Shown here piece by piece: positions 1-64,000 of a stretch of DNA of 64,000 nt. The stretch's first letter is position 1. Each line of letters starts with the position of its first letter. The position numbers and the translations under genes were made by a program. The notes under the pieces are model-generated. The model was not told the origin of the DNA and ran no database searches. It was given only the letters and a program-made list of their open reading frames with translations. Source of the DNA: an uncultured Flavobacteriales bacterium. Its GTDB lineage: Bacteria > Bacteroidota > Bacteroidia > Flavobacteriales_G > Salibacteraceae. The stretch covers positions 1 to 64,000 of the forward strand of contig CAKZKD010000003.1 in the NCBI GenBank assembly GCA_937121175.1, written 5' to 3'.

Positions 1-918
1 GTAACCTTATCTGCCCAAGCAGCTGTATGTGCAGGCGCACCAGGGTTTACCTTAACAGGCGGCAGTCCAGCAGGCGGAACGTATTCAGGCACGGGAGTCA
101 ACTCCACTACGGGCGAGTTTAGCCCAACTACTGCTGGAGCAGGTACACATACAATAATCTACACCTATACCGATGGCAACGGCTGTGAGAACACCGCCAG
201 CCAAAATCTAACCGTACACCCACAACCGAACATAACGCTCAATTCATTTACCGCTGTTTGTATCGATAACGGGTTGGTTGCACTCACCACAGGCAGCCCA
301 GCACCGGGTAATTACACCGGCACAGGCGTAAGTGGAACTAACTTTAATCCAGCCACCGCAGGAGCAGGCACACACACGGTAACCTACACCCATACCGATG
401 GAAACAGTTGTACGGATAGTGCAAGTCAGACAATAACGGTAAACGCTTTACCAACCGTAACCCTAGCAGCCCAAGCCGCGGTATGCGTAAACGCCACCCC
501 ATTCAATTTAACAGGCGGCAGCCCATCAGGCGGAACGTATTCCGGAGTAGGAGTCAACTCCACTACAGGCGAGTTCAACCCAACCACAGCAGGAGTAGGT
601 ACACACACAATAACCTACACCTATAGCGATGCAAACAGTTGTACAGACAACGCCACTCAAACCATAACGGTAAACCCATTACCAACGGTAACCTTATCTG
701 CCCAAGCAGCTGTATGTGCAGGCGCACCAGGGTTTACCTTAACAGGCGGCAGTCCAGCAGGCGGGACGTATTCAGGCACGGGAGTCAACTCGACTAATGG
801 AGAGTTTAATCCAACAACCGCCGGAGCAGGTACCCACGTAATCACCTACACTTATACCGATGGCAATGGCTGTGAGAACAACGCGACTCAAAACCTAACG
901 GTACACCCACAACCGAAT
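1..918 (+). repeat. Near-identical tandem coding repeats (~229-bp unit)
   Basis: Four units of about 229 bp lie in the first 918 bases. The segment from base 1 matches the segment from base 688 with no difference for about 76 bases and few after that, an offset of 687 = 3 x 229. The pattern is therefore a higher-order repeat of three units as well as a simple tandem repeat. Later units of the same gene are conserved only at protein level. Confidence 0.85.
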
Positions 919-3399
919 GTAACGCTCAATGCTTTTTCGAATCAATGTGTTAATTCACCAATATTGACATTATCTGGCGGTGCGCCAATTGGTGGTACAT
1001 TCAATGGCACGGGAGTTACAGGAACTAGTTTTGACCCAACAGTTGCTGGAAATGGCGTTCATAGAGTAAGTTATGTTATTACCGACGGCAATGGTTGTAT
1101 CGATAGTGCTTCGCAAAATATTACGGTTGATTCAATCACTCCTTTGACATATCCAATTTTATCAAGTATTTGTGATGGATCTACAACAAAGGAAATTAAC
1201 ACAGCAACTCCTGTTGGAGGAATTTACAAAGGGTTAGGTATAGTAAACGATACCTTGTTTGATCCTTCAATTTCAGGAACAGGCACGTTCACTATTCGTT
1301 ATGTCTTCACTAATCAATTAGGCTGCAAAGATTCTATCAATCAAACTATTGGAGTAGATACAATTCCGGCAGTTTCATTTAGTATTCAGGATAGTGTTTG
1401 TGCGAATAATGACAGTCTTACCTTAATTGGGACTCCTGCTGGAGGGGTTTTTAGTGGTAATGGTGTATTTGGTTCTAAATTCTTCCCAGTTGGATTAAAT
1501 GGGAATACTCAAATCAGTTATTCGATAGTTGGTGCCAACAGTTGCGCTAATGCCATCGAAGACACAATAAGAGTCGATACTATAACGAATATGAGTTTTA
1601 GTTTACCAGATTCAATTTGTTTTGGAAGCCCTGGAGTAGTATTGAACGGTTTACCAACAGGAGGTGTTTATTCGTTGAACGGAACAATATATTCCCAACC
1701 GAATTACAATCCAGGTCTTTCTAATGCACCCGACATTGTAAGTTATTCGTTTACAAATCTGTTTGGTTGTCAAGATTCTTTGACAGAAACAATTCGAATA
1801 GATTCCATAACCGAAGTTAGTATTTCGGCATTCCAACCGATTTGTGAAGACGATACAATTACCCTAACCAACGGATTACCTCTTGGGGGTAACTACAGCG
1901 GGGTTGGTGTAGTCGGAAATCAATATACGAGAGATACCAGTGGTACATGGACAATCACCTATTCATTCGAAAACCATTTTGGATGTTTAGATTCATTGGA
2001 CTCAACCATTGTTGTTAAATCGAAACCAACTATTACATTAAGTAATTTAGGGGTGATTTGTGCCAATAGTTTTAACCTGAAACTATCTAATGCGACACCA
2101 GCAGGTGGTGTTTATTCTGGAGTAGGAATGATAAATAATTCCATTTTTTCTCCAAGTGCATCAGGTGCTGGCATAGTTCCTATTCAATACGCTGTTACAG
2201 ATACTAACGCATGCTCAGACTCGGTTCAATTCAGTATTACAGTAGATACGGTTCCAAATGTGACGTTAGACACATTCTTGTTTGCTTGCGCCCAGCAAGA
2301 CACAATTAACTTAACCGGAGGTTTTCCTTCAGGAGGAACTTATTCAGGTAATGAAGTAATTGGTTCAAATCAATTTGATCCTTCAATTGGATACGGTACA
2401 TATCAAATTCAATATCGATTTACTAATGCTAATGGTTGTCAAGATTCTATCATTAAGCCGATTGAAGTTGATACAATCATAAACGCAATTAGCGCTTCTG
2501 TACCAAATTTATGCTCTAATGCAGGCCTAATTTCTTTGCCAGCAGGTGTGCCCTCAATTGGTACATACGTTGGGAATGGAGTAGTTGCAACTAATCAGTT
2601 TGACCCAAATATTTCTGGAGTAGGAAAAGACACCATGTTTTTTGTGGTAACTAACCGATGCGGATCAGATTCTATTCCGGTTGAATATGAAGTTTTGGAT
2701 GCACCTTTGGTAGAATTACCAGAAATAGGTCAGGTATGCGATGTTCAGGAAGAATTTACCTTAACCCAAGGAAAGCCAATTGGAGGAACTTATTTTGTTG
2801 ACGGTGTAGAATCAACTCAACTAAGTCCTAGAATAGGTTCAGTTACAGTGGAGTACATTGTTACTAATGATAACGGTTGTGCTGATTCGGCCAGCGTTGT
2901 TGCAAGTTATTATTCTAATCCAGAATTAACGGTTGCAGGAGATAAAGCTGTTTGCGCGGGTGATTCTGCTAAATTTAGAGTTGCGGAAACCATGAAAACG
3001 TACATCTGGAATGGTGATACCGGTTCGGCTGATTTTGTGCTCAAAGCAAAAGATATGGTATTGGGTCAAAATGAAGTAAAACTAATTGTATATGATTCTG
3101 CTGGTTGTTCGGCTGAAGAATCGGTGTTTATTCAGTCTAGTTTATGCGGATTATCCATTCAAACTTTACCAAACCCTAGTAACGGAAACTTTACACTGGT
3201 CATCAATTCATCTACCGAAGAAGCTATCGAATTGGCGGTTTGGAACTCTATGGGGCAGCGAATTTCAGGTTTTACGTCTGTTCTAGTAGAAGGGAGAAAT
3301 GAATTTTTGTACGATATGCTAGAGGCGGCTCCCGGAACTTACATTCTTGAAATGATTATTGGGCAAGAAAGAGTGATTGAAAAGTTTGTAATAAAATAA
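1..3399 (+). CDS. Repeat-built T9SS-secreted surface protein, 5' end outside window
   Basis: The frame is open from base 1 to the TAA at 3397-3399, so only the C-terminal ~1132 residues are seen and the start lies upstream. The visible part is about 13 tandem modules of 75-77 residues. Each has a V-T-L strand, a Cys near residue 10, a G-G-x-x-x-G-G-x-Y-x-G-x-G-V segment, a T-A-G-x-G-T-H block and a D-x-N-x-C block, so two Cys per module could form a disulfide. The last ~80 residues contain the LPNPSNGNF motif and end in KFVIK, which is a type A T9SS sorting domain; the product should be exported through T9SS and fixed at or released from the cell surface. Modules 1-4 are nearly identical in DNA and richer in GC than the later, diverged ones. 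A role in adhesion is inference only. Confidence 0.85.
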   Translation, partial: VTLSAQAAVCAGAPGFTLTGGSPAGGTYSGTGVNSTTGEFSPTTAGAGTHTIIYTYTDGNGCENTASQNLTVHPQPNITLNSFTAVCIDNGLVALTTGSPAPGNYTGTGVSGTNFNPATAGAGTHTVTYTHTDGNSCTDSASQTITVNALPTVTLAAQAAVCVNATPFNLTGGSPSGGTYSGVGVNSTTGEFNPTTAGVGTHTITYTYSDANSCTDNATQTITVNPLPTVTLSAQAAVCAGAPGFTLTGGSPAGGTYSGTGVNSTNGEFNPTTAGAGTHVITYTYTDGNGCENNATQNLTVHPQPNVTLNAFSNQCVNSPILTLSGGAPIGGTFNGTGVTGTSFDPTVAGNGVHRVSYVITDGNGCIDSASQNITVDSITPLTYPILSSICDGSTTKEINTATPVGGIYKGLGIVNDTLFDPSISGTGTFTIRYVFTNQLGCKDSINQTIGVDTIPAVSFSIQDSVCANNDSLTLIGTPAGGVFSGNGVFGSKFFPVGLNGNTQISYSIVGANSCANAIEDTIRVDTITNMSFSLPDSICFGSPGVVLNGLPTGGVYSLNGTIYSQPNYNPGLSNAPDIVSYSFTNLFGCQDSLTETIRIDSITEVSISAFQPICEDDTITLTNGLPLGGNYSGVGVVGNQYTRDTSGTWTITYSFENHFGCLDSLDSTIVVKSKPTITLSNLGVICANSFNLKLSNATPAGGVYSGVGMINNSIFSPSASGAGIVPIQYAVTDTNACSDSVQFSITVDTVPNVTLDTFLFACAQQDTINLTGGFPSGGTYSGNEVIGSNQFDPSIGYGTYQIQYRFTNANGCQDSIIKPIEVDTIINAISASVPNLCSNAGLISLPAGVPSIGTYVGNGVVATNQFDPNISGVGKDTMFFVVTNRCGSDSIPVEYEVLDAPLVELPEIGQVCDVQEEFTLTQGKPIGGTYFVDGVESTQLSPRIGSVTVEYIVTNDNGCADSASVVASYYSNPELTVAGDKAVCAGDSAKFRVAETMKTYIWNGDTGSADFVLKAKDMVLGQNEVKLIVYDSAGCSAEESVFIQSSLCGLSIQTLPNPSNGNFTLVINSSTEEAIELAVWNSMGQRISGFTSVLVEGRNEFLYDMLEAAPGTYILEMIIGQERVIEKFVIK

Positions 3400-3418
3400 T
3401 CGTTCCCAATGGGAGTTA

Positions 3419-3426
3419 TACCTTTG
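3419..3426 (+). promoter_or_regulatory. -7 box TACCTTTG before the formyltransferase gene
   Basis: Exact match to the Bacteroidota sigma-A -7 consensus TAnnTTTG. It lies inside the longest possible reading frame of the next gene (ATG at 3409), which argues that translation starts downstream of it, at the TTG at 3442. Confidence 0.5.
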
Positions 3427-3441
3427 CAACAAAGTGAAGGA

Positions 3442-4209
3442 TTGAAAAACCGAATAGTATTTATGGGAGGAAAGCAAGTTGGTTTTAGCAGCTTGCTTTT
3501 TTTGTTGGAAAACGCTGAAATACTAAACATTGAGGTTGTAGCCGTTTTTGAAAACTCGGTTTCACCACTGGCAAGCGAGAAGAATAGTGCCAGAATTTTG
3601 GCTATTGAAAATGATATTCCTGTTTATTCTGAAACCGATCAATTATTAAAATTGTCCAACATTGACTTTATTTTTTCTGTTCAATACGGTAAAATTTTAA
3701 AGCCAGATGAGATTGCTGTGGCGAAGAATTTGGCGTTGAACTTGCACATGGCTCCATTGCCAGAATATAGGGGTTGTAACCAATTTTCTTACGCGATTAT
3801 CGACCAGGCTAAATACTTTGGAACCACATTACATGTACTAGAACCAGATACAGATGCTGGGGATATTCTATTCGAAAAACGTTTTGAGATAACTGGAGAA
3901 CCATTTGTAACGCAACTTTACGACCAAACTTTAGAGCTATCAATTGATCTTTTCAAAGAAAGTGTTCAGTTGATTTTGGAAGGCAAGTTCAGGCGAATTA
4001 CACAAAAGTCGTTGTTGAATTCCAGAAGCACGAGTTTTCATTTTAGGAAAGAAATTGATTCGATAAAACGAATCGATGCTACCTGGCCTATCGAAAAGCA
4101 AAAAAGATACTTTCGTGCAACTTATTTCCCACAGTTTTCGCCTCCTGTATTGGTGAATAATAGCTCCGAAAAACTTGCGGATATAGATTGGTATCATCAA
4201 CTGAAATGA
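3442..4209 (+). CDS. Formyltransferase-fold protein (methionyl-tRNA formyltransferase N-domain family)
   Basis: About 255 residues from the TTG at 3442; an ATG at 3409 would add 11 residues, but a -7 box lies between them and family members begin only a few residues before the R-I-V-F-M-G strand. The N-L-H-x-x-P-L-P-x-Y-R-G block and the D of T-D-A-G-D-I supply the Asn-His-Asp catalytic set of formyltetrahydrofolate-dependent transferases. The C-terminal domain of tRNA formyltransferase is absent, so a small-molecule substrate, for example an amino sugar, is more likely than Met-tRNA; that is inference. Its stop overlaps the start of the next glycosyltransferase (ATGA), which suggests translational coupling and a shared glycan pathway. 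Confidence 0.7.
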   Translation: MKNRIVFMGGKQVGFSSLLFLLENAEILNIEVVAVFENSVSPLASEKNSARILAIENDIPVYSETDQLLKLSNIDFIFSVQYGKILKPDEIAVAKNLALNLHMAPLPEYRGCNQFSYAIIDQAKYFGTTLHVLEPDTDAGDILFEKRFEITGEPFVTQLYDQTLELSIDLFKESVQLILEGKFRRITQKSLLNSRSTSFHFRKEIDSIKRIDATWPIEKQKRYFRATYFPQFSPPVLVNNSSEKLADIDWYHQLK

Positions 4210-5294
4210 AAAAAATCATTTGCACCGTAACTACAGATTTGGTTTTTGACCAAAGAATGAGACGCATTTGCACATGTCTATCAAACGGCGGATACGATGT
4301 AGTATTGGTTGGTAGAAAAAAAGCTATGTCACCCGAATTGACTCAGGAACCATACCAGCAAAAGCGTTTAAGCTGCTGGTTCGAAAAAGGGGCCTTGTTT
4401 TATATTGAATTTAATATTCGCCTCTTTTTTTATTTGCTGTCAAACCCTACGGATGCGGTTAGTTCCATAGATTTAGATACCATCTTAGCCGGAATGCTCG
4501 CTTGCCTTATTAAAGGTTACAAACAAACTTATGATGCGCATGAATACTTCACAGAAATGGAGGAATTGGCTGAAAGGAAGTTCATAAAGGCTGCATGGAA
4601 GTTTATTGAGCGTATTACGGTACCATATATTAAACATGGTTACACAGTCTCGGAAGGATACGCGCATTTGTTCAAACAAAACTTTGGAGTTGATTATAAA
4701 ATTGTGCGAAATGCAACCGTACTAAACGATAAAATAAACCGACCAGCTGAAGAAAACATCATTTTGTATCAGGGAGCAGTCAATTACGGTCGTGGATTAT
4801 TGCAATTGGTAGAAGCAATGCATAAGGTTGATGCGACGCTGCTAATTTGTGGTGATGGTGATTTATATGACGAAGTTGCTCAAAAAATTGATGAAGAGCA
4901 TTTACACAAACGCGTGAAGTTGTTGGGGTACATTCAGCCCAAGGAATTGAAAAAATACACCAATTCGGCAAAAATTGGAATAACGCTTTTTGAAGCCAAA
5001 GGGTTGAGCAACAAGTACTCTATGGCCAATCGGTTTTTTGATTACATGCATGCTGGGGTACCTCAATTAGCAATGAGCTACCCAGATTATCAGTCGTTTA
5101 ATAGCAAATACGAAGTAGCAAAATTGTTAGACGATTTGGAGCCATTTACAATTTCATCCGCCCTCAACCATTTATTGAAAGATGAAAACCATTACAACCA
5201 TATTAGAAAACAAGCCTTGGAAGCACGTTTAGAATTCAATTGGCAAAACGAAGAAAAATGCTTGCTTAGTGTTTATGAAGAGCTGTTTAGCTAG
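4206..5294 (+). CDS. GT4-type glycosyltransferase
   Basis: 362 residues. The ATG at 4206 overlaps the stop of the preceding gene as ATGA; a longer frame from a TTG at 4188 is less likely. The N-terminal half (T-T-D-L-V-F-D-Q-R-M) and the C-terminal half with G-D-G-D-L-Y, G-Y-I-Q-P-K-E-L-K-K-Y and a late E-x-K-G-L-S-N-K-Y segment fit the GT-B fold of family 4 sugar transferases. No signal peptide or membrane helix is seen, so it should act in the cytoplasm on a lipid-linked or nucleotide-activated acceptor. The gene runs tail to tail into the next one, with an 8-bp overlap of coding ends. Confidence 0.75.
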   Translation: MKKIICTVTTDLVFDQRMRRICTCLSNGGYDVVLVGRKKAMSPELTQEPYQQKRLSCWFEKGALFYIEFNIRLFFYLLSNPTDAVSSIDLDTILAGMLACLIKGYKQTYDAHEYFTEMEELAERKFIKAAWKFIERITVPYIKHGYTVSEGYAHLFKQNFGVDYKIVRNATVLNDKINRPAEENIILYQGAVNYGRGLLQLVEAMHKVDATLLICGDGDLYDEVAQKIDEEHLHKRVKLLGYIQPKELKKYTNSAKIGITLFEAKGLSNKYSMANRFFDYMHAGVPQLAMSYPDYQSFNSKYEVAKLLDDLEPFTISSALNHLLKDENHYNHIRKQALEARLEFNWQNEEKCLLSVYEELFS

Positions 5295-6177
5295 TAGCAA
5301 GACTCTTCATAAAGTGGTACAACTTCCAAATATCGAAAAGTCGTATTTTGGGATGAGTTCCTTTTAAGTTTTGCTCGATAGCTGGAATAAACCAGCCAAT
5401 GATTTGCCTTGACAATGAAGTAATACCTATTCCTCGAAGCTGTTCGTACAGATTAATTAATCGTATTTCTCGGCCACAAATATTTTTGGAGTAAAGCGTT
5501 GCTAGGTTGGTCGTTCCTGATTTTGATTTATTTAAAAAAGTTTCCGCATCATCAAGCCCAAGGTGTTCCAGTGGATTATCAATATGTGAAAGGGGGATTT
5601 TCATTTTTAGCAACTTCAACCCTAACAGGGTATCTTCATGACCGTACCCAACAATATCGTCATCTACCGGAAGGGAGAGGAATATCTTTTTGTTAATCAG
5701 TAGGTTACTGGCAACAAAGTGGCTGAATCGCATTCGATTTCGCTCTGATGCTGATTTTCGTTCACGAGAAACACCGTATTTCCAGCGCAATAAAAAATCT
5801 GGATTTTCTGGTGGGTTTAGTGCGTAGGTTATTCCGCCAATAACCACCTTTTTATCTTGGTGACGTGCAAACTTTTCGAGGTAATCGGGATTAGGAATAC
5901 GCATATCGCAATCCATAAACAGTAAAGTGTCGAATTTTGCTTTTTTTGCCAAAAGCATTCGAATATTACCCCTTCCAATGTTCTTTTCTAATTCAATAAA
6001 TTCAACAAATTTCTGGCTATTAAGGTTTTTATTCTGATTTTTAATAGAAGTGTTAGTAGAGCAATCGTCGATGCAAATAATTTCAAAACCTTGTTCTACT
6101 TTACTGGCCTGGTGAAGTAGTTCGGCTACCAAATCCGATACATCAACATTGAAAATCGGAATAAGAATGGAAATCAT
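5287..6177 (-). CDS. Family 2 glycosyltransferase (GT-A fold)
   Basis: 296 residues. It starts with I-S-I-L-I-P-I-F-N and has the I-I-C-I-D-D-C-S-T segment that binds the nucleotide. F-M-D-C-D-M-R is the metal-binding D-x-D motif, and G-x-G-H-E-D-T fits the acceptor-side acidic motif. It has no clear transmembrane segment. Only one base separates it from the stop of ftsE upstream, so the two are probably one transcript from the ftsE promoter. The coupling of FtsE with a glycosyltransferase gene may be positional only. Confidence 0.8.
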   Translation of the reverse strand: MISILIPIFNVDVSDLVAELLHQASKVEQGFEIICIDDCSTNTSIKNQNKNLNSQKFVEFIELEKNIGRGNIRMLLAKKAKFDTLLFMDCDMRIPNPDYLEKFARHQDKKVVIGGITYALNPPENPDFLLRWKYGVSRERKSASERNRMRFSHFVASNLLINKKIFLSLPVDDDIVGYGHEDTLLGLKLLKMKIPLSHIDNPLEHLGLDDAETFLNKSKSGTTNLATLYSKNICGREIRLINLYEQLRGIGITSLSRQIIGWFIPAIEQNLKGTHPKIRLFDIWKLYHFMKSLATS

Positions 6178-6178
6178 G

Positions 6179-6868
6179 TTAGATGCTTGTTACTGTAGAA
6201 GTTTCTACTAAACTGCCATTCTCACATTTTAGTGTACGATCGTGGTACAACTCCATTAACGAATAATCGTGAGTAGCCATCAGCACTGTATTGCCTTTTT
6301 TGCAAATGTCAATGAGTAAATTCATGATGCGTTTTGAAGTCTCGGGGTCAAGGTTGCCGGTGGGTTCATCTGCCAATATTAAATCAGGATCGTTTAGCAA
6401 TGCGCGAGCTATTGAAACTCTTTGTTGCTCTCCGCCAGAGAGTTGGTGAGGAAATTTAAAGCCTTTGGTGTGCAAGCCAACTTGGTCTAACACGTCCTCT
6501 ATGCGCGCCTTCATTTCTTTTTTGTTTTTCCAGCCAGTAGCTTTTAGTACAAACTCTAGGTTCTTTTCTACGGAGCGGTCAGCAAGTAATTGAAAATCTT
6601 GAAACACAATTCCAAGTCGCCTTCTGAGATGTGGAATTTTTTTCCTTTTAATTTTTTTTAATTGCATGTCAGCGACAACCCCTTCACCATCAAGTAAAGG
6701 CAATTCCCCATAAAGTGTTTTAAGTAAACTACTTTTCCCACTGCCAGTTTTGCCAATTAAATAAACGAATTCTCCTTTGTTAAGCTTGCAATTAACGTCG
6801 GTAAGCACCAAGTTGTCGCCTTGATACACTTTTACGTTTTTAAGGTCTAAAATATTTTCTGCACTCAT
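6179..6868 (-). CDS. ftsE: Cell-division ABC transporter ATP-binding protein FtsE
   Basis: 229 residues, the usual size of FtsE. It shows Walker A G-K-T-G-S-G-K-S at 39-46, the L-S-G-G-E-Q-Q-R signature, Walker B L-I-L-A-D-E-P-T followed by G-N-L-D-P, and the switch His in A-T-H-D near residue 200. FtsE works with the membrane protein FtsX at the division site and controls peptidoglycan hydrolases. No ftsX is seen next to it. LolD- and MacB-type ATPases share these motifs, so the name rests on length, sequence character and the usual isolated position of ftsE in Bacteroidota. Confidence 0.8.
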
Positions 6869-6884
6869 TTTTAGAGATATGTTT

Positions 6885-6892
6885 CAAAAGTA
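6885..6892 (-). promoter_or_regulatory. -7 box TACTTTTG for ftsE
   Basis: TAnnTTTG match on the minus strand, 16 bases upstream of the ftsE ATG. Confidence 0.5.
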
Positions 6893-7071
6893 GCAATTGC
6901 AACTTTACACGCTTTCCAAAGATGTTTAAAGAAGCAGCGTTAACTGTGTTTAATGTTGTGTTCATGTCAACAGATTCAGGTTGAAAACTTTGGAATACCC
7001 TAAAATACCTACATATTACTAAACCTATTTTTATCGATTACAATTAGACTCAAATAAGAAGAAAAAGAAAC

Positions 7072-10000
7072 GTGCTAAAACAGCTAATTTTTACCATTTC
7101 GTTTGTTGCGATTACTGTTGTTTCTTTTGCTCAACAAACTCAGCTATTTCGCAATCCAATCCAGTTTTACAGGCTAGGTCTCGAATATTTTGACAAAGAA
7201 AAGTTTAGCGCCGCACAAAAAGAATTTGAGAAATCTATTGATGTTGCCGAATTTCCGAACAGTGAAATAGCGGTAAATTCAGAATACATGGCTGCCTTGT
7301 GTGCTATTCAGTTGTTTCATAGAGATGCGGCCATGCGCTTGCGAGAGTTTATCAGAAACCACCCTGAAAGTCCCAAAGTAAAGGATGCTCATTTTCAACT
7401 AGGAATTTACCATTATCGAAAACGTGAGTATAAGGATGTAATAAAGTGGTTCGAAGAAGTGGATCCGTACGATTTGACCGTTGAAGAAAAATACGAGTAC
7501 TACTTTAAATACGGTTATGCCAACTTGAGAATAAAAGAGTTTGAAAAAGCGTCAAGAGCATTTTTTGAAATCAAAGACATTAATAATGACTATACTACTC
7601 CAGCTAAGTATTATTTCGCTCATATAGCTTATACACAAGGTAAAGATGAAACTGCGCTAAAGGAATTTAAATTACTAGAAAACCATCAAAAATTTGGTAG
7701 AATAGTGCCTTATTATATTACACAGATTTATTACAACCAAAAGAAATACGACGAGTTGTTGGAGTATGCTCCGCCGTTGTACGAAAAGGTAATTGAGAAA
7801 CGGAAGCCAGAAGTAGCTCGCTTAATTGGAGAAGCACATTATTATAAAAAGAACTATGCTGAAGCGTTGCCTTATTTGCAGACTTATGAAAAGGAAGCCC
7901 GCATCTTAAATAACGATGACCGCTATCAATTGGCCTATTGTTATTACAAAACCGAAGATTATGAAAAAGCATCAAAGCTTTTTGGTCGATTAAGCAGCTT
8001 GGGTGATACCATTGCTCAAGTTTCGGCATACCATTTAGCAGATTGTTTTATGAAAATAGATCAACGAGTATATGCTCGTTCAGCTTACAAAAAAGCGTAT
8101 GAATTGGACTTCGATAAAAAAATTCAAGAAGATGCGATGTTCAACTATGCCCAATTGAGTTATGAGTTAAGCATTGATCCTTACCAAAAATCAATTGATG
8201 TCTTTAAACAATACATCGACAAGTACCCTAATTCGGAGCGTATTGATGAAGCCTATCAATATTTGTTAGCCGTATATCTAACGACAAAGAATTTTGATGC
8301 CGCGCTTACTTCGATAGACAACATTGAGAACAAAACTCCCAAATTGAAAGAGGCTTATCAAAAAATTAGTTACAACAAAGCAACCTCATTATATGCAGAG
8401 CGTAATTATGAGCCTGCAATTAAGTATTACGACAAGTCGTTGCGCTATAAACTGGATCGAAAGATTGCTGCAATGGCCAATTATTGGCGTTCGGAGGCAA
8501 ATTACAGATTGAGCAATTACAAAGAAGCAATAGAAGGTTACAACGCCTTTATTTATGAACCTGCTGCTATTTTAACCCCATATTTTAATGAAGCAAATTA
8601 CAACGTTGGTTACGCTTACTTTAAACTAGAGGAATATACAAATGCGACTACTTGGTTCAGAAAATTTACTTACAATACCGAAGGAATTGATTCTTTGAAA
8701 ATGAACGATGCCTTTTTGAGAATTGGCGATTGTTTTTATGTGCTAAAGGATTACAGCCAAGCAATTAAGTTTTACGAACAGGCAGAAAACGTAAATCAAA
8801 TCGAAGGCGACTACGCGCTGTTTCAAAAATCGGTGTGTTTAGGTATTATTAAAGATATTGATGGTAAGATTGCTACTCTAGAAAAATTGGTTTCTACGAA
8901 TCCTAACTCAGCATATATAGATGCCGCATACTATGAATTAGGTCGTTCCTACAATATAAAGGGAGATAATAAAACTGCACTGGCCAGATTCAATGCAGTC
9001 ATTGAGTCCAATAGCAATAATGTTTACCTTAAAAAATCTCTAATTAGTTCAGGGTTAATTCATTACAATAATAATGAAAACGACAAGGCAGTCGCTATTT
9101 TTAAGCGAATTGTAAATGATTATCCTACCTACGAAGACACAAAAGAAGCGCTTGCCGTGCTTAAAAGCATTTATATAGAAAGAGGAGAAGTAGATGAATA
9201 TGCAAACTTGGTTGCGGGATTAAGTTTTGTTGAAGTATCTCGTTCCGATTTGGATTCCTCTGTGTTTGATGCAGCTAGAACAAAGTATTTTGAAGGAAAA
9301 TGTAATGAGGCTATCGGAACCCTTGAAAATTATTTGAGTAGTTTCAATCCTGCTATTTTTTCAGTTAAAGCAAATTATTACCTAGCAGATTGTTCCGAAA
9401 AGGTGGGTGGAGTTGATTCGTCATTAAAGTATTACGAAAGTCTAGCGAAATTGCCACCTAATGAGTATAGCGAATTGGCGCTTACTAAATTGTCCAACGG
9501 ATATTTCAGTAATGAAAATTATACCACTGCACTTGGCTTTTACCTCGATTTGGAGTTGGCTGCAACTAGTGGAAGAACACTTAAAAAAGCAATTGAAGGA
9601 CAATTGGATTGTGCCACAGAATTGGACAGTAATTCGATTGGGGAACAGTACGGAACTAAATACATAGCTCAAGGCTTTAATGAAATTAGATATGTGGCGA
9701 TGGCGAAAATGTTTGCTGCACGAAATTTATTACTGTCTGGAGATACTGATTCAGCCGAGCCATTGTTTCAGTTTGTGACGGATACCGTAACAACAGAAAT
9801 TGGAGCTGAAGCTAAATATGCAATTGCTAAAATCAATTTTGATAAAGACAGCCTTTCAATGGCTGAGTCACAAGTTTTTGAACTCATCAATAAAGTTCCA
9901 TCTTATGGATATTGGGTGGCTAAGGCGCTTATTTTACTGTCGGATATATACGTAACCCAAGAAGATTATTTCCAAGCCAAAGCAACACTCAATAGTATTT

Positions 10001-10194
10001 TGGAAAATTATGATGGAGAAGAGTTAAGAGCAGTTGCCCAGTCAAAACTCGACGAAATTGATGCCATAGAAAACCCAAAAGAGGAAGAGCAAGAAGCACC
10101 AGAGATGGAAATTGAGTTGGAGGAATTTAATATTGATCAAGACGAAATAGACAAATTGTTTGAAGACGAGGAGGAGGAACTTGAAGATGAATAA
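7072..10194 (+). CDS. Exported TPR-repeat protein with acidic tail
   Basis: 1040 residues from a GTG; the start is fixed by a good signal peptide (residues 1-21, ending S-F-A-Q-Q) and by the lack of an ATG nearby. Nearly the whole mature protein is tetratricopeptide repeats with the usual Y-x-x-A-x-x-x-F/Y pattern (for example at residues ~27-60, 95-130 and 440-480). The last ~40 residues are strongly acidic, mostly Glu and Asp. TPR arrays of this size act as protein-binding scaffolds in the periplasm or at the outer membrane. The next gene overlaps its stop by 8 bases and encodes an outer-membrane beta-barrel-like protein, so the pair may form one envelope complex. The exact role is not known to me. 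Confidence 0.8.
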   Translation: MLKQLIFTISFVAITVVSFAQQTQLFRNPIQFYRLGLEYFDKEKFSAAQKEFEKSIDVAEFPNSEIAVNSEYMAALCAIQLFHRDAAMRLREFIRNHPESPKVKDAHFQLGIYHYRKREYKDVIKWFEEVDPYDLTVEEKYEYYFKYGYANLRIKEFEKASRAFFEIKDINNDYTTPAKYYFAHIAYTQGKDETALKEFKLLENHQKFGRIVPYYITQIYYNQKKYDELLEYAPPLYEKVIEKRKPEVARLIGEAHYYKKNYAEALPYLQTYEKEARILNNDDRYQLAYCYYKTEDYEKASKLFGRLSSLGDTIAQVSAYHLADCFMKIDQRVYARSAYKKAYELDFDKKIQEDAMFNYAQLSYELSIDPYQKSIDVFKQYIDKYPNSERIDEAYQYLLAVYLTTKNFDAALTSIDNIENKTPKLKEAYQKISYNKATSLYAERNYEPAIKYYDKSLRYKLDRKIAAMANYWRSEANYRLSNYKEAIEGYNAFIYEPAAILTPYFNEANYNVGYAYFKLEEYTNATTWFRKFTYNTEGIDSLKMNDAFLRIGDCFYVLKDYSQAIKFYEQAENVNQIEGDYALFQKSVCLGIIKDIDGKIATLEKLVSTNPNSAYIDAAYYELGRSYNIKGDNKTALARFNAVIESNSNNVYLKKSLISSGLIHYNNNENDKAVAIFKRIVNDYPTYEDTKEALAVLKSIYIERGEVDEYANLVAGLSFVEVSRSDLDSSVFDAARTKYFEGKCNEAIGTLENYLSSFNPAIFSVKANYYLADCSEKVGGVDSSLKYYESLAKLPPNEYSELALTKLSNGYFSNENYTTALGFYLDLELAATSGRTLKKAIEGQLDCATELDSNSIGEQYGTKYIAQGFNEIRYVAMAKMFAARNLLLSGDTDSAEPLFQFVTDTVTTEIGAEAKYAIAKINFDKDSLSMAESQVFELINKVPSYGYWVAKALILLSDIYVTQEDYFQAKATLNSILENYDGEELRAVAQSKLDEIDAIENPKEEEQEAPEMEIELEEFNIDQDEIDKLFEDEEEELEDE

Positions 10195-11929
10195 ATCCTT
10201 TGTTATAGCTGTAATCGCAATCCTTGCCCAGTTTTCTGGATTTGCCCAACGCTCAAATCAAGATACATTGAAGTCCGGTGATGTATATATTGTCAAGGAA
10301 TATCAGCCAAGAATTTCGGATGCATTTAAGCTTAGTGAAAATCCTAAGGTATTGGATACTGTAATCAACATTGGCCAAGATGCGACCTATAAGGTGAAAG
10401 ATGTTCAAGCTGAAACGGAATTTGTAACTGATCCAATTAAACCAGCTAAAATGAAAGGCGAACCACTGAATAAGCTCTACCGAGCCTATATGTTGTTAGG
10501 GGCTGGAAACAACCTTTCAACTCGTGGTGAGTTCGTGTTGAATTCTACTCGCTCCCGTAAATGGGATTATGGTTTAAAAGCTTGGCACCATGGTTCAAAC
10601 GGAAACGTTCCAGATCGCGGGCCTTCTAATTTTAGTGACAATACGATTGATGTGTACGGTAAAAAATTCTTTTATAATAAGATACTAAGCGCCAATTTAA
10701 ATTATGGTTTGAATACGTTGCACTACTATGGTTTTAATCCTACTATATATCCTGATGCCATTTTGGACGATAGCCTTTCGAAGGGAAGTATAGCGACGAG
10801 TTATCAAAATATAGCTCCAGAAATAAATTTTAAAACGTATTTCAAGGATTCTAACGCAGTGAATTCAGAGCTTAATTTTAAGTTTACCAACTATACCAAT
10901 AGAGCAAATTCGGTAGAAAATAATTTGCGATTGAATGCAGATTTTGACCGCTATTTTGATGATAATTTTGCGGAATTAGGCTTGTTCTTAGATTACAATC
11001 AATTTAAGTTTCAACCCCTAACAGCGGGCATTATTCCGGAGTTTGCGAACACCATTTTTGGGTTCAAACCACAAGTAACTGCTGGTCAAGACAAATGGAA
11101 AGTGACTGTTGGGATTGAAGGAAACATTAGTTCTGATACACTCTCTAATTTCTATGTGTACCCACACCTGTACGCCAAGTACGATTTAGTGGAAGGGCTA
11201 TTGATTCCTTATGCGGGATTGCAAGGCGGAATGGATAGAAATAATTATAAGTCACTGACACAAGAGAATCCGTACTTAACTGCTGTACCGGTTACCAATA
11301 ATCAGATCAATAAGATTGAAGCTTATGGTGGTATTAGAGGGCAATTCAGCTCGAACTCGTCGTATAATATTACAGCAAGCCATAGAGTGATAGATAATCT
11401 GCCTCTGTTTGTAAATAGGATTGATTCTGTTGGTGGAATTGCCGTACAAAATCAGTTTGATGTGATTTACGATAATCTACAAATCACTCAATTAACTGCA
11501 GAATTTGGCTTGCAACGCATTAATAAGTTCAACGGATTGATTCGTGGAGATTACTTCATCTACAATTTAGACAACCAAAAAGCAGCTTGGAATATGCCCG
11601 ATTTTAAAGTGACATTGAGTGGATGGTACGATATATCGGATAAATTAGTTTTTACCGCAGATGTTATCGCAGTAGGAGCTAGAAAAGCGTTTACGACCGA
11701 TGCTACTCAAGAAGATTTGGGAGGTAATGTTTACGCCAAAGAATTAGACGCTTTAGTGGACTTAAATTTAGGTGTAGAGTACTTTTTTACTAAGCGATTT
11801 TCCGCGTTTATTAGAAGTTATAATTTGGCCAATCAGAACTACCAATTTTATAATGAATACAACACCCAAGGTATTACCGTTATTGGCGGGATTTCCTATT
11901 CGTTTTGGGGTAATAGAAAAGGGAAATAA
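10187..11929 (+). CDS. Outer-membrane beta-barrel-like protein, partner of TPR protein
   Basis: 580 residues from the ATG at 10187. That ATG overlaps the preceding stop and is followed by a signal peptide ending F-A-Q. A longer frame from the TTG at 10160 would bury the signal peptide. The mature protein alternates polar and aromatic residues and ends in aromatic-rich strands (Y-x-F-x-N, S-Y-S-F-W), as outer-membrane barrels do. No TonB box or plug domain is evident. An AGGAGG-like stretch at 10168-10176, inside the acidic tail of the upstream gene, could help reinitiation. Confidence 0.7.
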   Translation: MNKSFVIAVIAILAQFSGFAQRSNQDTLKSGDVYIVKEYQPRISDAFKLSENPKVLDTVINIGQDATYKVKDVQAETEFVTDPIKPAKMKGEPLNKLYRAYMLLGAGNNLSTRGEFVLNSTRSRKWDYGLKAWHHGSNGNVPDRGPSNFSDNTIDVYGKKFFYNKILSANLNYGLNTLHYYGFNPTIYPDAILDDSLSKGSIATSYQNIAPEINFKTYFKDSNAVNSELNFKFTNYTNRANSVENNLRLNADFDRYFDDNFAELGLFLDYNQFKFQPLTAGIIPEFANTIFGFKPQVTAGQDKWKVTVGIEGNISSDTLSNFYVYPHLYAKYDLVEGLLIPYAGLQGGMDRNNYKSLTQENPYLTAVPVTNNQINKIEAYGGIRGQFSSNSSYNITASHRVIDNLPLFVNRIDSVGGIAVQNQFDVIYDNLQITQLTAEFGLQRINKFNGLIRGDYFIYNLDNQKAAWNMPDFKVTLSGWYDISDKLVFTADVIAVGARKAFTTDATQEDLGGNVYAKELDALVDLNLGVEYFFTKRFSAFIRSYNLANQNYQFYNEYNTQGITVIGGISYSFWGNRKGK

Positions 11930-12011
11930 CACCTAAAGTTTCTGTTAATTCATTGTTGATAAATACAGGGTATTTTATCTTGTAAAACCGCATTCCAACA
12001 CCCTTTAAAAA

Positions 12012-12019
12012 TACCTTTG
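12012..12019 (+). promoter_or_regulatory. -7 box TACCTTTG upstream of gyrB
   Basis: TAnnTTTG match 73 bases upstream of the gyrB ATG, in the 163-base gap between the outer-membrane protein gene and gyrB. No other feature is seen in that gap. Confidence 0.5.
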
Positions 12020-12044
12020 TGTAAAGTGGCTGTAATCCGCATAA

Positions 12045-14039
<1,995 letters not shown>

Positions 14040-14063
14040 GTAATCGATTTTTTAATTGTGTTG

Positions 14064-14098
14064 AAAACCCTTCTCAAGTTTATTGAGAGGGGTTTTTT
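14064..14098 (+). terminator. Rho-independent terminator after gyrB
   Basis: 14-bp stem (AAAACCCTTCTCAA with TTGAGAGGGGTTTT, one wobble), a 5-base loop, and a T run ending at 14098. Confidence 0.85.
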
Positions 14099-14128
14099 GT
14101 TGGGATTTGATAGTTTAAGGAACGTGTT

Positions 14129-14168
14129 GTGTAAAATGCGTTTTAATGCATTTCATAGTGTTGTACAC
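14129..14168. repeat. Small palindrome and GTTGTACAC 9-mer after the esterase gene
   Basis: AAATGC (14134-14139) pairs with GCATTT (14148-14153) across an 8-base loop. GTGTTGT occurs as a direct repeat on both sides. GTTGTACAC at 14160-14168 is the inverse of GTGTACAAC at 15327-15335, so the esterase gene lies between inverted 9-mers. Confidence 0.5.
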
Positions 14169-14172
14169 TGTT

Positions 14173-15315
14173 TTATTTCTTTTTTAACTCAATACTTTTA
14201 TTTAAGTATTTCATATTTAATTTTTCCTTGCCAATGTTTTTATAACAAATTGATAATTCTTCGTTTACGGAAATATCGTCTTTGTATTTATCGTAACAAG
14301 CCTTATAAGCATCGATAGCATCTTGCCATTTTTTTTGTGTGAAATTTGCATAAGCTGTCCATCGATATTCTCCTGAATTAGGTTCGAATTTGAATCCTAA
14401 TCGCTCGGAAGTTTTTTGGTAGTGCTCTTTTAATTTTGCCAAATTAACATCATCTGTTGGGTAAATAAAACCATACGTGCAATCTTTAAAAAGGCTTGAT
14501 AATCCATCGATTACACTGTACATATACATAGATACATGATCCTCTTTTGGGTATTTTTTGAAAGTGCTATTTATATTAGGATAATTATTCATCATATTGG
14601 AGAGTGAATCAATATTATCGAGATGATATTGAACATCTTTAATCGGTCCCTCATGGAATAATCCTGCACTTATAAAAACATTTGTTGAGAAGTCATAAGG
14701 AATTTCTTTTTTTAGATGTTGTAAAACGTCTGCGGAATTATACCATATACTTCCATCGTAAACTTGAAATGCTGAAAAAGAATTTTGAATAGGTAAAATG
14801 TAAGAGCAGAAATACCCTCCAAGCGAATGACCAACTAAAGTATTGAATCCATTGGTAGAATAATTGTCATCGATATACGGAATAATTTCTTTTTCAATGT
14901 GTTTTAAAAAAGTTAGTCCACCTCCCGTTACGGAATCGTTCATCATTCCGGTTGTATCAATATCTCCTCTACCATCAATGTTTGTACTCGTAAAGGTCAT
15001 ATCCATCTTTCTATGAGTCCAATCAATTTGTGGTATTCCAACAACTATCAATTCTGGAACTTCATCGTGATTTTGAAATAGCTCTTTAGAAAGCGCATAT
15101 GTTATGTCGAATCTTGTCTCAGCATCCAAAACATATAATGTCGAGTATTCCAAAGTAGAATCATAATTATTAGGAACTCCGATATAAATATCCCTACTTT
15201 CATTTAAAAATTTCGATTGGATAGTTACTTTTTTAACTGTGTTAAATTTAGGGGCTTGTCCAAATAATGAAAAAGTGGAGAAAAGGAATAAAATTATAAT
15301 GAACTTATCTTTCAT
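14173..15315 (-). CDS. Secreted alpha/beta-hydrolase of the esterase D/PF00756 type
   Basis: 380 residues. A signal peptide ends near L-F-G-Q-A (residue ~20). The core has Y-S-T-L-Y-V-L-D-A, a G-H-S-L-G-G nucleophile elbow with the catalytic Ser, and a late K-E-D-H that can supply the His. This is the layout of putative esterases of the enterochelin esterase/EsD group. About 90 C-terminal residues (Y-A-N-F-T-Q-K-K-W-Q-D-A-I-D-A-Y-K onward) look like one or two TPR units. The substrate cannot be told. The gene is markedly AT-rich, stands alone, and is bracketed within about 12 bases on each side by inverted copies of GTTGTACAC, so it may be an acquired cassette. Confidence 0.75.
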   Translation of the reverse strand: MKDKFIIILFLFSTFSLFGQAPKFNTVKKVTIQSKFLNESRDIYIGVPNNYDSTLEYSTLYVLDAETRFDITYALSKELFQNHDEVPELIVVGIPQIDWTHRKMDMTFTSTNIDGRGDIDTTGMMNDSVTGGGLTFLKHIEKEIIPYIDDNYSTNGFNTLVGHSLGGYFCSYILPIQNSFSAFQVYDGSIWYNSADVLQHLKKEIPYDFSTNVFISAGLFHEGPIKDVQYHLDNIDSLSNMMNNYPNINSTFKKYPKEDHVSMYMYSVIDGLSSLFKDCTYGFIYPTDDVNLAKLKEHYQKTSERLGFKFEPNSGEYRWTAYANFTQKKWQDAIDAYKACYDKYKDDISVNEELSICYKNIGKEKLNMKYLNKSIELKKK

Positions 15316-15326
15316 ATTTTTTTATT

Positions 15327-15392
15327 GTGTACAACGTTTAATGTATGGTGTCGTAGCATCCCGATGGGTGCTATGCACTATACATATTGTTG
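15327..15392. repeat. Imperfect 60-bp palindrome between accessory genes
   Basis: Starting from CAAC at 15332 and GTTG at 15389-15392, the two arms share the blocks CAAC, ATGTAT, GTG and TAGCA in the same order, with small bulges. The centre is near 15362. GTGTACAAC begins at 15327, 11 bases before the esterase start codon. The arms are asymmetric, as in integron attC sites, but the attC core consensus GTTRRRY is not matched exactly. Confidence 0.6.
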
Positions 15393-15401
15393 GTAGTAGT
15401 T

Positions 15402-15614
15402 TTAGTTACTATGCATTTCTAAAATCGTATACTCACCATCATCGTCTGGATTACCACTGATGAAGACAGTCAATGCCTGTAGAGCATCTGCTCTTGTTGG
15501 ATATTATACTTGATCGAATTGAATCGATAAATCGTAATTGTAGATTGATTGAGTTCTAGGCTCCTGAATTGCAACTTCCTGATTGAGTTGGTAAATTTTA
15601 AAGTAAGTTTTCAT
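15402..15614 (-). pseudogene. Small conserved-type protein gene interrupted by in-frame TAA
   Basis: From the ATG at 15614 the frame reads 36 codons (M-K-T-Y-F-K-I-Y-Q-L start), then TAA at 15504-15506. It then continues in the same frame for 33 codons (Y-P-T-R-A-D-A-L-Q-A-L through Y-T-I-L-E-M-H) to TAA at 15402. Both halves look protein-like, and together they give a ~70-residue protein with a K-I-Y-Q-L start and a Y-T-I-L end, a form I associate with short Bacteroidota hypothetical proteins. One base change (for example GAA or CAA to TAA) explains the break. It lies 14 bases after the preceding minus-strand gene, so it was probably the last gene of that operon. Function is unknown. Confidence 0.6.
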
Positions 15615-15628
15615 AGTTCATGATTATT

Positions 15629-16090
15629 TTAAATACGGCCTTCAATTGTGCCAATAAAGTTTATTAGTGATAAAGTTGCGGTGGAACACAAAGCTGCGTC
15701 TTTCTTTGTCGCAGTTCTTTTATGAGTTAAAACATTCGCTAAATCTAAAGTTGCTCGAGCATAACTTCTTAAAATTTTATTAGATGCTCCAGTTAATTCA
15801 ACCGCAATATATGCTTCAAGCATTCTTTTAGCATCTGTTTTACTAACTTTGATATCATCTAAAACTGGGTGTTTATCAGCAATATAGACTGCTTGTGCTA
15901 GTGTAATTATTGTTTCTCTACAAAGTAGTCCGACTACTTGAAATTGTTCTTCTTCTTTTGCACTTGACTGACGCACCCTTATTTCTTGAATGGAACGCTC
16001 AATTCTTTCCCAATCGGTTAAGTCAATTGTTACGCTAATCATTTCAGGTTCCTCATCTTCAGAGAGAGTTTGAACTAGACTATTAAACAT
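15629..16090 (-). CDS. C-terminal part of split gene, possible abortive-infection-like domain
   Basis: Up to 153 residues if translation restarts at the internal ATG at 16090; the sense codons between 16091 and 16150 (Y-G-K-W-S onward) belong to the same domain and would be lost. The sequence is helical and cytoplasmic, with W-E-R-I-E-R-S, Q-F-Q-V-V-G-L-L-C-R-E-T, D-A-K-R-M-L-E-A-Y and L-T-H-K-R-T-A-T motifs. I recognise this C-terminal domain from uncharacterised bacterial proteins, some of them in defence-rich regions. I cannot name a catalytic function. Ribosome reinitiation after the TAG would be needed for expression. Confidence 0.5.
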   Translation of the reverse strand: MFNSLVQTLSEDEEPEMISVTIDLTDWERIERSIQEIRVRQSSAKEEEQFQVVGLLCRETIITLAQAVYIADKHPVLDDIKVSKTDAKRMLEAYIAVELTGASNKILRSYARATLDLANVLTHKRTATKKDAALCSTATLSLINFIGTIEGRI

Positions 16091-16150
16091 TTCTCTTATA
16101 AAAGCTCTTCTTTCACGATAGGACTGAAATTCAGAGCTCCATTTACCATA

Positions 16151-16681
16151 CTAATCCCATAAATCATTAAATGGATTTGGATTCTGTAAATTCAGTTGTT
16201 GAAGACATTTATTTACAAGGTTATATTTACTTTTATATTCGCTTTCAACCTCCTGAATTCTTTGCACACCAGTTGATACAGAAACCATGACATTTTTGAG
16301 ATAATCAACATCTTCTATAAGTAAATCCTTAGTGCTAAGTCCTGAAAGTCTACTCCAATCTAATTTGGGATGGGCTTTAGGAATAATTCTGATATTAGAA
16401 ACTATTTCATTTTCAAAACCTCTCGTAGCAATTTCAAATCGTGAAAGTAAGTCGGCTTCTATTTTCTCAATCCTGTCTCTTATTTTTACGAATGTTTCAA
16501 TATTTGCATTTAAGTAAATCGTGAGGTAATGAGTCCCTCCATTCCAATTGTCGTATTCTGTTTCTTCAATATTAGTTTCAGAATTATTTAAAATCTCAAA
16601 TAACTCGACTTCGTTGTCCGCTTTTAATAATTCACAAACTGTATAAATGATTTTAGAAAATTCTTCTGGTTTACCTATCAT
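16151..16681 (-). CDS. N-terminal part of split gene
   Basis: 176 residues from the ATG at 16681 to the TAG at 16151. The Y-D-N-W-N-G-G-T-H-Y-L-T-I-Y-L stretch (residues ~38-52) resembles an N-terminal module I have seen ahead of effector-like domains (such as TIR) in bacterial defence proteins; this is from memory and not confirmed. The rest is mainly helical, without membrane segments. The coding sequence continues in frame beyond the stop. Upstream is an AGGTGC-GCACCT palindrome and no clear TAnnTTTG box. Confidence 0.5.
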   Translation of the reverse strand: MIGKPEEFSKIIYTVCELLKADNEVELFEILNNSETNIEETEYDNWNGGTHYLTIYLNANIETFVKIRDRIEKIEADLLSRFEIATRGFENEIVSNIRIIPKAHPKLDWSRLSGLSTKDLLIEDVDYLKNVMVSVSTGVQRIQEVESEYKSKYNLVNKCLQQLNLQNPNPFNDLWD

Positions 16682-16706
16682 TTGTTTGTTGTAATTGGCT
16701 ATAACT

Positions 16707-16723
16707 AGGTGCTATACGCACCT
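16707..16723. repeat. Perfect 6-bp palindrome AGGTGC/GCACCT
   Basis: AGGTGC (16707-16712) and GCACCT (16718-16723) flank a 5-base loop, TATAC. The centre resembles the GGGTGCTATGCAC centre of the palindrome at 15327-15392. It lies at the upstream edge of the accessory block. The remaining gap to the cupin gene (16724-16839) shows nothing I can name. Confidence 0.5.
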
Positions 16724-16839
16724 CTCTATTTGTAAACGTTTGTAAGTAACTAATTGCAGTTGTTTTGGCTAGGAAAAAGGTTGTTATTAGCATGACATAA
16801 AGTTAGTCATTCCCATAAATAGTAGAAAGGCTAAAGTCG

Positions 16840-17202
16840 TTAAATTCTGGAGTTTTTGGTTTTCGTTAGTTCCGAATCAACTGCATTCCCAGTATTCACC
16901 GTTTCTATAGGTTCAAACAGCATTACTTCAACTTCCTCTTCAGCAACCGGTTTGTGCATAGTTCCTTTAGGAATAATGGTTATTTCTCCAGGATGTAAAG
17001 TCAGTGTTTTATCTTCAAATTCGATTTTTAAAACACCAGAAAGTACTTGAAATAGTTCGTCTTCATTATCGTGTTTGTGCCAAACGAAATCGCCTTTTAA
17101 TTTGGCTAACAATACCTTTTGTCCATTGAGTTCACCTATTAATCTAGGCGACCAGTGGTCATGGAATTTTGACAACTTTTCTTTTAGGTTTATTACCTCC
17201 AT
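16840..17202 (-). CDS. Small cupin-fold protein
   Basis: 120 residues, a single cupin domain. Motif 1 is H-K-H-D-N-E-D-E-L-F-Q-V-L-S-G and gives the His, His and Glu metal ligands. Motif 2 is P-x-G-T-M-H-K-P with the last His. Such proteins bind Fe, Mn or Zn and serve as small dioxygenases, isomerases or sensors; the sequence alone does not tell which. The C-terminal ~20 residues are polar and probably disordered. It lies 14 bases after murB and most likely shares its transcript. Confidence 0.75.
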   Translation of the reverse strand: MEVINLKEKLSKFHDHWSPRLIGELNGQKVLLAKLKGDFVWHKHDNEDELFQVLSGVLKIEFEDKTLTLHPGEITIIPKGTMHKPVAEEEVEVMLFEPIETVNTGNAVDSELTKTKNSRI

Positions 17203-17216
17203 GAATAAAAAAGTAA

Positions 17217-18230
17217 CTATATAATATTCACCTCTCGTTCGAGGGTGATTCCAAACTTTTCGGTTATGTCTTCTATGATATTTTCAGATAAGTCAAAAAT
17301 CTCTTGACCTTTAGTGTTTTGGTAATTCACTAATACAAGAGCTTGTTTTTTATGAACTCCAAATCGGTCATCGAATACTTTTCCTTTCCAACCTACAGTT
17401 TCGATAAGCCACCCAGCAGGAACTTTTACTAATCCTTCACCAACATTATAATTTGGTGCGTTTGGATACTTTTTTAAAAGTTGTACGACTGTTTCTGTTG
17501 GCACAACAGGGTTTTTAAAGAAACTTCCCGCGTTTCCAATCTCAGCTGGATTGGGAAGTTTTGATTGTCGAATTCGAATTACTGCATCACTGACATTCTT
17601 AATTGTAGGGTTAGAAATTTTCATTAGCGCTAATTCTTCTTCGATTGAACCGTATGAAGTGTTTAGGTTTTGTTTTTTTGAGAGTTTAAAGGTGACGTTT
17701 AGAATAATAGCCTTGCCCTTTAATTGTTTCTTGAAAATGCTTGACCGGTATCCAAAATCGCAGGTTTTATTATCAAATACTTCAACCGAGTTATCTTCAG
17801 GCAACCAGGCTTCCAACGATTTGAAAACATCTTTTAATTCGGCGCCATAGGCGCCAATGTTTTGCATAGGAGCCGCTCCAACAGAGCCTGGAATAAGTGA
17901 CATATTTTCAACTCCAGACCAATTATTTTCTACACACCAGATTACGAAATCGTGCCATGCTTCGCCAGCGCCAACCTTTAGCCAAACATGGTCTTCGGTT
18001 TCTTTAACGATTTCTTTACCATTCAAATTAAGCTTTGTGACCAAGCCATCAAAATTTTGAGTCAACAAGATGTTACTTCCACCTCCGAGAGGGAGCTTGT
18101 TCTCGTTTTTAAAATGAGCGTACAATTCTTGAATTTCTGCTAAGGATGTCACAATTGCAAAGAGTTTTGCTGAAGCATCAATTCCAAAAGTATTGTACGA
18201 TTTTAGAGAAGCAGATTTTAGAATATCCAT
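17217..18230 (-). CDS. murB: UDP-N-acetylmuramate dehydrogenase
   Basis: 337 residues, the size of type I MurB (E. coli type). FAD-binding motifs G-G-G-S-N-I-L-L and I-P-G-S-V-G-A-A-P-x-Q-N-I-G-A-Y-G are present. G-N-A-G-S-F-F-K-N-P carries the catalytic Ser, and the C-terminal E-x-E-V near the end is in the right place for the catalytic Glu. It reduces UDP-GlcNAc-enolpyruvate to UDP-MurNAc with NADPH in the cytoplasm, the second committed step of peptidoglycan synthesis. A TACCTTCG sequence (minus strand, 18249-18256) about 18 bases upstream may be its -7 box. Confidence 0.95.
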   Translation of the reverse strand: MDILKSASLKSYNTFGIDASAKLFAIVTSLAEIQELYAHFKNENKLPLGGGSNILLTQNFDGLVTKLNLNGKEIVKETEDHVWLKVGAGEAWHDFVIWCVENNWSGVENMSLIPGSVGAAPMQNIGAYGAELKDVFKSLEAWLPEDNSVEVFDNKTCDFGYRSSIFKKQLKGKAIILNVTFKLSKKQNLNTSYGSIEEELALMKISNPTIKNVSDAVIRIRQSKLPNPAEIGNAGSFFKNPVVPTETVVQLLKKYPNAPNYNVGEGLVKVPAGWLIETVGWKGKVFDDRFGVHKKQALVLVNYQNTKGQEIFDLSENIIEDITEKFGITLEREVNII

Positions 18231-18678
18231 AACGATTGAGCCTAAAAACGAAGGTAGAATTATGCTTAGTGAAGGTATGCTTCCAAAGAAGGATTTATTA
18301 TCCTGTGCTTGTTTATAAAATTTGTGCAGATTTTTTACAGGATTTGGGGGTATATGCTGAAATAGAAATCCTACAATCTATGTATTTTATGTCGAGCCTA
18401 GGTCTTATTTTGGACTATAAGTAATCAGAATTGGACTAGGATTGACATTAAAATAGAGCAAGCTAAAATTGAGAAAAACAACTAGTAAAACCGAGAAGTT
18501 GAGAGCTTTGCTCGAAAATCACTCGGCTGCACTTGTTGTTTTCAAAAAAGTAGCGACGGTTTATTTTAGGTCAAGAGTTTTTTCTTTGGAACTTTTCTTT
18601 TTTGAGGGAAAAAAGAAAGTGGAGCAAAGGGCTTACACCATTTGGCAAATAAAAAAGTTGATTTCTTAAATCAATTTT
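18231..18678. other. Intergenic stretch of 448 bases between murB and rsgA
   Basis: Apart from the possible murB promoter, a doubtful small plus-strand reading frame (18469-18669) and a hairpin at its end, nothing recognisable is present. An open frame at 18236-18424 starts with TTG, has no family resemblance and is not reported as a gene. Confidence 0.5.
18469..18669 (+). CDS. Doubtful small protein, 66 residues
   Basis: Begins at a TTG, the only usable start after an in-frame stop at 18454. The sequence is basic and amphipathic (K-T-E-K-L-R-A-L-L-E-N-H at the start, R-A-Y-T-I-W-Q-I-K-K-L-I at the end), and that ending reads like a real small protein. A bidirectional terminator-like hairpin overlaps its last codons, which fits a gene converging on rsgA but could serve rsgA alone. 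No family is recognised. Confidence 0.4.
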   Translation: MRKTTSKTEKLRALLENHSAALVVFKKVATVYFRSRVFSLELFFFEGKKKVEQRAYTIWQIKKLIS

Positions 18679-18680
18679 TT
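18652..18680. terminator. Bidirectional hairpin at the 3' end of rsgA
   Basis: AAAAAGTTGATTT pairs with AAATCAATTTTT across a short loop, giving A/T runs on both sides. It reaches the rsgA stop codon and could end transcripts from either strand. Confidence 0.55.
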
Positions 18681-19614
18681 AATAACTGTTAGTCCGGTAG
18701 GTTTGCTCATCCTCTTCATCAAGCATACTCAGGTAACTTTTGTAGCGTGATTGAGCGATAAAACCATCTTTAGCTGCTTCCATAACCGCACATTTTGGTT
18801 CGTTAATATGCTGACAATCATTGAATTTGCAGCCCTCTAAAACCGCTCTCATTTCCAAAAAGTAATGAGAAAGTTCTCTTTTGTCGATGTCAATGATTCC
18901 AAATCCACGAATACCTGGAGTATCTATAATATCAGCACCAAAATGGAGCTGATGCATTTCAGCAAAGGTGGTTGTGTGTTTTCCTTGTCTATGATAATCT
19001 GAGATTGCTCCAGTACTTAAATTTAAATTGGGGTCAAGGGCATTTACCAATGACGATTTTCCAGTTCCAGAGTGACCAGCCAGCATACTGGTTTTCCCCT
19101 CCATGACCTCTTGAATCTCTTCAAGATTTACTTTTTCGGCCACTGATATCTGAATACATCTGTAGCCAATATCAGAATACACGGTTAGCCACTTTTCTAA
19201 TAATGGGCGGTCTTCTTCATCTAGCAAATCAGCTTTATTGAAAACCAAAATTGGAGCAATATGAAAAGCTTCTGCGCTGATGAGAATACGATCTATAAAT
19301 CCAAATGTCGTTTCGGGGTCTTTCAATGTAATGAACACCAAAACTTGGTCAATATTAGAGGCTAAAATATGCCCGCGCTTCGAAAGGTTGATGGATTTTC
19401 GAATGATGTAATTGTCTCTTTTCTCAAGCTTGGTGATTAAACCTTCGTTTTCATTGGTGGGTTCAAATTGGACTCTATCACCAACTGCAACGGGGTTAGT
19501 AGAACGAATGCCTTTTACTCGGAAATTACCTTTAACCGTGCAAGTGAAGACTTTTCCTTCCTCATTCCGCACCAAATTAATGGCACCTGTACTTTTTGTA
19601 ACTCTTCCAAGCAT
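18679..19614 (-). CDS. rsgA: Ribosome small-subunit-dependent GTPase A
   Basis: 311 residues with the circularly permuted GTPase order typical of RsgA/YjeQ. An N-terminal OB fold comes first. N-K-A-D (G4) comes before the P-loop G-H-S-G-T-G-K-S-S, and D-T-P-G-I-R-G-F (G3) follows. The C-terminal zinc knuckle is C-K-F-N-D-C-x-H-x-x-x-x-x-C. It binds the 30S subunit and checks its late maturation. The TAGATTTG box ends only 5 bases before the ATG, so the transcript is probably leaderless. It is transcribed divergently from gldA. Confidence 0.93.
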   Translation of the reverse strand: MLGRVTKSTGAINLVRNEEGKVFTCTVKGNFRVKGIRSTNPVAVGDRVQFEPTNENEGLITKLEKRDNYIIRKSINLSKRGHILASNIDQVLVFITLKDPETTFGFIDRILISAEAFHIAPILVFNKADLLDEEDRPLLEKWLTVYSDIGYRCIQISVAEKVNLEEIQEVMEGKTSMLAGHSGTGKSSLVNALDPNLNLSTGAISDYHRQGKHTTTFAEMHQLHFGADIIDTPGIRGFGIIDIDKRELSHYFLEMRAVLEGCKFNDCQHINEPKCAVMEAAKDGFIAQSRYKSYLSMLDEEDEQTYRTNSY

Positions 19615-19619
19615 AGGTG

Positions 19620-19627
19620 CAAATCTA
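19620..19627 (-). promoter_or_regulatory. -7 box TAGATTTG for rsgA, 5 bases from ATG
   Basis: TAnnTTTG match on the minus strand with a 5-base gap to the start codon at 19614. This spacing puts the likely transcription start on or next to the A of ATG. Confidence 0.55.
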
Positions 19628-19711
19628 AGTTATAGAACCATTTTATTTGAATCAATCTAACCTTCTAATAACAGATGTTAAGTAATGATGGTCGTGATAG
19701 CTTTCATGGGT

Positions 19712-19719
19712 TACATTTG
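19712..19719 (+). promoter_or_regulatory. -7 box TACATTTG for gldA, 5 bases from ATG
   Basis: TAnnTTTG match with a 5-base gap to the gldA ATG at 19725. The divergent rsgA box lies 85 bases away. Confidence 0.55.
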
Positions 19720-19724
19720 CCAAC

Positions 19725-20624
19725 ATGTCTATTGAGGTAAAAGAAGTAAGCAAAATTTACGGGAGCCAAAAGGCGTTAAACGAGGTTTCGTTTTCAATAA
19801 AAAAAGGCGAAATAGTTGGTTTTTTAGGGCCTAACGGCGCTGGTAAATCTACGATGATGAAAATCATTACTTGTTTTTTGCCCCAATCGAAAGGAGAGGT
19901 AAAAGTTTGCGGATTTGATGTTTCAGAAGATCCAATGGAGGTGAAGAAACGCGTAGGTTATTTACCCGAACATAATCCATTGTATTTGGATATGTATGTT
20001 CGAGAATATTTGGGTTTTATTGCGGGTTTACATGGCATTAAAAACAAAAAAGAACGTGTTGCCGAAATTGTGAAACAAGTCGGGTTGCAAGTCGAACAAC
20101 ATAAACCTATAGGCGCACTATCAAAAGGGTATCGTCAGCGTGTAGGCTTGGCTCAAGCTCTTATTCACGATCCAGAAGTACTTATTTTGGATGAACCTAC
20201 TACAGGATTAGACCCGAATCAAATTGTTGAAATTCGAAATTTGATAAAAAGCGTAGGCAAGTCCAAAACGGTAATGATGAGTACTCACATCATGCAAGAA
20301 GTTGAAGCAGTTTGTGATAGAGTAATTATTGTTAACAAAGGAAACATTGTAGCAGACGACAGTTCTCAGAATATTGCAGTTGATAGTTCAAAGGAGCTGG
20401 TGATCAAAGTAGAATTTGGCGGCGCAATAAATCAAAATGAACTAAACGCTATAAGTGGTGTTACTAAAGTTCAACAAGTTGAAGGAAGTGTTTGGCTAAT
20501 TGCTGCAACGGAAGACGTTCGAGATGCTGTTTTTAAATTTTCGGTCGCGAATGAAACATCAGTTCTTGAAATGCAAAAAGTAGAGCAAAGCTTAGAGGAT
20601 GTGTTCAAGTCTTTGACGGCTTAA
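19725..20624 (+). CDS. gldA: Gliding-type ABC transporter ATP-binding protein GldA
   Basis: 299 residues. Walker A is G-P-N-G-A-G-K-S-T (near residue 37-45) and the signature is L-S-K-G-Y-R-Q-R. Walker B is L-I-L-D-E-P-T followed by T-G-L-D-P-N-Q, and the switch His lies in S-T-H-I-M-Q-E. The ~85-residue C-terminal extension and the L-P-E-H-N-P-L-Y-L-D-M-Y segment match the GldA form. In gliding Bacteroidota GldA works with the membrane proteins GldF and GldG. Neither lies nearby here, so a general export role is possible. It appears to be transcribed alone. Confidence 0.85.
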   Translation: MSIEVKEVSKIYGSQKALNEVSFSIKKGEIVGFLGPNGAGKSTMMKIITCFLPQSKGEVKVCGFDVSEDPMEVKKRVGYLPEHNPLYLDMYVREYLGFIAGLHGIKNKKERVAEIVKQVGLQVEQHKPIGALSKGYRQRVGLAQALIHDPEVLILDEPTTGLDPNQIVEIRNLIKSVGKSKTVMMSTHIMQEVEAVCDRVIIVNKGNIVADDSSQNIAVDSSKELVIKVEFGGAINQNELNAISGVTKVQQVEGSVWLIAATEDVRDAVFKFSVANETSVLEMQKVEQSLEDVFKSLTA

Positions 20625-20720
20625 AAAAGACTCATTTATATATTCCATTCTTCCTATAGAACCAACCCAACCTTTTAATTAAATTCGCAAACCTTATTTA
20701 TACACTAAAAACAAGAGTTA

Positions 20721-21974
20721 ATGTCTTACTTTTTTACTTCAGAATCAGTCTCAGAAGGACATCCCGATAAAGTTTCAGATCAAATTTCTGATGCACTAAT
20801 TGATAATTTTTTGGCATTCGACCCTACGTCGAAAGTGGCTTGTGAAACGTTGGTTACAACGGGTCAAGTATTCCTTGCTGGAGAAGTAAAGTCAAAAACC
20901 TATTTAGATGTTCAAAAAATCGCTCGTGAAACCATTACAGAAATAGGTTATACCAAGGGCGAGTATATGTTTGATGCTCACTCTTGCAGTGTATTGTCTG
21001 CAATTCACGAACAATCGCCAGATATTAACCAAGGGGTAGAGAAGTCTGACCCAATGGAACAAGGTGCTGGTGATCAAGGAATGATGTTCGGTTACGCTAC
21101 AAACGAAACCGATAGTTACATGCCATTGGCTTTGGAGATTTCGCACATGATTTTGCGTGAATTAGCTGCAATTCGTAAAGAAGGTAAGGAAATGACCTAT
21201 TTGCGTCCAGATTCTAAGTCCCAAGTAACGTTAGAATACGACGATAACGACAAGCCTGTAAGAATTGAGGCAATTGTTGTTTCAACTCAGCACGATGATT
21301 TTGATTCAGAACAAGCCATGTTGGATAAAATTAATAGCGATGTAAAAGCTATTCTAATTCCAAGAGTAAAGGCGTTGTTATCAGGTGATAATCAAGCGTT
21401 GTTTAACGACTATATTAAATACCATGTAAATCCAACAGGGATTTTTGTAATAGGTGGACCTCATGGAGATACTGGACTTACAGGAAGAAAAATTATTGTA
21501 GATACCTACGGCGGTAAAGGTGCTCACGGTGGTGGTGCATTCTCAGGTAAAGATCCAAGCAAGGTTGACCGTTCTGCTGCTTATGCAACACGTCATATTG
21601 CTAAAAACTTGGTAGCTGCCGGATTATGTGAGCAAGTATTGGTTCAGGTTTCGTACGCTATTGGCGTTGCTGAACCAATGGGAATTTTTGTAGATACTTA
21701 TGGTACAGCAAAAGTTGATATGAATGATGGTGAAATTGCACGTAAAGTGGAAGCTATTTTTGACATGCGTCCTTATGCAATTGAACAACGATTAAAATTA
21801 CGTTCACCAATGTATCGCGAATCTGCTGCTTATGGCCACATGGGTAGAAAGAACGAAATTGTAACCAAACGATTCGAGACTCCTGACGGAACAGTTAAGG
21901 AAATTGAAGTTGAGTTGTTCACTTGGGAAAAATTGGATTACGTTGATAAAGTAAAAGCTGAATTTGGTATTTAA
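20721..21974 (+). CDS. metK: S-adenosylmethionine synthetase
   Basis: 417 residues, including the short extra segments seen in Bacteroidota MetK. It has the start S[18 protein letters not shown], the G-A-G-D-Q-G loop and G-G-G-A-F-S-G-K-D, which together bind ATP, Mg and K. The enzyme makes S-adenosylmethionine from methionine and ATP in the cytoplasm. The 96-base gap upstream has a TAAATTCG variant box at 20680-20687 and no SAM-riboswitch-like fold that I can see. A clear terminator follows. Confidence 0.97.
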
Positions 21975-21999
21975 GCGATACTAAATCTTAAAAATATTA

Positions 22000-22029
22000 A
22001 GCCCGGTTGTTTTCAACTGGGCTTTTTTT
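22000..22029 (+). terminator. Rho-independent terminator after metK
   Basis: AGCCCGGTTG pairs with CAACTGGGCT (one wobble) over a TTTT loop, followed by a T run to 22029. Confidence 0.85.
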
Positions 22030-22135
22030 GTACTTGTCTATAAGTTTTATTGCTTTTAATGAGAAGAAAAAAACTCCAACAGATTCTGAAATTTCTAATC
22101 ACCAAGTTTACTTTAGCATTTCATTATTTCGGTCA

Positions 22136-22801
22136 ATGAATCTCAGTAAAAACGAAGAAGATTATCTAAAAGCATTGTTTCACCTAACAATGGAAGTTGA
22201 TGCTGAAACTGCCGGTACAAATCAGATGGCAGATGAGCTGAGCGTTTCTCCTGCATCGGTAAATGGAATGGTTAAAAAACTAAAGACCAAAAAACTCGTT
22301 GATTCAGAGAAATATGGCAAGTTAAAACTGACAGAAACTGGAAAGTCTGAAGCCATCTTATTGATTCGCAAACACCGACTTTGGGAAACCTTTTTGTACG
22401 AACATCTAAATTTTTCTTGGGACGAAGTGCATGAAGTTGCCGAACAATTGGAACACATAAAATCACCCAAACTCATTCAGCAATTGGATGCCTTTTTGGG
22501 GAATCCGTCGGTAGATCCTCACGGTGATGTAATTCCCAATAGTGAAGGTGGATTTAGTATGAAATCCAAGAAGAGTTTGGTAGAGGTACAAGCAGGGCAG
22601 AAGTGCACCGTTGTAGCTGTAAAAGATGCAAGTGTCGCATTTTTACAAATGGTATCTGAATTAGGAATTGGTTTGCAAACAGAGATAAGAGTCAAGCATG
22701 TTCATGAATTTGATGCTTCTCGAACGTTACTTATCAATAATTTAGAAAGAGTAGTTAGCTTGAAGTTTTCGGAAAATGTGTTCGTAAAAGAATTGAATTA
22801 G
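22136..22801 (+). CDS. DtxR/MntR-family metal-dependent repressor
   Basis: 221 residues from the ATG at 22136; a longer frame would begin inside the metK terminator and is rejected. The N-terminal winged helix has the E-D-Y-L-K-A-L start and a recognition helix in S-P-A-S-V-N-G-M-V-K-K-L. The dimerisation domain shows H-x-x-x-E-Q-L-E-H and D-P-H-G-D-x-I-P, the usual ligand-rich segments for Mn or Fe. The C-terminal ~70 residues form a FeoA/SH3-like domain. Proteins of this family repress manganese or iron uptake genes when metal is plentiful. No transporter gene is adjacent, so the target is elsewhere. The stop overlaps that of the converging SDR gene by 4 bases. Confidence 0.88.
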   Translation: MNLSKNEEDYLKALFHLTMEVDAETAGTNQMADELSVSPASVNGMVKKLKTKKLVDSEKYGKLKLTETGKSEAILLIRKHRLWETFLYEHLNFSWDEVHEVAEQLEHIKSPKLIQQLDAFLGNPSVDPHGDVIPNSEGGFSMKSKKSLVEVQAGQKCTVVAVKDASVAFLQMVSELGIGLQTEIRVKHVHEFDASRTLLINNLERVVSLKFSENVFVKELN

Positions 22802-23508
22802 GCCCTTCCTGGTCGCACTATTATTTCACTTATTGTAACTTCTTTAGGTTGTTCAATTGCATACACAATTTGCTGTGCAATGGTGTCTGGTGACATGCCT
22901 TTTGCAAAGTAGGCCTTCAAATCATCAATCATTTCTTTATTGGTAGTTTGGTCAACAAAAGGAGTATTCACGGCTCCTGGAGATATTGTGGTGACTTTCA
23001 AATCCTTTTGCAATTCTTGATGCAATCCTTTGCTCAAAGCTAAAACCGCGTGCTTAGTGGCACTGTAAACGGCAGAATTTGGGAAAACCTGATGTGCGGC
23101 AACAGAAGCAACGTTAATAATATGACCATTTGAGCTTTTTTTCAATAACGGCAATGCACCATGAACAACATTGAGCAAACCTTTAAAGTTTACATCTATC
23201 ATAGTGTGCCATTCCGAAAGTTTACCGGCATCAATAGGGTCGAAAAATCCTAGCCCAGCATTATTGATAAGAACATCAATTCCTCCAAATTTTTCGGTTA
23301 CGGTATTTAATGCCTCATTAACACTTTCAACATCGGTGACATCAGTTTCTATGACTAAAGAAAGGCAATCCATTTGACCGGCAATAGCTTCCATTTTCGA
23401 TTTGCTTCTGGCCATTAAAACAACCAAATGCGGAGAATTCGATAATGCTCTTGCCGTTGCAGCTCCGATGCCGCTGCTTGCACCTGTAATTACAATTACT
23501 TTTTTCAT
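22798..23508 (-). CDS. Short-chain dehydrogenase/reductase
   Basis: 236 residues, a classical SDR. The cofactor motif is T-G-A-S-S-G-I-G at residues 7-14, followed by N-N-A-G-L-G, the catalytic Ser in N-V-A-S-V-A-A, and Y-S-A-T-K with catalytic Tyr and Lys. The S/R residues after the second strand (M-A-R-S-K-S-K) favour NADP. The closest general type is the YdfG group of broad-range alcohol or 3-hydroxy-acid dehydrogenases; the substrate cannot be told. It stands alone between converging and diverging neighbours. Confidence 0.85.
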   Translation of the reverse strand: MKKVIVITGASSGIGAATARALSNSPHLVVLMARSKSKMEAIAGQMDCLSLVIETDVTDVESVNEALNTVTEKFGGIDVLINNAGLGFFDPIDAGKLSEWHTMIDVNFKGLLNVVHGALPLLKKSSNGHIINVASVAAHQVFPNSAVYSATKHAVLALSKGLHQELQKDLKVTTISPGAVNTPFVDQTTNKEMIDDLKAYFAKGMSPDTIAQQIVYAIEQPKEVTISEIIVRPGRA

Positions 23509-23633
23509 AGGAATCTGAATTAAGCAGCAATATTAAATGAAGCTTAACGGTCACGAACCCACTTAAAACTTTTGTTGGTTAATAAAGTTGAAAACCCAAC
23601 TGTAGGCATAAGGCGATACGTATAGCTAAAAGA

Positions 23634-23641
23634 TATATTTG
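23634..23641 (+). promoter_or_regulatory. -7 box TATATTTG before the DUF5606 gene
   Basis: TAnnTTTG match 21 bases upstream of the ATG at 23663. Confidence 0.5.
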
Positions 23642-23662
23642 CACAAACTTTAGATTGAGTAC

Positions 23663-24190
23663 ATGGATATAAGTAGAATTTTGACCATTTCTGGAAAACC
23701 AGGTTTATACAAGGTAGTTGGACAAACCAACAATGGAGTAATCGTAGAATCGCTAATCGACGGAAAACGAACACCTACCTATTCCAATCAGCAAGTATCG
23801 GCGTTAGAGGAGATTAGTATATATGGCAATATCGATGATATCCCTTTAAAAGACATTTTTGATAAAATGTACGAGGTTGAAGGTGGTAAAGCGACTAGTG
23901 TTTCACCAAAAGATAAAGGGGCAGAAATCAGGGATTACTTCTCGGATATTGCTCCTGAGTTTGATGGAGAACGCGTGTACAATTCAGATATCAAGAAGGT
24001 AATGACTTGGTACAATACGTTATTGGCGAAAGGATTTATTGAAGCTGAACCAGAAACAGAAGATCAAAAAGACGCACAAGAGCCTGTTGCTGAGGTTGAA
24101 GAAGCTGTTGAAGAAAAGAAAGAATCTAAAAAGCCTGCAAAAAAGAAAAAAACTACCAAAAAGCCTGCTGCAAAGAAGGCTGAAAAGTAA
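23663..24190 (+). CDS. DUF5606-type protein with Lys-rich tail
   Basis: 175 residues. The first ~120 form a conserved Bacteroidota domain (I-L-T-I-S-G-K-P-G-L-Y-K-V-V near the start; W-Y-N-T-L-L later) that I assign to DUF5606. The last ~40 residues are an E-rich stretch followed by a K-K/P-A-rich tail, which looks disordered and could bind nucleic acid or ribosomes. No signal peptide is present, so it is cytoplasmic. The function is unknown. It has its own promoter-like box and a strong terminator, so it is probably monocistronic. Confidence 0.8.
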   Translation: MDISRILTISGKPGLYKVVGQTNNGVIVESLIDGKRTPTYSNQQVSALEEISIYGNIDDIPLKDIFDKMYEVEGGKATSVSPKDKGAEIRDYFSDIAPEFDGERVYNSDIKKVMTWYNTLLAKGFIEAEPETEDQKDAQEPVAEVEEAVEEKKESKKPAKKKKTTKKPAAKKAEK

Positions 24191-24217
24191 TTGTGCAGGG
24201 GCATACTTAAATACTTT

Positions 24218-24242
24218 AAACCCCGATTTATCGGGGTTTTTT
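24218..24242 (+). terminator. Rho-independent terminator after the DUF5606 gene
   Basis: AAACCCCGA pairs with TCGGGGTTT over a 4-base loop, followed by T residues up to about 24243. Confidence 0.85.
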
Positions 24243-24254
24243 TATAGATAAAAA

Positions 24255-24899
24255 ATGAACGAATTACTCACTTTCGGATTAGTTGCATTTACTTCCTTCA
24301 TTACACTCATCAATCCTTTTGGAACCATGCCGGTTTTTATGGCAATGACAAAAGAGCTTAGTCCTGATGCCCGAAAAAAGACTGCATTAAAAGCAATTTT
24401 CGTAGCGTTTATAACCTTGATGATTTTTTCATTTTCCGGAAATATCCTCTTTGATTTTTTTGGAATCTCGGTCAATAGTCTGAGAATGGTAGGGGGTATT
24501 ATTTTCTTTCTCATGGGAATGGATATGCTTCAGGCTCGACTGGCAAAAACAAAAGTGGATGAAGGTAATGTAAAAGAATACGTTGACGATATTTCGGTTA
24601 CCCCACTCGGAATTCCAATGATATGTGGGCCAGGGGCCATTACAAATGCCATCGTACTTATGCGCGATGCATCAAGCTTTGATATGAAAATCACGTTGAT
24701 TTTATCCATCGTATTCGTTTTGCTGATTACACTTTTAGTATTGTGGAGTTCTTCTAAAGTACTAAAAGTACTAGGTGAAACGGGTAACAAAGTGATGTTA
24801 CGCCTGATGGGGTTAATCGTAATGGTAATTGCAGTGGAGTTCTTCTTCAGCGGGCTTACTCCAATGGTTCGAGAAATGATTACGCCTGCAGCGTATTAG
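24255..24899 (+). CDS. MarC-family integral membrane protein
   Basis: 214 residues with about six hydrophobic helices. It has the family's N-P-F-G-T-M-P-V-F motif near residue 20 and P-L-G-I-P-M-I-C-G-P-G-A-I-T near residues 117-130. MarC (UPF0056) proteins are inner-membrane proteins whose transport role has never been settled; the old link to antibiotic resistance was withdrawn. The gene begins 12 bases after the preceding terminator and shows no separate promoter match. Its stop overlaps the stop of ridA by 4 bases. Confidence 0.88.
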   Translation: MNELLTFGLVAFTSFITLINPFGTMPVFMAMTKELSPDARKKTALKAIFVAFITLMIFSFSGNILFDFFGISVNSLRMVGGIIFFLMGMDMLQARLAKTKVDEGNVKEYVDDISVTPLGIPMICGPGAITNAIVLMRDASSFDMKITLILSIVFVLLITLLVLWSSSKVLKVLGETGNKVMLRLMGLIVMVIAVEFFFSGLTPMVREMITPAAY

Positions 24900-25276
24900 C
24901 TTGCAACTGCAACGCAGGATATTTCTACGTTTACATTTTTTGGTAAGCACGCCACTTCAACAGTTTCTCTAGCGGGGTAATTATCTTCAAAATAGCTTCC
25001 GTAAATTTCATTGATAATTCCAAAGGAATTCATATCGCTCAAAAAGATGGAGCATTTTACAATGTTGGAGTAATCCATTCCTGCAGCTTCCAGAACTGCA
25101 CCCAAATTTTTCATCACCAAATGAGTTTCTTTTTCTAAATTATCAATCTCTAAATTTCCACTTTTTGGATTTATTGCAATCTGCCCGCTAACATACAGCG
25201 TATCATTTTGCAAAACGGCTTGATTGTAAGGGCCTATTGGTGCTGGAGCTTTTTCAGTAAAGATTATCTTTTTCAT
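24896..25276 (-). CDS. ridA: RidA-family enamine/imine deaminase
   Basis: 126 residues, the usual length. The family pattern is clear: A-P-x-P-I-G-P-Y-N-Q-A-V at 11-22, Y-V-S-G-Q-I, N-L, and Y-P-A-R-E-T-V-E-V-A-x-L-P-K with the conserved Arg that binds the substrate carboxylate. RidA hydrolyses 2-aminoacrylate and related enamines released by PLP enzymes and so protects them. It begins 3 bases after the stop of lptD on the same strand and probably shares its transcript. Confidence 0.92.
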   Translation of the reverse strand: MKKIIFTEKAPAPIGPYNQAVLQNDTLYVSGQIAINPKSGNLEIDNLEKETHLVMKNLGAVLEAAGMDYSNIVKCSIFLSDMNSFGIINEIYGSYFEDNYPARETVEVACLPKNVNVEISCVAVAS

Positions 25277-25279
25277 AAT

Positions 25280-27889
25280 TTAAAAATCGTAGAAGTTTCG
25301 ATTGCGCTCAATTTTCATGTCTCTGAACATGGTAGGCTTTAGGTTAATTCCAAAATTGTAATTCTGCTGTTGTCCTTTTGGAACAACAGAAATTCTGGCC
25401 TCCCAACAATTCAAATCTCGATAAATGGAAAATCGAGTATAAGAAATGTCTTTGGCAACAATGTCGTAATTCAATGAACCTTCAAATTTCCAATTATCAG
25501 TCAATTGAACATTGCCTCTAAAATCAAGTGCTTGGGTTATGTTTTCTGAAGCGGAATTGTTTGCTCGGTTGTATCGATAATTGTAACCCACCGTTAAGCT
25601 CCATGGTAGCACCATAAAGGTCTTTGCACTTCGCTTCATCTTTTCAATTTCTTCTTTTTTCTTAGCCAATTGTTTTTTGTTGCTCAATGTAAAATCCACG
25701 CCAAGGGTGTGATTCACAAATCGTCCAATTCGACCATTTTCGTTAAATTCAAAAGTGTTAACTCGGTACGGATTGTTCAATGAATCTTCTGCAAAAGTGT
25801 ATGGGTCGAGTGCTGAATTGTATCGAATTCTAAAAAAATTAAACAGCGTGGTGGACGTGGATATGGCAATGTTACTCACATTCAACGAATCGGCAAAGAC
25901 GTCGTAACTAGAACCTATATTTAATTGGTCAACTAGTTTAACTTTTTTCGTGGCATCTTCTTCTGTTGTGTCTTTTTTATTCAAGACTTTCATCTCGAAG
26001 TTGTTCATCAAATTGAAACTTACAACTCCGGATTCTTTTCCAGTATTTGGTCGTCCATAAATGCCATTGTCAAACAAAGTGTATTGTCCAGTTTTTCCAA
26101 CAGAGTCAACACGGTATTCTCTAATATAATCCGCATTGCTGTAGTTTGGGGTAAGAGTAAGGCCAACTTGAGGGGTTATTACATGCCGAAGTGCCTTTAC
26201 GGGTCCTCTGCGGTAATTATACATCCCATAAATTTTTGTCGTCAAATTAGCTCCTCCGTTAAGTTTTCCATAACGTCCAAAATCTCTAATGGTATCTTTC
26301 AATAAGGCATTTTCCGTTGTCGAAAAGTCTTGATTCAGTTGTTTGAATTCCCATACTTCCGAGTAATTAACAAAGGGCTCTAATGAAAACACTTTTAATA
26401 CTTTGGTATTCGTGTTCAGTCTTGTGCTATGCTTAATCCCATTTCGCATATCATTTATGGCTTTGTCTCCAAAAATGGAATCGGGATGCGCAGAAATTAC
26501 ATTTTTAAAATCCGTTGTATAAGTCAGGCCAATTTTATCAAACAAATTGTCCTTACCCACTTTTCCTTTTCGTTTAAATGGAAAAATCCTTCCCATGTTG
26601 AAGGTTGCCTGAGGTAAAATTAAGTCAGCCTGAGATTCATTGCTCACGGTATGACTTGCATTTACCGTCAAATTAAAGGGAGAGTTAGGGAAACTATAAT
26701 GATAGTTAATCCCAGATTTAAACGTATTTGAAAGGAATTCCTGTTGAGTACTTTGTATGTCAAGTCGGTTATTTTTAAAAATTTGAACGTCAGCATTAAA
26801 GCGACTATTAGGGTGCGCTTTGTTGTCTTGGTTATGTTTCCAGTAAATTTTATAAACTTGGTCAACCGTTAAATCCAACGTTTCTTCTGAACCTCTCTTT
26901 AGTTCTGTATAACGTAATTCTACATTGCCCTTTCCCTTGTATCGCTTGTTATAGTTACTCTGAAACCCCAATCCGTAACTCCCTCTCGAATATATATCTC
27001 CAGTAAAAGACATGTCTAGATATTCATTGATTGCCCAATAATATCCTCCTTGTTGCAAAAAATAACCTTGTCCAGGGCTAAATCCATATCGCGGAATGAT
27101 GATACCTGAAGATGCTGTTTCGGTATTCGGAAAAATTCCAAATGGTAAAACTAAAGGAGTAGGTATGCTTCCAATTTTAAGATTAGCAGGGCCGGTTACC
27201 ACCTTGTCTTCCGGAATTATCTTGATTTTTTTGGCCAGAATGTAGGTCTTTGCGTCAATATCTTTACAGGGGCAAAACTGTCCGTCTTCAATATAAATGA
27301 CTTCGTTAGGCATTCGTTTTACGGTTTTTCCTTTTACATATCCATCACCCTGTTGAGTAACTGCCTCAGTAATCAAACCTTTTTCGCTTGCAAAATTGTA
27401 CTTGATGTCTTTTGCTTCAAATTCTTGTGCTCCGTCTTTAAAAACTGGGGTACCATATTCTTTGCCAGTACTATCGGCGGTGCCTCGAGCAAAGACCTCG
27501 TTTTTTTGAAGATCAAGCTCTATATAATCAGCCTTAAGGTTCGTTTCTCCATAATCAACTTCTGCATCGCCGTATAAGTAAACGAGTTGCTTTTTTACAT
27601 TAAATCGCAGAGAATCCTTCGCTTTGTAATCAACTTTTGATTCGAAACTTCCTTCCTTCGATTTAGGTTTTAAAGGCTTTGACGGTTTTAAAGAATCTTG
27701 GTTTGAACTATCGATTGTTTCAATTGAATTTGAATCAGGAATTGAACCAAAGGGGTCGTTTTTCTGTTTAATAGAGTTGGAGTCAACCGAGTTTGGAACG
27801 GTTTTTTGTTGGGTGTACGCATTTAAATTGAAGACTATTATCAACAAGAATGCGTGAATACATCGGGTTTTGAAAGGAAGCGAAGGCAA
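25280..27889 (-). CDS. lptD: LptD-like outer-membrane LPS assembly protein
   Basis: 869 residues from a TTG at 27889. An in-frame TAG lies three codons upstream and no ATG occurs before the signal peptide (ending A-Y-T-Q), so TTG is the best start. After a Ser/Asp/Lys-rich linker there is an OstA/LptA-like beta-jellyroll (V-Y-L-Y-G-D-A-E-V-D-Y-G onward, residues ~110-230). A large beta-barrel rich in aromatic strands follows to the end. The C-P-C pair near residue 206 may form a disulfide, as in other LptD proteins. With LptE it inserts LPS in the outer leaflet. Confidence 0.88.
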   Translation of the reverse strand: MPSLPFKTRCIHAFLLIIVFNLNAYTQQKTVPNSVDSNSIKQKNDPFGSIPDSNSIETIDSSNQDSLKPSKPLKPKSKEGSFESKVDYKAKDSLRFNVKKQLVYLYGDAEVDYGETNLKADYIELDLQKNEVFARGTADSTGKEYGTPVFKDGAQEFEAKDIKYNFASEKGLITEAVTQQGDGYVKGKTVKRMPNEVIYIEDGQFCPCKDIDAKTYILAKKIKIIPEDKVVTGPANLKIGSIPTPLVLPFGIFPNTETASSGIIIPRYGFSPGQGYFLQQGGYYWAINEYLDMSFTGDIYSRGSYGLGFQSNYNKRYKGKGNVELRYTELKRGSEETLDLTVDQVYKIYWKHNQDNKAHPNSRFNADVQIFKNNRLDIQSTQQEFLSNTFKSGINYHYSFPNSPFNLTVNASHTVSNESQADLILPQATFNMGRIFPFKRKGKVGKDNLFDKIGLTYTTDFKNVISAHPDSIFGDKAINDMRNGIKHSTRLNTNTKVLKVFSLEPFVNYSEVWEFKQLNQDFSTTENALLKDTIRDFGRYGKLNGGANLTTKIYGMYNYRRGPVKALRHVITPQVGLTLTPNYSNADYIREYRVDSVGKTGQYTLFDNGIYGRPNTGKESGVVSFNLMNNFEMKVLNKKDTTEEDATKKVKLVDQLNIGSSYDVFADSLNVSNIAISTSTTLFNFFRIRYNSALDPYTFAEDSLNNPYRVNTFEFNENGRIGRFVNHTLGVDFTLSNKKQLAKKKEEIEKMKRSAKTFMVLPWSLTVGYNYRYNRANNSASENITQALDFRGNVQLTDNWKFEGSLNYDIVAKDISYTRFSIYRDLNCWEARISVVPKGQQQNYNFGINLKPTMFRDMKIERNRNFYDF

Positions 27890-27924
27890 CTTATAATGCT
27901 ATTTTTGCTTAGCTTATTAAGCTT

Positions 27925-27932
27925 CAAAATTA
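27925..27932 (-). promoter_or_regulatory. -7 box TAATTTTG for lptD
   Basis: TAnnTTTG match on the minus strand 35 bases upstream of the lptD TTG. A plus-strand TATTTTTG at 27900-27907 could serve the divergent amidase gene. Confidence 0.4.
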
Positions 27933-27982
27933 AGAAATAGAACACCAAAAACCCGTTGGAATTGCGTTTCATCACAAAAATT

Positions 27983-29095
27983 ATGAAGAGGATTATTGTT
28001 AACTACGTTCCGTTTTTTATTTCTTTTTTAATGCTCACCTCATTTTACCCTTTCAGACCCGGTGAATACGGACTGAATAAAGTCGTAATTGATGCGGGTC
28101 ACGGAGGTAAAGACCCTGGTGCGATTGGAGTAGATAAAATACAAGAAAAGGACATTGTTTTAGATATAGCACTGAAAGTCGGAAATGCAATAAAAAAGGC
28201 ACATCCGAATGTAAAAGTGGTTTATACCAGAGATACCGATGTGTTTATTGGCCTTGGCGAAAGGGCTAAAATTGCTAATCAAATGAATGCTGATTTATTT
28301 ATGTCCATCCACGCAGATGCAGCGGGAAGTAGTCAAGCATACGGAACAGAAACCTTTGCCTTAGGATTGCATAGGTCAAAGGAAAATCTAGAAACTGCTA
28401 AAAGGGAAAATAAAGCAATTCTTCTTGAGGAAAATTATGAAGTAAAGTATGAAGGTTTTGATCCGAACTCAGATGAGTCGGTAATTGCTTTAGGCTTAAT
28501 GCAGCAAGAAAATTTGGACAATAGTTTAAGTATTGCTTCAAAAGTGCAGGACCAATTCGTAGCTTTGGGAAGAAGAAATAGAGGAGTAAAACAAGCCGGA
28601 TTTATGGTGTTGTATAAAACCACCATGCCAAGTGTGCTTATTGAAACAGGTTTCATTACCAACCTTAAGGAAGGCCGGTTTTTAAACAAGCAAGAAAATA
28701 GGGCTAAAATTGCAAATGGAATTGTGACTGCCTTTAACGATTACAAGAAGGAAGTTGATGCACTTTTCGCACCCCCTTCAACCCAAAAAGAAACTGTTAA
28801 ACCAGAAGAATCAACGATTGATTCTGGTGTTCGATTTAAGGTTCAGCTTACGTCAAGCCCAAAATCTATTGGTACAGATCCTAAGGAATTTAATGGAATT
28901 GAAGGTGTTGAAGAAATGATGATTAAAGGTTCATATAAATACGCGGTCGGAAACGAGAAGAGCTTTGAAGAAGGTGTAACTTTGCAAAGCAAAATTCGAG
29001 AGAAGGGGTACAAGGATGCGTTTCTTATTAGTATTTACAAAGGAGAACGAATTCCTATCTCACAGGCTCTTGAAATAATAAAGAAAGCTAAATAA
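27983..29095 (+). CDS. N-acetylmuramoyl-L-alanine amidase (Amidase_3)
   Basis: 370 residues from the ATG at 27983; a TTG nine codons earlier is less likely because the signal-peptide pattern (M-K-R-I-I-V then a hydrophobic core) begins at the ATG. The catalytic domain has V-I-D-A-G-H-G-G-x-D-P-G with the first zinc His, an E in E-K-D-I, S-I-H-A-D-A with the second zinc His, and S-V-L-I-E-T-G-F with the catalytic Glu. A ~100-residue C-terminal part may be a SPOR-like domain. It cleaves the amide bond between MurNAc and the stem peptide in the periplasm. It leads a run of closely spaced envelope genes. Confidence 0.9.
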   Translation: MKRIIVNYVPFFISFLMLTSFYPFRPGEYGLNKVVIDAGHGGKDPGAIGVDKIQEKDIVLDIALKVGNAIKKAHPNVKVVYTRDTDVFIGLGERAKIANQMNADLFMSIHADAAGSSQAYGTETFALGLHRSKENLETAKRENKAILLEENYEVKYEGFDPNSDESVIALGLMQQENLDNSLSIASKVQDQFVALGRRNRGVKQAGFMVLYKTTMPSVLIETGFITNLKEGRFLNKQENRAKIANGIVTAFNDYKKEVDALFAPPSTQKETVKPEESTIDSGVRFKVQLTSSPKSIGTDPKEFNGIEGVEEMMIKGSYKYAVGNEKSFEEGVTLQSKIREKGYKDAFLISIYKGERIPISQALEIIKKAK

Positions 29096-29105
29096 GCACA
29101 GAGAT

Positions 29106-30035
29106 TTGAAGGCTAAAAAGGAGATTTTAATTGCACTTTTGGTAATCCTCACGATAGGTCTGTTCTATTACGGATATGGATACTTAAAAGGCAGTAATTT
29201 ATTCGCAAACGGAAGCACATATTATGCTATTTACGGAAATGTTGCAGGAATCAACAACGATGATCCAGTTTCGGTAAACGGTTACAGAATCGGTAAGATT
29301 AGGTCCTCTACACTCATTGCAGAAGAGGATGTTGTTATTTTAGAGCTTGAAATTTCGCATGGGGGGCTTAATATACCCGAAGATTCTAAGGCGATTATTG
29401 CAAATACAGGATTGCTGGGTGGAAAAGAAATTGATATTCAAATGGGGTCTGGTGACGCCTATCTTCAAGAAGGTGATACAATAGTTTCTGGAACAGAAGA
29501 AGATATTTTTTCGTCCCTTAGTTCTTCTTTAGAGCCGTTTGAGAAAAAAGCCCTCGAAGCAGTAGTTTCAATTGACTCTGTAATGCACTTAGTTCAGCTG
29601 GTCTTAAATGAACAAAATCGAAAAAATTTACAATCAACTATGCAAGATGCAGCTGAAAGCATGGAAACATTAAACACCACCTCGAAAGATTTGCAGCAAA
29701 TGATTGAGTCTGAGAGTGGAAAAATTAAAACCATAATAACCAACCTAACTGAAGTAACCGAGAATTTTAGTGCAATTAGTGATTCCTTGAAAGACATTAA
29801 ATTCAATGAAACCATTGAACGTGTGAACAATTCGCTAGATGGTGCGAATTCTATTTTGGAAAAAATTAATAAAGGTGAAGGCACAATGGGTAAGTTGGTT
29901 AATAACGATTCGTTGTACATGCACTTAAATGCAGCCAGCAAAAATTTAGATTTGTTATTAATCGACTTCAAAGAGAACCCAAAGCGATACGTTCACTTTT
30001 CAGTTTTTGGAAAAAAGGACAAATCGAAAAAGTAA
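29106..30035 (+). CDS. MCE/MlaD-domain lipid-transport protein
   Basis: 309 residues from a TTG; no ATG is available before the N-terminal transmembrane helix (residues ~6-23), so TTG is the start. One MCE domain follows (Y-Y-A-I-Y-G-N-V-A-G-I to K-E-I-D-I-Q-M-G, residues ~37-120). A long coiled-coil or helical needle comes next, and K-I-N-K-G-E-G-T-M-G-K-L lies near the C terminus. MlaD proteins are substrate-binding subunits that carry phospholipid between membranes together with an ABC transporter (MlaE and MlaF). Those partners are not in the window. The gene starts 10 bases after the amidase stop. Confidence 0.88.
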   Translation: MKAKKEILIALLVILTIGLFYYGYGYLKGSNLFANGSTYYAIYGNVAGINNDDPVSVNGYRIGKIRSSTLIAEEDVVILELEISHGGLNIPEDSKAIIANTGLLGGKEIDIQMGSGDAYLQEGDTIVSGTEEDIFSSLSSSLEPFEKKALEAVVSIDSVMHLVQLVLNEQNRKNLQSTMQDAAESMETLNTTSKDLQQMIESESGKIKTIITNLTEVTENFSAISDSLKDIKFNETIERVNNSLDGANSILEKINKGEGTMGKLVNNDSLYMHLNAASKNLDLLLIDFKENPKRYVHFSVFGKKDKSKK

Positions 30036-30060
30036 TTAGTATTCATTAAATCGCTTTACT

Positions 30061-31422
30061 ATGGCAATAGGAAGTATTCTTTTTATTATTTGCTTAGGAG
30101 TAGCCTCCTTTTTTTTCTACAAAAGCATAACTCGAATACGCAGAAACATCCTTCTTGGACGAGATGTGAATCGTACAGACAATAGTTCGCTTAGGTGGAA
30201 TACTATGGTTCGAGTTGCATTGGGTCAATCCAAAATGGTGGTGCGACCAATTGCAGGGTTTTTGCACATTTTGGTTTATGCCGGATTTGTTATCATCAAT
30301 ATTGAAATTCTCGAAATTGTAATTGACGGTGTTTTTGGTACGCACCGAGTTTTTTCAAGTTGGATAGGTGTAGATGCGTATCGTTTTTTCATAAACATAT
30401 TTGAAGTACTTGCCTTGCTTGTTCTTGTAGCTTGTGTCATTTTCCTTGTTAGAAGGAACGTAGTGAAAATCGCTCGATTTTGGAAGCCAGAAATGAAGGG
30501 TTGGCCTGCTTCTGATGCTAATCTAATTTTGATTGCAGAAGTACTGCTGATGTCTGCTTTCTTATTTATGAATGCTGCGGATGTTGTTCTTATGAATACT
30601 AATCCAGAAAACCTAGCTTCAGCAGGATTGGATAAGTATGCGATAGGTTGGAATGGACAAGGGTTTTTAATTAGTTCTATGCTTAACGGTATATTACCCG
30701 CGGATATGTCTGCATTACATTTTATTGAACGGTTTTGCTGGTGGTTCCACATTCTTGGCATTTTAGGGTTTTTGAATTACTTGGCCATTTCTAAACATTT
30801 GCACATCATTTTAGCTTTTCCGGCTGTATTTTTTTCCAACTTAAAACCCAAAGGAGAGTTTGATAATCTAGATTCAGTCAAAAAAGAAGTGGAATTGATG
30901 TTTGACCCAAGTGTCGATCCTTATGCTGCACCTCCAGAACCTGAGGAAGGAGCAGTACCACCTTCCTTTGGAGCTAAGGATGTAAAGGATTTGTCTTGGA
31001 AACAATTGCTCGATTCATATACCTGTACTGAATGTGGAAGATGCACGTCAGAGTGCCCGGCAAACCAGACTGGAAAATTATTGTCGCCGCGTAAAATTAT
31101 GATGGATACCCGAGACCGTTTAACTGAATTAGGGAGTTATATCGATAAAAATGGAATGGATTCGGACGATGGTAAAACCCTAATCAATGACTATATACAA
31201 CCTGAGGAATTATGGGCATGTACGTCATGTAATGCCTGTACCGAGGCTTGTCCGGTTAATCTAGATCCATTGAGTATTATCGTTGACCTAAGAAGGTACT
31301 TGGTAATGGAGCAATCTGCCGCTCCAGCTGAATTGAATAACATGTTTACGAACATTGAAAATAATGGTGCTCCTTGGCAATTTGCTCAAGCGGACAGATT
31401 AAACTGGAAAGATGAGCAGTAA
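30061..31422 (+). CDS. Membrane-bound [4Fe-4S] oxidoreductase, HdrC/E-like
   Basis: 453 residues. Five or so hydrophobic helices occupy the first ~260 residues, similar to a diheme-type membrane anchor. The C-terminal third has two [4Fe-4S] motifs, Cys 322/325/328/332 and 387/390/393/397, each followed by Pro. The layout is that of heterodisulfide-reductase-type electron-transfer subunits. Its partner is the CCG-domain protein two genes on; in related genomes the two are usually adjacent. It probably passes electrons between the quinone pool and a cytoplasmic donor; the donor is unknown. Its stop overlaps the next start by 11 bases. Confidence 0.85.
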   Translation: MAIGSILFIICLGVASFFFYKSITRIRRNILLGRDVNRTDNSSLRWNTMVRVALGQSKMVVRPIAGFLHILVYAGFVIINIEILEIVIDGVFGTHRVFSSWIGVDAYRFFINIFEVLALLVLVACVIFLVRRNVVKIARFWKPEMKGWPASDANLILIAEVLLMSAFLFMNAADVVLMNTNPENLASAGLDKYAIGWNGQGFLISSMLNGILPADMSALHFIERFCWWFHILGILGFLNYLAISKHLHIILAFPAVFFSNLKPKGEFDNLDSVKKEVELMFDPSVDPYAAPPEPEEGAVPPSFGAKDVKDLSWKQLLDSYTCTECGRCTSECPANQTGKLLSPRKIMMDTRDRLTELGSYIDKNGMDSDDGKTLINDYIQPEELWACTSCNACTEACPVNLDPLSIIVDLRRYLVMEQSAAPAELNNMFTNIENNGAPWQFAQADRLNWKDEQ

Positions 31423-31831
31423 ACTAAAAGAATTACGAGAAGGCGATCAGTTGATTAGCCCCACGCTGCAGGACGGTGTCAAAAATTTCATGATTGATAT
31501 CGACGGTACAATTTGCGAAGATGTTCCGAATGAGGAACCCGAGCGAATGTTAACTGCAGAATTGTATGAAGGAGCGCTCGAAACCATCAACCAATGGTAT
31601 GAAGATGGGCATATAATTACGTTTTTTACTAGTAGAGTAGAAGAACACCGTGCCTGCACTGAGCAATGGCTGAAAGAGCATAATTTTAAGTACCACGGAA
31701 TTTTATTTGGTAAGCCTAGAGGTGGTAATTACCATTGGGTGGATAACCACATTGTTCGAGCAACTAGATATAAAGGAAAGTTTACTGATTTGGTTCAGGA
31801 AGAAGCAACAGTTCAAGTTTTTAAGAAATGA
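31412..31831 (+). CDS. Small HAD-like phosphatase-type protein
   Basis: 139 residues. It has HAD motif I D-I-D-G-T-I, motif II T-S-R, and a late K-P-R-G-G-N-Y-H-W-V-D-N-H that can provide the motif III Lys and a motif IV Asp. The compact C-terminal part lacks a large cap domain. Proteins like this are sometimes mislabelled phosphoheptose isomerase. The substrate is unknown. It overlaps both neighbours (11 bases before, ATGA after) and so is translationally coupled to the two Fe-S oxidoreductase genes. Confidence 0.75.
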   Translation: MSSKLKELREGDQLISPTLQDGVKNFMIDIDGTICEDVPNEEPERMLTAELYEGALETINQWYEDGHIITFFTSRVEEHRACTEQWLKEHNFKYHGILFGKPRGGNYHWVDNHIVRATRYKGKFTDLVQEEATVQVFKK

Positions 31832-32619
31832 GTGAGCAGTTACAAGTAAAAACAATGGCCGAAATGATGGCCAGTGGTGAAAGTCCAGAAGTTTTATTTT
31901 GGGTAGGATGTGCTGGAAGTTTTGATGATAGGGCAAAGAAAATTACTAGAAGTTTTGTTCAAATTTTGAATAAAATCGATGTGAAATTTGCTGTTTTAGG
32001 AACGGAGGAAAGTTGTTCTGGAGATCCTGCAAAACGAGCTGGCAATGAGTTTCTTTTTCAAATGCAAGCTATGTCTAATATCCAGGTGTTAAACGGCTAC
32101 GGAGTGAAGAAAATTGTGACCACATGTCCGCATTGCTTTAATACGTTGAAAAATGAATATCCTGGACTCGGCGGCGAATACGAAGTGATGCATCACACCC
32201 AATTCCTTACTGGTCTTATGAACGAAGGAAGATTGAAGGTTGAAGGTGGTGCTTTTAAAGGAAAACGAATTACTTTTCATGATCCTTGTTATTTAGGCAG
32301 AGCAAATGGCGAATACGAAGCACCAAGAAACTTGCTTGCTCAGTTAGATTCCGAGCTGGTAGAGATGAAACGTTGCAAAACTAAAGGTTTGTGTTGCGGA
32401 GCTGGTGGCGCTCAAATGTTCAAAGAGGCTGAAAAAGGAAACAAGGAAGTCAATATTGAACGAACCGAGGATGCTATTGAGGTAAATCCGGATATCATTG
32501 CTACGGGTTGTCCGTTCTGTAATACCATGATGACCGACGGAGTAAAGAACTCTGAAAAAGAGAAATCTATCAAGATTTTTGATTTGGCTGAATTAATTGC
32601 GGACGCACAATCATCGTAA
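31828..32619 (+). CDS. CCG-domain Fe-S oxidoreductase subunit, HdrB-like
   Basis: 263 residues with two CCG-type cysteine-rich domains. The first has G-C-A-G (Cys28) and T-C-P-H-C (Cys100, Cys103); the second has K-G-L-C-C-G-A-G-G (Cys189, Cys190) and G-C-P-F-C. Such domains bind a non-cubane [4Fe-4S] cluster or zinc and form the catalytic site in heterodisulfide reductase B, glycolate oxidase GlcF and LutA/LldE proteins. With the membrane subunit upstream it should form one redox complex. The ATGA start overlap points to coupled translation. Confidence 0.87.
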   Translation: MSEQLQVKTMAEMMASGESPEVLFWVGCAGSFDDRAKKITRSFVQILNKIDVKFAVLGTEESCSGDPAKRAGNEFLFQMQAMSNIQVLNGYGVKKIVTTCPHCFNTLKNEYPGLGGEYEVMHHTQFLTGLMNEGRLKVEGGAFKGKRITFHDPCYLGRANGEYEAPRNLLAQLDSELVEMKRCKTKGLCCGAGGAQMFKEAEKGNKEVNIERTEDAIEVNPDIIATGCPFCNTMMTDGVKNSEKEKSIKIFDLAELIADAQSS

Positions 32620-33096
32620 ATGAAACTCTCAGAATTAAACCCAAGTTCACGTGTGTGGATCTATCAGTCTGATCGCTTATTAACAGATACAGAAGTTAAA
32701 GGCATTGAGGAGCAAGGAATGGTCTTCGTAGAAAACTGGAGCGCACACGGTAGCGCTCTTGAAGCGGCCGTTGAAGTGAAACTCAATTGTTTTATTGTAG
32801 TCTCAGTTGACGAGAATGTAGCAAATGCTACAGGGTGTTCAATTGATAAAAGTGTTCATTTCGTTAAAGATCTCGGACATGCTATTGGTGTTGATTTTTT
32901 TAATCGTCTGAACGTTGCTGTAGAAAATGGTGACAACCTTCAATTACTTAATTTAAATACATTGAAATCATTAGTGGAGGATGGTGTTTTAACTCCTGAG
33001 AGCACAATGTTTAACAATACAGTAACGACACTTTGGGAACTGAACGAAAAGTGGAGAATATCGTTGGCCGATAGTTGGGCGGCGAATTACATTTAG
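32620..33096 (+). CDS. Conserved Bacteroidota protein of unknown function
   Basis: 158 residues, starting directly after the preceding stop. No signal peptide or membrane helix is present. The S-R-V-W-I-Y-Q-S-D-R-x-L-T-D-x-E start is shared with short Bacteroidota proteins that databases often name ABC transporter ATPase, although there is no P-loop, signature motif or Walker B here; that name should not be carried over. Its constant place after the Fe-S pair suggests a helper of that complex, but this is inference. Its stop overlaps the converging gene's stop by 4 bases. Confidence 0.7.
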   Translation: MKLSELNPSSRVWIYQSDRLLTDTEVKGIEEQGMVFVENWSAHGSALEAAVEVKLNCFIVVSVDENVANATGCSIDKSVHFVKDLGHAIGVDFFNRLNVAVENGDNLQLLNLNTLKSLVEDGVLTPESTMFNNTVTTLWELNEKWRISLADSWAANYI

Positions 33097-33938
33097 TCTT
33101 TCTGTTTTTTTTCGGTTTCGGCAATCCAAGTTGCGTAAGAAATACTTTCTCCATTCTTGAAATAAAAAATAGCGCCGTAGTGGTGCGTTATTTTTAAATA
33201 TTCCTCGCCATATTCTCCTTGAATAAACACTCGTTTCAGAACTTTTTTATTCCCCTCTTCATAGGCTTCTTCTGTCCAGCCCTGTTCGTGTAGGGTAGCT
33301 AAATATTTTCGGTAATTGTCAGTATTCTTAAAGGGTTGTGGGTTTGGACGAGCAGCTTTTTCTTGATTAGGTTTATTCGCAATAACTGGTTTTTCGAGTT
33401 TGCTTTTCACCGTATTTGCAGTATCGGATTTCTTTTTAATGGATTTTAATTCAGCTTCCGAATCCTCTTTTGAATTTTTACTTACTACTTGTCGCTTTTC
33501 TTTACTTGTGTCCAGTTTAGTTTCATTAAATGGCATGACAGATTTCTGCACTGTATCGAGTGCGGGTCGTTCTTGTACTGAAACAATATCATTTAAATAT
33601 AATGTCAAGGTATCTGGAATTTCTTCATGGTTAATTGGATCAATTTTCTGCGCTTTTCGTTTTTCTAGCAATAAATTAATGTCTCTAACTTTTGCGATAA
33701 TTCTTTGGTCAGTAGGCAAGACTTTTAAGGCTTCGTTGTACTTAGTTTTAGCCTCTTCATACTTTTTAGCTTGAAATAGTTTATGTCCTTCTTCAGCGAT
33801 TTTGTCAAATTGCTCTTGCTTTTCTTGCTGCTCCCAATACCCCGCATACGGGTTTTTTTTAGATTTTTTCTGCCCGAATAATAAAGCGGGAAAAATCACG
33901 ATTAATAGAAAAGTAATTACTTGTTTCATTGGTAACAT
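33093..33938 (-). CDS. Exported TPR-type protein of unknown function
   Basis: 281 residues. A signal peptide (M-K-Q-V-I-T-F-L-L then L-L-F-G-Q) is followed by a short TPR-like helix pair (residues ~45-85, A-K-K-Y-E-E-A-K-T-K-Y-N-E-A), a long charged Ser/Lys/Glu-rich linker and a small C-terminal domain (N-Y-R-K-Y-L-A-T-L-H-E-Q-G-W onward). Two starts are possible, at 33938 and 33929; a TACCTTTG box ends 5 bases before 33938, the spacing seen at other genes here, and favours that one. The function is unknown, probably in the periplasm. Confidence 0.7.
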   Translation of the reverse strand: MLPMKQVITFLLIVIFPALLFGQKKSKKNPYAGYWEQQEKQEQFDKIAEEGHKLFQAKKYEEAKTKYNEALKVLPTDQRIIAKVRDINLLLEKRKAQKIDPINHEEIPDTLTLYLNDIVSVQERPALDTVQKSVMPFNETKLDTSKEKRQVVSKNSKEDSEAELKSIKKKSDTANTVKSKLEKPVIANKPNQEKAARPNPQPFKNTDNYRKYLATLHEQGWTEEAYEEGNKKVLKRVFIQGEYGEEYLKITHHYGAIFYFKNGESISYATWIAETEKKQKD

Positions 33939-33943
33939 AATTA

Positions 33944-33951
33944 CAAAGGTA
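33944..33951 (-). promoter_or_regulatory. -7 box TACCTTTG, 5 bases from ATG at 33938
   Basis: TAnnTTTG match on the minus strand with the same 5-base gap to the start codon as rsgA and gldA. Confidence 0.5.
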
Positions 33952-34050
33952 TTGGGGTAGTTTTAGGTTTTGTTGAAAACATAATGAGTTTTTAACAGGA
34001 TTAGACTTTCATAAAAATTTAACTTGTAGCGCAGCTCAAAAATTGAAGTT

Positions 34051-34236
34051 ATGTCACGTAGAAAAATGTTGATTTACAGTAAAACTATTCTAAGAAAAGT
34101 AAGTTTTGACGCGAGATTATTTCAAAAGGAATTGACTAAGGCGCTTAGTACATTGTCCGAAAGAGAGGCAAGGGAGCTTAAGCACTGGGTATTGCGGAAT
34201 TTTCACCAACAAGGGGCACCAGTTTTATTGGCTTAA
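34051..34236 (+). CDS. Small conserved-type protein, 61 residues
   Basis: Starts at the ATG at 34051; a second Met is six codons in. The sequence I-Y-S-K-T-I-L-x-K-V-S-F-D-x-x-L-F-Q-K-E-L-x-K-A-L is a pattern I associate with short Bacteroidota proteins of 55-65 residues. It is basic, amphipathic and without a membrane helix, so a cytoplasmic binding role is likely. Its 3' end overlaps the converging exosortase-associated gene by 12 bases. No function is known to me. Confidence 0.65.
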   Translation: MSRRKMLIYSKTILRKVSFDARLFQKELTKALSTLSEREARELKHWVLRNFHQQGAPVLLA

Positions 34237-34692
34237 TCTATCGTTTTTGTACAAAGCAAATGCTGGAATCAAGAAAAAACAAGCCAAAGGCGATTGTACA
34301 AATTCAATTAATTTTCTAGAAATACCGTAAGCTTCGTGGCCACTCCCAAGTAGGTATCCCACACTGAAGATTATTCCCGAAAATGCAAAAACCCCAATAA
34401 AAAAGGCTATCGTAATGTTACGAAAAGCTTTTTCTCTAAAGAATTGGCTTACTAATAGAATGGAAACCAAAAGATAGATTCCGGTAAACACGGCAATTAA
34501 AAAGAACTTGGCATAATACAGCGTCCAATATTCAAAGTTTTGAAGGAATAGAAGACTAGATGGAAGGTTAGGGTTGTTTTCACCTTTCCATAAATAATAG
34601 AGGTGGCTGTTTATGTTTTCGAATAAAAACTCTCTGAAGAATCCTAGAAAGAAGAGCAGCAAAACAAGTGCAATAATTTTAATCCTCTTCAT
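34225..34692 (-). CDS. Exosortase F system-associated membrane protein
   Basis: 155 residues with about four hydrophobic helices (near 6-22, 60-82, 93-115 and 132-148). The F-R-E-F-L-F-E-N-I-N-S-H-L-Y-Y-L-W stretch near residue 19 is typical of the small protein that regularly follows XrtF in Bacteroidota. Its role is unknown; a helper for membrane sorting is likely. It overlaps the end of xrtF by 14 bases, so the two are co-translated. Confidence 0.75.
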   Translation of the reverse strand: MKRIKIIALVLLLFFLGFFREFLFENINSHLYYLWKGENNPNLPSSLLFLQNFEYWTLYYAKFFLIAVFTGIYLLVSILLVSQFFREKAFRNITIAFFIGVFAFSGIIFSVGYLLGSGHEAYGISRKLIEFVQSPLACFFLIPAFALYKNDRLSQ

Positions 34693-35212
34693 TGCTCAAG
34701 TTATTGCTCCAGACGTACCATAAATAAAAAACATAGGAGTACACCAAAATTGTAAAGGTGTAGGTGTGGTTAAATTCTAAATATTCGGGGTAGAAATGCT
34801 GAATCATGGCAAGTGCTGTAACCCTAATTACGTTTAGGATGTGAATGGTCAGAATGCCCAGAGGAATAAACCAAAGTTTACGAAGAATAGGTCCTGGGTA
34901 AGCCAAAACGAAACCAGAAAACAAAACAAATAAAGTCAAACCATTACAAGGGTCTCCAATCCATACGCCGTGTGAACCATCAATACCAACGGTTCTGATG
35001 GCTTCACCAAGTATGTCGGTCGGAATGGTGGCATAGCCCATTAAAGACAACAACCAATCACTATTGTGGACTATTATGTTGATGATAAACGTATCTACTC
35101 CACCTTGTGGATGCAACCAAAGGTCATAGAGAACAAACCAAAAAATGAATAGAAAAAAAGAAGTCAGGATAAACCTGACTAATTTGTTTTTAATAAGTGA
35201 AGAAAAATTCAT
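34679..35212 (-). CDS. xrtF: Exosortase F (PID-CTERM sorting enzyme)
   Basis: 177 residues with several membrane helices. The exosortase/archaeosortase catalytic set is present: Cys in G-D-P-C-N-G-L, Arg in N-V-I-R-V and His in F-N-H-T-Y. The enzyme should cut PID-CTERM tripartite sorting signals at the inner membrane, releasing the target for transfer. The gene just upstream on the same strand, 14 bases away, encodes such a target. The short length and the absence of an EpsI-type domain match the XrtF form found in Bacteroidota. Confidence 0.85.
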   Translation of the reverse strand: MNFSSLIKNKLVRFILTSFFLFIFWFVLYDLWLHPQGGVDTFIINIIVHNSDWLLSLMGYATIPTDILGEAIRTVGIDGSHGVWIGDPCNGLTLFVLFSGFVLAYPGPILRKLWFIPLGILTIHILNVIRVTALAMIQHFYPEYLEFNHTYTFTILVYSYVFYLWYVWSNNLSNEED

Positions 35213-35226
35213 TCAGTAAAACTGAA

Positions 35227-35451
35227 TTAGTTTTTCATAGAGTCGAATATTTTCTTTCCGCCTAAAGCAACTCCAGCAATCACTAAAGCACTTATGCCAC
35301 CATCTATTGGGACACATGGAGGGGGAATACAACCACCTTGTCCGCCTGGACCACCACCACCACCTGGAGGGCCTGCTAGTACTTCAGAACCAACAAACAT
35401 GAATAAGCCAAATGCTACTATAGTTGTGATTTTACGGAAATTCTTTTTCAT
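35227..35451 (-). CDS. Gly-rich PID-CTERM protein, likely XrtF substrate
   Basis: 74 residues from the ATG at 35451; a longer frame from 35526 would put 25 residues before the signal peptide and is rejected. The signal peptide ends near V-L-A-G-P. The short mature part is Gly/Pro-rich with two Cys in C-I-P-P-P-C. Then comes P-I-D-G-G-I, a hydrophobic helix and a basic end with K-K, which is the three-part PID-CTERM signal. Almost nothing remains between the two signals, so the mature product may be a tiny Gly-rich peptide. It is cotranscribed with xrtF. Confidence 0.82.
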   Translation of the reverse strand: MKKNFRKITTIVAFGLFMFVGSEVLAGPPGGGGGPGGQGGCIPPPCVPIDGGISALVIAGVALGGKKIFDSMKN

Positions 35452-35581
35452 TTCAAGATAGTTTAAGATTACAAATGTAGCAAATAAGAGTTGAATTCCT
35501 TGGGGTATTGAACGAACTATTAACACTGCTGGCCGGATAGGAATTGTGATGAATATTACACTTTAAACTACAAGGCGCGTT

Positions 35582-35589
35582 TAAATTTG
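35582..35589 (+). promoter_or_regulatory. -7 box TAAATTTG before the rhodanese gene
   Basis: TAnnTTTG match 16 bases upstream of the ATG at 35606. Confidence 0.5.
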
Positions 35590-35605
35590 CAAAAAATTGG
35601 AAACT

Positions 35606-35905
35606 ATGAGCTTTTTAAGAAACCTTTTAGGAATGGGACCAAAAGTCGATTTTGCCGAACTTATTTTAAATGGAGCCACAATAATTGATGTTCGTTCTCC
35701 TCAAGAATTCAAGTCAGGCCACTCAGCAAATGCGGTGAATATTCCACTGGATCAAGTTCCTAGTAAAATGAATTCCATCAAAAAAATGAAAGCACCAATA
35801 ATAGTTTGTTGTGCTTCAGGTATGCGAAGTGGGAGGGCGAAGGGTATGATTGCCCAGGCTGGCTTGGAAGTGCACAATGCTGGTAGTTGGAGAAGTATAG
35901 CTTAA
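35606..35905 (+). CDS. Single-domain rhodanese-like protein
   Basis: 99 residues from the ATG at 35606; a TTG three codons earlier is less likely. It has one rhodanese domain with I-I-D-V-R-S-P-Q-E-F near residues 26-35, a following G-H-x-x-x-A-x-N-I-P-L, and the active-site loop C-C-A-S-G-M-R-S with the sulfur-carrying Cys. It should move sulfane sulfur from thiosulfate or a persulfide to an acceptor in the cytoplasm. No sulfur-pathway gene lies next to it, so the partner is unknown. Confidence 0.88.
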   Translation: MSFLRNLLGMGPKVDFAELILNGATIIDVRSPQEFKSGHSANAVNIPLDQVPSKMNSIKKMKAPIIVCCASGMRSGRAKGMIAQAGLEVHNAGSWRSIA

Positions 35906-35969
35906 TACCCTAGCCTAACTATAATAAGCAAACAAATTGGCGTGTGCTAACTACTTGTATCGTTTAATT

Positions 35970-35977
35970 TATTTTCG
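35970..35977 (+). promoter_or_regulatory. Variant -7 box TATTTTCG, 5 bases from ATG at 35983
   Basis: TAnnTTCG, one base from consensus, with the same 5-base gap to the start codon as at gldA and rsgA. The bases that follow (CCGAC then ATG) resemble those after the box upstream of the autokinase gene. Confidence 0.4.
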
Positions 35978-35982
35978 CCGAC

Positions 35983-37941
35983 ATGTCCACTAGTGATTTG
36001 TCGGTTGTTATTGTCAATTACAATGTCAAGCATTTTCTTGAGCAATGTTTGATTTCTGTAATTAGAGCCAGTAAAAATCTTTCTGTAGAAATTGTTGTAG
36101 TTGACAATCATTCCTTAGATGGGTCTGTGGAGATGGTGCGGAATAAATTTCCTAATGTAAAGTTAATCGCCAGTCAAAAAAATCTTGGATTTTCTAAAGG
36201 GAATAATTTAGCATTACGAGATGCAAATGGGGAGTTTTCTCTATTACTGAATCCAGATACTATTGTTGAGGAAGACACCTTTGAAAAGGTTGTTCATTTT
36301 ATGCGAGAACATCCAGAAACAGGTGGGTTGGGTGTTCGTATGTTGGATGGAAAAGGGCGTTTTTTGCCGGAGTCAAAACGAGGCTTGCCAACACCAAAGG
36401 TAGCATTCTACAAAATGTTTGGGTTGGCAACCCTGTTTCCTAAATCGAAGGAATTTGGTAAATACCATTTATCATTTTTAGATGAGCATGAAACGCATGA
36501 AGTTGATGTGCTTTCAGGTGCATTCATGTTGCTTCGGAAAACCGTACTAGATAAAATTGGACTGTTGGATGAAACCTTTTTTATGTACGGCGAGGATATT
36601 GATTTGTCATACAGAGTCCAGTTAGCGGGGTTCAAAAACTATTATTTTTCTGATACCTCTATAATTCATTACAAAGGAGAAAGTACTAAGAAGACGAGTG
36701 TGAATTATGTTTTTGTGTTTTACAAAGCCATGGTGATTTTCGCTCAAAAGCACTTTACAAAGAATAGTGCACAAATGTTTGGGTTTTTGATAAATGTGGC
36801 TATTTATTTTAGAGCATCCATTACATTGCTAATAAATTTTATCAGGCGAGGGTTTATAGGATTTCTTGATTTTACTGTTGGTCTTTTTGCATTAATACTC
36901 ACCGTTTTTGCCTATCAATCCATTTCTGGTATAGAACCACCAATATCGTTACTAATTTGGCTACTTCCTGTATATTCCGGTGTTTGGGTGGTTTGTGGAT
37001 TTTTGGTTGGGGCTTATGATAAACCAACAACAGTTAAGAATTATTCAAAAGGAATTGCAGTTGGTTTAGGCGTAATTCTCATTTTTTATTCGTTGCTACC
37101 TGAGAGTTACCGGTTCTCCAGAGCCGTTGTACTGTTCGGAAGTATTTCAACGCTATTCTTTGGTATTGTCTTTAGGTTATTTCTGGATCGTTTTGGACTG
37201 TTTGGTTTTAAATTGGGAAGTTCTTCTAAGAAGAGGTTTGCAATTGTTGGGTCAAAAAATGAAATTGATAGGGTGTTGAAATTGCTTGAGCAAACGACTA
37301 TTCAACCGGATTTTATTGCAAAGGTTTCTAATGAACAAGTAGTAAATGCTAACGATGACTTTGTAGGTAGTGTGAGTCAACTGAGAGAAATTACTAGAAT
37401 TTTTAAGATTGAAGAGGTTGTTTTTTGTGCTGAGGATGTCGAAACGTCCACCATATTGGAGCAAATGTCGCAATTAGACCGGGGACATATTAATTTTAAA
37501 ATAGCACCTCCAGAGAGCCTTTTTGTTATCGGAAGTAATTCTATCAATACTAGTGGAGAGCTATACTCTGTGCTAAATATCAATGCAATTAGTAAGCCTA
37601 AGAATTTACGTAACAAAAGAATTATTGATGTAATGATTTGTTTTTCAGCCTTGTTGCTTTCTCCCATATTAATTTGGATTCAGCAAAAGAAGTCATTTTT
37701 CCTGTCTAATATTATATCGGTTTTATTTGCACAACAAACGTGGGTAGGGTATGACAAAAGGGGAGGAAACCTGTACGATTTACCCGTTATAAAGCAAGGG
37801 GTAATGAGTACCGCAAGTTTGGTGGGAGCTTCAAGTTCATTAGAAATTGCCAAAATGAACCTTATGTACGCTAAGGATTATAGCCCTTGGAATGATCTTG
37901 CTATAATTCTAAAGGGTTTTAAACTTTTAGGAGGGGTGTGA
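35983..37941 (+). CDS. Family 2 glycosyltransferase fused to polyprenyl-transferase-like membrane region
   Basis: 652 residues. Residues ~5-270 are a GT2 domain (S-V-V-I-V-N-Y-N-V start, V-V-D-N-H-S-L-D-G, a D-P-D-T-like N-P-D-T-I motif, M-Y-G-E-D-I-D-L). Next come about four membrane helices (~270-400). A Rossmann-like segment (~415-510, F-A-I-V-G-S-K-N-E-I) resembles the CoA-binding-like domain of WcaJ/WbaP-type sugar-1-phosphate transferases. The C-terminal part has a further helix and an R-G-G-N-L-Y-D-L-P-V-I-K-Q-G segment but lacks a clear catalytic phosphotransferase core. The protein may attach a sugar to a lipid carrier; how the two halves cooperate is unknown. Confidence 0.78.
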   Translation: MSTSDLSVVIVNYNVKHFLEQCLISVIRASKNLSVEIVVVDNHSLDGSVEMVRNKFPNVKLIASQKNLGFSKGNNLALRDANGEFSLLLNPDTIVEEDTFEKVVHFMREHPETGGLGVRMLDGKGRFLPESKRGLPTPKVAFYKMFGLATLFPKSKEFGKYHLSFLDEHETHEVDVLSGAFMLLRKTVLDKIGLLDETFFMYGEDIDLSYRVQLAGFKNYYFSDTSIIHYKGESTKKTSVNYVFVFYKAMVIFAQKHFTKNSAQMFGFLINVAIYFRASITLLINFIRRGFIGFLDFTVGLFALILTVFAYQSISGIEPPISLLIWLLPVYSGVWVVCGFLVGAYDKPTTVKNYSKGIAVGLGVILIFYSLLPESYRFSRAVVLFGSISTLFFGIVFRLFLDRFGLFGFKLGSSSKKRFAIVGSKNEIDRVLKLLEQTTIQPDFIAKVSNEQVVNANDDFVGSVSQLREITRIFKIEEVVFCAEDVETSTILEQMSQLDRGHINFKIAPPESLFVIGSNSINTSGELYSVLNINAISKPKNLRNKRIIDVMICFSALLLSPILIWIQQKKSFFLSNIISVLFAQQTWVGYDKRGGNLYDLPVIKQGVMSTASLVGASSSLEIAKMNLMYAKDYSPWNDLAIILKGFKLLGGV

Positions 37942-38334
37942 TTTATAAAAAGCCTTCATTGGTTTCCAATAATACTCATCCCAACCCGTTGAAATGCTTT
38001 CAAAATATTCTTCAGGAATTCCTTTATGAATAAAAGTTAAGTGTGCACCTTCCTCCGACGGTTGAATTTTAAATTGTACTGTGGAAAGGTGATAGTCAGG
38101 CCAGTTTTCTTCAACAGCTCTCCATTCTTGAACAATTAGAGTTGGCTTGTCAAGAAGGACATTATTGCCAAGGATATAATTGTTGTATGCAGAAAAAGCG
38201 GTATTTATTTCATTTTCAATAGCTACATCACTGTTGGTTATTTCTGCATGTAATTTCTGAATCATAATTGAATCGTAAACCTGTTCTGGAGTGGCTACAA
38301 AATAAAGTTCCTGAATTAAATCCATTGTTTTCAT
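37927..38334 (-). CDS. START-like/AHSA1-type domain protein
   Basis: 135 residues. A single helix-grip domain of the Activator-of-Hsp90/SRPBCC kind, with a late G-I-P-E-E-Y-x-x-x-I-S-x-G-W-x-E-Y-Y-W-K-P-M-K signature. Such domains bind small hydrophobic ligands or act as co-chaperones. The ATG overlaps the stop of the upstream gene as TAATG; a Met three codons in is an alternative. Its 3' end overlaps the converging glycosyltransferase by 15 bases. The ligand is unknown. Confidence 0.8.
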   Translation of the reverse strand: MKTMDLIQELYFVATPEQVYDSIMIQKLHAEITNSDVAIENEINTAFSAYNNYILGNNVLLDKPTLIVQEWRAVEENWPDYHLSTVQFKIQPSEEGAHLTFIHKGIPEEYFESISTGWDEYYWKPMKAFYKSHPS

Positions 38335-38699
38335 TACACATACTCCTTTTTAATAACAAGCGTGAAAAAATCTTTATCTAAAGGAAGATATCCGTGGTCG
38401 TAACAGAAATAGTACGTTTTACCGTTTTTTGTTTGATAGATATTAGTGAAAAATTCAAAGTTAAAACCAAGTCGAGTTAACGTTTTTCTAGTTGTTTTTG
38501 AAGTGCCAGAAGGGTTGAGCTCAGCTAGAATTTCTCGGTTCTTTTTGAGTACGCGGTTTATTTGTCGAACGAAATTATTGGATACTCGATTAATTCGGTT
38601 GTAATGTGCATTCCGGCAGCTGTCATCGCAGAATTTTTTATCAATTCTGCCGATAAGAGATTGCTTGCATTCTTTACAAGTATTTGTTTTTTCTTCCAT
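38334..38699 (-). CDS. Zinc-ribbon protein of unknown function
   Basis: 121 residues from the ATG at 38699; the frame extends to 38744 but the first ~15 residues there look non-coding. The N terminus has C-K-E-C and C-D-D-S-C-R-N-A-H-Y-N-R, four Cys of a zinc ribbon similar to that in DUF2116-type proteins. The rest is helical and basic, ending in a Y-Y-F-C-Y-D-H-G-Y segment. It overlaps the START-like gene by one base (TAATG), so both are likely made together. The function is unknown. Confidence 0.75.
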   Translation of the reverse strand: MEEKTNTCKECKQSLIGRIDKKFCDDSCRNAHYNRINRVSNNFVRQINRVLKKNREILAELNPSGTSKTTRKTLTRLGFNFEFFTNIYQTKNGKTYYFCYDHGYLPLDKDFFTLVIKKEYV

Positions 38700-38800
38700 A
38701 GAATATCTTGAAGTGAAAGGTATGAAAAACTTGCGTAAAAGCAATTGCGAAATAGATGGTAAAGACTGAAATCACATACAACGACTTTAACTCACTTGGT

Positions 38801-38808
38801 TACTTTTG
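38801..38808 (+). promoter_or_regulatory. -7 box TACTTTTG before the oxidoreductase gene
   Basis: TAnnTTTG match 16 bases upstream of the ATG at 38825. Confidence 0.5.
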
Positions 38809-38824
38809 AAGAATATTCAAAGGA

Positions 38825-39820
38825 ATGAGAGTATTACTAGTTGGAGCAGGTAGAATAGGCAGTAGGCATGCCGATCACATTTCAGAAATAGGAGATGTAG
38901 TTGGCGTCTGTGATATTGATGTAGATAAAGGTCTGAAGTTATCAAAAAAATTTAATGCTCCATTTTTTGATTCTCTGGAGAATATGCTTTCGCAAAATAT
39001 TGAAGCAGATTTGGTGGCGGTTTGTACACCAAATGGCTTGCACGCCGCCCAATCCATCGCTGCTTTGAATGCTGGTTTCAATGTGTTGTGCGAAAAACCA
39101 ATGGCTATCTCGGTTTCGGATTGCAGAAAGATGATCCAAGTTGCAGATTCTCAAAACAAAAAACTATTTGTAGTAAAGCAAAATAGATTTAATCCACCTG
39201 TGGCAGCAATAAAGAATTTAATTGAGTCTGGAGATTTAGGTCGAATTTTCAGCGTTCAACTTTCTTGTTTATGGAATCGAAATGAAGCCTATTACTCGGA
39301 CTCATGGAGAGGAACAAAGAAGTTGGATGGAGGTATATTATATACTCAATTTAGTCATTTTATTGACCTCATCGTTTGGCTTTTCGGCGAAGTAGATGTA
39401 ATTAAATCAGTAGTTGAAAATGTTTCGAAAAGAAACGATATTGAGTTTGAAGACTCCTGTAATGTATTGTGCAAGTTGCCAAATGGAGCGCAGGCTACGA
39501 TGAACTTTTCAATTAACGCTTTCGAACAAAATATGGAAGGTTCCATTACTATAGTTGCTGAAAAAGGAACGGTAAAAGTTGGAGGTCAATATCTAAACGT
39601 ATTGGAATATCAAAATTTGAAAGAGGGGAAGTTAACGGATTTGCCTGAAGGAAGACCTGCCAATAATTATGGGCATTATACAGGTTCAATGTCAAATCAC
39701 GGTTTGGTTTACCGTAATGTTTTAAACGCCCTAAACAATACGAAAAGTAGTCTTGCTAGTGGACTCGATGGTTTGCGAACCGTAGAGTTAATAGAGGATA
39801 TTTACAAATCTGCATTGTAA
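38825..39820 (+). CDS. Gfo/Idh/MocA-family oxidoreductase, possibly WlbA/WbpB-like
   Basis: 331 residues. The N-terminal Rossmann fold has G-A-G-R-I-G-S-R-H and the family's C-E-K-P-M-A-I motif with the catalytic Lys near residue 98. V-V-K-Q-N-R-F-N-P-P-V and G-G-I-L-Y-T-Q-F-S-H-F-I-D follow, with the His that acts with Lys. The Q-N-R-F-N-P segment resembles UDP-N-acetylglucosaminuronate 3-dehydrogenases (WbpB/WlbA), so a sugar-nucleotide role in glycan synthesis is likely but not proven. It has its own promoter-like box and lies about 4 kb before the polysaccharide locus. Confidence 0.8.
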   Translation: MRVLLVGAGRIGSRHADHISEIGDVVGVCDIDVDKGLKLSKKFNAPFFDSLENMLSQNIEADLVAVCTPNGLHAAQSIAALNAGFNVLCEKPMAISVSDCRKMIQVADSQNKKLFVVKQNRFNPPVAAIKNLIESGDLGRIFSVQLSCLWNRNEAYYSDSWRGTKKLDGGILYTQFSHFIDLIVWLFGEVDVIKSVVENVSKRNDIEFEDSCNVLCKLPNGAQATMNFSINAFEQNMEGSITIVAEKGTVKVGGQYLNVLEYQNLKEGKLTDLPEGRPANNYGHYTGSMSNHGLVYRNVLNALNNTKSSLASGLDGLRTVELIEDIYKSAL

Positions 39821-39852
39821 CAAATTTGTAGATTGACCTTTATTCTTACTGC

Positions 39853-42800
39853 TTACTGAACTAGTAATTTCAAGTTTTTAGCCTCACTTTGATACTGAAT
39901 GTTGAGGAGTACTATTCCGTTAGATTCAATGACTAGTTCTTTTGCTAATGTTCCTTTTTCAATAGATTCCTGATGGATTTCCTTTCCTTGAATATCGTAA
40001 ACAGTATAAGTTAATACCTCATTCGATGGGGCGGAAAACTCCACTGAGTATCGACCGTTGTGTTTAACTACGTTATATCCGTGTCCATTCAGAACTTCGC
40101 CAACTGCAGTAGGTTCCGCAACTTCTATTGATTGTTTGTATCGAACATTACAATCCGTGTTGCCATTTTCAGCCGTTAGCACAATGTCATAAATTCCTGG
40201 AGAAGTATAGGTGTGTTTAGGTTGCATTTCAGTTGAAACAGTATTATCCCCAAAATCCCATGAATAATTTTTTATAGTACCTTCAGATAGGTTTTTGAAT
40301 TCAATATTTTTATTCGCTCTGAACGAAAGTAATTGATTTGCGAATCCGAAATTAGCACTCATTTCTCCTGGTTCATGAATGGTGAAATACTCAGTTACTG
40401 TTTTACAATTCAATCCGTTTGGACTAATTTCAACCGAGTAATTCCCTGGTGCCAAGTCAGTGAATTCTTGAACACCCTTAGCTCCGAATTCAAAAGCAAG
40501 ACCATTTCCAGATTCGTCTTTAAGTTCGTATATGAAATCAGAACCAATGTCAAGTAAATCTAAAGTTGCAGCACCGTTATTAGCATCAAAGCAAGCACTG
40601 TTTTCTGTAGCCAATTCACTATTATAGTTGTAAATGTGTAATTTGAATCTCTCAGGATTGGACGAACTTGTCAAGGAGAAAGCGTAACTGCTATTCGCAG
40701 AATCAATTGGTTGAAGAGTATTTAATTCAACATCCTCCAGAACAATACATCCTTCTATGTCTTCAATTCCCTCAAACCTCAAGGTGTGGTTCCCAGAATT
40801 GAATGTTTCTACGTGAATGGGAATCACTTTATGACCAACGTTTTCTATGCTTGTTGATGATACTTGCAGTTCTTCGTTATCACTACTTATCACGGCAATA
40901 TTTGGCCAAGGAGATGGGTTTTTTCTTCTCAGTGCATCTTCACCAGCAACATAATCCTCAGATGCATCTGAATTAAATTTTACGTAGCAAAAACTGTATT
41001 TGGTTGTTTGGTCAGAGTTGATATAAACTCTAAACCCAGATTCATCTTTAATCGATTTTTGAAATACACGTTGAGTTGTAGACTTGTCATTTTCTTCGAA
41101 TTGCATTGATGCGCTACTTCCAGAAGTTCTTACCCAAAAACCTTGAAAAGGAGGCAGAATGTTTGAATTACCTCCAGAATTTGACGCAGTGTATCCTGAA
41201 CCATCTGCACTAAATATGTACATAGTAGATTCAATATTGTTTCTTGTCACTAGATTCCAATCAACACTCGAAGGAAAAGGATTTCCAACTAAAGCCCAAT
41301 TGTAATTATTGTCCGCTGCATTTCCAGCGTCGTATGACAAATTCGCACCATTAGCAGAACTGATAGTGGCTGCGGCCGAACCACCAACAATTGGAGAACC
41401 AGATACTTCAAAAGAGTAGGAGCTAGCTCCTGTACTACCAGTTCCTGGGCCAATGTACCAAGTAGTTGCTGCTTGGTGGTTAAGTGGGTTTGTAGTATTT
41501 GAAGCACCTACCCAGCCGTCATTAAAATCACCTGTTACGCTTCCATTGTTATAGCTGTATGTCGAGAAAAAACCTCCAGCACTTGGCGTAATCGAACCTG
41601 TAAAACCATATGTTGAAAAACCTCCGGGCTGGGTTGCTGCGTTGTATTGCACATCAGCTATTGTAACGCCAGAAACTGGCATTGATATGTTACGGTAATC
41701 GATGTTCGAAAGCGTATTTGTTTTGAATTGACAGGTAATATCACCTGTAATAGTGTGGTTATTTAAGTTGCCGAGATTAGCCATCCCACTTCCATTATCT
41801 TTCAGAACTAGTTTGCCGTTGGTGTTGAAGACAGTAGTACCCGTAGCATCAAATGACACAAGGTTTGTAATATTCAATACTGAACTAGACGACTCAATTG
41901 AAACTCCCCCAGAAGTATTTTCGATGGCTAAATTTGGTAAAGTAGTCGGAGAAAAAAAACTAATTGTTTGCGCTTGGTTTCCGTTTAGTAACAATGTGCC
42001 AGAAGAACCAGAAAGCGCACCACTAACAGTTGCGTCTCCAGAAATCTCAAGGTTGAAAGCCCCTAAATTCACAATAGTTCCAGAGAACACCACAAAATCT
42101 TCCCCGTTAACAAATTGTTGTGTGCCGCTTAATGTTTCATTTCCATCAAAGGCAATCCTCCCAAATTGGATACGAGAATCAGAATTATAATTTTGTCTTC
42201 TACTGAATAATGTCAAGCCTTGGCCAGCTACATTAGTTACTGAACCCCCAGCACCAATAAAATTCCAAGTGTTTGTTCCGCTTAAAAACAATACTGCATC
42301 AGGGTGGTCAATGTTAAGTTCAGCCGCGGTGGAATTGTTTCCAGAAAATTTGACAGTTGATTTTAATTCTAGGGTATCAGTTACATTTGCTTGAACGTTA
42401 AATCCTCCAACGCTAGCAAGATAAAACTCACCGTCAACCGTTAATTTTTGGTTTACATTCACCGTGGTCGTATTCCTGTTGCCTTGAAATAAAGTCCTTC
42501 CTGATATATAGGTAGTTCCAATACCACCAAGGGTTACGACGAAATTGTTTCGGTTGTTATCCCACACATAAAAAAGGCTAGTGACGTTAAGATCACCAGA
42601 ATTGGCAATCGAAACGGATTGGTTAGACCCGGAGGCCCAAACATCAAATCGCACACAGTCAAGAGTATTTGGAGAGTTAACTGAAAAAACAGTAGAAGTT
42701 GAATATCCGTTCAGTATTAAATGTTGACATGAAAAATTGCCGTTAACGGTTACATTGTGCCCATTAGAAATAGTTACATCGTCAGAAGATTGAGGAATAA

Positions 42801-42918
42801 TTCCTCCAGTCCAGGTGCTTCCATCGCTCCAATTGCCACTTTGGGCGGAGGTAATTTGGCTGAAACCTTGGAGGGCGGTTCCGAATAATAAGAATAGTAA
42901 GACTTTTTTTAGTTGCAT
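39853..42918 (-). CDS. Large T9SS-type surface protein with PKD domain
   Basis: 1021 residues. The signal peptide ends near Q-G-F-S-Q. The first ~350 residues are a beta-helix-like, Asn/Ser/Thr-rich region starting with S-G-N-W-S-D-G-S-T-W-T-G-G, common in Bacteroidota surface proteins. A middle domain (residues ~390-640) contains N-W-A-L-V-G-N-P-F-P-S-S. A PKD domain lies near 865-930 (Y-S-W-D-F-G-D). The C-terminal ~60 residues (Y-T-V-Y-D-I-Q-G-K-E-I to K-N-L-K-L-L-V-Q) look like a T9SS sorting domain. It is probably secreted and surface-bound. Transcribed away from the polysaccharide locus. Confidence 0.82.
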   Translation of the reverse strand: MQLKKVLLFLLFGTALQGFSQITSAQSGNWSDGSTWTGGIIPQSSDDVTISNGHNVTVNGNFSCQHLILNGYSTSTVFSVNSPNTLDCVRFDVWASGSNQSVSIANSGDLNVTSLFYVWDNNRNNFVVTLGGIGTTYISGRTLFQGNRNTTTVNVNQKLTVDGEFYLASVGGFNVQANVTDTLELKSTVKFSGNNSTAAELNIDHPDAVLFLSGTNTWNFIGAGGSVTNVAGQGLTLFSRRQNYNSDSRIQFGRIAFDGNETLSGTQQFVNGEDFVVFSGTIVNLGAFNLEISGDATVSGALSGSSGTLLLNGNQAQTISFFSPTTLPNLAIENTSGGVSIESSSSVLNITNLVSFDATGTTVFNTNGKLVLKDNGSGMANLGNLNNHTITGDITCQFKTNTLSNIDYRNISMPVSGVTIADVQYNAATQPGGFSTYGFTGSITPSAGGFFSTYSYNNGSVTGDFNDGWVGASNTTNPLNHQAATTWYIGPGTGSTGASSYSFEVSGSPIVGGSAAATISSANGANLSYDAGNAADNNYNWALVGNPFPSSVDWNLVTRNNIESTMYIFSADGSGYTASNSGGNSNILPPFQGFWVRTSGSSASMQFEENDKSTTQRVFQKSIKDESGFRVYINSDQTTKYSFCYVKFNSDASEDYVAGEDALRRKNPSPWPNIAVISSDNEELQVSSTSIENVGHKVIPIHVETFNSGNHTLRFEGIEDIEGCIVLEDVELNTLQPIDSANSSYAFSLTSSSNPERFKLHIYNYNSELATENSACFDANNGAATLDLLDIGSDFIYELKDESGNGLAFEFGAKGVQEFTDLAPGNYSVEISPNGLNCKTVTEYFTIHEPGEMSANFGFANQLLSFRANKNIEFKNLSEGTIKNYSWDFGDNTVSTEMQPKHTYTSPGIYDIVLTAENGNTDCNVRYKQSIEVAEPTAVGEVLNGHGYNVVKHNGRYSVEFSAPSNEVLTYTVYDIQGKEIHQESIEKGTLAKELVIESNGIVLLNIQYQSEAKNLKLLVQ

Positions 42919-42970
42919 TTGCCTATGTGTTTTGATATCCTGTACTGAGCTTGGATTTTCATTTATTACA

Positions 42971-42978
42971 CAAATCTA
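42971..42978 (-). promoter_or_regulatory. -7 box TAGATTTG for the PKD surface protein gene
   Basis: TAnnTTTG match on the minus strand about 52 bases upstream of the start at 42918; divergent from the autokinase promoter. Confidence 0.45.
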
Positions 42979-43022
42979 AGGAATTAGGTAGAATTAATTG
43001 ATTTTTATTTAAACATCAAATC

Positions 43023-43030
43023 TATATTTG
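43023..43030 (+). promoter_or_regulatory. -7 box TATATTTG of the polysaccharide locus
   Basis: Perfect TAnnTTTG match, with TTG at 42998-43000 as a possible -33 element 22 bases upstream. The box overlaps a TTG that could be read as the start of the autokinase gene, so translation more likely begins at the GTG at 43037, 6 bases after the box. Confidence 0.6.
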
Positions 43031-43036
43031 CCGACA

Positions 43037-45454
43037 GTGGTAAAAAAATCTCAAAATAATACTGATAGTCTTTTTAGTTCAGAAGATTTTGCAAAAGTAT
43101 TCAGAGTAATTCTCAAGAATATCAGGGTTATAGTCTTATTGCCGCTTTTGTCATTATGCATGGGTCTTTTCTATAGTCATAGATTAGAGGAGGTGTATGC
43201 CGCGAAGTCTCAGATTTTGTTGAACTCTGGCGATATTTATGATTACCAGAAAAGTATAATGCAAGGTTTAGGGGTAGAGAACTCATATAGGACGTATGAT
43301 AAAACCGAATCCCAGAAAAGAGTGCTACTTTCCTCAGGTCTAATTAGGGAAACATTAGAGCGGTTAAATCTGCAAGTTTCATATTTTATCGCTGGTCGTA
43401 TTAAGACAACTGAGGTCTTTGAAAATATTCCTATTCGTGTAACCTCAGATAAATTTGGTTCAGAGTCATATTTTAAAATTTTTCATTTTCATTTCATAGA
43501 CTCTACAACTTTTGAGCTAATATATGAAACTGGCAATGAAGAAGTAATTAATCAATTCAAATTTGGGGAAGTTGTACTTATTAACGGTTTTAATTTCAGT
43601 ATTGAACCAACCGTCCCATTAAATAGCCAAAACATTGCTGCATTTTCAGAAGTGAATTATCGTTTTGTAATTCATCCTATGCGTTCCCTGGTCGGAAAGT
43701 ATAAGGGTAGGATGAGTATTGAAAGCCTAGATTGGACTAGTGTATTAGAAATGCAAGTTAGTGATGTTATCCCTAATCGGGCAGTTATGTTCCTTGATAC
43801 TTTAGCCGCGACATATCTTGATTATACCCTTGAAAATAAAAAAGCAGTTAACAGAAATACTCAGTCTTTCATCAATATCCAGATTCAAGAGGTAATAGAA
43901 ATTCTAAATGAAATTGAAATAGAACTTGAGGAGTTTAAAGCACAAGAAGCAATACTTGATTTGTCAAAGGAAGAGTCGGAGTATTTTAATAAACTGATGG
44001 AGTTCGAGTCGAAAAAGACTCAACTAGAAATAAACCTGAAATCTATTTCTGATCTTGAAAAGTATATTATCAGCAATAAAGGGGATGTTTTGTTGCCTCC
44101 AAGCTTATATGTTTTGGAAGGTGATGAATACCTTAAAGAGTCCATAAACAACTTTTACTCATTGCAAATAGAGCGGAATAACAAACTTTTTAACTCCACA
44201 GAAAATAATAAGTCAATCCAAGAAATTGACAAGCAAATTGAGCGGGAACGTAAAAATCTATTAATCTACCTATCTAACACTAAGAAGGCATTGTTAACCA
44301 AGAATAATGATATTTCGTTGACTATCAGACAGTATGAAAATAAGGTTAAAAAAGTCCCCAAGAATCAGCGAGAGATTTTAAATATAAAAAGAAGGTTGCT
44401 AATCCATGAAAACCTCTATACGTTTTTGCTAGAAAAGAAAGCGGAAACTGTCATATCAGAAGCGTCCATATTGCCTGATACAAAGGTTATTGAAAAGGCA
44501 CAGTCAATCGGAGTGGTGGCTCCAGATAAGAAGAAAATTCAGATACTATTCTTTACCTTTGGGTTGCTATTAGCAGCGTTAATAAGTTTAATTAGATGGA
44601 TGTTTTTTGAAAATGTAGAAAGTGTTTCAGAGTTGAAGGGACTTATATCAGTTCCAGTGCTGGGAGGTGTTATTAAAGGAAAGGAAGATGTTAATAAAGA
44701 ATATCTTTTATCTGTTCTTCAACCTAAAAGTATGTTAGCCGAAATGTTTAGATCCATTCGGGTGAATCTAGATTTCATGTACTCAAATACAACCTCAGTT
44801 GAAGGTGGTAAGGTTACTTTAGTAACTTCAATACTTCCGGGGGAGGGCAAAACTTTTACAACGTCAAACTTAGGTGCAATTTTAAGCATAGCGGAAAAGA
44901 AATGTGTAATTATTGATTTTGATTTACACAAACCAAAAATTCACAAGTCATTAGAACTAAGTAATAAAGTCGGGGTAAGTAATTATTTAATCAAAAAGGC
45001 GGAGTTTAATGAAATTGTGCAAAGTACAAGCATAAAAAATTTATATGCAATCACAGCTGGTGACATTCCTCCAAATGCTTCGGAATTAATCCTTGGAAAA
45101 AGAACTCATGAATTAATATCGCTTTGCCGGAAGGAGTTTGATTATATCTTTTTTGATACACCTCCGGTTTCCCTTATTTCGGACGCGCTAGCTCTATCAA
45201 ATAATGTTGACTTATCCATTTTTGTAATTAATTCGAAAAATGCAACCCGAGGAAATGTTAAACTGTTAAATCAATTTATTGAAGATGGGAACATTAAGGA
45301 CAAAGCCATCATTCTGAACGGTCTAACCATGAAGAAGTCGTTAAGTTATTATGCAGGTAAATTGGGATACGGCTATGGATACGGCTATGGATACGGCTAT
45401 GGATACGGTTATGGAAGTGGCTATGGCTATGGTTCGGATTTAGAAAATGGTTGA
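43037..45454 (+). CDS. Wzc-like polysaccharide copolymerase and tyrosine autokinase
   Basis: About 805 residues from the GTG at 43037 (a TTG three codons earlier sits in the -7 box). An N-terminal Wzz domain begins after helix 1 (residues ~30-48); a long coiled-coil part and a second helix near residue 495 follow. The cytoplasmic BY-kinase domain has Walker A G-E-G-K-T (Lys ~605), Walker A' I-D-F-D-L-H-K-P-K and Walker B F-F-D-T-P-P-V. The C-terminal tail alternates Gly and Tyr with 10 Tyr, the autophosphorylation cluster. The kinase controls chain length and export of surface polysaccharide. No wza-type outer-membrane gene is next to it. Confidence 0.9.
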   Translation: MVKKSQNNTDSLFSSEDFAKVFRVILKNIRVIVLLPLLSLCMGLFYSHRLEEVYAAKSQILLNSGDIYDYQKSIMQGLGVENSYRTYDKTESQKRVLLSSGLIRETLERLNLQVSYFIAGRIKTTEVFENIPIRVTSDKFGSESYFKIFHFHFIDSTTFELIYETGNEEVINQFKFGEVVLINGFNFSIEPTVPLNSQNIAAFSEVNYRFVIHPMRSLVGKYKGRMSIESLDWTSVLEMQVSDVIPNRAVMFLDTLAATYLDYTLENKKAVNRNTQSFINIQIQEVIEILNEIEIELEEFKAQEAILDLSKEESEYFNKLMEFESKKTQLEINLKSISDLEKYIISNKGDVLLPPSLYVLEGDEYLKESINNFYSLQIERNNKLFNSTENNKSIQEIDKQIERERKNLLIYLSNTKKALLTKNNDISLTIRQYENKVKKVPKNQREILNIKRRLLIHENLYTFLLEKKAETVISEASILPDTKVIEKAQSIGVVAPDKKKIQILFFTFGLLLAALISLIRWMFFENVESVSELKGLISVPVLGGVIKGKEDVNKEYLLSVLQPKSMLAEMFRSIRVNLDFMYSNTTSVEGGKVTLVTSILPGEGKTFTTSNLGAILSIAEKKCVIIDFDLHKPKIHKSLELSNKVGVSNYLIKKAEFNEIVQSTSIKNLYAITAGDIPPNASELILGKRTHELISLCRKEFDYIFFDTPPVSLISDALALSNNVDLSIFVINSKNATRGNVKLLNQFIEDGNIKDKAIILNGLTMKKSLSYYAGKLGYGYGYGYGYGYGYGYGSGYGYGSDLENG
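45365..45412 (+). repeat. 12-bp tandem repeat coding for Gly-Tyr tail
   Basis: Four copies of GGATACGGCTAT (the last with one C-to-T change), each coding Gly-Tyr-Gly-Tyr, in the tyrosine cluster of the autokinase. Copy-number change by slippage would keep the frame and add or remove two Tyr per unit. Confidence 0.9.
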
Positions 45455-45493
45455 AAGGATGGTTCCTAAATACAGTACATTTTAATAGAAACG

Positions 45494-46546
45494 GTGAATA
45501 ATAGACAGCATTTAATAGATAAGGATTGTTTGATTGGGCAAGCCCTTACCAAAATCAATAAAATATCCGGTGAAAATTATTTACATGTTCTTTTTGTCCA
45601 GGACGAAAGGGGAGTCATTATAGGAGCAGTAACGGATGGGGATATTAGGCGAGCATTAATAAAAGGTAGCAGATTAGATGATACAACGGGTTCTGTGATG
45701 TGTGCAGATTTTAAATTTGTGACCGAGCAAGAAGACCTCATTGAAAAATTCAGAATTTTTCGATCTAATGAAATTTTTTTAGTTCCTGTTATCGATTTAC
45801 ACGGAAAGCTTGTGAGGCTTTATGATTTAAAAAACACCTTATCTGTTTTGCCACTTCGAGCGTTAATAATGGCTGGAGGTAAGGGGGAACGGTTGTTGCC
45901 ATTAACTAAAAGCACTCCAAAACCCATGTTAACCGTAGGCGATAAACCAATTCTAGAACACAATATCGATCGTCTGATTAAGTTTGGAATCGAAAAAATT
46001 GATATTTCGACGAAATATCTCAGTGAACAAATTGAATCATACTTTGGTGACGGAGCCAACAAAGATATTCATATTCAGTATATTCTGGAGAGTAAGGAAT
46101 TAGGAACTGCAGGCTCGGCTTGTCTGCTTCAAGAGTTTACAGAACCAGCTCTACTACTAATGAATTCAGACCTTTTGACCAATATTGATTTTGAAAGAAT
46201 GTACCTGGAATTCAAAGAAAAAAAAGCCGATATGATAGTTGCAACCGTTCCATACACTGTAAACGTTCCATATGCAATCATGAATGTAGAAGTAGATGTT
46301 GTAAAATCATTTGAAGAAAAGCCCACATACACTTACTATAGCAATGCAGGTATATATATATTAAAAAATGAATTGGTTGGTTTAATTCCAAAGAATACGT
46401 TTTTTGATGCAACTGATTTAATGTCTGAAGTTATTTCGAGAGGGTTAAAGTTGATTTCTTATCCAATCAGGAATTACTGGCTGGATATCGGAAAGATTGA
46501 AGATTATAAGCGTGCGCAACAGGACATTAAGTATATAAGATTATAG
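45494..46546 (+). CDS. PtmE-like CBS-domain sugar-1-phosphate nucleotidyltransferase
   Basis: 350 residues from a GTG. Residues ~5-115 are a CBS pair (A-V-T-D-G-D-I-R-R-A-L). A nucleotidyltransferase domain follows, with M-A-G-G-K-G-E-R-L-L-P-L-T-K-S-T-P-K-P-M-type start, N-S-D-L-L-T, and a final W-L-D-I-G. In Campylobacter legionaminic-acid synthesis the enzyme of this layout, PtmE, makes GDP-glucosamine from glucosamine-1-phosphate and GTP. The Leg genes just downstream support that role here. UTP or CTP use cannot be excluded from sequence. Confidence 0.8.
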   Translation: MNNRQHLIDKDCLIGQALTKINKISGENYLHVLFVQDERGVIIGAVTDGDIRRALIKGSRLDDTTGSVMCADFKFVTEQEDLIEKFRIFRSNEIFLVPVIDLHGKLVRLYDLKNTLSVLPLRALIMAGGKGERLLPLTKSTPKPMLTVGDKPILEHNIDRLIKFGIEKIDISTKYLSEQIESYFGDGANKDIHIQYILESKELGTAGSACLLQEFTEPALLLMNSDLLTNIDFERMYLEFKEKKADMIVATVPYTVNVPYAIMNVEVDVVKSFEEKPTYTYYSNAGIYILKNELVGLIPKNTFFDATDLMSEVISRGLKLISYPIRNYWLDIGKIEDYKRAQQDIKYIRL

Positions 46547-47254
46547 GTGAATGTCCAAACATTATATCTAATTACAGCCAGAGGTGGGTCTAAAGGAATT
46601 CCAGGAAAGAATATTAAACACCTTGGAGGGCAACCACTCATAAAATACAGCATTGAAATTGCGAGGGAATTTGTTCGCGATGAGCTAATATGCATTTCCA
46701 CAGATTCCGATTCAATTATTGAGACAGTAGAAAATTTAGGATTGAATGTTTCCTTCAAACGTCCAGCTTATTTGGCAACAGATAAAGCTGGTAGTTTTGG
46801 TGTGATAAAACATGCATTGGAGTTTTATTTAGACTTGGGGCAAAATATTGATAAAGTCGTACTACTACAACCCACCTCTCCATTTAGAAGCACTAAAGAC
46901 ATTTCAAAAGCAATTGAAGCATGTAGCACTGGTGTTGATATGGCCATGACTGTTAAGGAAACCAATGCCAATCCCTATTACATTCTTTACGAAGAAGATG
47001 AAAAGGGTTGGTTGCAAAAATCTAAAAAGCATGATGCCGTTCGACGACAAGATGTTCCTACAGTTTTTGAAGCAAATGGGGCAGTATACGTCATGCAAAG
47101 TGACAGTATCCTGAAAGCGAATAGCTTTGCTGATTTTAAGCATTTAAAGAAGGTAGTCATGCCTGAAGAGCGATCGTTAGATTTAGATAATATGTTGGAT
47201 TGGGAATTTGCAGAGTTCCTTATTCAAAAAGGGCACATTACTTTTAATTTATAA
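46547..47254 (+). CDS. CMP-nonulosonate (legionaminate/sialate) cytidylyltransferase
   Basis: 235 residues from a GTG that directly follows the preceding stop. The start Y-L-I-T-A-R-G-G-S-K-G-I-P-G-K-N-I carries the CTP-binding R-x-G-S-K signature of NeuA/LegF/PseF enzymes. L-L-Q-P-T-S-P-F-R-S and F-E-A-N-G-A-V-Y-V follow in the usual places. It activates a nine-carbon keto sugar acid with CTP. The neighbouring LegC, LegI and LegG genes make CMP-legionaminate the best guess; a sialic or pseudaminic acid substrate is possible. Confidence 0.85.
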   Translation: MNVQTLYLITARGGSKGIPGKNIKHLGGQPLIKYSIEIAREFVRDELICISTDSDSIIETVENLGLNVSFKRPAYLATDKAGSFGVIKHALEFYLDLGQNIDKVVLLQPTSPFRSTKDISKAIEACSTGVDMAMTVKETNANPYYILYEEDEKGWLQKSKKHDAVRRQDVPTVFEANGAVYVMQSDSILKANSFADFKHLKKVVMPEERSLDLDNMLDWEFAEFLIQKGHITFNL

Positions 47255-47262
47255 GTTTTATA

Positions 47263-48708
47263 ATGGAGGCACTTCTTTCAGAGCGGATAGAGGATTTTTT
47301 ATCTAGGAATGGTGGTAAAAAGGTGGTTGCGGTTCAGGGCCTAGGTTTTGTTGGAGCAGTCATGAGTTTGGTATGCGCAAATGGACTGACAGAAGATTAT
47401 GCAGTTATAGGTGTTGACCTGCCTACCGATGAAGCGATAGCGAAAATAGAAGCATTAAACAATGGAGTTTTTCCAATTTCTTCATCAGACCCCAAGGTAC
47501 AGGAGTATTTTGAAAAGTCTAGAAAGAAATCAAATTTTTTAGCTACTCATGATACTCATGCATATGCGAAAGCTGATGTAATAATCATTGATATTAACCT
47601 GGATGTCGATAAGGTTTCTTGCGAGGAAAATGAACTAGAATCCTATGACGTTAGTTTGGATGGATTTAAGAAGGCCATTCAAACCATCGGAGAAGTATGT
47701 AAATCGGATGTACTTATTTTGGTTGAAACTACTGTTCCTCCTGGGACTTGTCAGTTTGTAGTAAAACCAATTATTGAAGAAGAATTTCAAAAAAGAGGAA
47801 TCGAGTTTGAAGGTTATATTGGTCATAGTTATGAACGGGTAATGCCCGGACCTAAATACATCGATTCCATCCAAAACTTTTATCGGGTTTATTCAGGTAT
47901 CGATGAAAGAAGTGCCGATCGGGTTGAATCATTTTTAAAAACAATAATAAGAACTGACGAATACCCGTTAACTCGACTTTCTCAGACTCATGCTACCGAA
48001 ATGGCCAAAGTATTGGAAAATTCTTTTCGAGCAATGAATATTTCGTTCATTCAAGAGTGGAGTAATTATGCTGAGGAAGCTGGAGTAAATATTTACGAGG
48101 TAATTCAGGCAATAAGAATGCGTCCAACTCATAAAAACATAATGATGCCTGGGTTAGGTGTAGGGGGCTATTGTTTAACTAAAGATCCTTTATTGGCTAG
48201 TTGGTCTAAGCAGACTTTGTTCGAAAGCAAGAACCCGTTGTTGAATTCCGAAAAAGCCGTTCAGGTAAACGATCAAATGCCTTTGCGTGCATTTGACATT
48301 ATTCGAGACAACATCAATGGCGATTTACCCAACAAAGAAGTTTTAGTACTTGGAGTTAGCTATTTAAACGATGTGGGTGATACTCGTTATACTCCCGTTG
48401 AATTGTTGTGCAGAAAGTTACTTCGCTCCGAAACGAATTTAAGTTTGCATGATCCATATCTAAATTATTGGGAAGAATTGGAACGGCCGATAGAAACAGA
48501 ATTTGAAAAGATGTTAGATAGAGACTATGATATGGTTGTAGTTTCAACGGCACACTCAGTTTATAGAAGTAATGATAAGTTATTGGACTACATTACTTCC
48601 AGAAAGAATTTATTTGTGCTTGACTGTTGGGGGGTTTTTTCAGCAGAGGAGTTAACATTGATAAAAGAAAATAATAACATTAAGGTTATAGGTCGAGGAG
48701 ATATTTAA
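47263..48708 (+). CDS. UDP-glucose/GDP-mannose-dehydrogenase-family enzyme
   Basis: 481 residues, a little longer than usual. The Rossmann start V-A-V-Q-G-L-G-F-V-G, V-E-T-T-V-P-P-G-T, and G-V-G-G-Y-C-L-T-K-D-P with the catalytic Cys are all present. This family oxidises C6 of a nucleotide sugar to the uronic acid in two NAD steps. The substrate cannot be fixed; UDP-glucose, UDP-GlcNAc or a related sugar are possible. With the SDR gene next door it may make a uronic acid that is then epimerised or decarboxylated, giving another sugar of the same glycan. Confidence 0.82.
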   Translation: MEALLSERIEDFLSRNGGKKVVAVQGLGFVGAVMSLVCANGLTEDYAVIGVDLPTDEAIAKIEALNNGVFPISSSDPKVQEYFEKSRKKSNFLATHDTHAYAKADVIIIDINLDVDKVSCEENELESYDVSLDGFKKAIQTIGEVCKSDVLILVETTVPPGTCQFVVKPIIEEEFQKRGIEFEGYIGHSYERVMPGPKYIDSIQNFYRVYSGIDERSADRVESFLKTIIRTDEYPLTRLSQTHATEMAKVLENSFRAMNISFIQEWSNYAEEAGVNIYEVIQAIRMRPTHKNIMMPGLGVGGYCLTKDPLLASWSKQTLFESKNPLLNSEKAVQVNDQMPLRAFDIIRDNINGDLPNKEVLVLGVSYLNDVGDTRYTPVELLCRKLLRSETNLSLHDPYLNYWEELERPIETEFEKMLDRDYDMVVVSTAHSVYRSNDKLLDYITSRKNLFVLDCWGVFSAEELTLIKENNNIKVIGRGDI

Positions 48709-48742
48709 GCCAAGGTGGGGTGAATAAAGAAGATTGAATAAA

Positions 48743-49738
48743 ATGAAGAAAGTATTATTAATAGGTGGAGCTGGTTTTATAGGATTAAACATTTGCAAGC
48801 ATTTAGGTGAAAAAGGAGGGTACAAAATCACGATTTTGGATAACTTTTTTCGAGGAAAAAAAGATGAGGTTCTTACCGGGTTGGTTAATAAATATGACAT
48901 CGAAGTATTGACCGGAGATTGTACTTCTCCAGAGGCCTACCTGCAGTTAGAAAAAGACTTTGATCAAGTGTATATGTTGGCTTCAGTGGTTGGAGTAGAG
49001 TACACTCAAAAGATTCCAGAAGAGTTGATTCGAATCAATACAGCGCTAATTTTCAATACCCTAGAATGGTTGAAAACAGCCAGTGTAGGTAAGGTGGTTT
49101 TTACTTCTACAAGCGAGTGCTATGCTGGAACTGTAGAGCAATTTGATTATACAGTTCCAACTCCAGAGGAAGTACCTCTTTGTATCGATGATATTAAGCA
49201 TCCAAGATTTACTTATGCTGTAACCAAAATGCTTGGAGAATCAGGTTTTATACAATATTCTAATGCTTATGGATTTGAATGTACCATTGTCAGGTATCAC
49301 AATGTTTATGGACCTAGAATGGGATTCAAACATGTTATTCCGCAAGTTGTTCAACGTTTTTTAGCAAAAGAAGATCCATTTAAACTCTACGGACACGACC
49401 AAACCAGGTCATTCAATTACATTGATGATGCTGTAAGCGGAACTGTCTTGGCTATGGAAACTGAAAACACCAATGGAGAAATCTTTCACATTGGAGACGA
49501 TGTCGCGGAGATTACTATTGGTGAGCTAGTTCAATACATGGGTACATTAATGAATTTTGAAGGTACTTATGAAAATGTTGAAGCTCATTCTGGTTCTGTA
49601 TCTAGAAGATGCCCAGATGTATCGAAGGCAAGAAATGTATTATCCTACAGTCCTAAAATGGACTGGAAGGACGGTGTAAAATCTACCGTAAATTGGTATG
49701 TTGACTATTTAAAATCAGGAAAAGATGTCTTCGAATAG
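48743..49738 (+). CDS. NAD-dependent nucleotide-sugar epimerase/dehydratase
   Basis: 331 residues from the ATG at 48743; an earlier TTG is less likely. It is an extended SDR with G-G-A-G-F-I-G, the catalytic Y-A-V-T-K, a T-S-T-S-E-C-Y loop and Y-G-H-D-Q-T-R-S-F. The T-S-E rather than T-D-E loop and the G-P-R-M and T-R-S-F segments look more like uronate decarboxylases or 4-epimerases than RmlB-type dehydratases, although LegB proteins also have T-S-E. So it may act after the dehydrogenase, or it may be the 4,6-dehydratase that LegC needs. It overlaps legC by 14 bases. Confidence 0.75.
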   Translation: MKKVLLIGGAGFIGLNICKHLGEKGGYKITILDNFFRGKKDEVLTGLVNKYDIEVLTGDCTSPEAYLQLEKDFDQVYMLASVVGVEYTQKIPEELIRINTALIFNTLEWLKTASVGKVVFTSTSECYAGTVEQFDYTVPTPEEVPLCIDDIKHPRFTYAVTKMLGESGFIQYSNAYGFECTIVRYHNVYGPRMGFKHVIPQVVQRFLAKEDPFKLYGHDQTRSFNYIDDAVSGTVLAMETENTNGEIFHIGDDVAEITIGELVQYMGTLMNFEGTYENVEAHSGSVSRRCPDVSKARNVLSYSPKMDWKDGVKSTVNWYVDYLKSGKDVFE

Positions 49739-50882
49739 TTTTATTCCTTTAAGTGTTCCCAATCTTTCTGGAAACGAATGGAAGTATGCAGAAGATGCCA
49801 TCAAAACGGGATGGGTATCATCAGTAGGTAGTTATGTAGACGAGTTTGAGCAAAAATTTGCAGAATTTGTTGGTGTTAAGAGAGCTATTGCGGTAGTCAA
49901 TGGAACTGCAGCATTGCATATTTCTTTAATGCTAGCAGGGGTGGAGGAAGGAGACGAGGTTATTGTACCAGACCTCACATTTGTTGCTCCTGCCAATGCG
50001 GTTGCTTATTGTAATGCAACGCCCGTATTTCTTGGGTCAGAGTGGAGTACTCTCGGGTTAGACCCCATAATTCTTCAAAAATTTTTGGAGGAAAAATGTG
50101 AACTTAAAGACGGGCAGACTTTTAATAAGAATACCGGAAGGCGAATTGCAGCCATAATCCCAATGCATACATTTGGGAATCCAGTGGACATGGATCCAAT
50201 TCTGAAGTTGTGTCAAACTTCAAATATTCCGGTAATTGAGGATGCTACCGAAAGTCTTGGAAGTTTATATAAAGGAGCCAAAACCGGAAGTTTTGGATTA
50301 CTAGGCTGTTTCAGTTTTAATGGAAACAAGATTATGACCACCGGTGGTGGTGGAATGATTGTTACCAATGATGAAAAACTTGCTGACCGAGCTAAACATT
50401 TGAGTACAACAGCTAAATCTGATCCCATAGAATATGATCACGATGAGATTGGTTACAATTATAGATTGGTTAATGTTTTAGCAGCTATTGGGGTGGGGCA
50501 GCTCGAACAAATGGGTGATTTTGTAGAAACAAAAAGACGCAATTACGATTGTTATATCAAAAACTTGAGCAATGTTCAGGGAATGCAAATGTTTGTTGAG
50601 CAGGAACACAGTGAATCCAATTATTGGATGTATCCCCTTATCTTGGAAACCATCACTCCTATGGATTTAACTCGGGCTTTGGGTGAGAAAAGGATTCAAG
50701 CTCGTCCCGTGTGGAAGCTTATGCATACACTTCCAATGTTTAAACACTGTGAGTCTTTTGGAATTGAAGATTCCGAAGAGATCTACAACAAGGTACTATG
50801 TATTCCTTGCAGCACGGATCTCAGCGAAGAGGATGTAAATCGTGTATGTAAATCATTAGAAGAGGTTGCAAATAATGAATAG
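49725..50882 (+). CDS. legC: LegC-type PLP aminotransferase
   Basis: 385 residues, a DegT/DnrJ/EryC1-family enzyme. The start I-P-L-S-V-P-N-L-S-G-N-E-W-K-Y with T-G-W-V-S-S-V-G, the insertion with F-L-E-E-K-C-E and G-R-R-I-A-A-I-I-P, and F-N-G-N-K-I-M-T-T-G-G-G-G with the PLP Lys are the hallmarks of LegC. It adds the 4-amino group to a 4-keto-6-deoxy-GlcNAc nucleotide, a step of legionaminic-acid synthesis. Its ends overlap the neighbours (14 bases before, 8 after), so it lies in a tightly coupled operon. Confidence 0.88.
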   Translation: MSSNSFIPLSVPNLSGNEWKYAEDAIKTGWVSSVGSYVDEFEQKFAEFVGVKRAIAVVNGTAALHISLMLAGVEEGDEVIVPDLTFVAPANAVAYCNATPVFLGSEWSTLGLDPIILQKFLEEKCELKDGQTFNKNTGRRIAAIIPMHTFGNPVDMDPILKLCQTSNIPVIEDATESLGSLYKGAKTGSFGLLGCFSFNGNKIMTTGGGGMIVTNDEKLADRAKHLSTTAKSDPIEYDHDEIGYNYRLVNVLAAIGVGQLEQMGDFVETKRRNYDCYIKNLSNVQGMQMFVEQEHSESNYWMYPLILETITPMDLTRALGEKRIQARPVWKLMHTLPMFKHCESFGIEDSEEIYNKVLCIPCSTDLSEEDVNRVCKSLEEVANNE

Positions 50883-51897
50883 CAAGACATTAATAATTGC
50901 TGAAGCTGGAGTTAACCACAATGGTGACATTGGAATAGCTAAAAAGCTTGTTGATGTTGCGGCAGAAGCAGGAGCTGATGTTGTTAAATTCCAAACCTTT
51001 AAAGCAAAGAATCTAGTGTCAAAATCTGCGGTTAAGGCAGATTATCAAAAAAGCAATACCGACAACAATGATGATTCTCAACTCAAAATGCTAGAAGCTT
51101 TAGAGTTAGATAACGAGGCTCACTTTAGACTCAACGATTATTGTAATGAGAAGGGAATAAAGTTTCTGTCCACCCCATTTGATCTGGAAAGTTTACAATT
51201 TCTGATGAAGATGGGAATGGATACGATTAAGATTCCGTCTGGTGAAATCACTAACCTTCCTCTGTTAGAGAGTGTAGCTTCCTTTAATAAGAAGGTGATC
51301 CTGTCAACAGGAATGTCAACTTTGGAAGAAATTATTGAAGCCGTAAAAGTTCTAATTGATGGTGAAACAAGGAGAGAGGAAATTACCGTTTTACATTGTA
51401 ACACAGAATATCCGACTCCATTTGAAGATGTGAATTTAAAGGCAATTAAAACTATTCAAGACGCGGTCGGTGTGCAGGTTGGATATTCCGATCATACCTT
51501 GGGAATTGAAATTCCAATTGCAGCTGTGAGTCTTGGAGCAACTATTATTGAAAAGCATTTCACCCTAAGTCGAGAAATGGGAGGTCCGGATCATAGAGCA
51601 TCGCTTGAGCCTCATGAGCTAAGTGAAATGGTTAAGTGCATCAGAAATATTGAAAACGGAATGGGGCACGGAAATAAAGTACCTTCTCCATCTGAAAAAA
51701 AGAATATGGAAATTGCTCGAAAGAGCATTCATTATGGAAAAGATTTAAATCTGGGGCATAAGATTGAATCAGACGATTTGGTTATGAAACGACCAGGGAA
51801 TGGTATTTCTCCCATGTTGTATAAGTCGTTTGTTGGGAAGGTATTGAACAAAGAAGTAGGGGAAGATGATATGCTCAATAATCAAGATTTTGTATGA
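50875..51897 (+). CDS. legI: Legionaminic/N-acetylneuraminic acid synthase
   Basis: 340 residues from the ATG at 50875. The NeuB barrel shows I-I-A-E-A-G-V-N-H-N-G, V-K-F-Q-T-F-K, S-T-P-F-D, Y-S-D-H-T-L-G and E-K-H-F-T-L. The G-G-P-D-H-R-A-S-L-E-P segment and a C-terminal SAF (antifreeze-like) domain near M-K-R-P-G-N-G-I are also seen. It condenses phosphoenolpyruvate with a six-carbon amino sugar to the nine-carbon acid. Gene context favours the 2,4-diacetamido-trideoxy-mannose substrate (LegI) over ManNAc (NeuB). Confidence 0.87.
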   Translation: MNSKTLIIAEAGVNHNGDIGIAKKLVDVAAEAGADVVKFQTFKAKNLVSKSAVKADYQKSNTDNNDDSQLKMLEALELDNEAHFRLNDYCNEKGIKFLSTPFDLESLQFLMKMGMDTIKIPSGEITNLPLLESVASFNKKVILSTGMSTLEEIIEAVKVLIDGETRREEITVLHCNTEYPTPFEDVNLKAIKTIQDAVGVQVGYSDHTLGIEIPIAAVSLGATIIEKHFTLSREMGGPDHRASLEPHELSEMVKCIRNIENGMGHGNKVPSPSEKKNMEIARKSIHYGKDLNLGHKIESDDLVMKRPGNGISPMLYKSFVGKVLNKEVGEDDMLNNQDFV

Positions 51898-53012
51898 AAA
51901 TTGCATTAATTAGTTGTGGTCGATCCGACTTTAGTATTTATCTGCCTTTGATAAAAAGGTTAGATAGCGATTCTTTTTTTGACCTTGATATTATTGCTTT
52001 TGGTACCCATGTTTCCGCTTTTTTCGGAAATACATATCAACTTTTTGAAAAAGAAGGTTTTGAAGTGGCCCATAAAGTTGAGTCCTTGGTCTTAGGTGAT
52101 TCTTCAGAGTCAGTTTCCACTGCCATGGGGCTTACTATGATTAAGTTTTCATCGATATGGAAATCAAATTCATACGATCTAATCATTGTATTGGGTGATC
52201 GATATGAAATGTTTTCTGCGATTGCTGCTTCAGTTCCCTTTAACATTCCAGTCGCACATTTGCACGGTGGGGAAACAACACTAGGAGCCATAGATGATAA
52301 ATTTCGTCACTGTTTATCGTCATTGTCAAAATTACATTTCACATCTACAGAAGAGCATAAAAACAGGGTTATTGAAATTATTGGAACCGATAAACACGTG
52401 TACAATTTTGGAGCGCCTGCACTTGACAATTTAAATGACATTGAGTTGTATTCCGTGTCCGAATTTCAAGAGACATTTAATATTGATATAACCTTGCCTA
52501 CCATTCTGTGTACTTTTCATCCAGAGACGGTAAACTTGGAAAAAAATCATGAATACACTTTGGAGTTAATTGCTGCCTTAGATTCCATTGATAATTATCA
52601 AATAGTGATAACCATGCCAAATGCAGATACCATGGGAACTCACGTTAGAGGCTTGTTACAAAACTTTATTCAGAAAAAGGATAACATTATCGGAATTGAG
52701 AATTTTGGAACTCGAGGTTATTATACCTGTATGAATCATTGTTCGTTTTTATTGGGCAATACTTCTAGTGGTATTATTGAAGCTGCATCTTTTAGTAAGT
52801 ATGTGATTAACCTTGGAGATCGACAAAAAGGAAGAACACAAGGCAAAAACATATTGAACGTTGAAATAATTTCTTCCGAGATTGTAAAGTATGTAAAAAG
52901 CATAGCAGCAAGGCCAAGTTTAGACAAAAACAATATTTATGGAAATGGAAACGCAAGTGAAAAAATCATTCATTCGTTGAAGCAATTCCACGAATCTAAT
53001 AACTCGATTTAG
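51894..53012 (+). CDS. legG: Hydrolysing nucleotide-sugar 2-epimerase, LegG/NeuC-type
   Basis: 372 residues; the ATGA overlap with legI suggests coupling. The family pattern V-L-G-D-R-Y-E-M, H-L-H-G-G-E-T-T-x-G-A-I-D-D-K-F-R-H and the C-terminal G-N-T-S-S-G-I-I-E-A are present. NeuC/LegG enzymes invert C2 and release the nucleotide, producing the free manno-configured sugar for the synthase. Placed right after LegI it should work on the 2,4-diacetamido-2,4,6-trideoxy sugar nucleotide. Confidence 0.87.
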   Translation: MKIALISCGRSDFSIYLPLIKRLDSDSFFDLDIIAFGTHVSAFFGNTYQLFEKEGFEVAHKVESLVLGDSSESVSTAMGLTMIKFSSIWKSNSYDLIIVLGDRYEMFSAIAASVPFNIPVAHLHGGETTLGAIDDKFRHCLSSLSKLHFTSTEEHKNRVIEIIGTDKHVYNFGAPALDNLNDIELYSVSEFQETFNIDITLPTILCTFHPETVNLEKNHEYTLELIAALDSIDNYQIVITMPNADTMGTHVRGLLQNFIQKKDNIIGIENFGTRGYYTCMNHCSFLLGNTSSGIIEAASFSKYVINLGDRQKGRTQGKNILNVEIISSEIVKYVKSIAARPSLDKNNIYGNGNASEKIIHSLKQFHESNNSI

Positions 53013-53020
53013 TGGCAGTT

Positions 53021-53665
53021 ATGAAGGAGGATTTATTAATTATTGGTGCCGGTGGTCATGCAATTGTATTGGTCGACATTGCCAATAAAATGGAAAGGTT
53101 TAATTCCATCGGATTAATCGATAACCAGGTGCTAAAAGGTAATGTTGTTTGTGGTGTACCTGTGGTTGGTTCCGATTCCGATTTAGGGTCCATGCTTGAT
53201 GAAAACCCAAATTTAAAGGTTATTATTGGTATTGCAAACAATGCAATTCGACATAAAATTTACCTTAGACTTAGTGGGATTTTTAAACTCGCTAGTTTTG
53301 CAACTTTAATTCACCCTTCCGCGCAAATTGGAGTTGAAACTAAAATTGGACATGGTGTTGCAATTATGGCAGGCAGCATAATCAATTCGGAGACGCATGT
53401 CGATGACTTTTCAATAGTTAATACCCGGGCAAGTTTAGATCATGAAAACTACCTAGGTGCGTTTGCAAGTGCGGGACCCAATGTGGCTACGGGAGGTAAT
53501 GTTAAAGTGGGGGAGGGCAGCGCGGTGGAAATTTCTTCAACCATTGCCCATAATCTAACAATTGGTGAAAATACGATTATTGGTGCTGGATCGGTTGTTC
53601 TTAAGAATTGCGATTCAAATTCCGTTTATTATGGAACGCCAGCCAAGTTTATAAGAAAAAAATGA
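53021..53665 (+). CDS. PglD/NeuD-type sugar O- or N-acetyltransferase
   Basis: 214 residues from the ATG at 53021; a GTG three codons earlier overlaps the previous stop and is possible. The N-terminal PglD-like Rossmann part has I-I-G-A-G-G-H-A. A left-handed beta-helix of hexapeptide repeats follows, with His in S-L-D-H-E at the place of the catalytic His of PglD, and Y-Y-G-T-P-A-K near the end. In Leg clusters the enzyme at this step (LegH) acetylates the new 4-amino group; NeuD would O-acetylate a sialic acid. Position after legC, legI and legG favours LegH. Confidence 0.8.
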   Translation: MKEDLLIIGAGGHAIVLVDIANKMERFNSIGLIDNQVLKGNVVCGVPVVGSDSDLGSMLDENPNLKVIIGIANNAIRHKIYLRLSGIFKLASFATLIHPSAQIGVETKIGHGVAIMAGSIINSETHVDDFSIVNTRASLDHENYLGAFASAGPNVATGGNVKVGEGSAVEISSTIAHNLTIGENTIIGAGSVVLKNCDSNSVYYGTPAKFIRKK

Positions 53666-53667
53666 AA

Positions 53668-53695
53668 AAATACCTTAGACAATAAGTCGGTATTT
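53668..53695 (+). other. Intercistronic hairpin between acetyltransferase and hisF-like genes
   Basis: AAATACC pairs with GGTATTT and, after a 3-base bulge, GAC with GTC around AATAA. There is no T run, so it is more likely an RNA processing or stability element than a terminator. Confidence 0.45.
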
Positions 53696-53708
53696 AAGCA
53701 AGAAATAA

Positions 53709-54566
53709 ATGAGTGTATATAGAGTAATCCCTAGGTTAGACATAAAAGGACCTAATTTGGTTAAGGGGATACATATGGAAGGCCTAAGAGTATTAGGACA
53801 GCCCGATCGATTTGCCGAATACTACTATCAAACCGGTGCAGATGAACTGATCTTTATGGATGTAGTTGCTAGCTTGTATGGTAGAAACAGTTTGAAGGAC
53901 ATCATTTCTCTAACAGCGAAAAAAATATTTATTCCCCTTACCGTAGGTGGAGGATTAAGAACCTTAGAAGATATTAATGAAGTGTTGCGGGCAGGAGCCG
54001 ATAAAGTGTGTTTAAATACAGCAGCAATTAACGATCCCGACATTATTAAAAACGCCTCAAAGAAATTTGGGTCTTCTACCATTGTAGTTGCCATTGAAGC
54101 CATTAAGGAAAGTAATGGGAAGTACTTGGCTTATACTGATAATGCTCGTGAGTATACCGGAGTTGATGTGTTTGAATGGGCTGAACGAGTTCAGGATATG
54201 GGGGCTGGTGAAATTTATATTACATCGGTCGATCGCGAAGGAACTGGTGAAGGGTTTGACTTAGAACTTATTAAAGAAATTGCAAGTAAAGCTAGTATCC
54301 CCGTAATAGCTCATGGCGGTGCAGGAAAAGTGCAGCATGTTATTGATAGTATACAATCAGGAGGGGCAGATGCCGTCTCTGTTGCTTCGCTCTTACACTA
54401 CGAAACCATAAATCAGTTAAAGGCTGATACCGATTCCAATCAAAAAGAAGGAAATACTGAGTTTCTTAAAAACGCAAGAAGCTTTAATAGCATTCAAGCA
54501 ACCAGTTTGCAAGACATAAAGAGTCAAATGATTAATGCAGGTATTTCTTGCCGTCAACTAGGATAA
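53709..54566 (+). CDS. HisF-like ammonia-channel subunit of sugar amidation (WbuZ type)
   Basis: 285 residues, a HisF barrel with a longer tail. Asp11 and Lys19 of HisF are kept in L-D-I-K-G-P-N-L-V-K-G, a form typical of the WbuZ subgroup. The second cyclase residue, Asp130, is Glu (A-I-E-A). The ~35 C-terminal residues are extra compared with histidine HisF. No other his genes are present. It is expected to bind the HisH-like glutaminase encoded next and carry ammonia to an N-acetyl-sugar amidotransferase rather than to make imidazole-glycerol phosphate. Confidence 0.85.
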   Translation: MSVYRVIPRLDIKGPNLVKGIHMEGLRVLGQPDRFAEYYYQTGADELIFMDVVASLYGRNSLKDIISLTAKKIFIPLTVGGGLRTLEDINEVLRAGADKVCLNTAAINDPDIIKNASKKFGSSTIVVAIEAIKESNGKYLAYTDNAREYTGVDVFEWAERVQDMGAGEIYITSVDREGTGEGFDLELIKEIASKASIPVIAHGGAGKVQHVIDSIQSGGADAVSVASLLHYETINQLKADTDSNQKEGNTEFLKNARSFNSIQATSLQDIKSQMINAGISCRQLG

Positions 54567-54567
54567 A

Positions 54568-55221
54568 ATGAAAGAAAAGCTTATAGTAATTATTGATTAT
54601 AACCTTGGAAACCTTTTCAGTGTTAAGCATGCCTGTGACCATGTTGGGTTAAATACGGTTACTTCGAATGACGTTGAATTAATCAACAAGGCCGATGCGC
54701 TAATTCTTCCTGGTGTTGGTGCGTTTGGAGAAGCGATGAACAACATCAACGAACTCGATATAAAAGAAAGTATTGTAAATAGAGCCAAGGAAGGAGTTCC
54801 TCTACTTGGAGTTTGTTTAGGATTACAGTTGTTGTTTGAAGAAAGCGAGGAGTTTGGTCATCAAGAAGGTTTGGGCTTATTGGCTGGAAGTGTTAAAAGA
54901 TTGCCATCTAGTTCTTCCGATGGACAAAAATTTAAAGTTCCCCAAATTTCCTGGAACACCATTCATGGAGAATCGAAACCTTGGAGCAGTACCATTTTGA
55001 ATTCAGTCGATGATGGTGAGTATTTTTATTTTGTTCACTCCTACTATGTATCACCAAGTGATGAGTCTGAAATTCTCTGTACTACGGAATATGCCGGTAT
55101 CAAATATTGTTCGGGTATTATGAAAAATAATATTATTGCCGTTCAGTTTCATCCTGAGAAAAGTGGTGAAAAAGGAATATCGGTTTACCGAAATTGGGCA
55201 ATTCAAAATGATCTAATATAA
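54568..55221 (+). CDS. HisH-like glutamine amidotransferase (WbuY type)
   Basis: 217 residues, a class I glutaminase. The triad is Cys83 in G-V-C-L-G-L-Q, with His195 and Glu197 in Q-F-H-P-E-K-S-G. It starts I-D-Y-N-L-G-N-L-F-S-V like HisH. It should release ammonia from glutamine and pass it through the HisF-like protein. One base separates it from the hisF-like stop, and its stop overlaps the next ATG as TAATG, so the three are made together. Confidence 0.88.
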   Translation: MKEKLIVIIDYNLGNLFSVKHACDHVGLNTVTSNDVELINKADALILPGVGAFGEAMNNINELDIKESIVNRAKEGVPLLGVCLGLQLLFEESEEFGHQEGLGLLAGSVKRLPSSSSDGQKFKVPQISWNTIHGESKPWSSTILNSVDDGEYFYFVHSYYVSPSDESEILCTTEYAGIKYCSGIMKNNIIAVQFHPEKSGEKGISVYRNWAIQNDLI

Positions 55222-56447
55222 TGTCAGATAATTTAGAAGCATACTACGGACTACCTCAAGAGGTGAAGTTTTGCAAAAGATGTGTAATCAGTAATCAGCG
55301 ACCTGCATCTGCTGTAGAGTTGAAACATAAAAAAGACAGCAAAAAGACTACCATGAATCTTGATGAAGAGGGGGTTTGTGATGCTTGTCGAGTTGCTGAA
55401 AATAAAGATGGCATTGACTGGAAAGACCGTGAAGAAAAATTATTACAACTGTTAGATAAGTACCGTTCCAATGATGGAAGTTACGATTGCTTAGTTCCTG
55501 GAAGTGGGGGTAAAGACAGTGCTTATCAGGCTCATGTGCTTAAGTATAAGTATGGAATGAATCCATTGACCATAACTTGGCCTCCGATATTGTATACTGA
55601 TTATGGTTATAAGAATTGGAAAAATTGGATTGATAGTGGATTTGACAACATATCATTCAATCGTAATGGAAAAGTTATGAAGCTTTTGACCCGACTTTCT
55701 ATTGAGAATCTTTTCCATCCCTTCCAAACGTTTATGCTTGGGCAGAAGAATTTGGCTCCAAAAATTGCGGCTAAATACGGAATATCTCTAATCTTCTATG
55801 GAGAGAATGAGGCAGAATATGGGAACCCAATTGCAGATACCAGTACTTCACTTCGAGACAAGTCATTCTTTAGCTACAAACATTTAGACGATGTTTTTCT
55901 TGCAGGCTTATCATTAAAAGAGTTGCGTGAGAAATACAATGTGGAACACAAGGATGTCCTATCCTTTTTACCACCTACCGAAGAAGAATTATCAGGAAGT
56001 GATATTCAGGTTCATTACCTTGGATATTATTTGAAATGGACTCCACAAGAGGTTTATTATTATGCAGTTGAGAATACAGGGTTTAAGGCACGACCATTCA
56101 GAACGCAAGGAACTTATAGCAAGTACAACAGTATTGATGACAAGATCGACGATCTTCACTACTACACTACCTATATGAAATTCGGATTGGGTAGAGCAAC
56201 ATACGATGCTTCTCAGGAAATACGAAACTATCACATTACTAGAGAGGAAGGCGTTGCACTAGTGAATCGATTTGATGGGGAGTTTCCAGATCGTTATTTT
56301 GATGAAATTATGGATTACATCGAATTGGACGCTGATAAATTTCATCAGCTAGCAGACGATTTTAAATCTCCTCATTTGTGGGGTAAAGATTCCTCGGGAA
56401 ATTGGAAATTGCGTCATAACGTTGCAGGTACAGGACTAGAAGACTAA
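55221..56447 (+). CDS. N-acetyl sugar amidotransferase (WbuX/PseA type)
   Basis: 408 residues. The N terminus has C-K-R-C and C-D-A-C pairs that may bind zinc. The PP-loop S-G-G-K-D-S (residues 95-100) binds ATP. Y-Y-L-K-W and a long helical C-terminal part complete the family picture. WbuX/WbpG/PseA enzymes turn an N-acetyl group on a sugar into an acetamidino group with ammonia from the HisH/HisF pair. Behind legC/I/G it should amidinate the nonulosonate, or its precursor. The exact carbon cannot be told. Confidence 0.85.
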   Translation: MSDNLEAYYGLPQEVKFCKRCVISNQRPASAVELKHKKDSKKTTMNLDEEGVCDACRVAENKDGIDWKDREEKLLQLLDKYRSNDGSYDCLVPGSGGKDSAYQAHVLKYKYGMNPLTITWPPILYTDYGYKNWKNWIDSGFDNISFNRNGKVMKLLTRLSIENLFHPFQTFMLGQKNLAPKIAAKYGISLIFYGENEAEYGNPIADTSTSLRDKSFFSYKHLDDVFLAGLSLKELREKYNVEHKDVLSFLPPTEEELSGSDIQVHYLGYYLKWTPQEVYYYAVENTGFKARPFRTQGTYSKYNSIDDKIDDLHYYTTYMKFGLGRATYDASQEIRNYHITREEGVALVNRFDGEFPDRYFDEIMDYIELDADKFHQLADDFKSPHLWGKDSSGNWKLRHNVAGTGLED

Positions 56448-56456
56448 CCCCTGTTT

Positions 56457-57776
56457 ATGGTCGATATTCTAAACGTAGAACATCCTAATTACGATAGAGA
56501 TAGGCATATAATAACTCCCGTATACTTATACTTAAGAAAGCACTTTAAGTATAATGTAAAGGTTTGTTACCATGAGCAGGTACTGTTGAATTTGTTGCTT
56601 TACAGGCCCAAATTATTGCTGATGTCTTATTTTCATGGAGCTCCTCAAAACGTAGCATTAGTTGAATTGTGCAGTAAGTTGGGCATTAGGATAGTGACTC
56701 TAACCTCCGAAGGCAATTTTCAGCGGGAAAATTTGGATGGTTATTTATGGGGTTGGAAGTACGACAAAATCCTCTTAAACGAAGCTTTAATTCTTTGGAA
56801 TGAAAGAAGTAAAGCGTTGGTATTGGAAAAATATCCCGAGCTTAAAAATAAAATTAAGGTTTCTGGCGGAACTGGGTTTGATAGATACAAACTATTAAAC
56901 TACCAATCGAAAGAGGCGTTTCTTAGCGAAAATGGCCTATCTCAGTACAAAAAAGTAATTGGTATAGCTTCTTGGGGGATTTTTTACCACATTGAGGATG
57001 AAGAATACTTTAAGTCTTTTCGAGATCGATATTTAGGACATTATACTGATGAACAAATAGAAATGCATCGTAAAGATCTTGATCTTATGAGAAATATGTA
57101 TCGTGATCTTATTTCTGATAACCCGGATACTTTATTCATCCTCAGATTTCATCCTTTGGTGAGAAATGCTGACCAATCGGAGTTTAAAGAATGTATGGGG
57201 TTACCCAATGTTTTTGTTTCAAACCGAGAAGTCAATATCAATTATAAGATTGACGATTTAATTGCTTTGTCCGATTTGTGGATTGCTTACGATAGTGGTA
57301 CTGCAATAGAAGCTTGGTTACTGAATAAGACTACCATTTTACTGAATCCATCAGGTATTGATTTTATACGTGAATCTGCTTTTGTGGGCTCTACAATTGT
57401 TCAATCTAAGCGAGAACTCCAAGATAGTATTCACGAGTATTACAACTCTGGTGTAATCCAAGATTTTGAAATCAAAATTCAAGAAAGAGAGCGGGTAATC
57501 AAAGAGGTCATTCAATATTCGGATGGGAAAAACCATGAGCGTGCTGCAACTATCACGGCAAAATATGTCCCCGATACTCGACCTGAGTTTTGGTCATATT
57601 ATTTGAAATTTCCATATAGAAGATTCTTATCGCAGCGAATTCGGTATTTCGTCTATAAAAGCTGGATTTATAATCAATTTAGAAGGTCAACGGCCATGGA
57701 TTTTTGGTACCCGAAGGATAAAAACGAAATAAGGAAGTATGAGGAAATGTATGATCCGGTTGTTGGAGTGGAATAA
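56457..57776 (+). CDS. GT-B-type surface carbohydrate biosynthesis protein
   Basis: 439 residues. No membrane helix is seen. The middle part has I-K-V-S-G-G-T-G-F-D-R and I-L-R-F-H-P-L-V-R, and later A-L-S-D-L-W-I-A-Y-D-S-G-T-A-I-E-A, a pattern shared by GT-B glycosyltransferases and CDP-glycerol/polysialyl-type transferases. The C-terminal ~60 residues are basic and aromatic and could touch the membrane. A transferase using the CMP-nonulosonate made by this operon is likely, but neither donor nor acceptor can be named. Confidence 0.6.
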   Translation: MVDILNVEHPNYDRDRHIITPVYLYLRKHFKYNVKVCYHEQVLLNLLLYRPKLLLMSYFHGAPQNVALVELCSKLGIRIVTLTSEGNFQRENLDGYLWGWKYDKILLNEALILWNERSKALVLEKYPELKNKIKVSGGTGFDRYKLLNYQSKEAFLSENGLSQYKKVIGIASWGIFYHIEDEEYFKSFRDRYLGHYTDEQIEMHRKDLDLMRNMYRDLISDNPDTLFILRFHPLVRNADQSEFKECMGLPNVFVSNREVNINYKIDDLIALSDLWIAYDSGTAIEAWLLNKTTILLNPSGIDFIRESAFVGSTIVQSKRELQDSIHEYYNSGVIQDFEIKIQERERVIKEVIQYSDGKNHERAATITAKYVPDTRPEFWSYYLKFPYRRFLSQRIRYFVYKSWIYNQFRRSTAMDFWYPKDKNEIRKYEEMYDPVVGVE

Positions 57777-57816
57777 AATTGTTCTTTTTGCTACATTCAC
57801 ATTTCTTTAATCCCCG

Positions 57817-59046
57817 ATGAAAGGCAATAAAAAGTTATATTTTTTTATTCGAGCCAATAATGATGTCGATCATTTCGCTCCAATAATTCATGAATTGTCT
57901 TGTCGTGATGAGGTGCTAAGTCTTGATATTATTAATTGGAACGTTGAAGAGCAGTTTGGTAATGATTTTAGAATAGAATTCCTCCTTCAATCTAAAAAAG
58001 TAAGGTACTCAAATGTATTTGATCAGGTTAAGGACAAGAATAGAGTAGCTTATTTGTTTGTGAAAAAATATTTCGGTTTTCTTCAATTAGTACCTAAGAT
58101 AAGAACCAAATACAGCCTTTTTTGTGAATGCTTAAAATCTAAAATTGACTATAAGAATTATTCGTTGAATCAGTTCAAGAGTGCTGAAACTATGTTATTG
58201 TTAGACCATTCAATAGCTAACTTCCCTAATAGAATCCTTAATTATGCGAATCAACAAAAACTTCCTATAGGTCTGCTCATGCACGGGCTTGATCCAACAG
58301 AAAATGTGGTAATGTCTTCCGAGTTCTTATTCCCTCAAACCCAAACTAAGTTTGGGGAAATTGGTGCTAAATCGACTCAATTTTTTGTCAATAATGAACT
58401 TTATGGTAGGAAATGCATAATAGAAGGTGTTCCCAAAGAAAAGGTTGTGGCAATAGGTTCGCCCCGTTTTAGTTACTCTTGGTCAAAGAAATTGGATGCT
58501 GTTTCGCCCAAATTGAACATGGACGGATTCGGGAAGGGAAAATTGAAGGTAGTGATTATGCTTTCCAAGTGGATGTATAACAACTGGGAGGAAGAAACTC
58601 ATAGGGTAATCCAAACTATTTTGAAAATTGAGGGAATCTTTTTAGTTATAAAGCCCCATACCAGAGGTATGAAATTTCAAGGCTCTGAATCTGATAATTG
58701 TTTCATAGATAATACCAATCATTTTCCTTCTAGAAACATTATTGAATGGTCTGATGTTGTATTATTTTCTATCTCAAGTATTTTCCTAGAGGCGTTATTG
58801 TTGAAAAAACCTGTTCTACATTTGAGATTAGCTACTTCGAATAAATTGGCTTGTTCTGGAATCATGCAATCGTGGAACATAGATTGTCGAGATGAATTGA
58901 TTGATTGGATGAATCGTTTCAAAGAAAATCCTTTACAGGAAACTTATACTGAGGTGCAAAGAAGGGCATGTTTGGACTATTATGTTCAAGACGAAAATGA
59001 AGATTTGATGAGGCATTTTGGAGATGCCATTCTGAAAATGAATTAA
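57817..59046 (+). CDS. GT-B-like glycosyltransferase-type protein
   Basis: 409 residues. The C-terminal half has V-A-I-G-S-P-R-F, V-I-K-P-H-T-R-G and W-S-D-V-V-L-F-S-I-S-S-I-F-L-E-A-L-L-L-K-K-P-V, a pattern like that of the previous gene and of CDP-glycerol-type transferases. G-L-L-M-H-G-L-D-P near residue 153 may mark the domain hinge. No signal peptide is seen. It stands 40 bases after its neighbour and 5 bases before the aldolase gene, so its product may work with the second ulosonate block. The activity is unproven. Confidence 0.6.
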   Translation: MKGNKKLYFFIRANNDVDHFAPIIHELSCRDEVLSLDIINWNVEEQFGNDFRIEFLLQSKKVRYSNVFDQVKDKNRVAYLFVKKYFGFLQLVPKIRTKYSLFCECLKSKIDYKNYSLNQFKSAETMLLLDHSIANFPNRILNYANQQKLPIGLLMHGLDPTENVVMSSEFLFPQTQTKFGEIGAKSTQFFVNNELYGRKCIIEGVPKEKVVAIGSPRFSYSWSKKLDAVSPKLNMDGFGKGKLKVVIMLSKWMYNNWEEETHRVIQTILKIEGIFLVIKPHTRGMKFQGSESDNCFIDNTNHFPSRNIIEWSDVVLFSISSIFLEALLLKKPVLHLRLATSNKLACSGIMQSWNIDCRDELIDWMNRFKENPLQETYTEVQRRACLDYYVQDENEDLMRHFGDAILKMN

Positions 59047-59051
59047 TTAAT

Positions 59052-59777
59052 ATGAAAGAAGTTACAATAGGAAGCTGGGTTACACTTGCAAATTATTCAA
59101 TTGTTGAACTAATGGCTCATGCTGGATTCGATTGGTTATGCGTTGATATGGAGCATTCTACTGTAGACTATGGGGATATGCTTCACATGATTGCCGCAAT
59201 TCAATCCAAAGGAATTAGTGCATATGTGCGGGTTGGTTCAAATAATGATCGAGTAATTAAACGAGCGCTAGACGCTGGAGCAGATGGCATTATTGTACCA
59301 ATGGTCAATTCCAAACAAGACGCAATTGAAGCCGTAAATTCCTGCTTTTATCCGCCAATTGGGAAAAGAGGAGTTGGTTTGGCTCGCGCACAAGATTACT
59401 CTTTTGGTTTCGAAAAATACCGAGAGGGTAAGTCTAAGGATATAGATTTAATAGTTCAAATTGAACACATTGATGCCATTAATAACCTGGATGAAATCCT
59501 CAATGTTGAGCATGTTTCTGGTAGTTTTATTGGTCCGTATGATTTGTCTGGTTCGCTTGGTATTCCCGGGGAATTTGAAGACTCGAGGGTGTTGGACGCT
59601 TTAAAGAAGTATGAAGATGAAGCTCCTAAGTATGGCAAAAAAATGGGAGTTCATGTCGTGCAGCCCGAAGGAGAATTGTTAAAAGAAAAGATGGCCCTGG
59701 ATTATAACTTTATCGCATTTAGTTTAGATACTTTTTTCCTAGGGCAAAAAATTAGAGAAGAACTGGCTAAAATTTAG
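59052..59777 (+). CDS. HpcH/HpaI-type class II pyruvate aldolase
   Basis: 241 residues. V-D-M-E-H-S-T, V-P-M-V-N-S, Y-P-P-I-G-K-R-G-V-G and the metal-binding Glu and Asp in I-V-Q-I-E-H and F-I-G-P-Y-D-L-S-G-S-L-G place it in the HpcH/HpaI family. These divalent-metal enzymes join pyruvate and an aldehyde to a 2-keto-3-deoxy acid, or split one. The KdsB-like gene 8 bases downstream activates such acids with CMP. It therefore may build a ulosonic acid for the surface glycan; this is inference. Confidence 0.82.
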   Translation: MKEVTIGSWVTLANYSIVELMAHAGFDWLCVDMEHSTVDYGDMLHMIAAIQSKGISAYVRVGSNNDRVIKRALDAGADGIIVPMVNSKQDAIEAVNSCFYPPIGKRGVGLARAQDYSFGFEKYREGKSKDIDLIVQIEHIDAINNLDEILNVEHVSGSFIGPYDLSGSLGIPGEFEDSRVLDALKKYEDEAPKYGKKMGVHVVQPEGELLKEKMALDYNFIAFSLDTFFLGQKIREELAKI

Positions 59778-59785
59778 ATGATTAT

Positions 59786-60568
59786 ATGTCAAAGAAGAAA
59801 ATAATTGGAGTAATTCCTTCCCGAATGAAGGCTACTCGCTTTCCGGATAAACCACTTTTCGAACTGGACCATGTACCGATGATCGGGCATGTCTATATGC
59901 GCAGCAAATTAAGTGGGATTTATGATCGTCTGGTTGTTGCAACATGCGATCAAGAAATTGGGGATTATATAGAGAGTATCGGAGGAGAGTATGTGATGAC
60001 CAAGGATACACATGAGCGAGCTACTGATCGGACTGCCGAGGCTGTCGATATTATTGAAGAAAATGAGGGGATATCGTTCGATGTCATCTCCATGATTCAG
60101 GGAGATGAACCCTTATTAGTTCCTCAAATGTTGGTAGACGTAAATCAACCCTTAATCGATGATGACACCCTTTCTGTTTCTAATTTGACTTCCGAAATCT
60201 TAGAGTTGGAAGATCAGGAGGATCCGAACGAAGTGAAAGTCGTATTTGACAAAGATTGGAATGCACTTTATTTCTCTCGAGAGGCTATACCTTCTAGAAA
60301 GAAATATGATGGAGATCTTAAGCGTTACAGACAGCTTGGAATCATATCCTTTCAGCGGGCCTTCTTAAGGAAGTATAGCACTATGGAGCAAACTCCACTA
60401 GAGATATACGAATCTGTTGATATGATGAGGGTGTTAGAAAATGGATATAAAATTAGAATGGTGGAGACCAAGTTTCAGTCTATCGGAGTGGATACCCCTG
60501 GTGATGCCGCCAGAGTAGAGGAGTTGATTAAAAATGATCCATTAATTTCGAGTTATGAAAGAAGCTGA
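59786..60568 (+). CDS. KdsB-like CMP-ulosonate cytidylyltransferase
   Basis: 260 residues. The KdsB pattern is clear: I-P-S-R-M-K-A-T-R-F-P-D-K-P-L, Q-G-D-E-P, P-N-E-V-K-V-V-F-D, A-L-Y-F-S-R-E-A-I-P, and G-V-D-T-P-G-D at the end. Blocks that bind the sugar differ from E. coli KdsB: R-H-L-G-I-Y-G-Y-R there reads R-Q-L-G-I-I-S-F-Q here, and S-G-T-E-R reads R-A-T-D-R. A substrate other than Kdo is therefore possible. It overlaps the next gene by 14 bases. Confidence 0.82.
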   Translation: MSKKKIIGVIPSRMKATRFPDKPLFELDHVPMIGHVYMRSKLSGIYDRLVVATCDQEIGDYIESIGGEYVMTKDTHERATDRTAEAVDIIEENEGISFDVISMIQGDEPLLVPQMLVDVNQPLIDDDTLSVSNLTSEILELEDQEDPNEVKVVFDKDWNALYFSREAIPSRKKYDGDLKRYRQLGIISFQRAFLRKYSTMEQTPLEIYESVDMMRVLENGYKIRMVETKFQSIGVDTPGDAARVEELIKNDPLISSYERS

Positions 60569-61538
60569 TATAAGGAATAGAGATACTTTTAATGAGTACA
60601 TACGGCTGAGTGAACTTGATGCGGAAACATATTTTGCAGATCGTTCGAAATACTTTTCAATTGATTGCCCTGCATGTGGTAGTCAGGGCAAACCCTATTT
60701 AGAGAAAAATTCATTCAAATATCAAACTTGTCCAACTTGTGATTCATTTTATGTATCTCCTCGTCCGCCAATTGAGCAGTTTGAGGCTTACTATGTGGAT
60801 TCACCAAGTACAAAGTATTGGGTGGAATATTTTTTTAAGCCGATGATTGATGCTCGAAGGGTTAAGATGTTTCAACCTAGAGCAAAGTTCTTGGCAGATC
60901 GATTAGATAATGATGGTTTAACTATTGGAGATGTTGGCGCCGGGTTTGGACTGTTTCTATCTGAACTAAAAAAAATTAGGCCTAACAATAGTTTGGTGGC
61001 TATTGAACCGTCTGTCGATATGTCCAAGTTGTGCAGGGAAGAGGGCCTAGAAGTTATACCTAGCCTGCTAGAAGAAATAACCGATAAAGTCGAGTTCTTT
61101 GATGTTCTTACAGCGTTCGAACTTTTTGAGCATTTAAATGACCCAAGAGACTTTGTCCAAAAAATACATGGTCTACTTAAGCCGGGTGGAACCTTTTTAT
61201 TCACTACTCTGAATGGATTAGGTTTTGATATTCAGATGCTCCAGGAAAAGAGTAAGTCAATTTCTCCTCCACATCATCTTAATTTTTTCAATCCAAACTC
61301 AGTTAAGGTTTTATTAAAAAATTGTGGCTTCGATCATGTAGAGGTTGAAACGCCTGGTATATTGGACTGGGATATTGTAGAGGGCATGCATAAAAATGAA
61401 GAGGTAGACTTGGGTCCCTTTTGGGAAAAACTATCTAAGAGTGGGTCAGTAGAGGCGAAGCAAGATCTTCAGCAATGGATTTCTCGAAACGGATATAGTT
61501 CTCACATGCGTGTTATTGCAAAAAAGGAAGTGAAATGA
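60555..61538 (+). CDS. SAM-dependent methyltransferase with N-terminal zinc ribbon
   Basis: 327 residues. C-P-A-C and C-P-T-C (residues ~37-62) form a zinc ribbon. Class I methyltransferase motif I is G-D-V-G-A-G-F-G-L-F with A-I-E-P-S as the SAM-binding acidic strand, and F-E-L-F-E-H-L-N-D-P follows. This layout is common in sugar C- or O-methyltransferases of polysaccharide clusters. It overlaps the KdsB-like gene before and the dehydrogenase gene after (ATGA), so it acts in the same pathway. Confidence 0.82.
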   Translation: MKEADIRNRDTFNEYIRLSELDAETYFADRSKYFSIDCPACGSQGKPYLEKNSFKYQTCPTCDSFYVSPRPPIEQFEAYYVDSPSTKYWVEYFFKPMIDARRVKMFQPRAKFLADRLDNDGLTIGDVGAGFGLFLSELKKIRPNNSLVAIEPSVDMSKLCREEGLEVIPSLLEEITDKVEFFDVLTAFELFEHLNDPRDFVQKIHGLLKPGGTFLFTTLNGLGFDIQMLQEKSKSISPPHHLNFFNPNSVKVLLKNCGFDHVEVETPGILDWDIVEGMHKNEEVDLGPFWEKLSKSGSVEAKQDLQQWISRNGYSSHMRVIAKKEVK

Positions 61539-62455
61539 AGATTGTAGTTACGTCAAGATCTTTTTCCAAAAATGAAACTTTGAAGCAAGAACTTGATAAG
61601 TCTTTTTCTGAGGTTAAGTATAACTCCGAAGGACTTTCCTTAGCTGGTCAAGAACTTATTGATTTTGTAGGAGATTCGGATGGCTGGATTGTTGGATTGG
61701 AGCAAGTTGATGCCTCGGTACTTAAATCCTGTACCTCGGTGAAAGTCGTTTCCAAATATGGAGTAGGTTTAGATAATATAAACTTGGAAGACTGCAAGCA
61801 AGTTGGTGTAAAGATTGGATGGAAAGGAGGGGTGAATAAACTCTCAGTTGCTGAAATGGCTTTGGGTTTTATGATTGGCTTATCCAGGAATCTATATTCA
61901 TCTACTTTTCAGCATAAATCGGGTTTATGGAACAAGGACGGAGGGGCACAACTTACCGGTAAAAAAGTTGGGATTATTGGATACGGTCATATTGGTCAAG
62001 AAGTAAGTAGAATGTTAGTTCCATTCAAATGCAGCATTTTGGCAAACGATATTATCAATATTGATCATTTGTGTAACCACCGAGTTCGGTTCGCAGAGAA
62101 ACAAGAGATCTTTGAAACCTGTGATGTCATAACTATTCATACTCCGTTAACGGATAAAACTCTGGGCATTATTAATGAAAAAGTACTGAAAATCATGAAG
62201 CCCAATGCTATATTTATTAATACGGCACGCGGCCCATTGGTAGTTCAAAATGACCTCAAGGTAGCTCTGAAAAACAGTCAGATACATGGGGCTGCTATCG
62301 ATGTGTATGAAGAAGAACCTCCTGGTGATTTAGAGTTCTTAAACCTTGAAAATTTAGTTTGTACTCCGCATATAGGTGGTAATTCTAAAGAGGCGGTATT
62401 AGCCATGGGAATGAGTGCTATTACTGAACTTCGGTCGCAAATAGCCAATTCCTAA
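61535..62455 (+). CDS. D-isomer-specific 2-hydroxyacid dehydrogenase
   Basis: 306 residues. The NAD-binding core has G-I-I-G-Y-G-H-I-G-Q, N-T-A-R-G-P-L-V with the catalytic Arg region, a Glu in E-E-P-P-G-D, and the catalytic His in T-P-H-I-G-G-N-S. It resembles phosphoglycerate-dehydrogenase-like enzymes without the ACT domain. Between a ulosonate activation gene and an oxidoreductase it may reduce or oxidise a 2-keto or 2-hydroxy sugar acid. The ATGA overlap couples it to the methyltransferase gene. Confidence 0.82.
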   Translation: MKIVVTSRSFSKNETLKQELDKSFSEVKYNSEGLSLAGQELIDFVGDSDGWIVGLEQVDASVLKSCTSVKVVSKYGVGLDNINLEDCKQVGVKIGWKGGVNKLSVAEMALGFMIGLSRNLYSSTFQHKSGLWNKDGGAQLTGKKVGIIGYGHIGQEVSRMLVPFKCSILANDIINIDHLCNHRVRFAEKQEIFETCDVITIHTPLTDKTLGIINEKVLKIMKPNAIFINTARGPLVVQNDLKVALKNSQIHGAAIDVYEEEPPGDLEFLNLENLVCTPHIGGNSKEAVLAMGMSAITELRSQIANS

Positions 62456-62456
62456 T

Positions 62457-62483
62457 CCGTACTCAATTCGAGAGTGGTTTTTT
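62457..62483 (+). terminator. Weak hairpin terminator inside the polysaccharide locus
   Basis: CCGTACTC pairs with GAGAGTGG (one mismatch, two wobbles) over AATTC, followed by TTTTTT. The rest of the 157-base gap has only the promoter box at 62579. Confidence 0.5.
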
Positions 62484-62578
62484 AGAATGTCCCTCATTTA
62501 ATTCCTATTATTGAAAATTGAATTAAAATTAGCCCATTTTGGGGTGTTTTTGAGGTAGCTAGAGAGCTTAAAGAAAAC

Positions 62579-62586
62579 TACTTTTG
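62579..62586 (+). promoter_or_regulatory. -7 box TACTTTTG for the last visible operon
   Basis: TAnnTTTG match 26 bases upstream of the ATG at 62613. With the hairpin before it, it marks a new transcription unit. Confidence 0.5.
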
Positions 62587-62612
62587 AAACACAATTAATC
62601 TTACTAGTTAGA

Positions 62613-63629
62613 ATGGAAAAACTAAAAGTAGGTATCGCTGGGTATGGAGTTGTAGGTCGCAGAAGGCGAAACTTTATCGATCAGCATCCTTTGTTTGAAA
62701 CAGTGGCTGTTTGTGATCAGTTGTTCAGTGAGAACGAAACTGACCACGATGGGGTAAAAGCGTTTAAGAACTATGAAAAGCTATTGGAACAAGATCTGGA
62801 TGTGCTTTTTGTTTGCTTGCCTAATTTCTTAGCGGCTCAAGTAACCGTATCTGGTCTTCAAAAAAAACTACATGTGTTTTGCGAAAAACCCCCAGGGAGA
62901 AACGTTCAAGATATTCAGAATGTAATCGATGTTGAAAAGCAATATCCTGAATTGGTGCTCAAATATGGGTTTAATCACAGGTATCATGATAGTGTTACTA
63001 AAGCGTTAGAAATAATTCAATCTGGCGAACTGGGTTCCATTATTAACCTAAGAGGTGTGTACGGAAAGAGTAGGGTCGTACCTTTTGATGGTGGTTGGAG
63101 ATCGGAAAGAGAGTTATCTGGAGGAGGAATTTTATTGGATCAAGGAATTCACATGGTGGATTTGTTGAGGCTTTTTGCCGGCGAGTTTTCAGAGGTGAAA
63201 AGTTTTGTAAGCAATGATTATTGGAAACACGATGTTGAAGATAATGCCTACGCATTGCTCCGGAATACAGATGGAATTGTAGCGATGATTCACTCAAGTG
63301 CGACTCATTGGGAACATCACTTTTCTTTATCCATCAGTCTCACCCAAGGTTATCTAAAATTGTCTGGATTGCTAACGGGCTCTAAAAGCTATGGCGAAGA
63401 GCAGCTATTAAAGGGGAAACGGGTTGAGGATTCTAATGGAACATTGAAGGAAGAAAAATTCAAATTCTTAAACGATCATTCTTGGAAAAGTGAAATAGAA
63501 GAATTTGGAAATGCCATAGCAAAAAAAGGTCGAATCTTAAATGGAACTAGTTTAGATTCACTGAGAACTATGGAATTGGTTTATAAGATTTATGCTGCTG
63601 ATGACGAGTGGCAAGCAAAATTTAAGTAA
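62613..63629 (+). CDS. Gfo/Idh/MocA-family oxidoreductase
   Basis: 338 residues. It starts G-I-A-G-Y-G-V-V-G-R-R with the nucleotide-binding turn. C-E-K-P-P-G-R has the catalytic Lys, and G-G-G-I-L-L-D-Q-G-I-H-M-V-D the acting His. It should oxidise or reduce a sugar with NAD(P). Its own promoter box and the neighbouring SIS gene suggest a small operon that feeds the ulosonate block. It is not closely similar to the Gfo/Idh/MocA protein at 38.8 kb. Confidence 0.83.
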   Translation: MEKLKVGIAGYGVVGRRRRNFIDQHPLFETVAVCDQLFSENETDHDGVKAFKNYEKLLEQDLDVLFVCLPNFLAAQVTVSGLQKKLHVFCEKPPGRNVQDIQNVIDVEKQYPELVLKYGFNHRYHDSVTKALEIIQSGELGSIINLRGVYGKSRVVPFDGGWRSERELSGGGILLDQGIHMVDLLRLFAGEFSEVKSFVSNDYWKHDVEDNAYALLRNTDGIVAMIHSSATHWEHHFSLSISLTQGYLKLSGLLTGSKSYGEEQLLKGKRVEDSNGTLKEEKFKFLNDHSWKSEIEEFGNAIAKKGRILNGTSLDSLRTMELVYKIYAADDEWQAKFK

Positions 63630-63631
63630 GG

Positions 63632-64000
63632 ATGAAGGATTTAGATCAAATATTAAAAGGAGCAACAACTTTTAGTAGTTATGCGAGTGAATATTTTGCT
63701 CATTTGAACGAGTTACTAAATAATTTAGATAAGAATGCATTAGAGCAGTTCGAACAGGCTATCTGGGATGTTCAACGTTCTGGAAGTACTATGTTTATTG
63801 CTGGTAATGGAGGTTCTTCGGCCACGGCGTCCCACATAACCAACGATTTTGGAATGTTAAATCAAAAGGGGACAGAACTTACTGGTAAGCCTTTTCGTTT
63901 GATTGCTCTTACGGACAATATGCCCATTATAACCGCTATTTCTAATGATTTTGGATATGATGATATTTTTTTACGCCAGCTGCATCTAAGCTATAATGAT
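63632..64000 (+). CDS. SIS-domain sugar isomerase, GmhA-like, 3' end outside window
   Basis: Starts at the ATG at 63632, 2 bases after the preceding stop; 123 codons are open to the window edge. M-F-I-A-G-N-G-G-S-S-A-T-A-S-H-I-T-N-D-F is the phosphosugar-binding loop of GmhA-type SIS proteins, and A-L-T-D-N-M-P-I-I-T-A follows as in sedoheptulose-7-phosphate isomerases. It may isomerise a phosphorylated sugar for the ulosonate block. Because the C-terminal part is missing, the catalytic His and Glu cannot be checked. Confidence 0.8.
   Translation, partial: MKDLDQILKGATTFSSYASEYFAHLNELLNNLDKNALEQFEQAIWDVQRSGSTMFIAGNGGSSATASHITNDFGMLNQKGTELTGKPFRLIALTDNMPIITAISNDFGYDDIFLRQLHLSYND

Follow-up and report, generated by a model that had tools for sequence, protein, structure and literature searches.

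A KdsB paralogue tied to an HpcH-family aldolase in a flavobacterial operon that probably makes a non-Kdo ulosonic acid

To our knowledge the Kdo, sialic, legionaminic and pseudaminic acids of bacterial glycans are all made by pathways with PEP-dependent synthases. The operon described here, from an uncultured bacterium of the Flavobacteriales, shares with the Kdo pathway (KdsD, KdsA, KdsC and KdsB) a SIS-domain isomerase, a predicted condensation with a three-carbon unit, phosphate removal and a KdsB-fold CMP-transferase. It differs in having an enzyme of a pyruvate aldolase family where the Kdo pathway has the PEP-dependent KdsA, and in adding dehydrogenases, an AroB-like phospholyase, a hydrolase and a methyltransferase. 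The sugar site of its CMP-transferase, here termed KdsB2, is also altered, and the same genome has separate KdsA and KdsB. With the nonulosonic acid pathways, in which NeuB, LegI or PseI works with NeuA, LegF or PseF, it shares the expected type of end product, a CMP-activated 2-keto-acid sugar; some sister operons have a PseF/LegF-like transferase and some a DUF386 protein. In contrast to those pathways it has neither a NeuB-type PEP synthase nor the NDP-aminosugar steps. Its aldolase has the family membership and catalytic residues of the class II HpcH/HpaI enzymes HpaI, GarL and RhmA but, unlike them, is encoded among glycan biosynthesis genes, with that of a CMP-transferase as neighbour. 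Judged by sequence, the operon falls within neither the Kdo nor the nonulosonate pathways and would follow a Kdo-like logic with KdsA exchanged for an aldolase.

A member of the 3-dehydroquinate synthase superfamily is also encoded. A precedent for a sugar fused to a carbocycle is bradyrhizose, the inositol-fused O-antigen sugar of photosynthetic Bradyrhizobium, for which an 11-gene operon with a dTDP-glucose 4,6-dehydratase has been described and its genes tentatively assigned (PMC4743980). Bradyrhizose was considered as the product here and rejected, as it is a different set of gene clusters (type B, below), not the present operon, that resembles the published gene set, a likeness judged on gene descriptions. 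A search of the open literature (subscription papers were outside its scope) on HpcH/HpaI aldolases with a cytidylyltransferase or KdsB, on TIGR04425, on Leptospira rfb and on C7-cyclitol glycans found no description.

The operon and its relatives

The window, meaning the whole stretch of 64,000 nucleotides analysed, is positions 1 to 64,000 of contig C3 of a 3.73 Mb genome. The operon adjoins a surface-sugar gene cluster and runs past the window end as follows.

57817..59046, + strand: probable glycosyltransferase, ending 6 bases 5′ of the aldolase gene
59052..59777, + strand: HpcH/HpaI class II 2-keto-3-deoxy acid aldolase (PF03328, 120 bits)
59786..60568, + strand: KdsB2, putative CMP-ulosonate synthetase of a non-Kdo subfamily (PF02348, 144 bits)
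60555..61538, + strand: SAM-dependent methyltransferase of class I bearing a pair of CxxC motifs at its N terminus (PF13489, 71.6 bits)
61535..62455, + strand: D-2-hydroxyacid dehydrogenase, phosphoglycerate-dehydrogenase-like (PF02826, 172 bits)
62613..63629, + strand: Gfo/Idh/MocA oxidoreductase (PF22725 and PF01408)
C3:63632-64249, + strand, truncated by the window edge at 64000: GmhA-like SIS sugar-phosphate isomerase (PF13580, above cut-off)
C3:64246-64995, outside the window, directly downstream: SDR
C3:64970-66058, outside the window: AroB-like phospholyase (TIGR04425)
C3:66051-66707, outside the window: PF04199 metal hydrolase
C3:66707-68512, outside the window: ABC transporter

The first-pass annotation had set six genes in a row from aldolase to isomerase, and Pfam and NCBIfam uphold the assignment of all six (59052-64249), which lie in that order with every ORF on the + strand. 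They are about two thirds of the operon; the SDR, AroB-like, hydrolase and transporter genes were overlooked earlier because the window stops before them. Genes abut or overlap, as expected for a single operon, the sole exception being a 157-base gap 5′ of the Gfo/Idh gene. Neither in the window nor in the contig continuation is there a KdsA- or NeuB-type synthase among the operon genes, as had been claimed for KdsA. The KdsA of this genome is on contig C4 with an ordinary KdsB, and a KdnA-like aminotransferase and a homologue of KdnB are their neighbours there; the NeuB-type LegI at 50866-51897 is part of a separate legionaminic-type block upstream.

The product of the upstream gene has no Pfam match and a weak, sub-cut-off match to the BFO_1060-family glycosyltransferase. 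Its AlphaFold model, of moderate confidence (pLDDT 71.5, from three sequences), resembles GT-B proteins, and homologues occupy the equivalent position in G008, a genome of another genus (g6) of the same family (46% identity), and in the L074 operon (29-30%).

In G008 the eleven-gene run from glycosyltransferase through ABC transporter (locus L042) is present at 46-77% identity, with 55-77% for the operon as counted from the aldolase gene. A locus from the Chitinophagaceae, L041, keeps HpcH, KdsB2, dehydrogenase, Gfo/Idh, SIS, SDR, AroB-like, hydrolase and methyltransferase genes at 41-64%. The gene order seen here, including that from the SIS isomerase gene downstream, recurs in both, and so the arrangement is no accident. 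Further loci were gathered by TIGR04425 searches at family, order, class and phylum level and by one scan of genome contigs. Those of the present type, type A, combine the module with Gfo/Idh, SIS, SDR, AroB-like and often hydrolase genes. In type C loci (L090-L092, L095-L097 and Acuticoccus) mostly a HAD phosphatase and an NAD epimerase are added; on the alphaproteobacterial Acuticoccus plasmid the annotated run is HpcH, cytidylyltransferase, phosphoglycerate-dehydrogenase-like protein, HAD and oxidoreductase. L093 and L094 have KdsB2, Gfo/Idh, methyltransferase, HpcH, HAD, dehydrogenase and SIS genes, with a transaldolase in L094. Type B TIGR04425 clusters have a sugar-nucleotide dehydratase, a TPP enzyme and AroB-like genes. 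In three candidate TIGR04425 loci, L066-L068, the protein proved to be an ordinary AroB encoded next to shikimate kinase, and phage records gave ordinary AroB-type matches only, with none for HpcH or the Acuticoccus cytidylyltransferase.

The methyltransferase has counterparts in G008 (70% identity), L041 (43%), L058 (42%) and L161 (42%), and is absent from L057, L061 and L074. Since only about half of type A loci keep it, methylation would be a variable tailoring step, with the sugar itself as a candidate target. L057, L061 and L062 encode a protein of the sialate-anomerase family DUF386, which fits a hemiketal substrate.

KdsB2 and its aldolase neighbour

NCBIfam subfamily models call KdsB2 a Kdo cytidylyltransferase (271 against 255 bits), while with the KdsB equivalog TIGR00466 it scores 154.8 of 155.2 bits, just under the cut-off. 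Ordinary KdsB co-occurs in every cellular genome with KdsB2 (25 genomes surveyed), and in a tree the ten KdsB2 sequences are one clade, split from ordinary KdsB at 99/99 support. These ten were aligned with 21 ordinary KdsB and with E. coli KdsB, whose sequence was taken from printed alignments with its ends filled in; a position counted as signature when 20 or more of the 21 ordinary enzymes keep it and all ten KdsB2 have lost it. In E. coli numbering D50C, N96M, H181Q, E210D and Q211M are found in ten out of ten, with further changes of G75 to A or C, Y185 to I or M and L209 to V, I or C. H181, E210 and Q211 presumably line the Kdo pocket, as their conservation pattern suggests. R78, Q98, R157, E204, E207 and R213 are retained, and so, in all ten, are the CTP-loop and magnesium residues R10, R15, K19, D100 and D235; roles for R10, R15 and K19 of the CTP loop and for the two metal-binding aspartates have been described (PMC3149649). 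KdsB2 is thus a paralogue in which a presumptive sugar-proximal site is altered in a clade-specific way with the CTP and magnesium residues intact.

A survey of KdsB-HpcH neighbourhoods, one of the checks proposed with the first-pass annotation, covered 395 genomes of the phylum. With an HpcH profile (A1) built from six proteins and a threshold of E 1e-60 or better there were 15 matches, 12 of them adjoining a CMP-transferase (KdsB2 or PseF/LegF-like) and three standing alone with no such neighbour. An independent KdsB2 profile (A3) found nine copies in eight of the same genomes, and eight of the nine have HpcH as neighbour; the 7.3 kb contig of the ninth breaks off some 1.3 kb ahead of the gene. 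Counted on genomes, with kinship uncorrected, the linkage has a Fisher p of about 1e-10. Six of the eight genomes are from one genus, which leaves as independent cases three genera, L041 and a viral contig, the last recovered by KdsB2 alone and with HpcH adjoining there too. For the KdsB2 subfamily HpcH is practically obligatory.

In all six linked homologues the HpcH catalytic residues D32/E34, H35, R60, E138 and D164 are invariant, their roles being presumed by analogy with HpaI. The protein is below all catabolic equivalog cut-offs (170 of 369 for HpaI). The idea that linked copies form a clean clade distinct from catabolic ones was rejected, since the tree does not resolve such a split and linked copies are not clearly set apart from the three stand-alone homologues. 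It is plausible that HpcH forms a 3-deoxy-2-keto acid from pyruvate, and in L093 and L094 the SIS isomerase, HpcH, HAD phosphatase and KdsB2 match KdsD, KdsA, KdsC and KdsB one for one. The first-pass annotation had reasoned from the lack of KdsA to an aldolase; the lack holds for the operon, but the reasoning is weak because sister operons do without HpcH as well. L057, L074, L040 and L144 (the last from Leisingera) have neither HpcH nor KdsA/NeuB, with the other enzymes present and a cytidylyltransferase that is PseF/LegF-like, not KdsB2. No HpcH was found within reach of these four or of L039, which sits awkwardly with a general aldolase scheme, and a search of the whole genomes carrying L057 and L074 gave zero matches.

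The altered KdsB2 site, the separate KdsA and KdsB and the tie to HpcH together give good support to a second CMP-ulosonate-type activation pathway in this genome, apart from that for Kdo, and on this the earlier proposal is borne out.

How the sugar may be made

The reading we favour, at roughly 55%, is that a non-Kdo 2-keto-acid sugar (ulosonate) is built and CMP-activated by the operon, which probably also helps to export it, along the route set out next. The sequences themselves show the gene content, its conservation, the intact catalytic residues, the KdsB2 signature and the tie to HpcH; the substrates, order of steps, pyruvate donor, roles of the AroB-like enzyme and the D-2-hydroxyacid dehydrogenase, transfer and export are what we infer. 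The GmhA-like isomerase would supply an aldose phosphate, to whose aldehyde HpcH, replacing KdsA, would join pyruvate or hydroxypyruvate. Phosphate would be lost through the AroB-like phospholyase here and through a HAD or inositol-monophosphatase-type phosphatase in relatives, a slot drawn from the locus variants, some with HAD or IMPase and others with the AroB-like protein. The chain may then be tailored by the dehydrogenases, SDR, hydrolase and methyltransferase before KdsB2 joins the hemiketal to CMP and the upstream GT-B protein transfers the activated sugar. Hydroxypyruvate, as a donor supplied by the dehydrogenase, is kept as a sub-variant only, since the dehydrogenase persists in operons without HpcH.

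Two features of the operon go against this scheme: there is no phosphatase unless the AroB-like enzyme serves as one, and a carbocyclising enzyme fits a plain ulosonate route poorly. The AroB-like protein is a member of TIGR04425 (AroB-related putative sugar phosphate phospholyase), scoring 460 bits where the cut-off is 400, and reaches 286 of the 305 required for the AroB equivalog; the canonical AroB is separately encoded on contig C28. In types A and B alike these proteins keep nearly all catalytic residues of the canonical set, with the metal ligands and the catalytic Lys, His and Asn retained; we take the retained residues to be equivalent to Lys250, Arg264, Asn268, His271, His275 and His287 of the Aspergillus nidulans enzyme. 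Clade changes are G140S, G143S and E263Q/I/V, and most type A copies also have K186H. Since the presumed carboxylate-binding Arg is kept, the substrate may be a 2-keto-acid phosphate and not sedoheptulose 7-phosphate. The presence of such a cyclase would predict a carbocyclic sugar, and it is conceivable, though not likely, that the enzyme closes a carbocycle in the same residue, so that the surface would bear a CMP-activated ulosonic acid of carbocyclic or bicyclic (cyclitol-fused) form. We know of no described biosynthesis of ulosonic acids of that kind.

The isomerase also stands apart from its namesake, with 94.5 of the 209 bits for the gmhA (sedoheptulose 7-phosphate isomerase) equivalog while falling within the fold family. 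In the Gfo/Idh/MocA protein the EKP and DQGIH motifs and FNHRxH are invariant in 12 loci. The D-2-hydroxyacid dehydrogenase has the general family triad, Arg232, Glu261 and His279, invariant in 17 loci, and scores 204.6 of the 454 bits for the phosphoglycerate dehydrogenase equivalog. It is in all surveyed HpcH/CMP-transferase loci except L097 (a 12 kb contig stretch) and L134 (a short viral contig), and occurs without HpcH in L039, L040, L057 and L074 and on plasmids of Thalassovita, Sulfitobacter, Gemmobacter, Pararhizobium and Leisingera.

Because the dehydrogenase is so constant, with or without HpcH, formation of the keto acid by oxidation stays the main rival, at perhaps one chance in four. 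The SIS isomerase would give an aldose (heptose) phosphate, which Gfo/Idh would turn into a lactone by oxidation at C1. Once the PF04199 hydrolase had opened the lactone, the dehydrogenase would act on C2 of the aldonate, and the CMP-transferase would activate the 2-ulosonate so formed, which is not a 3-deoxy acid; HpcH would be auxiliary, for instance in C3 epimerization or chain extension. The dehydrogenase is a more constant neighbour of the cytidylyltransferase than is HpcH, and L090 carries it as a fusion with a CTP_transf_3 domain in front; its family contains 2-ketogluconate reductases, and lactonases are nearby (6-phosphogluconolactonase in L092, SMP-30 in L142 and L146). Set against this are the near-obligatory HpcH of the KdsB2 subfamily, the absence of the PF04199 hydrolase from L039, L040, L058 and L074, and the conjectural nature of its lactonase function.

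Rather improbable is a division of the operon between two products of the same glycan, a CMP-ulosonate from HpcH and KdsB2 and a separate cyclitol or cyclitol acid from the SIS, AroB-like, SDR, Gfo/Idh and hydrolase proteins. Type C loci L090 and L095-L097 do have HpcH and KdsB2 without the AroB-like block, which is also found without HpcH, but a CMP-transferase and a D-2-hydroxyacid dehydrogenase are in every type A AroB-like operon, suggesting one product. Very unlikely indeed, for all that KpsU is a second CMP-Kdo synthetase for E. coli capsules and NCBIfam names KdsB2 likewise, is that KdsB2 just adds to the Kdo supply beside a catabolic aldolase that happens to be close by, given the altered signature in ten of ten, a linkage far above chance, the sub-cut-off catabolic scores of HpcH and the stand-alone copies with no adjacent CMP-transferase.

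Under the preferred reading, a pyruvate aldolase with a dedicated CMP-transferase in one operon would add a second biosynthetic logic for ulosonic acids. The KdsB2 signature would let annotators part these proteins from true CMP-Kdo synthetases, with which the subfamily models now give them an identical name, and the operon would supply enzymes toward new acidic sugars.

Relatives of the main operon in other loci

In one locus elsewhere, L090, two domains are joined in a single 590-residue protein:

L090:5682-7454, cytidylyltransferase-like domain fused to a D-2-hydroxyacid dehydrogenase

A 5.8 kb IMG/VR contig classed as viral (L134) has a 6-phosphogluconolactonase-like gene, HpcH and KdsB2, the non-Kdo subfamily of KdsB-like synthetases, consecutively. 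There is also a second kind of cluster with TIGR04425, the AroB-related putative sugar phosphate phospholyase, and this type B (L056, L059, L060, L063, L064, L065, L072 and L073) comprises an SDR and the AroB-like protein, with an acetolactate-synthase-like TPP enzyme wherever within reach. Several of them also have sugar genes of the CDP-glucose type, together with a protein distantly resembling HpcH. These clusters may encode a carbocyclic branched-sugar pathway.

Further probable ulosonate-type blocks of the genome

Upstream of the main operon, translations of the ORFs reveal what looks like a legionaminic-type pathway, and its amidotransferase genes suggest an acetamidino derivative as product. 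Contig C3 also has a third CMP-ulosonate block.

Window 45494-56447, legionaminic-type block with HisF/HisH-like and PseA-like amidotransferase genes
C3:181835-184199 (L007:9835-12199), SpsF-like cytidylyltransferase, NeuB/SpsE-like synthase and KdsC-like phosphatase

The Kdo genes on C4

C4:312496-313506 (L008:496-1506), fructose-6-phosphate-aldolase/TalC-like protein fused to CBS domains, adjoining KdsA in the Kdo gene block
C4:318197-321855 (L008:6197-9855), KdsB in divergent orientation to genes for a KdnA-like aminotransferase and a KdnB homologue

No protein of this genome reaches the cut-off for KdsD (SIS plus CBS, TIGR00393), and the TalC-like fusion may form arabinose 5-phosphate by aldol addition in its place. 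The KdnB homologue scores 373 bits against 5k8c, a Kdo 8-oxidase. From the arrangement of KdsB with the KdnA-like and KdnB genes, 8-amino-Kdo is predicted in this organism.
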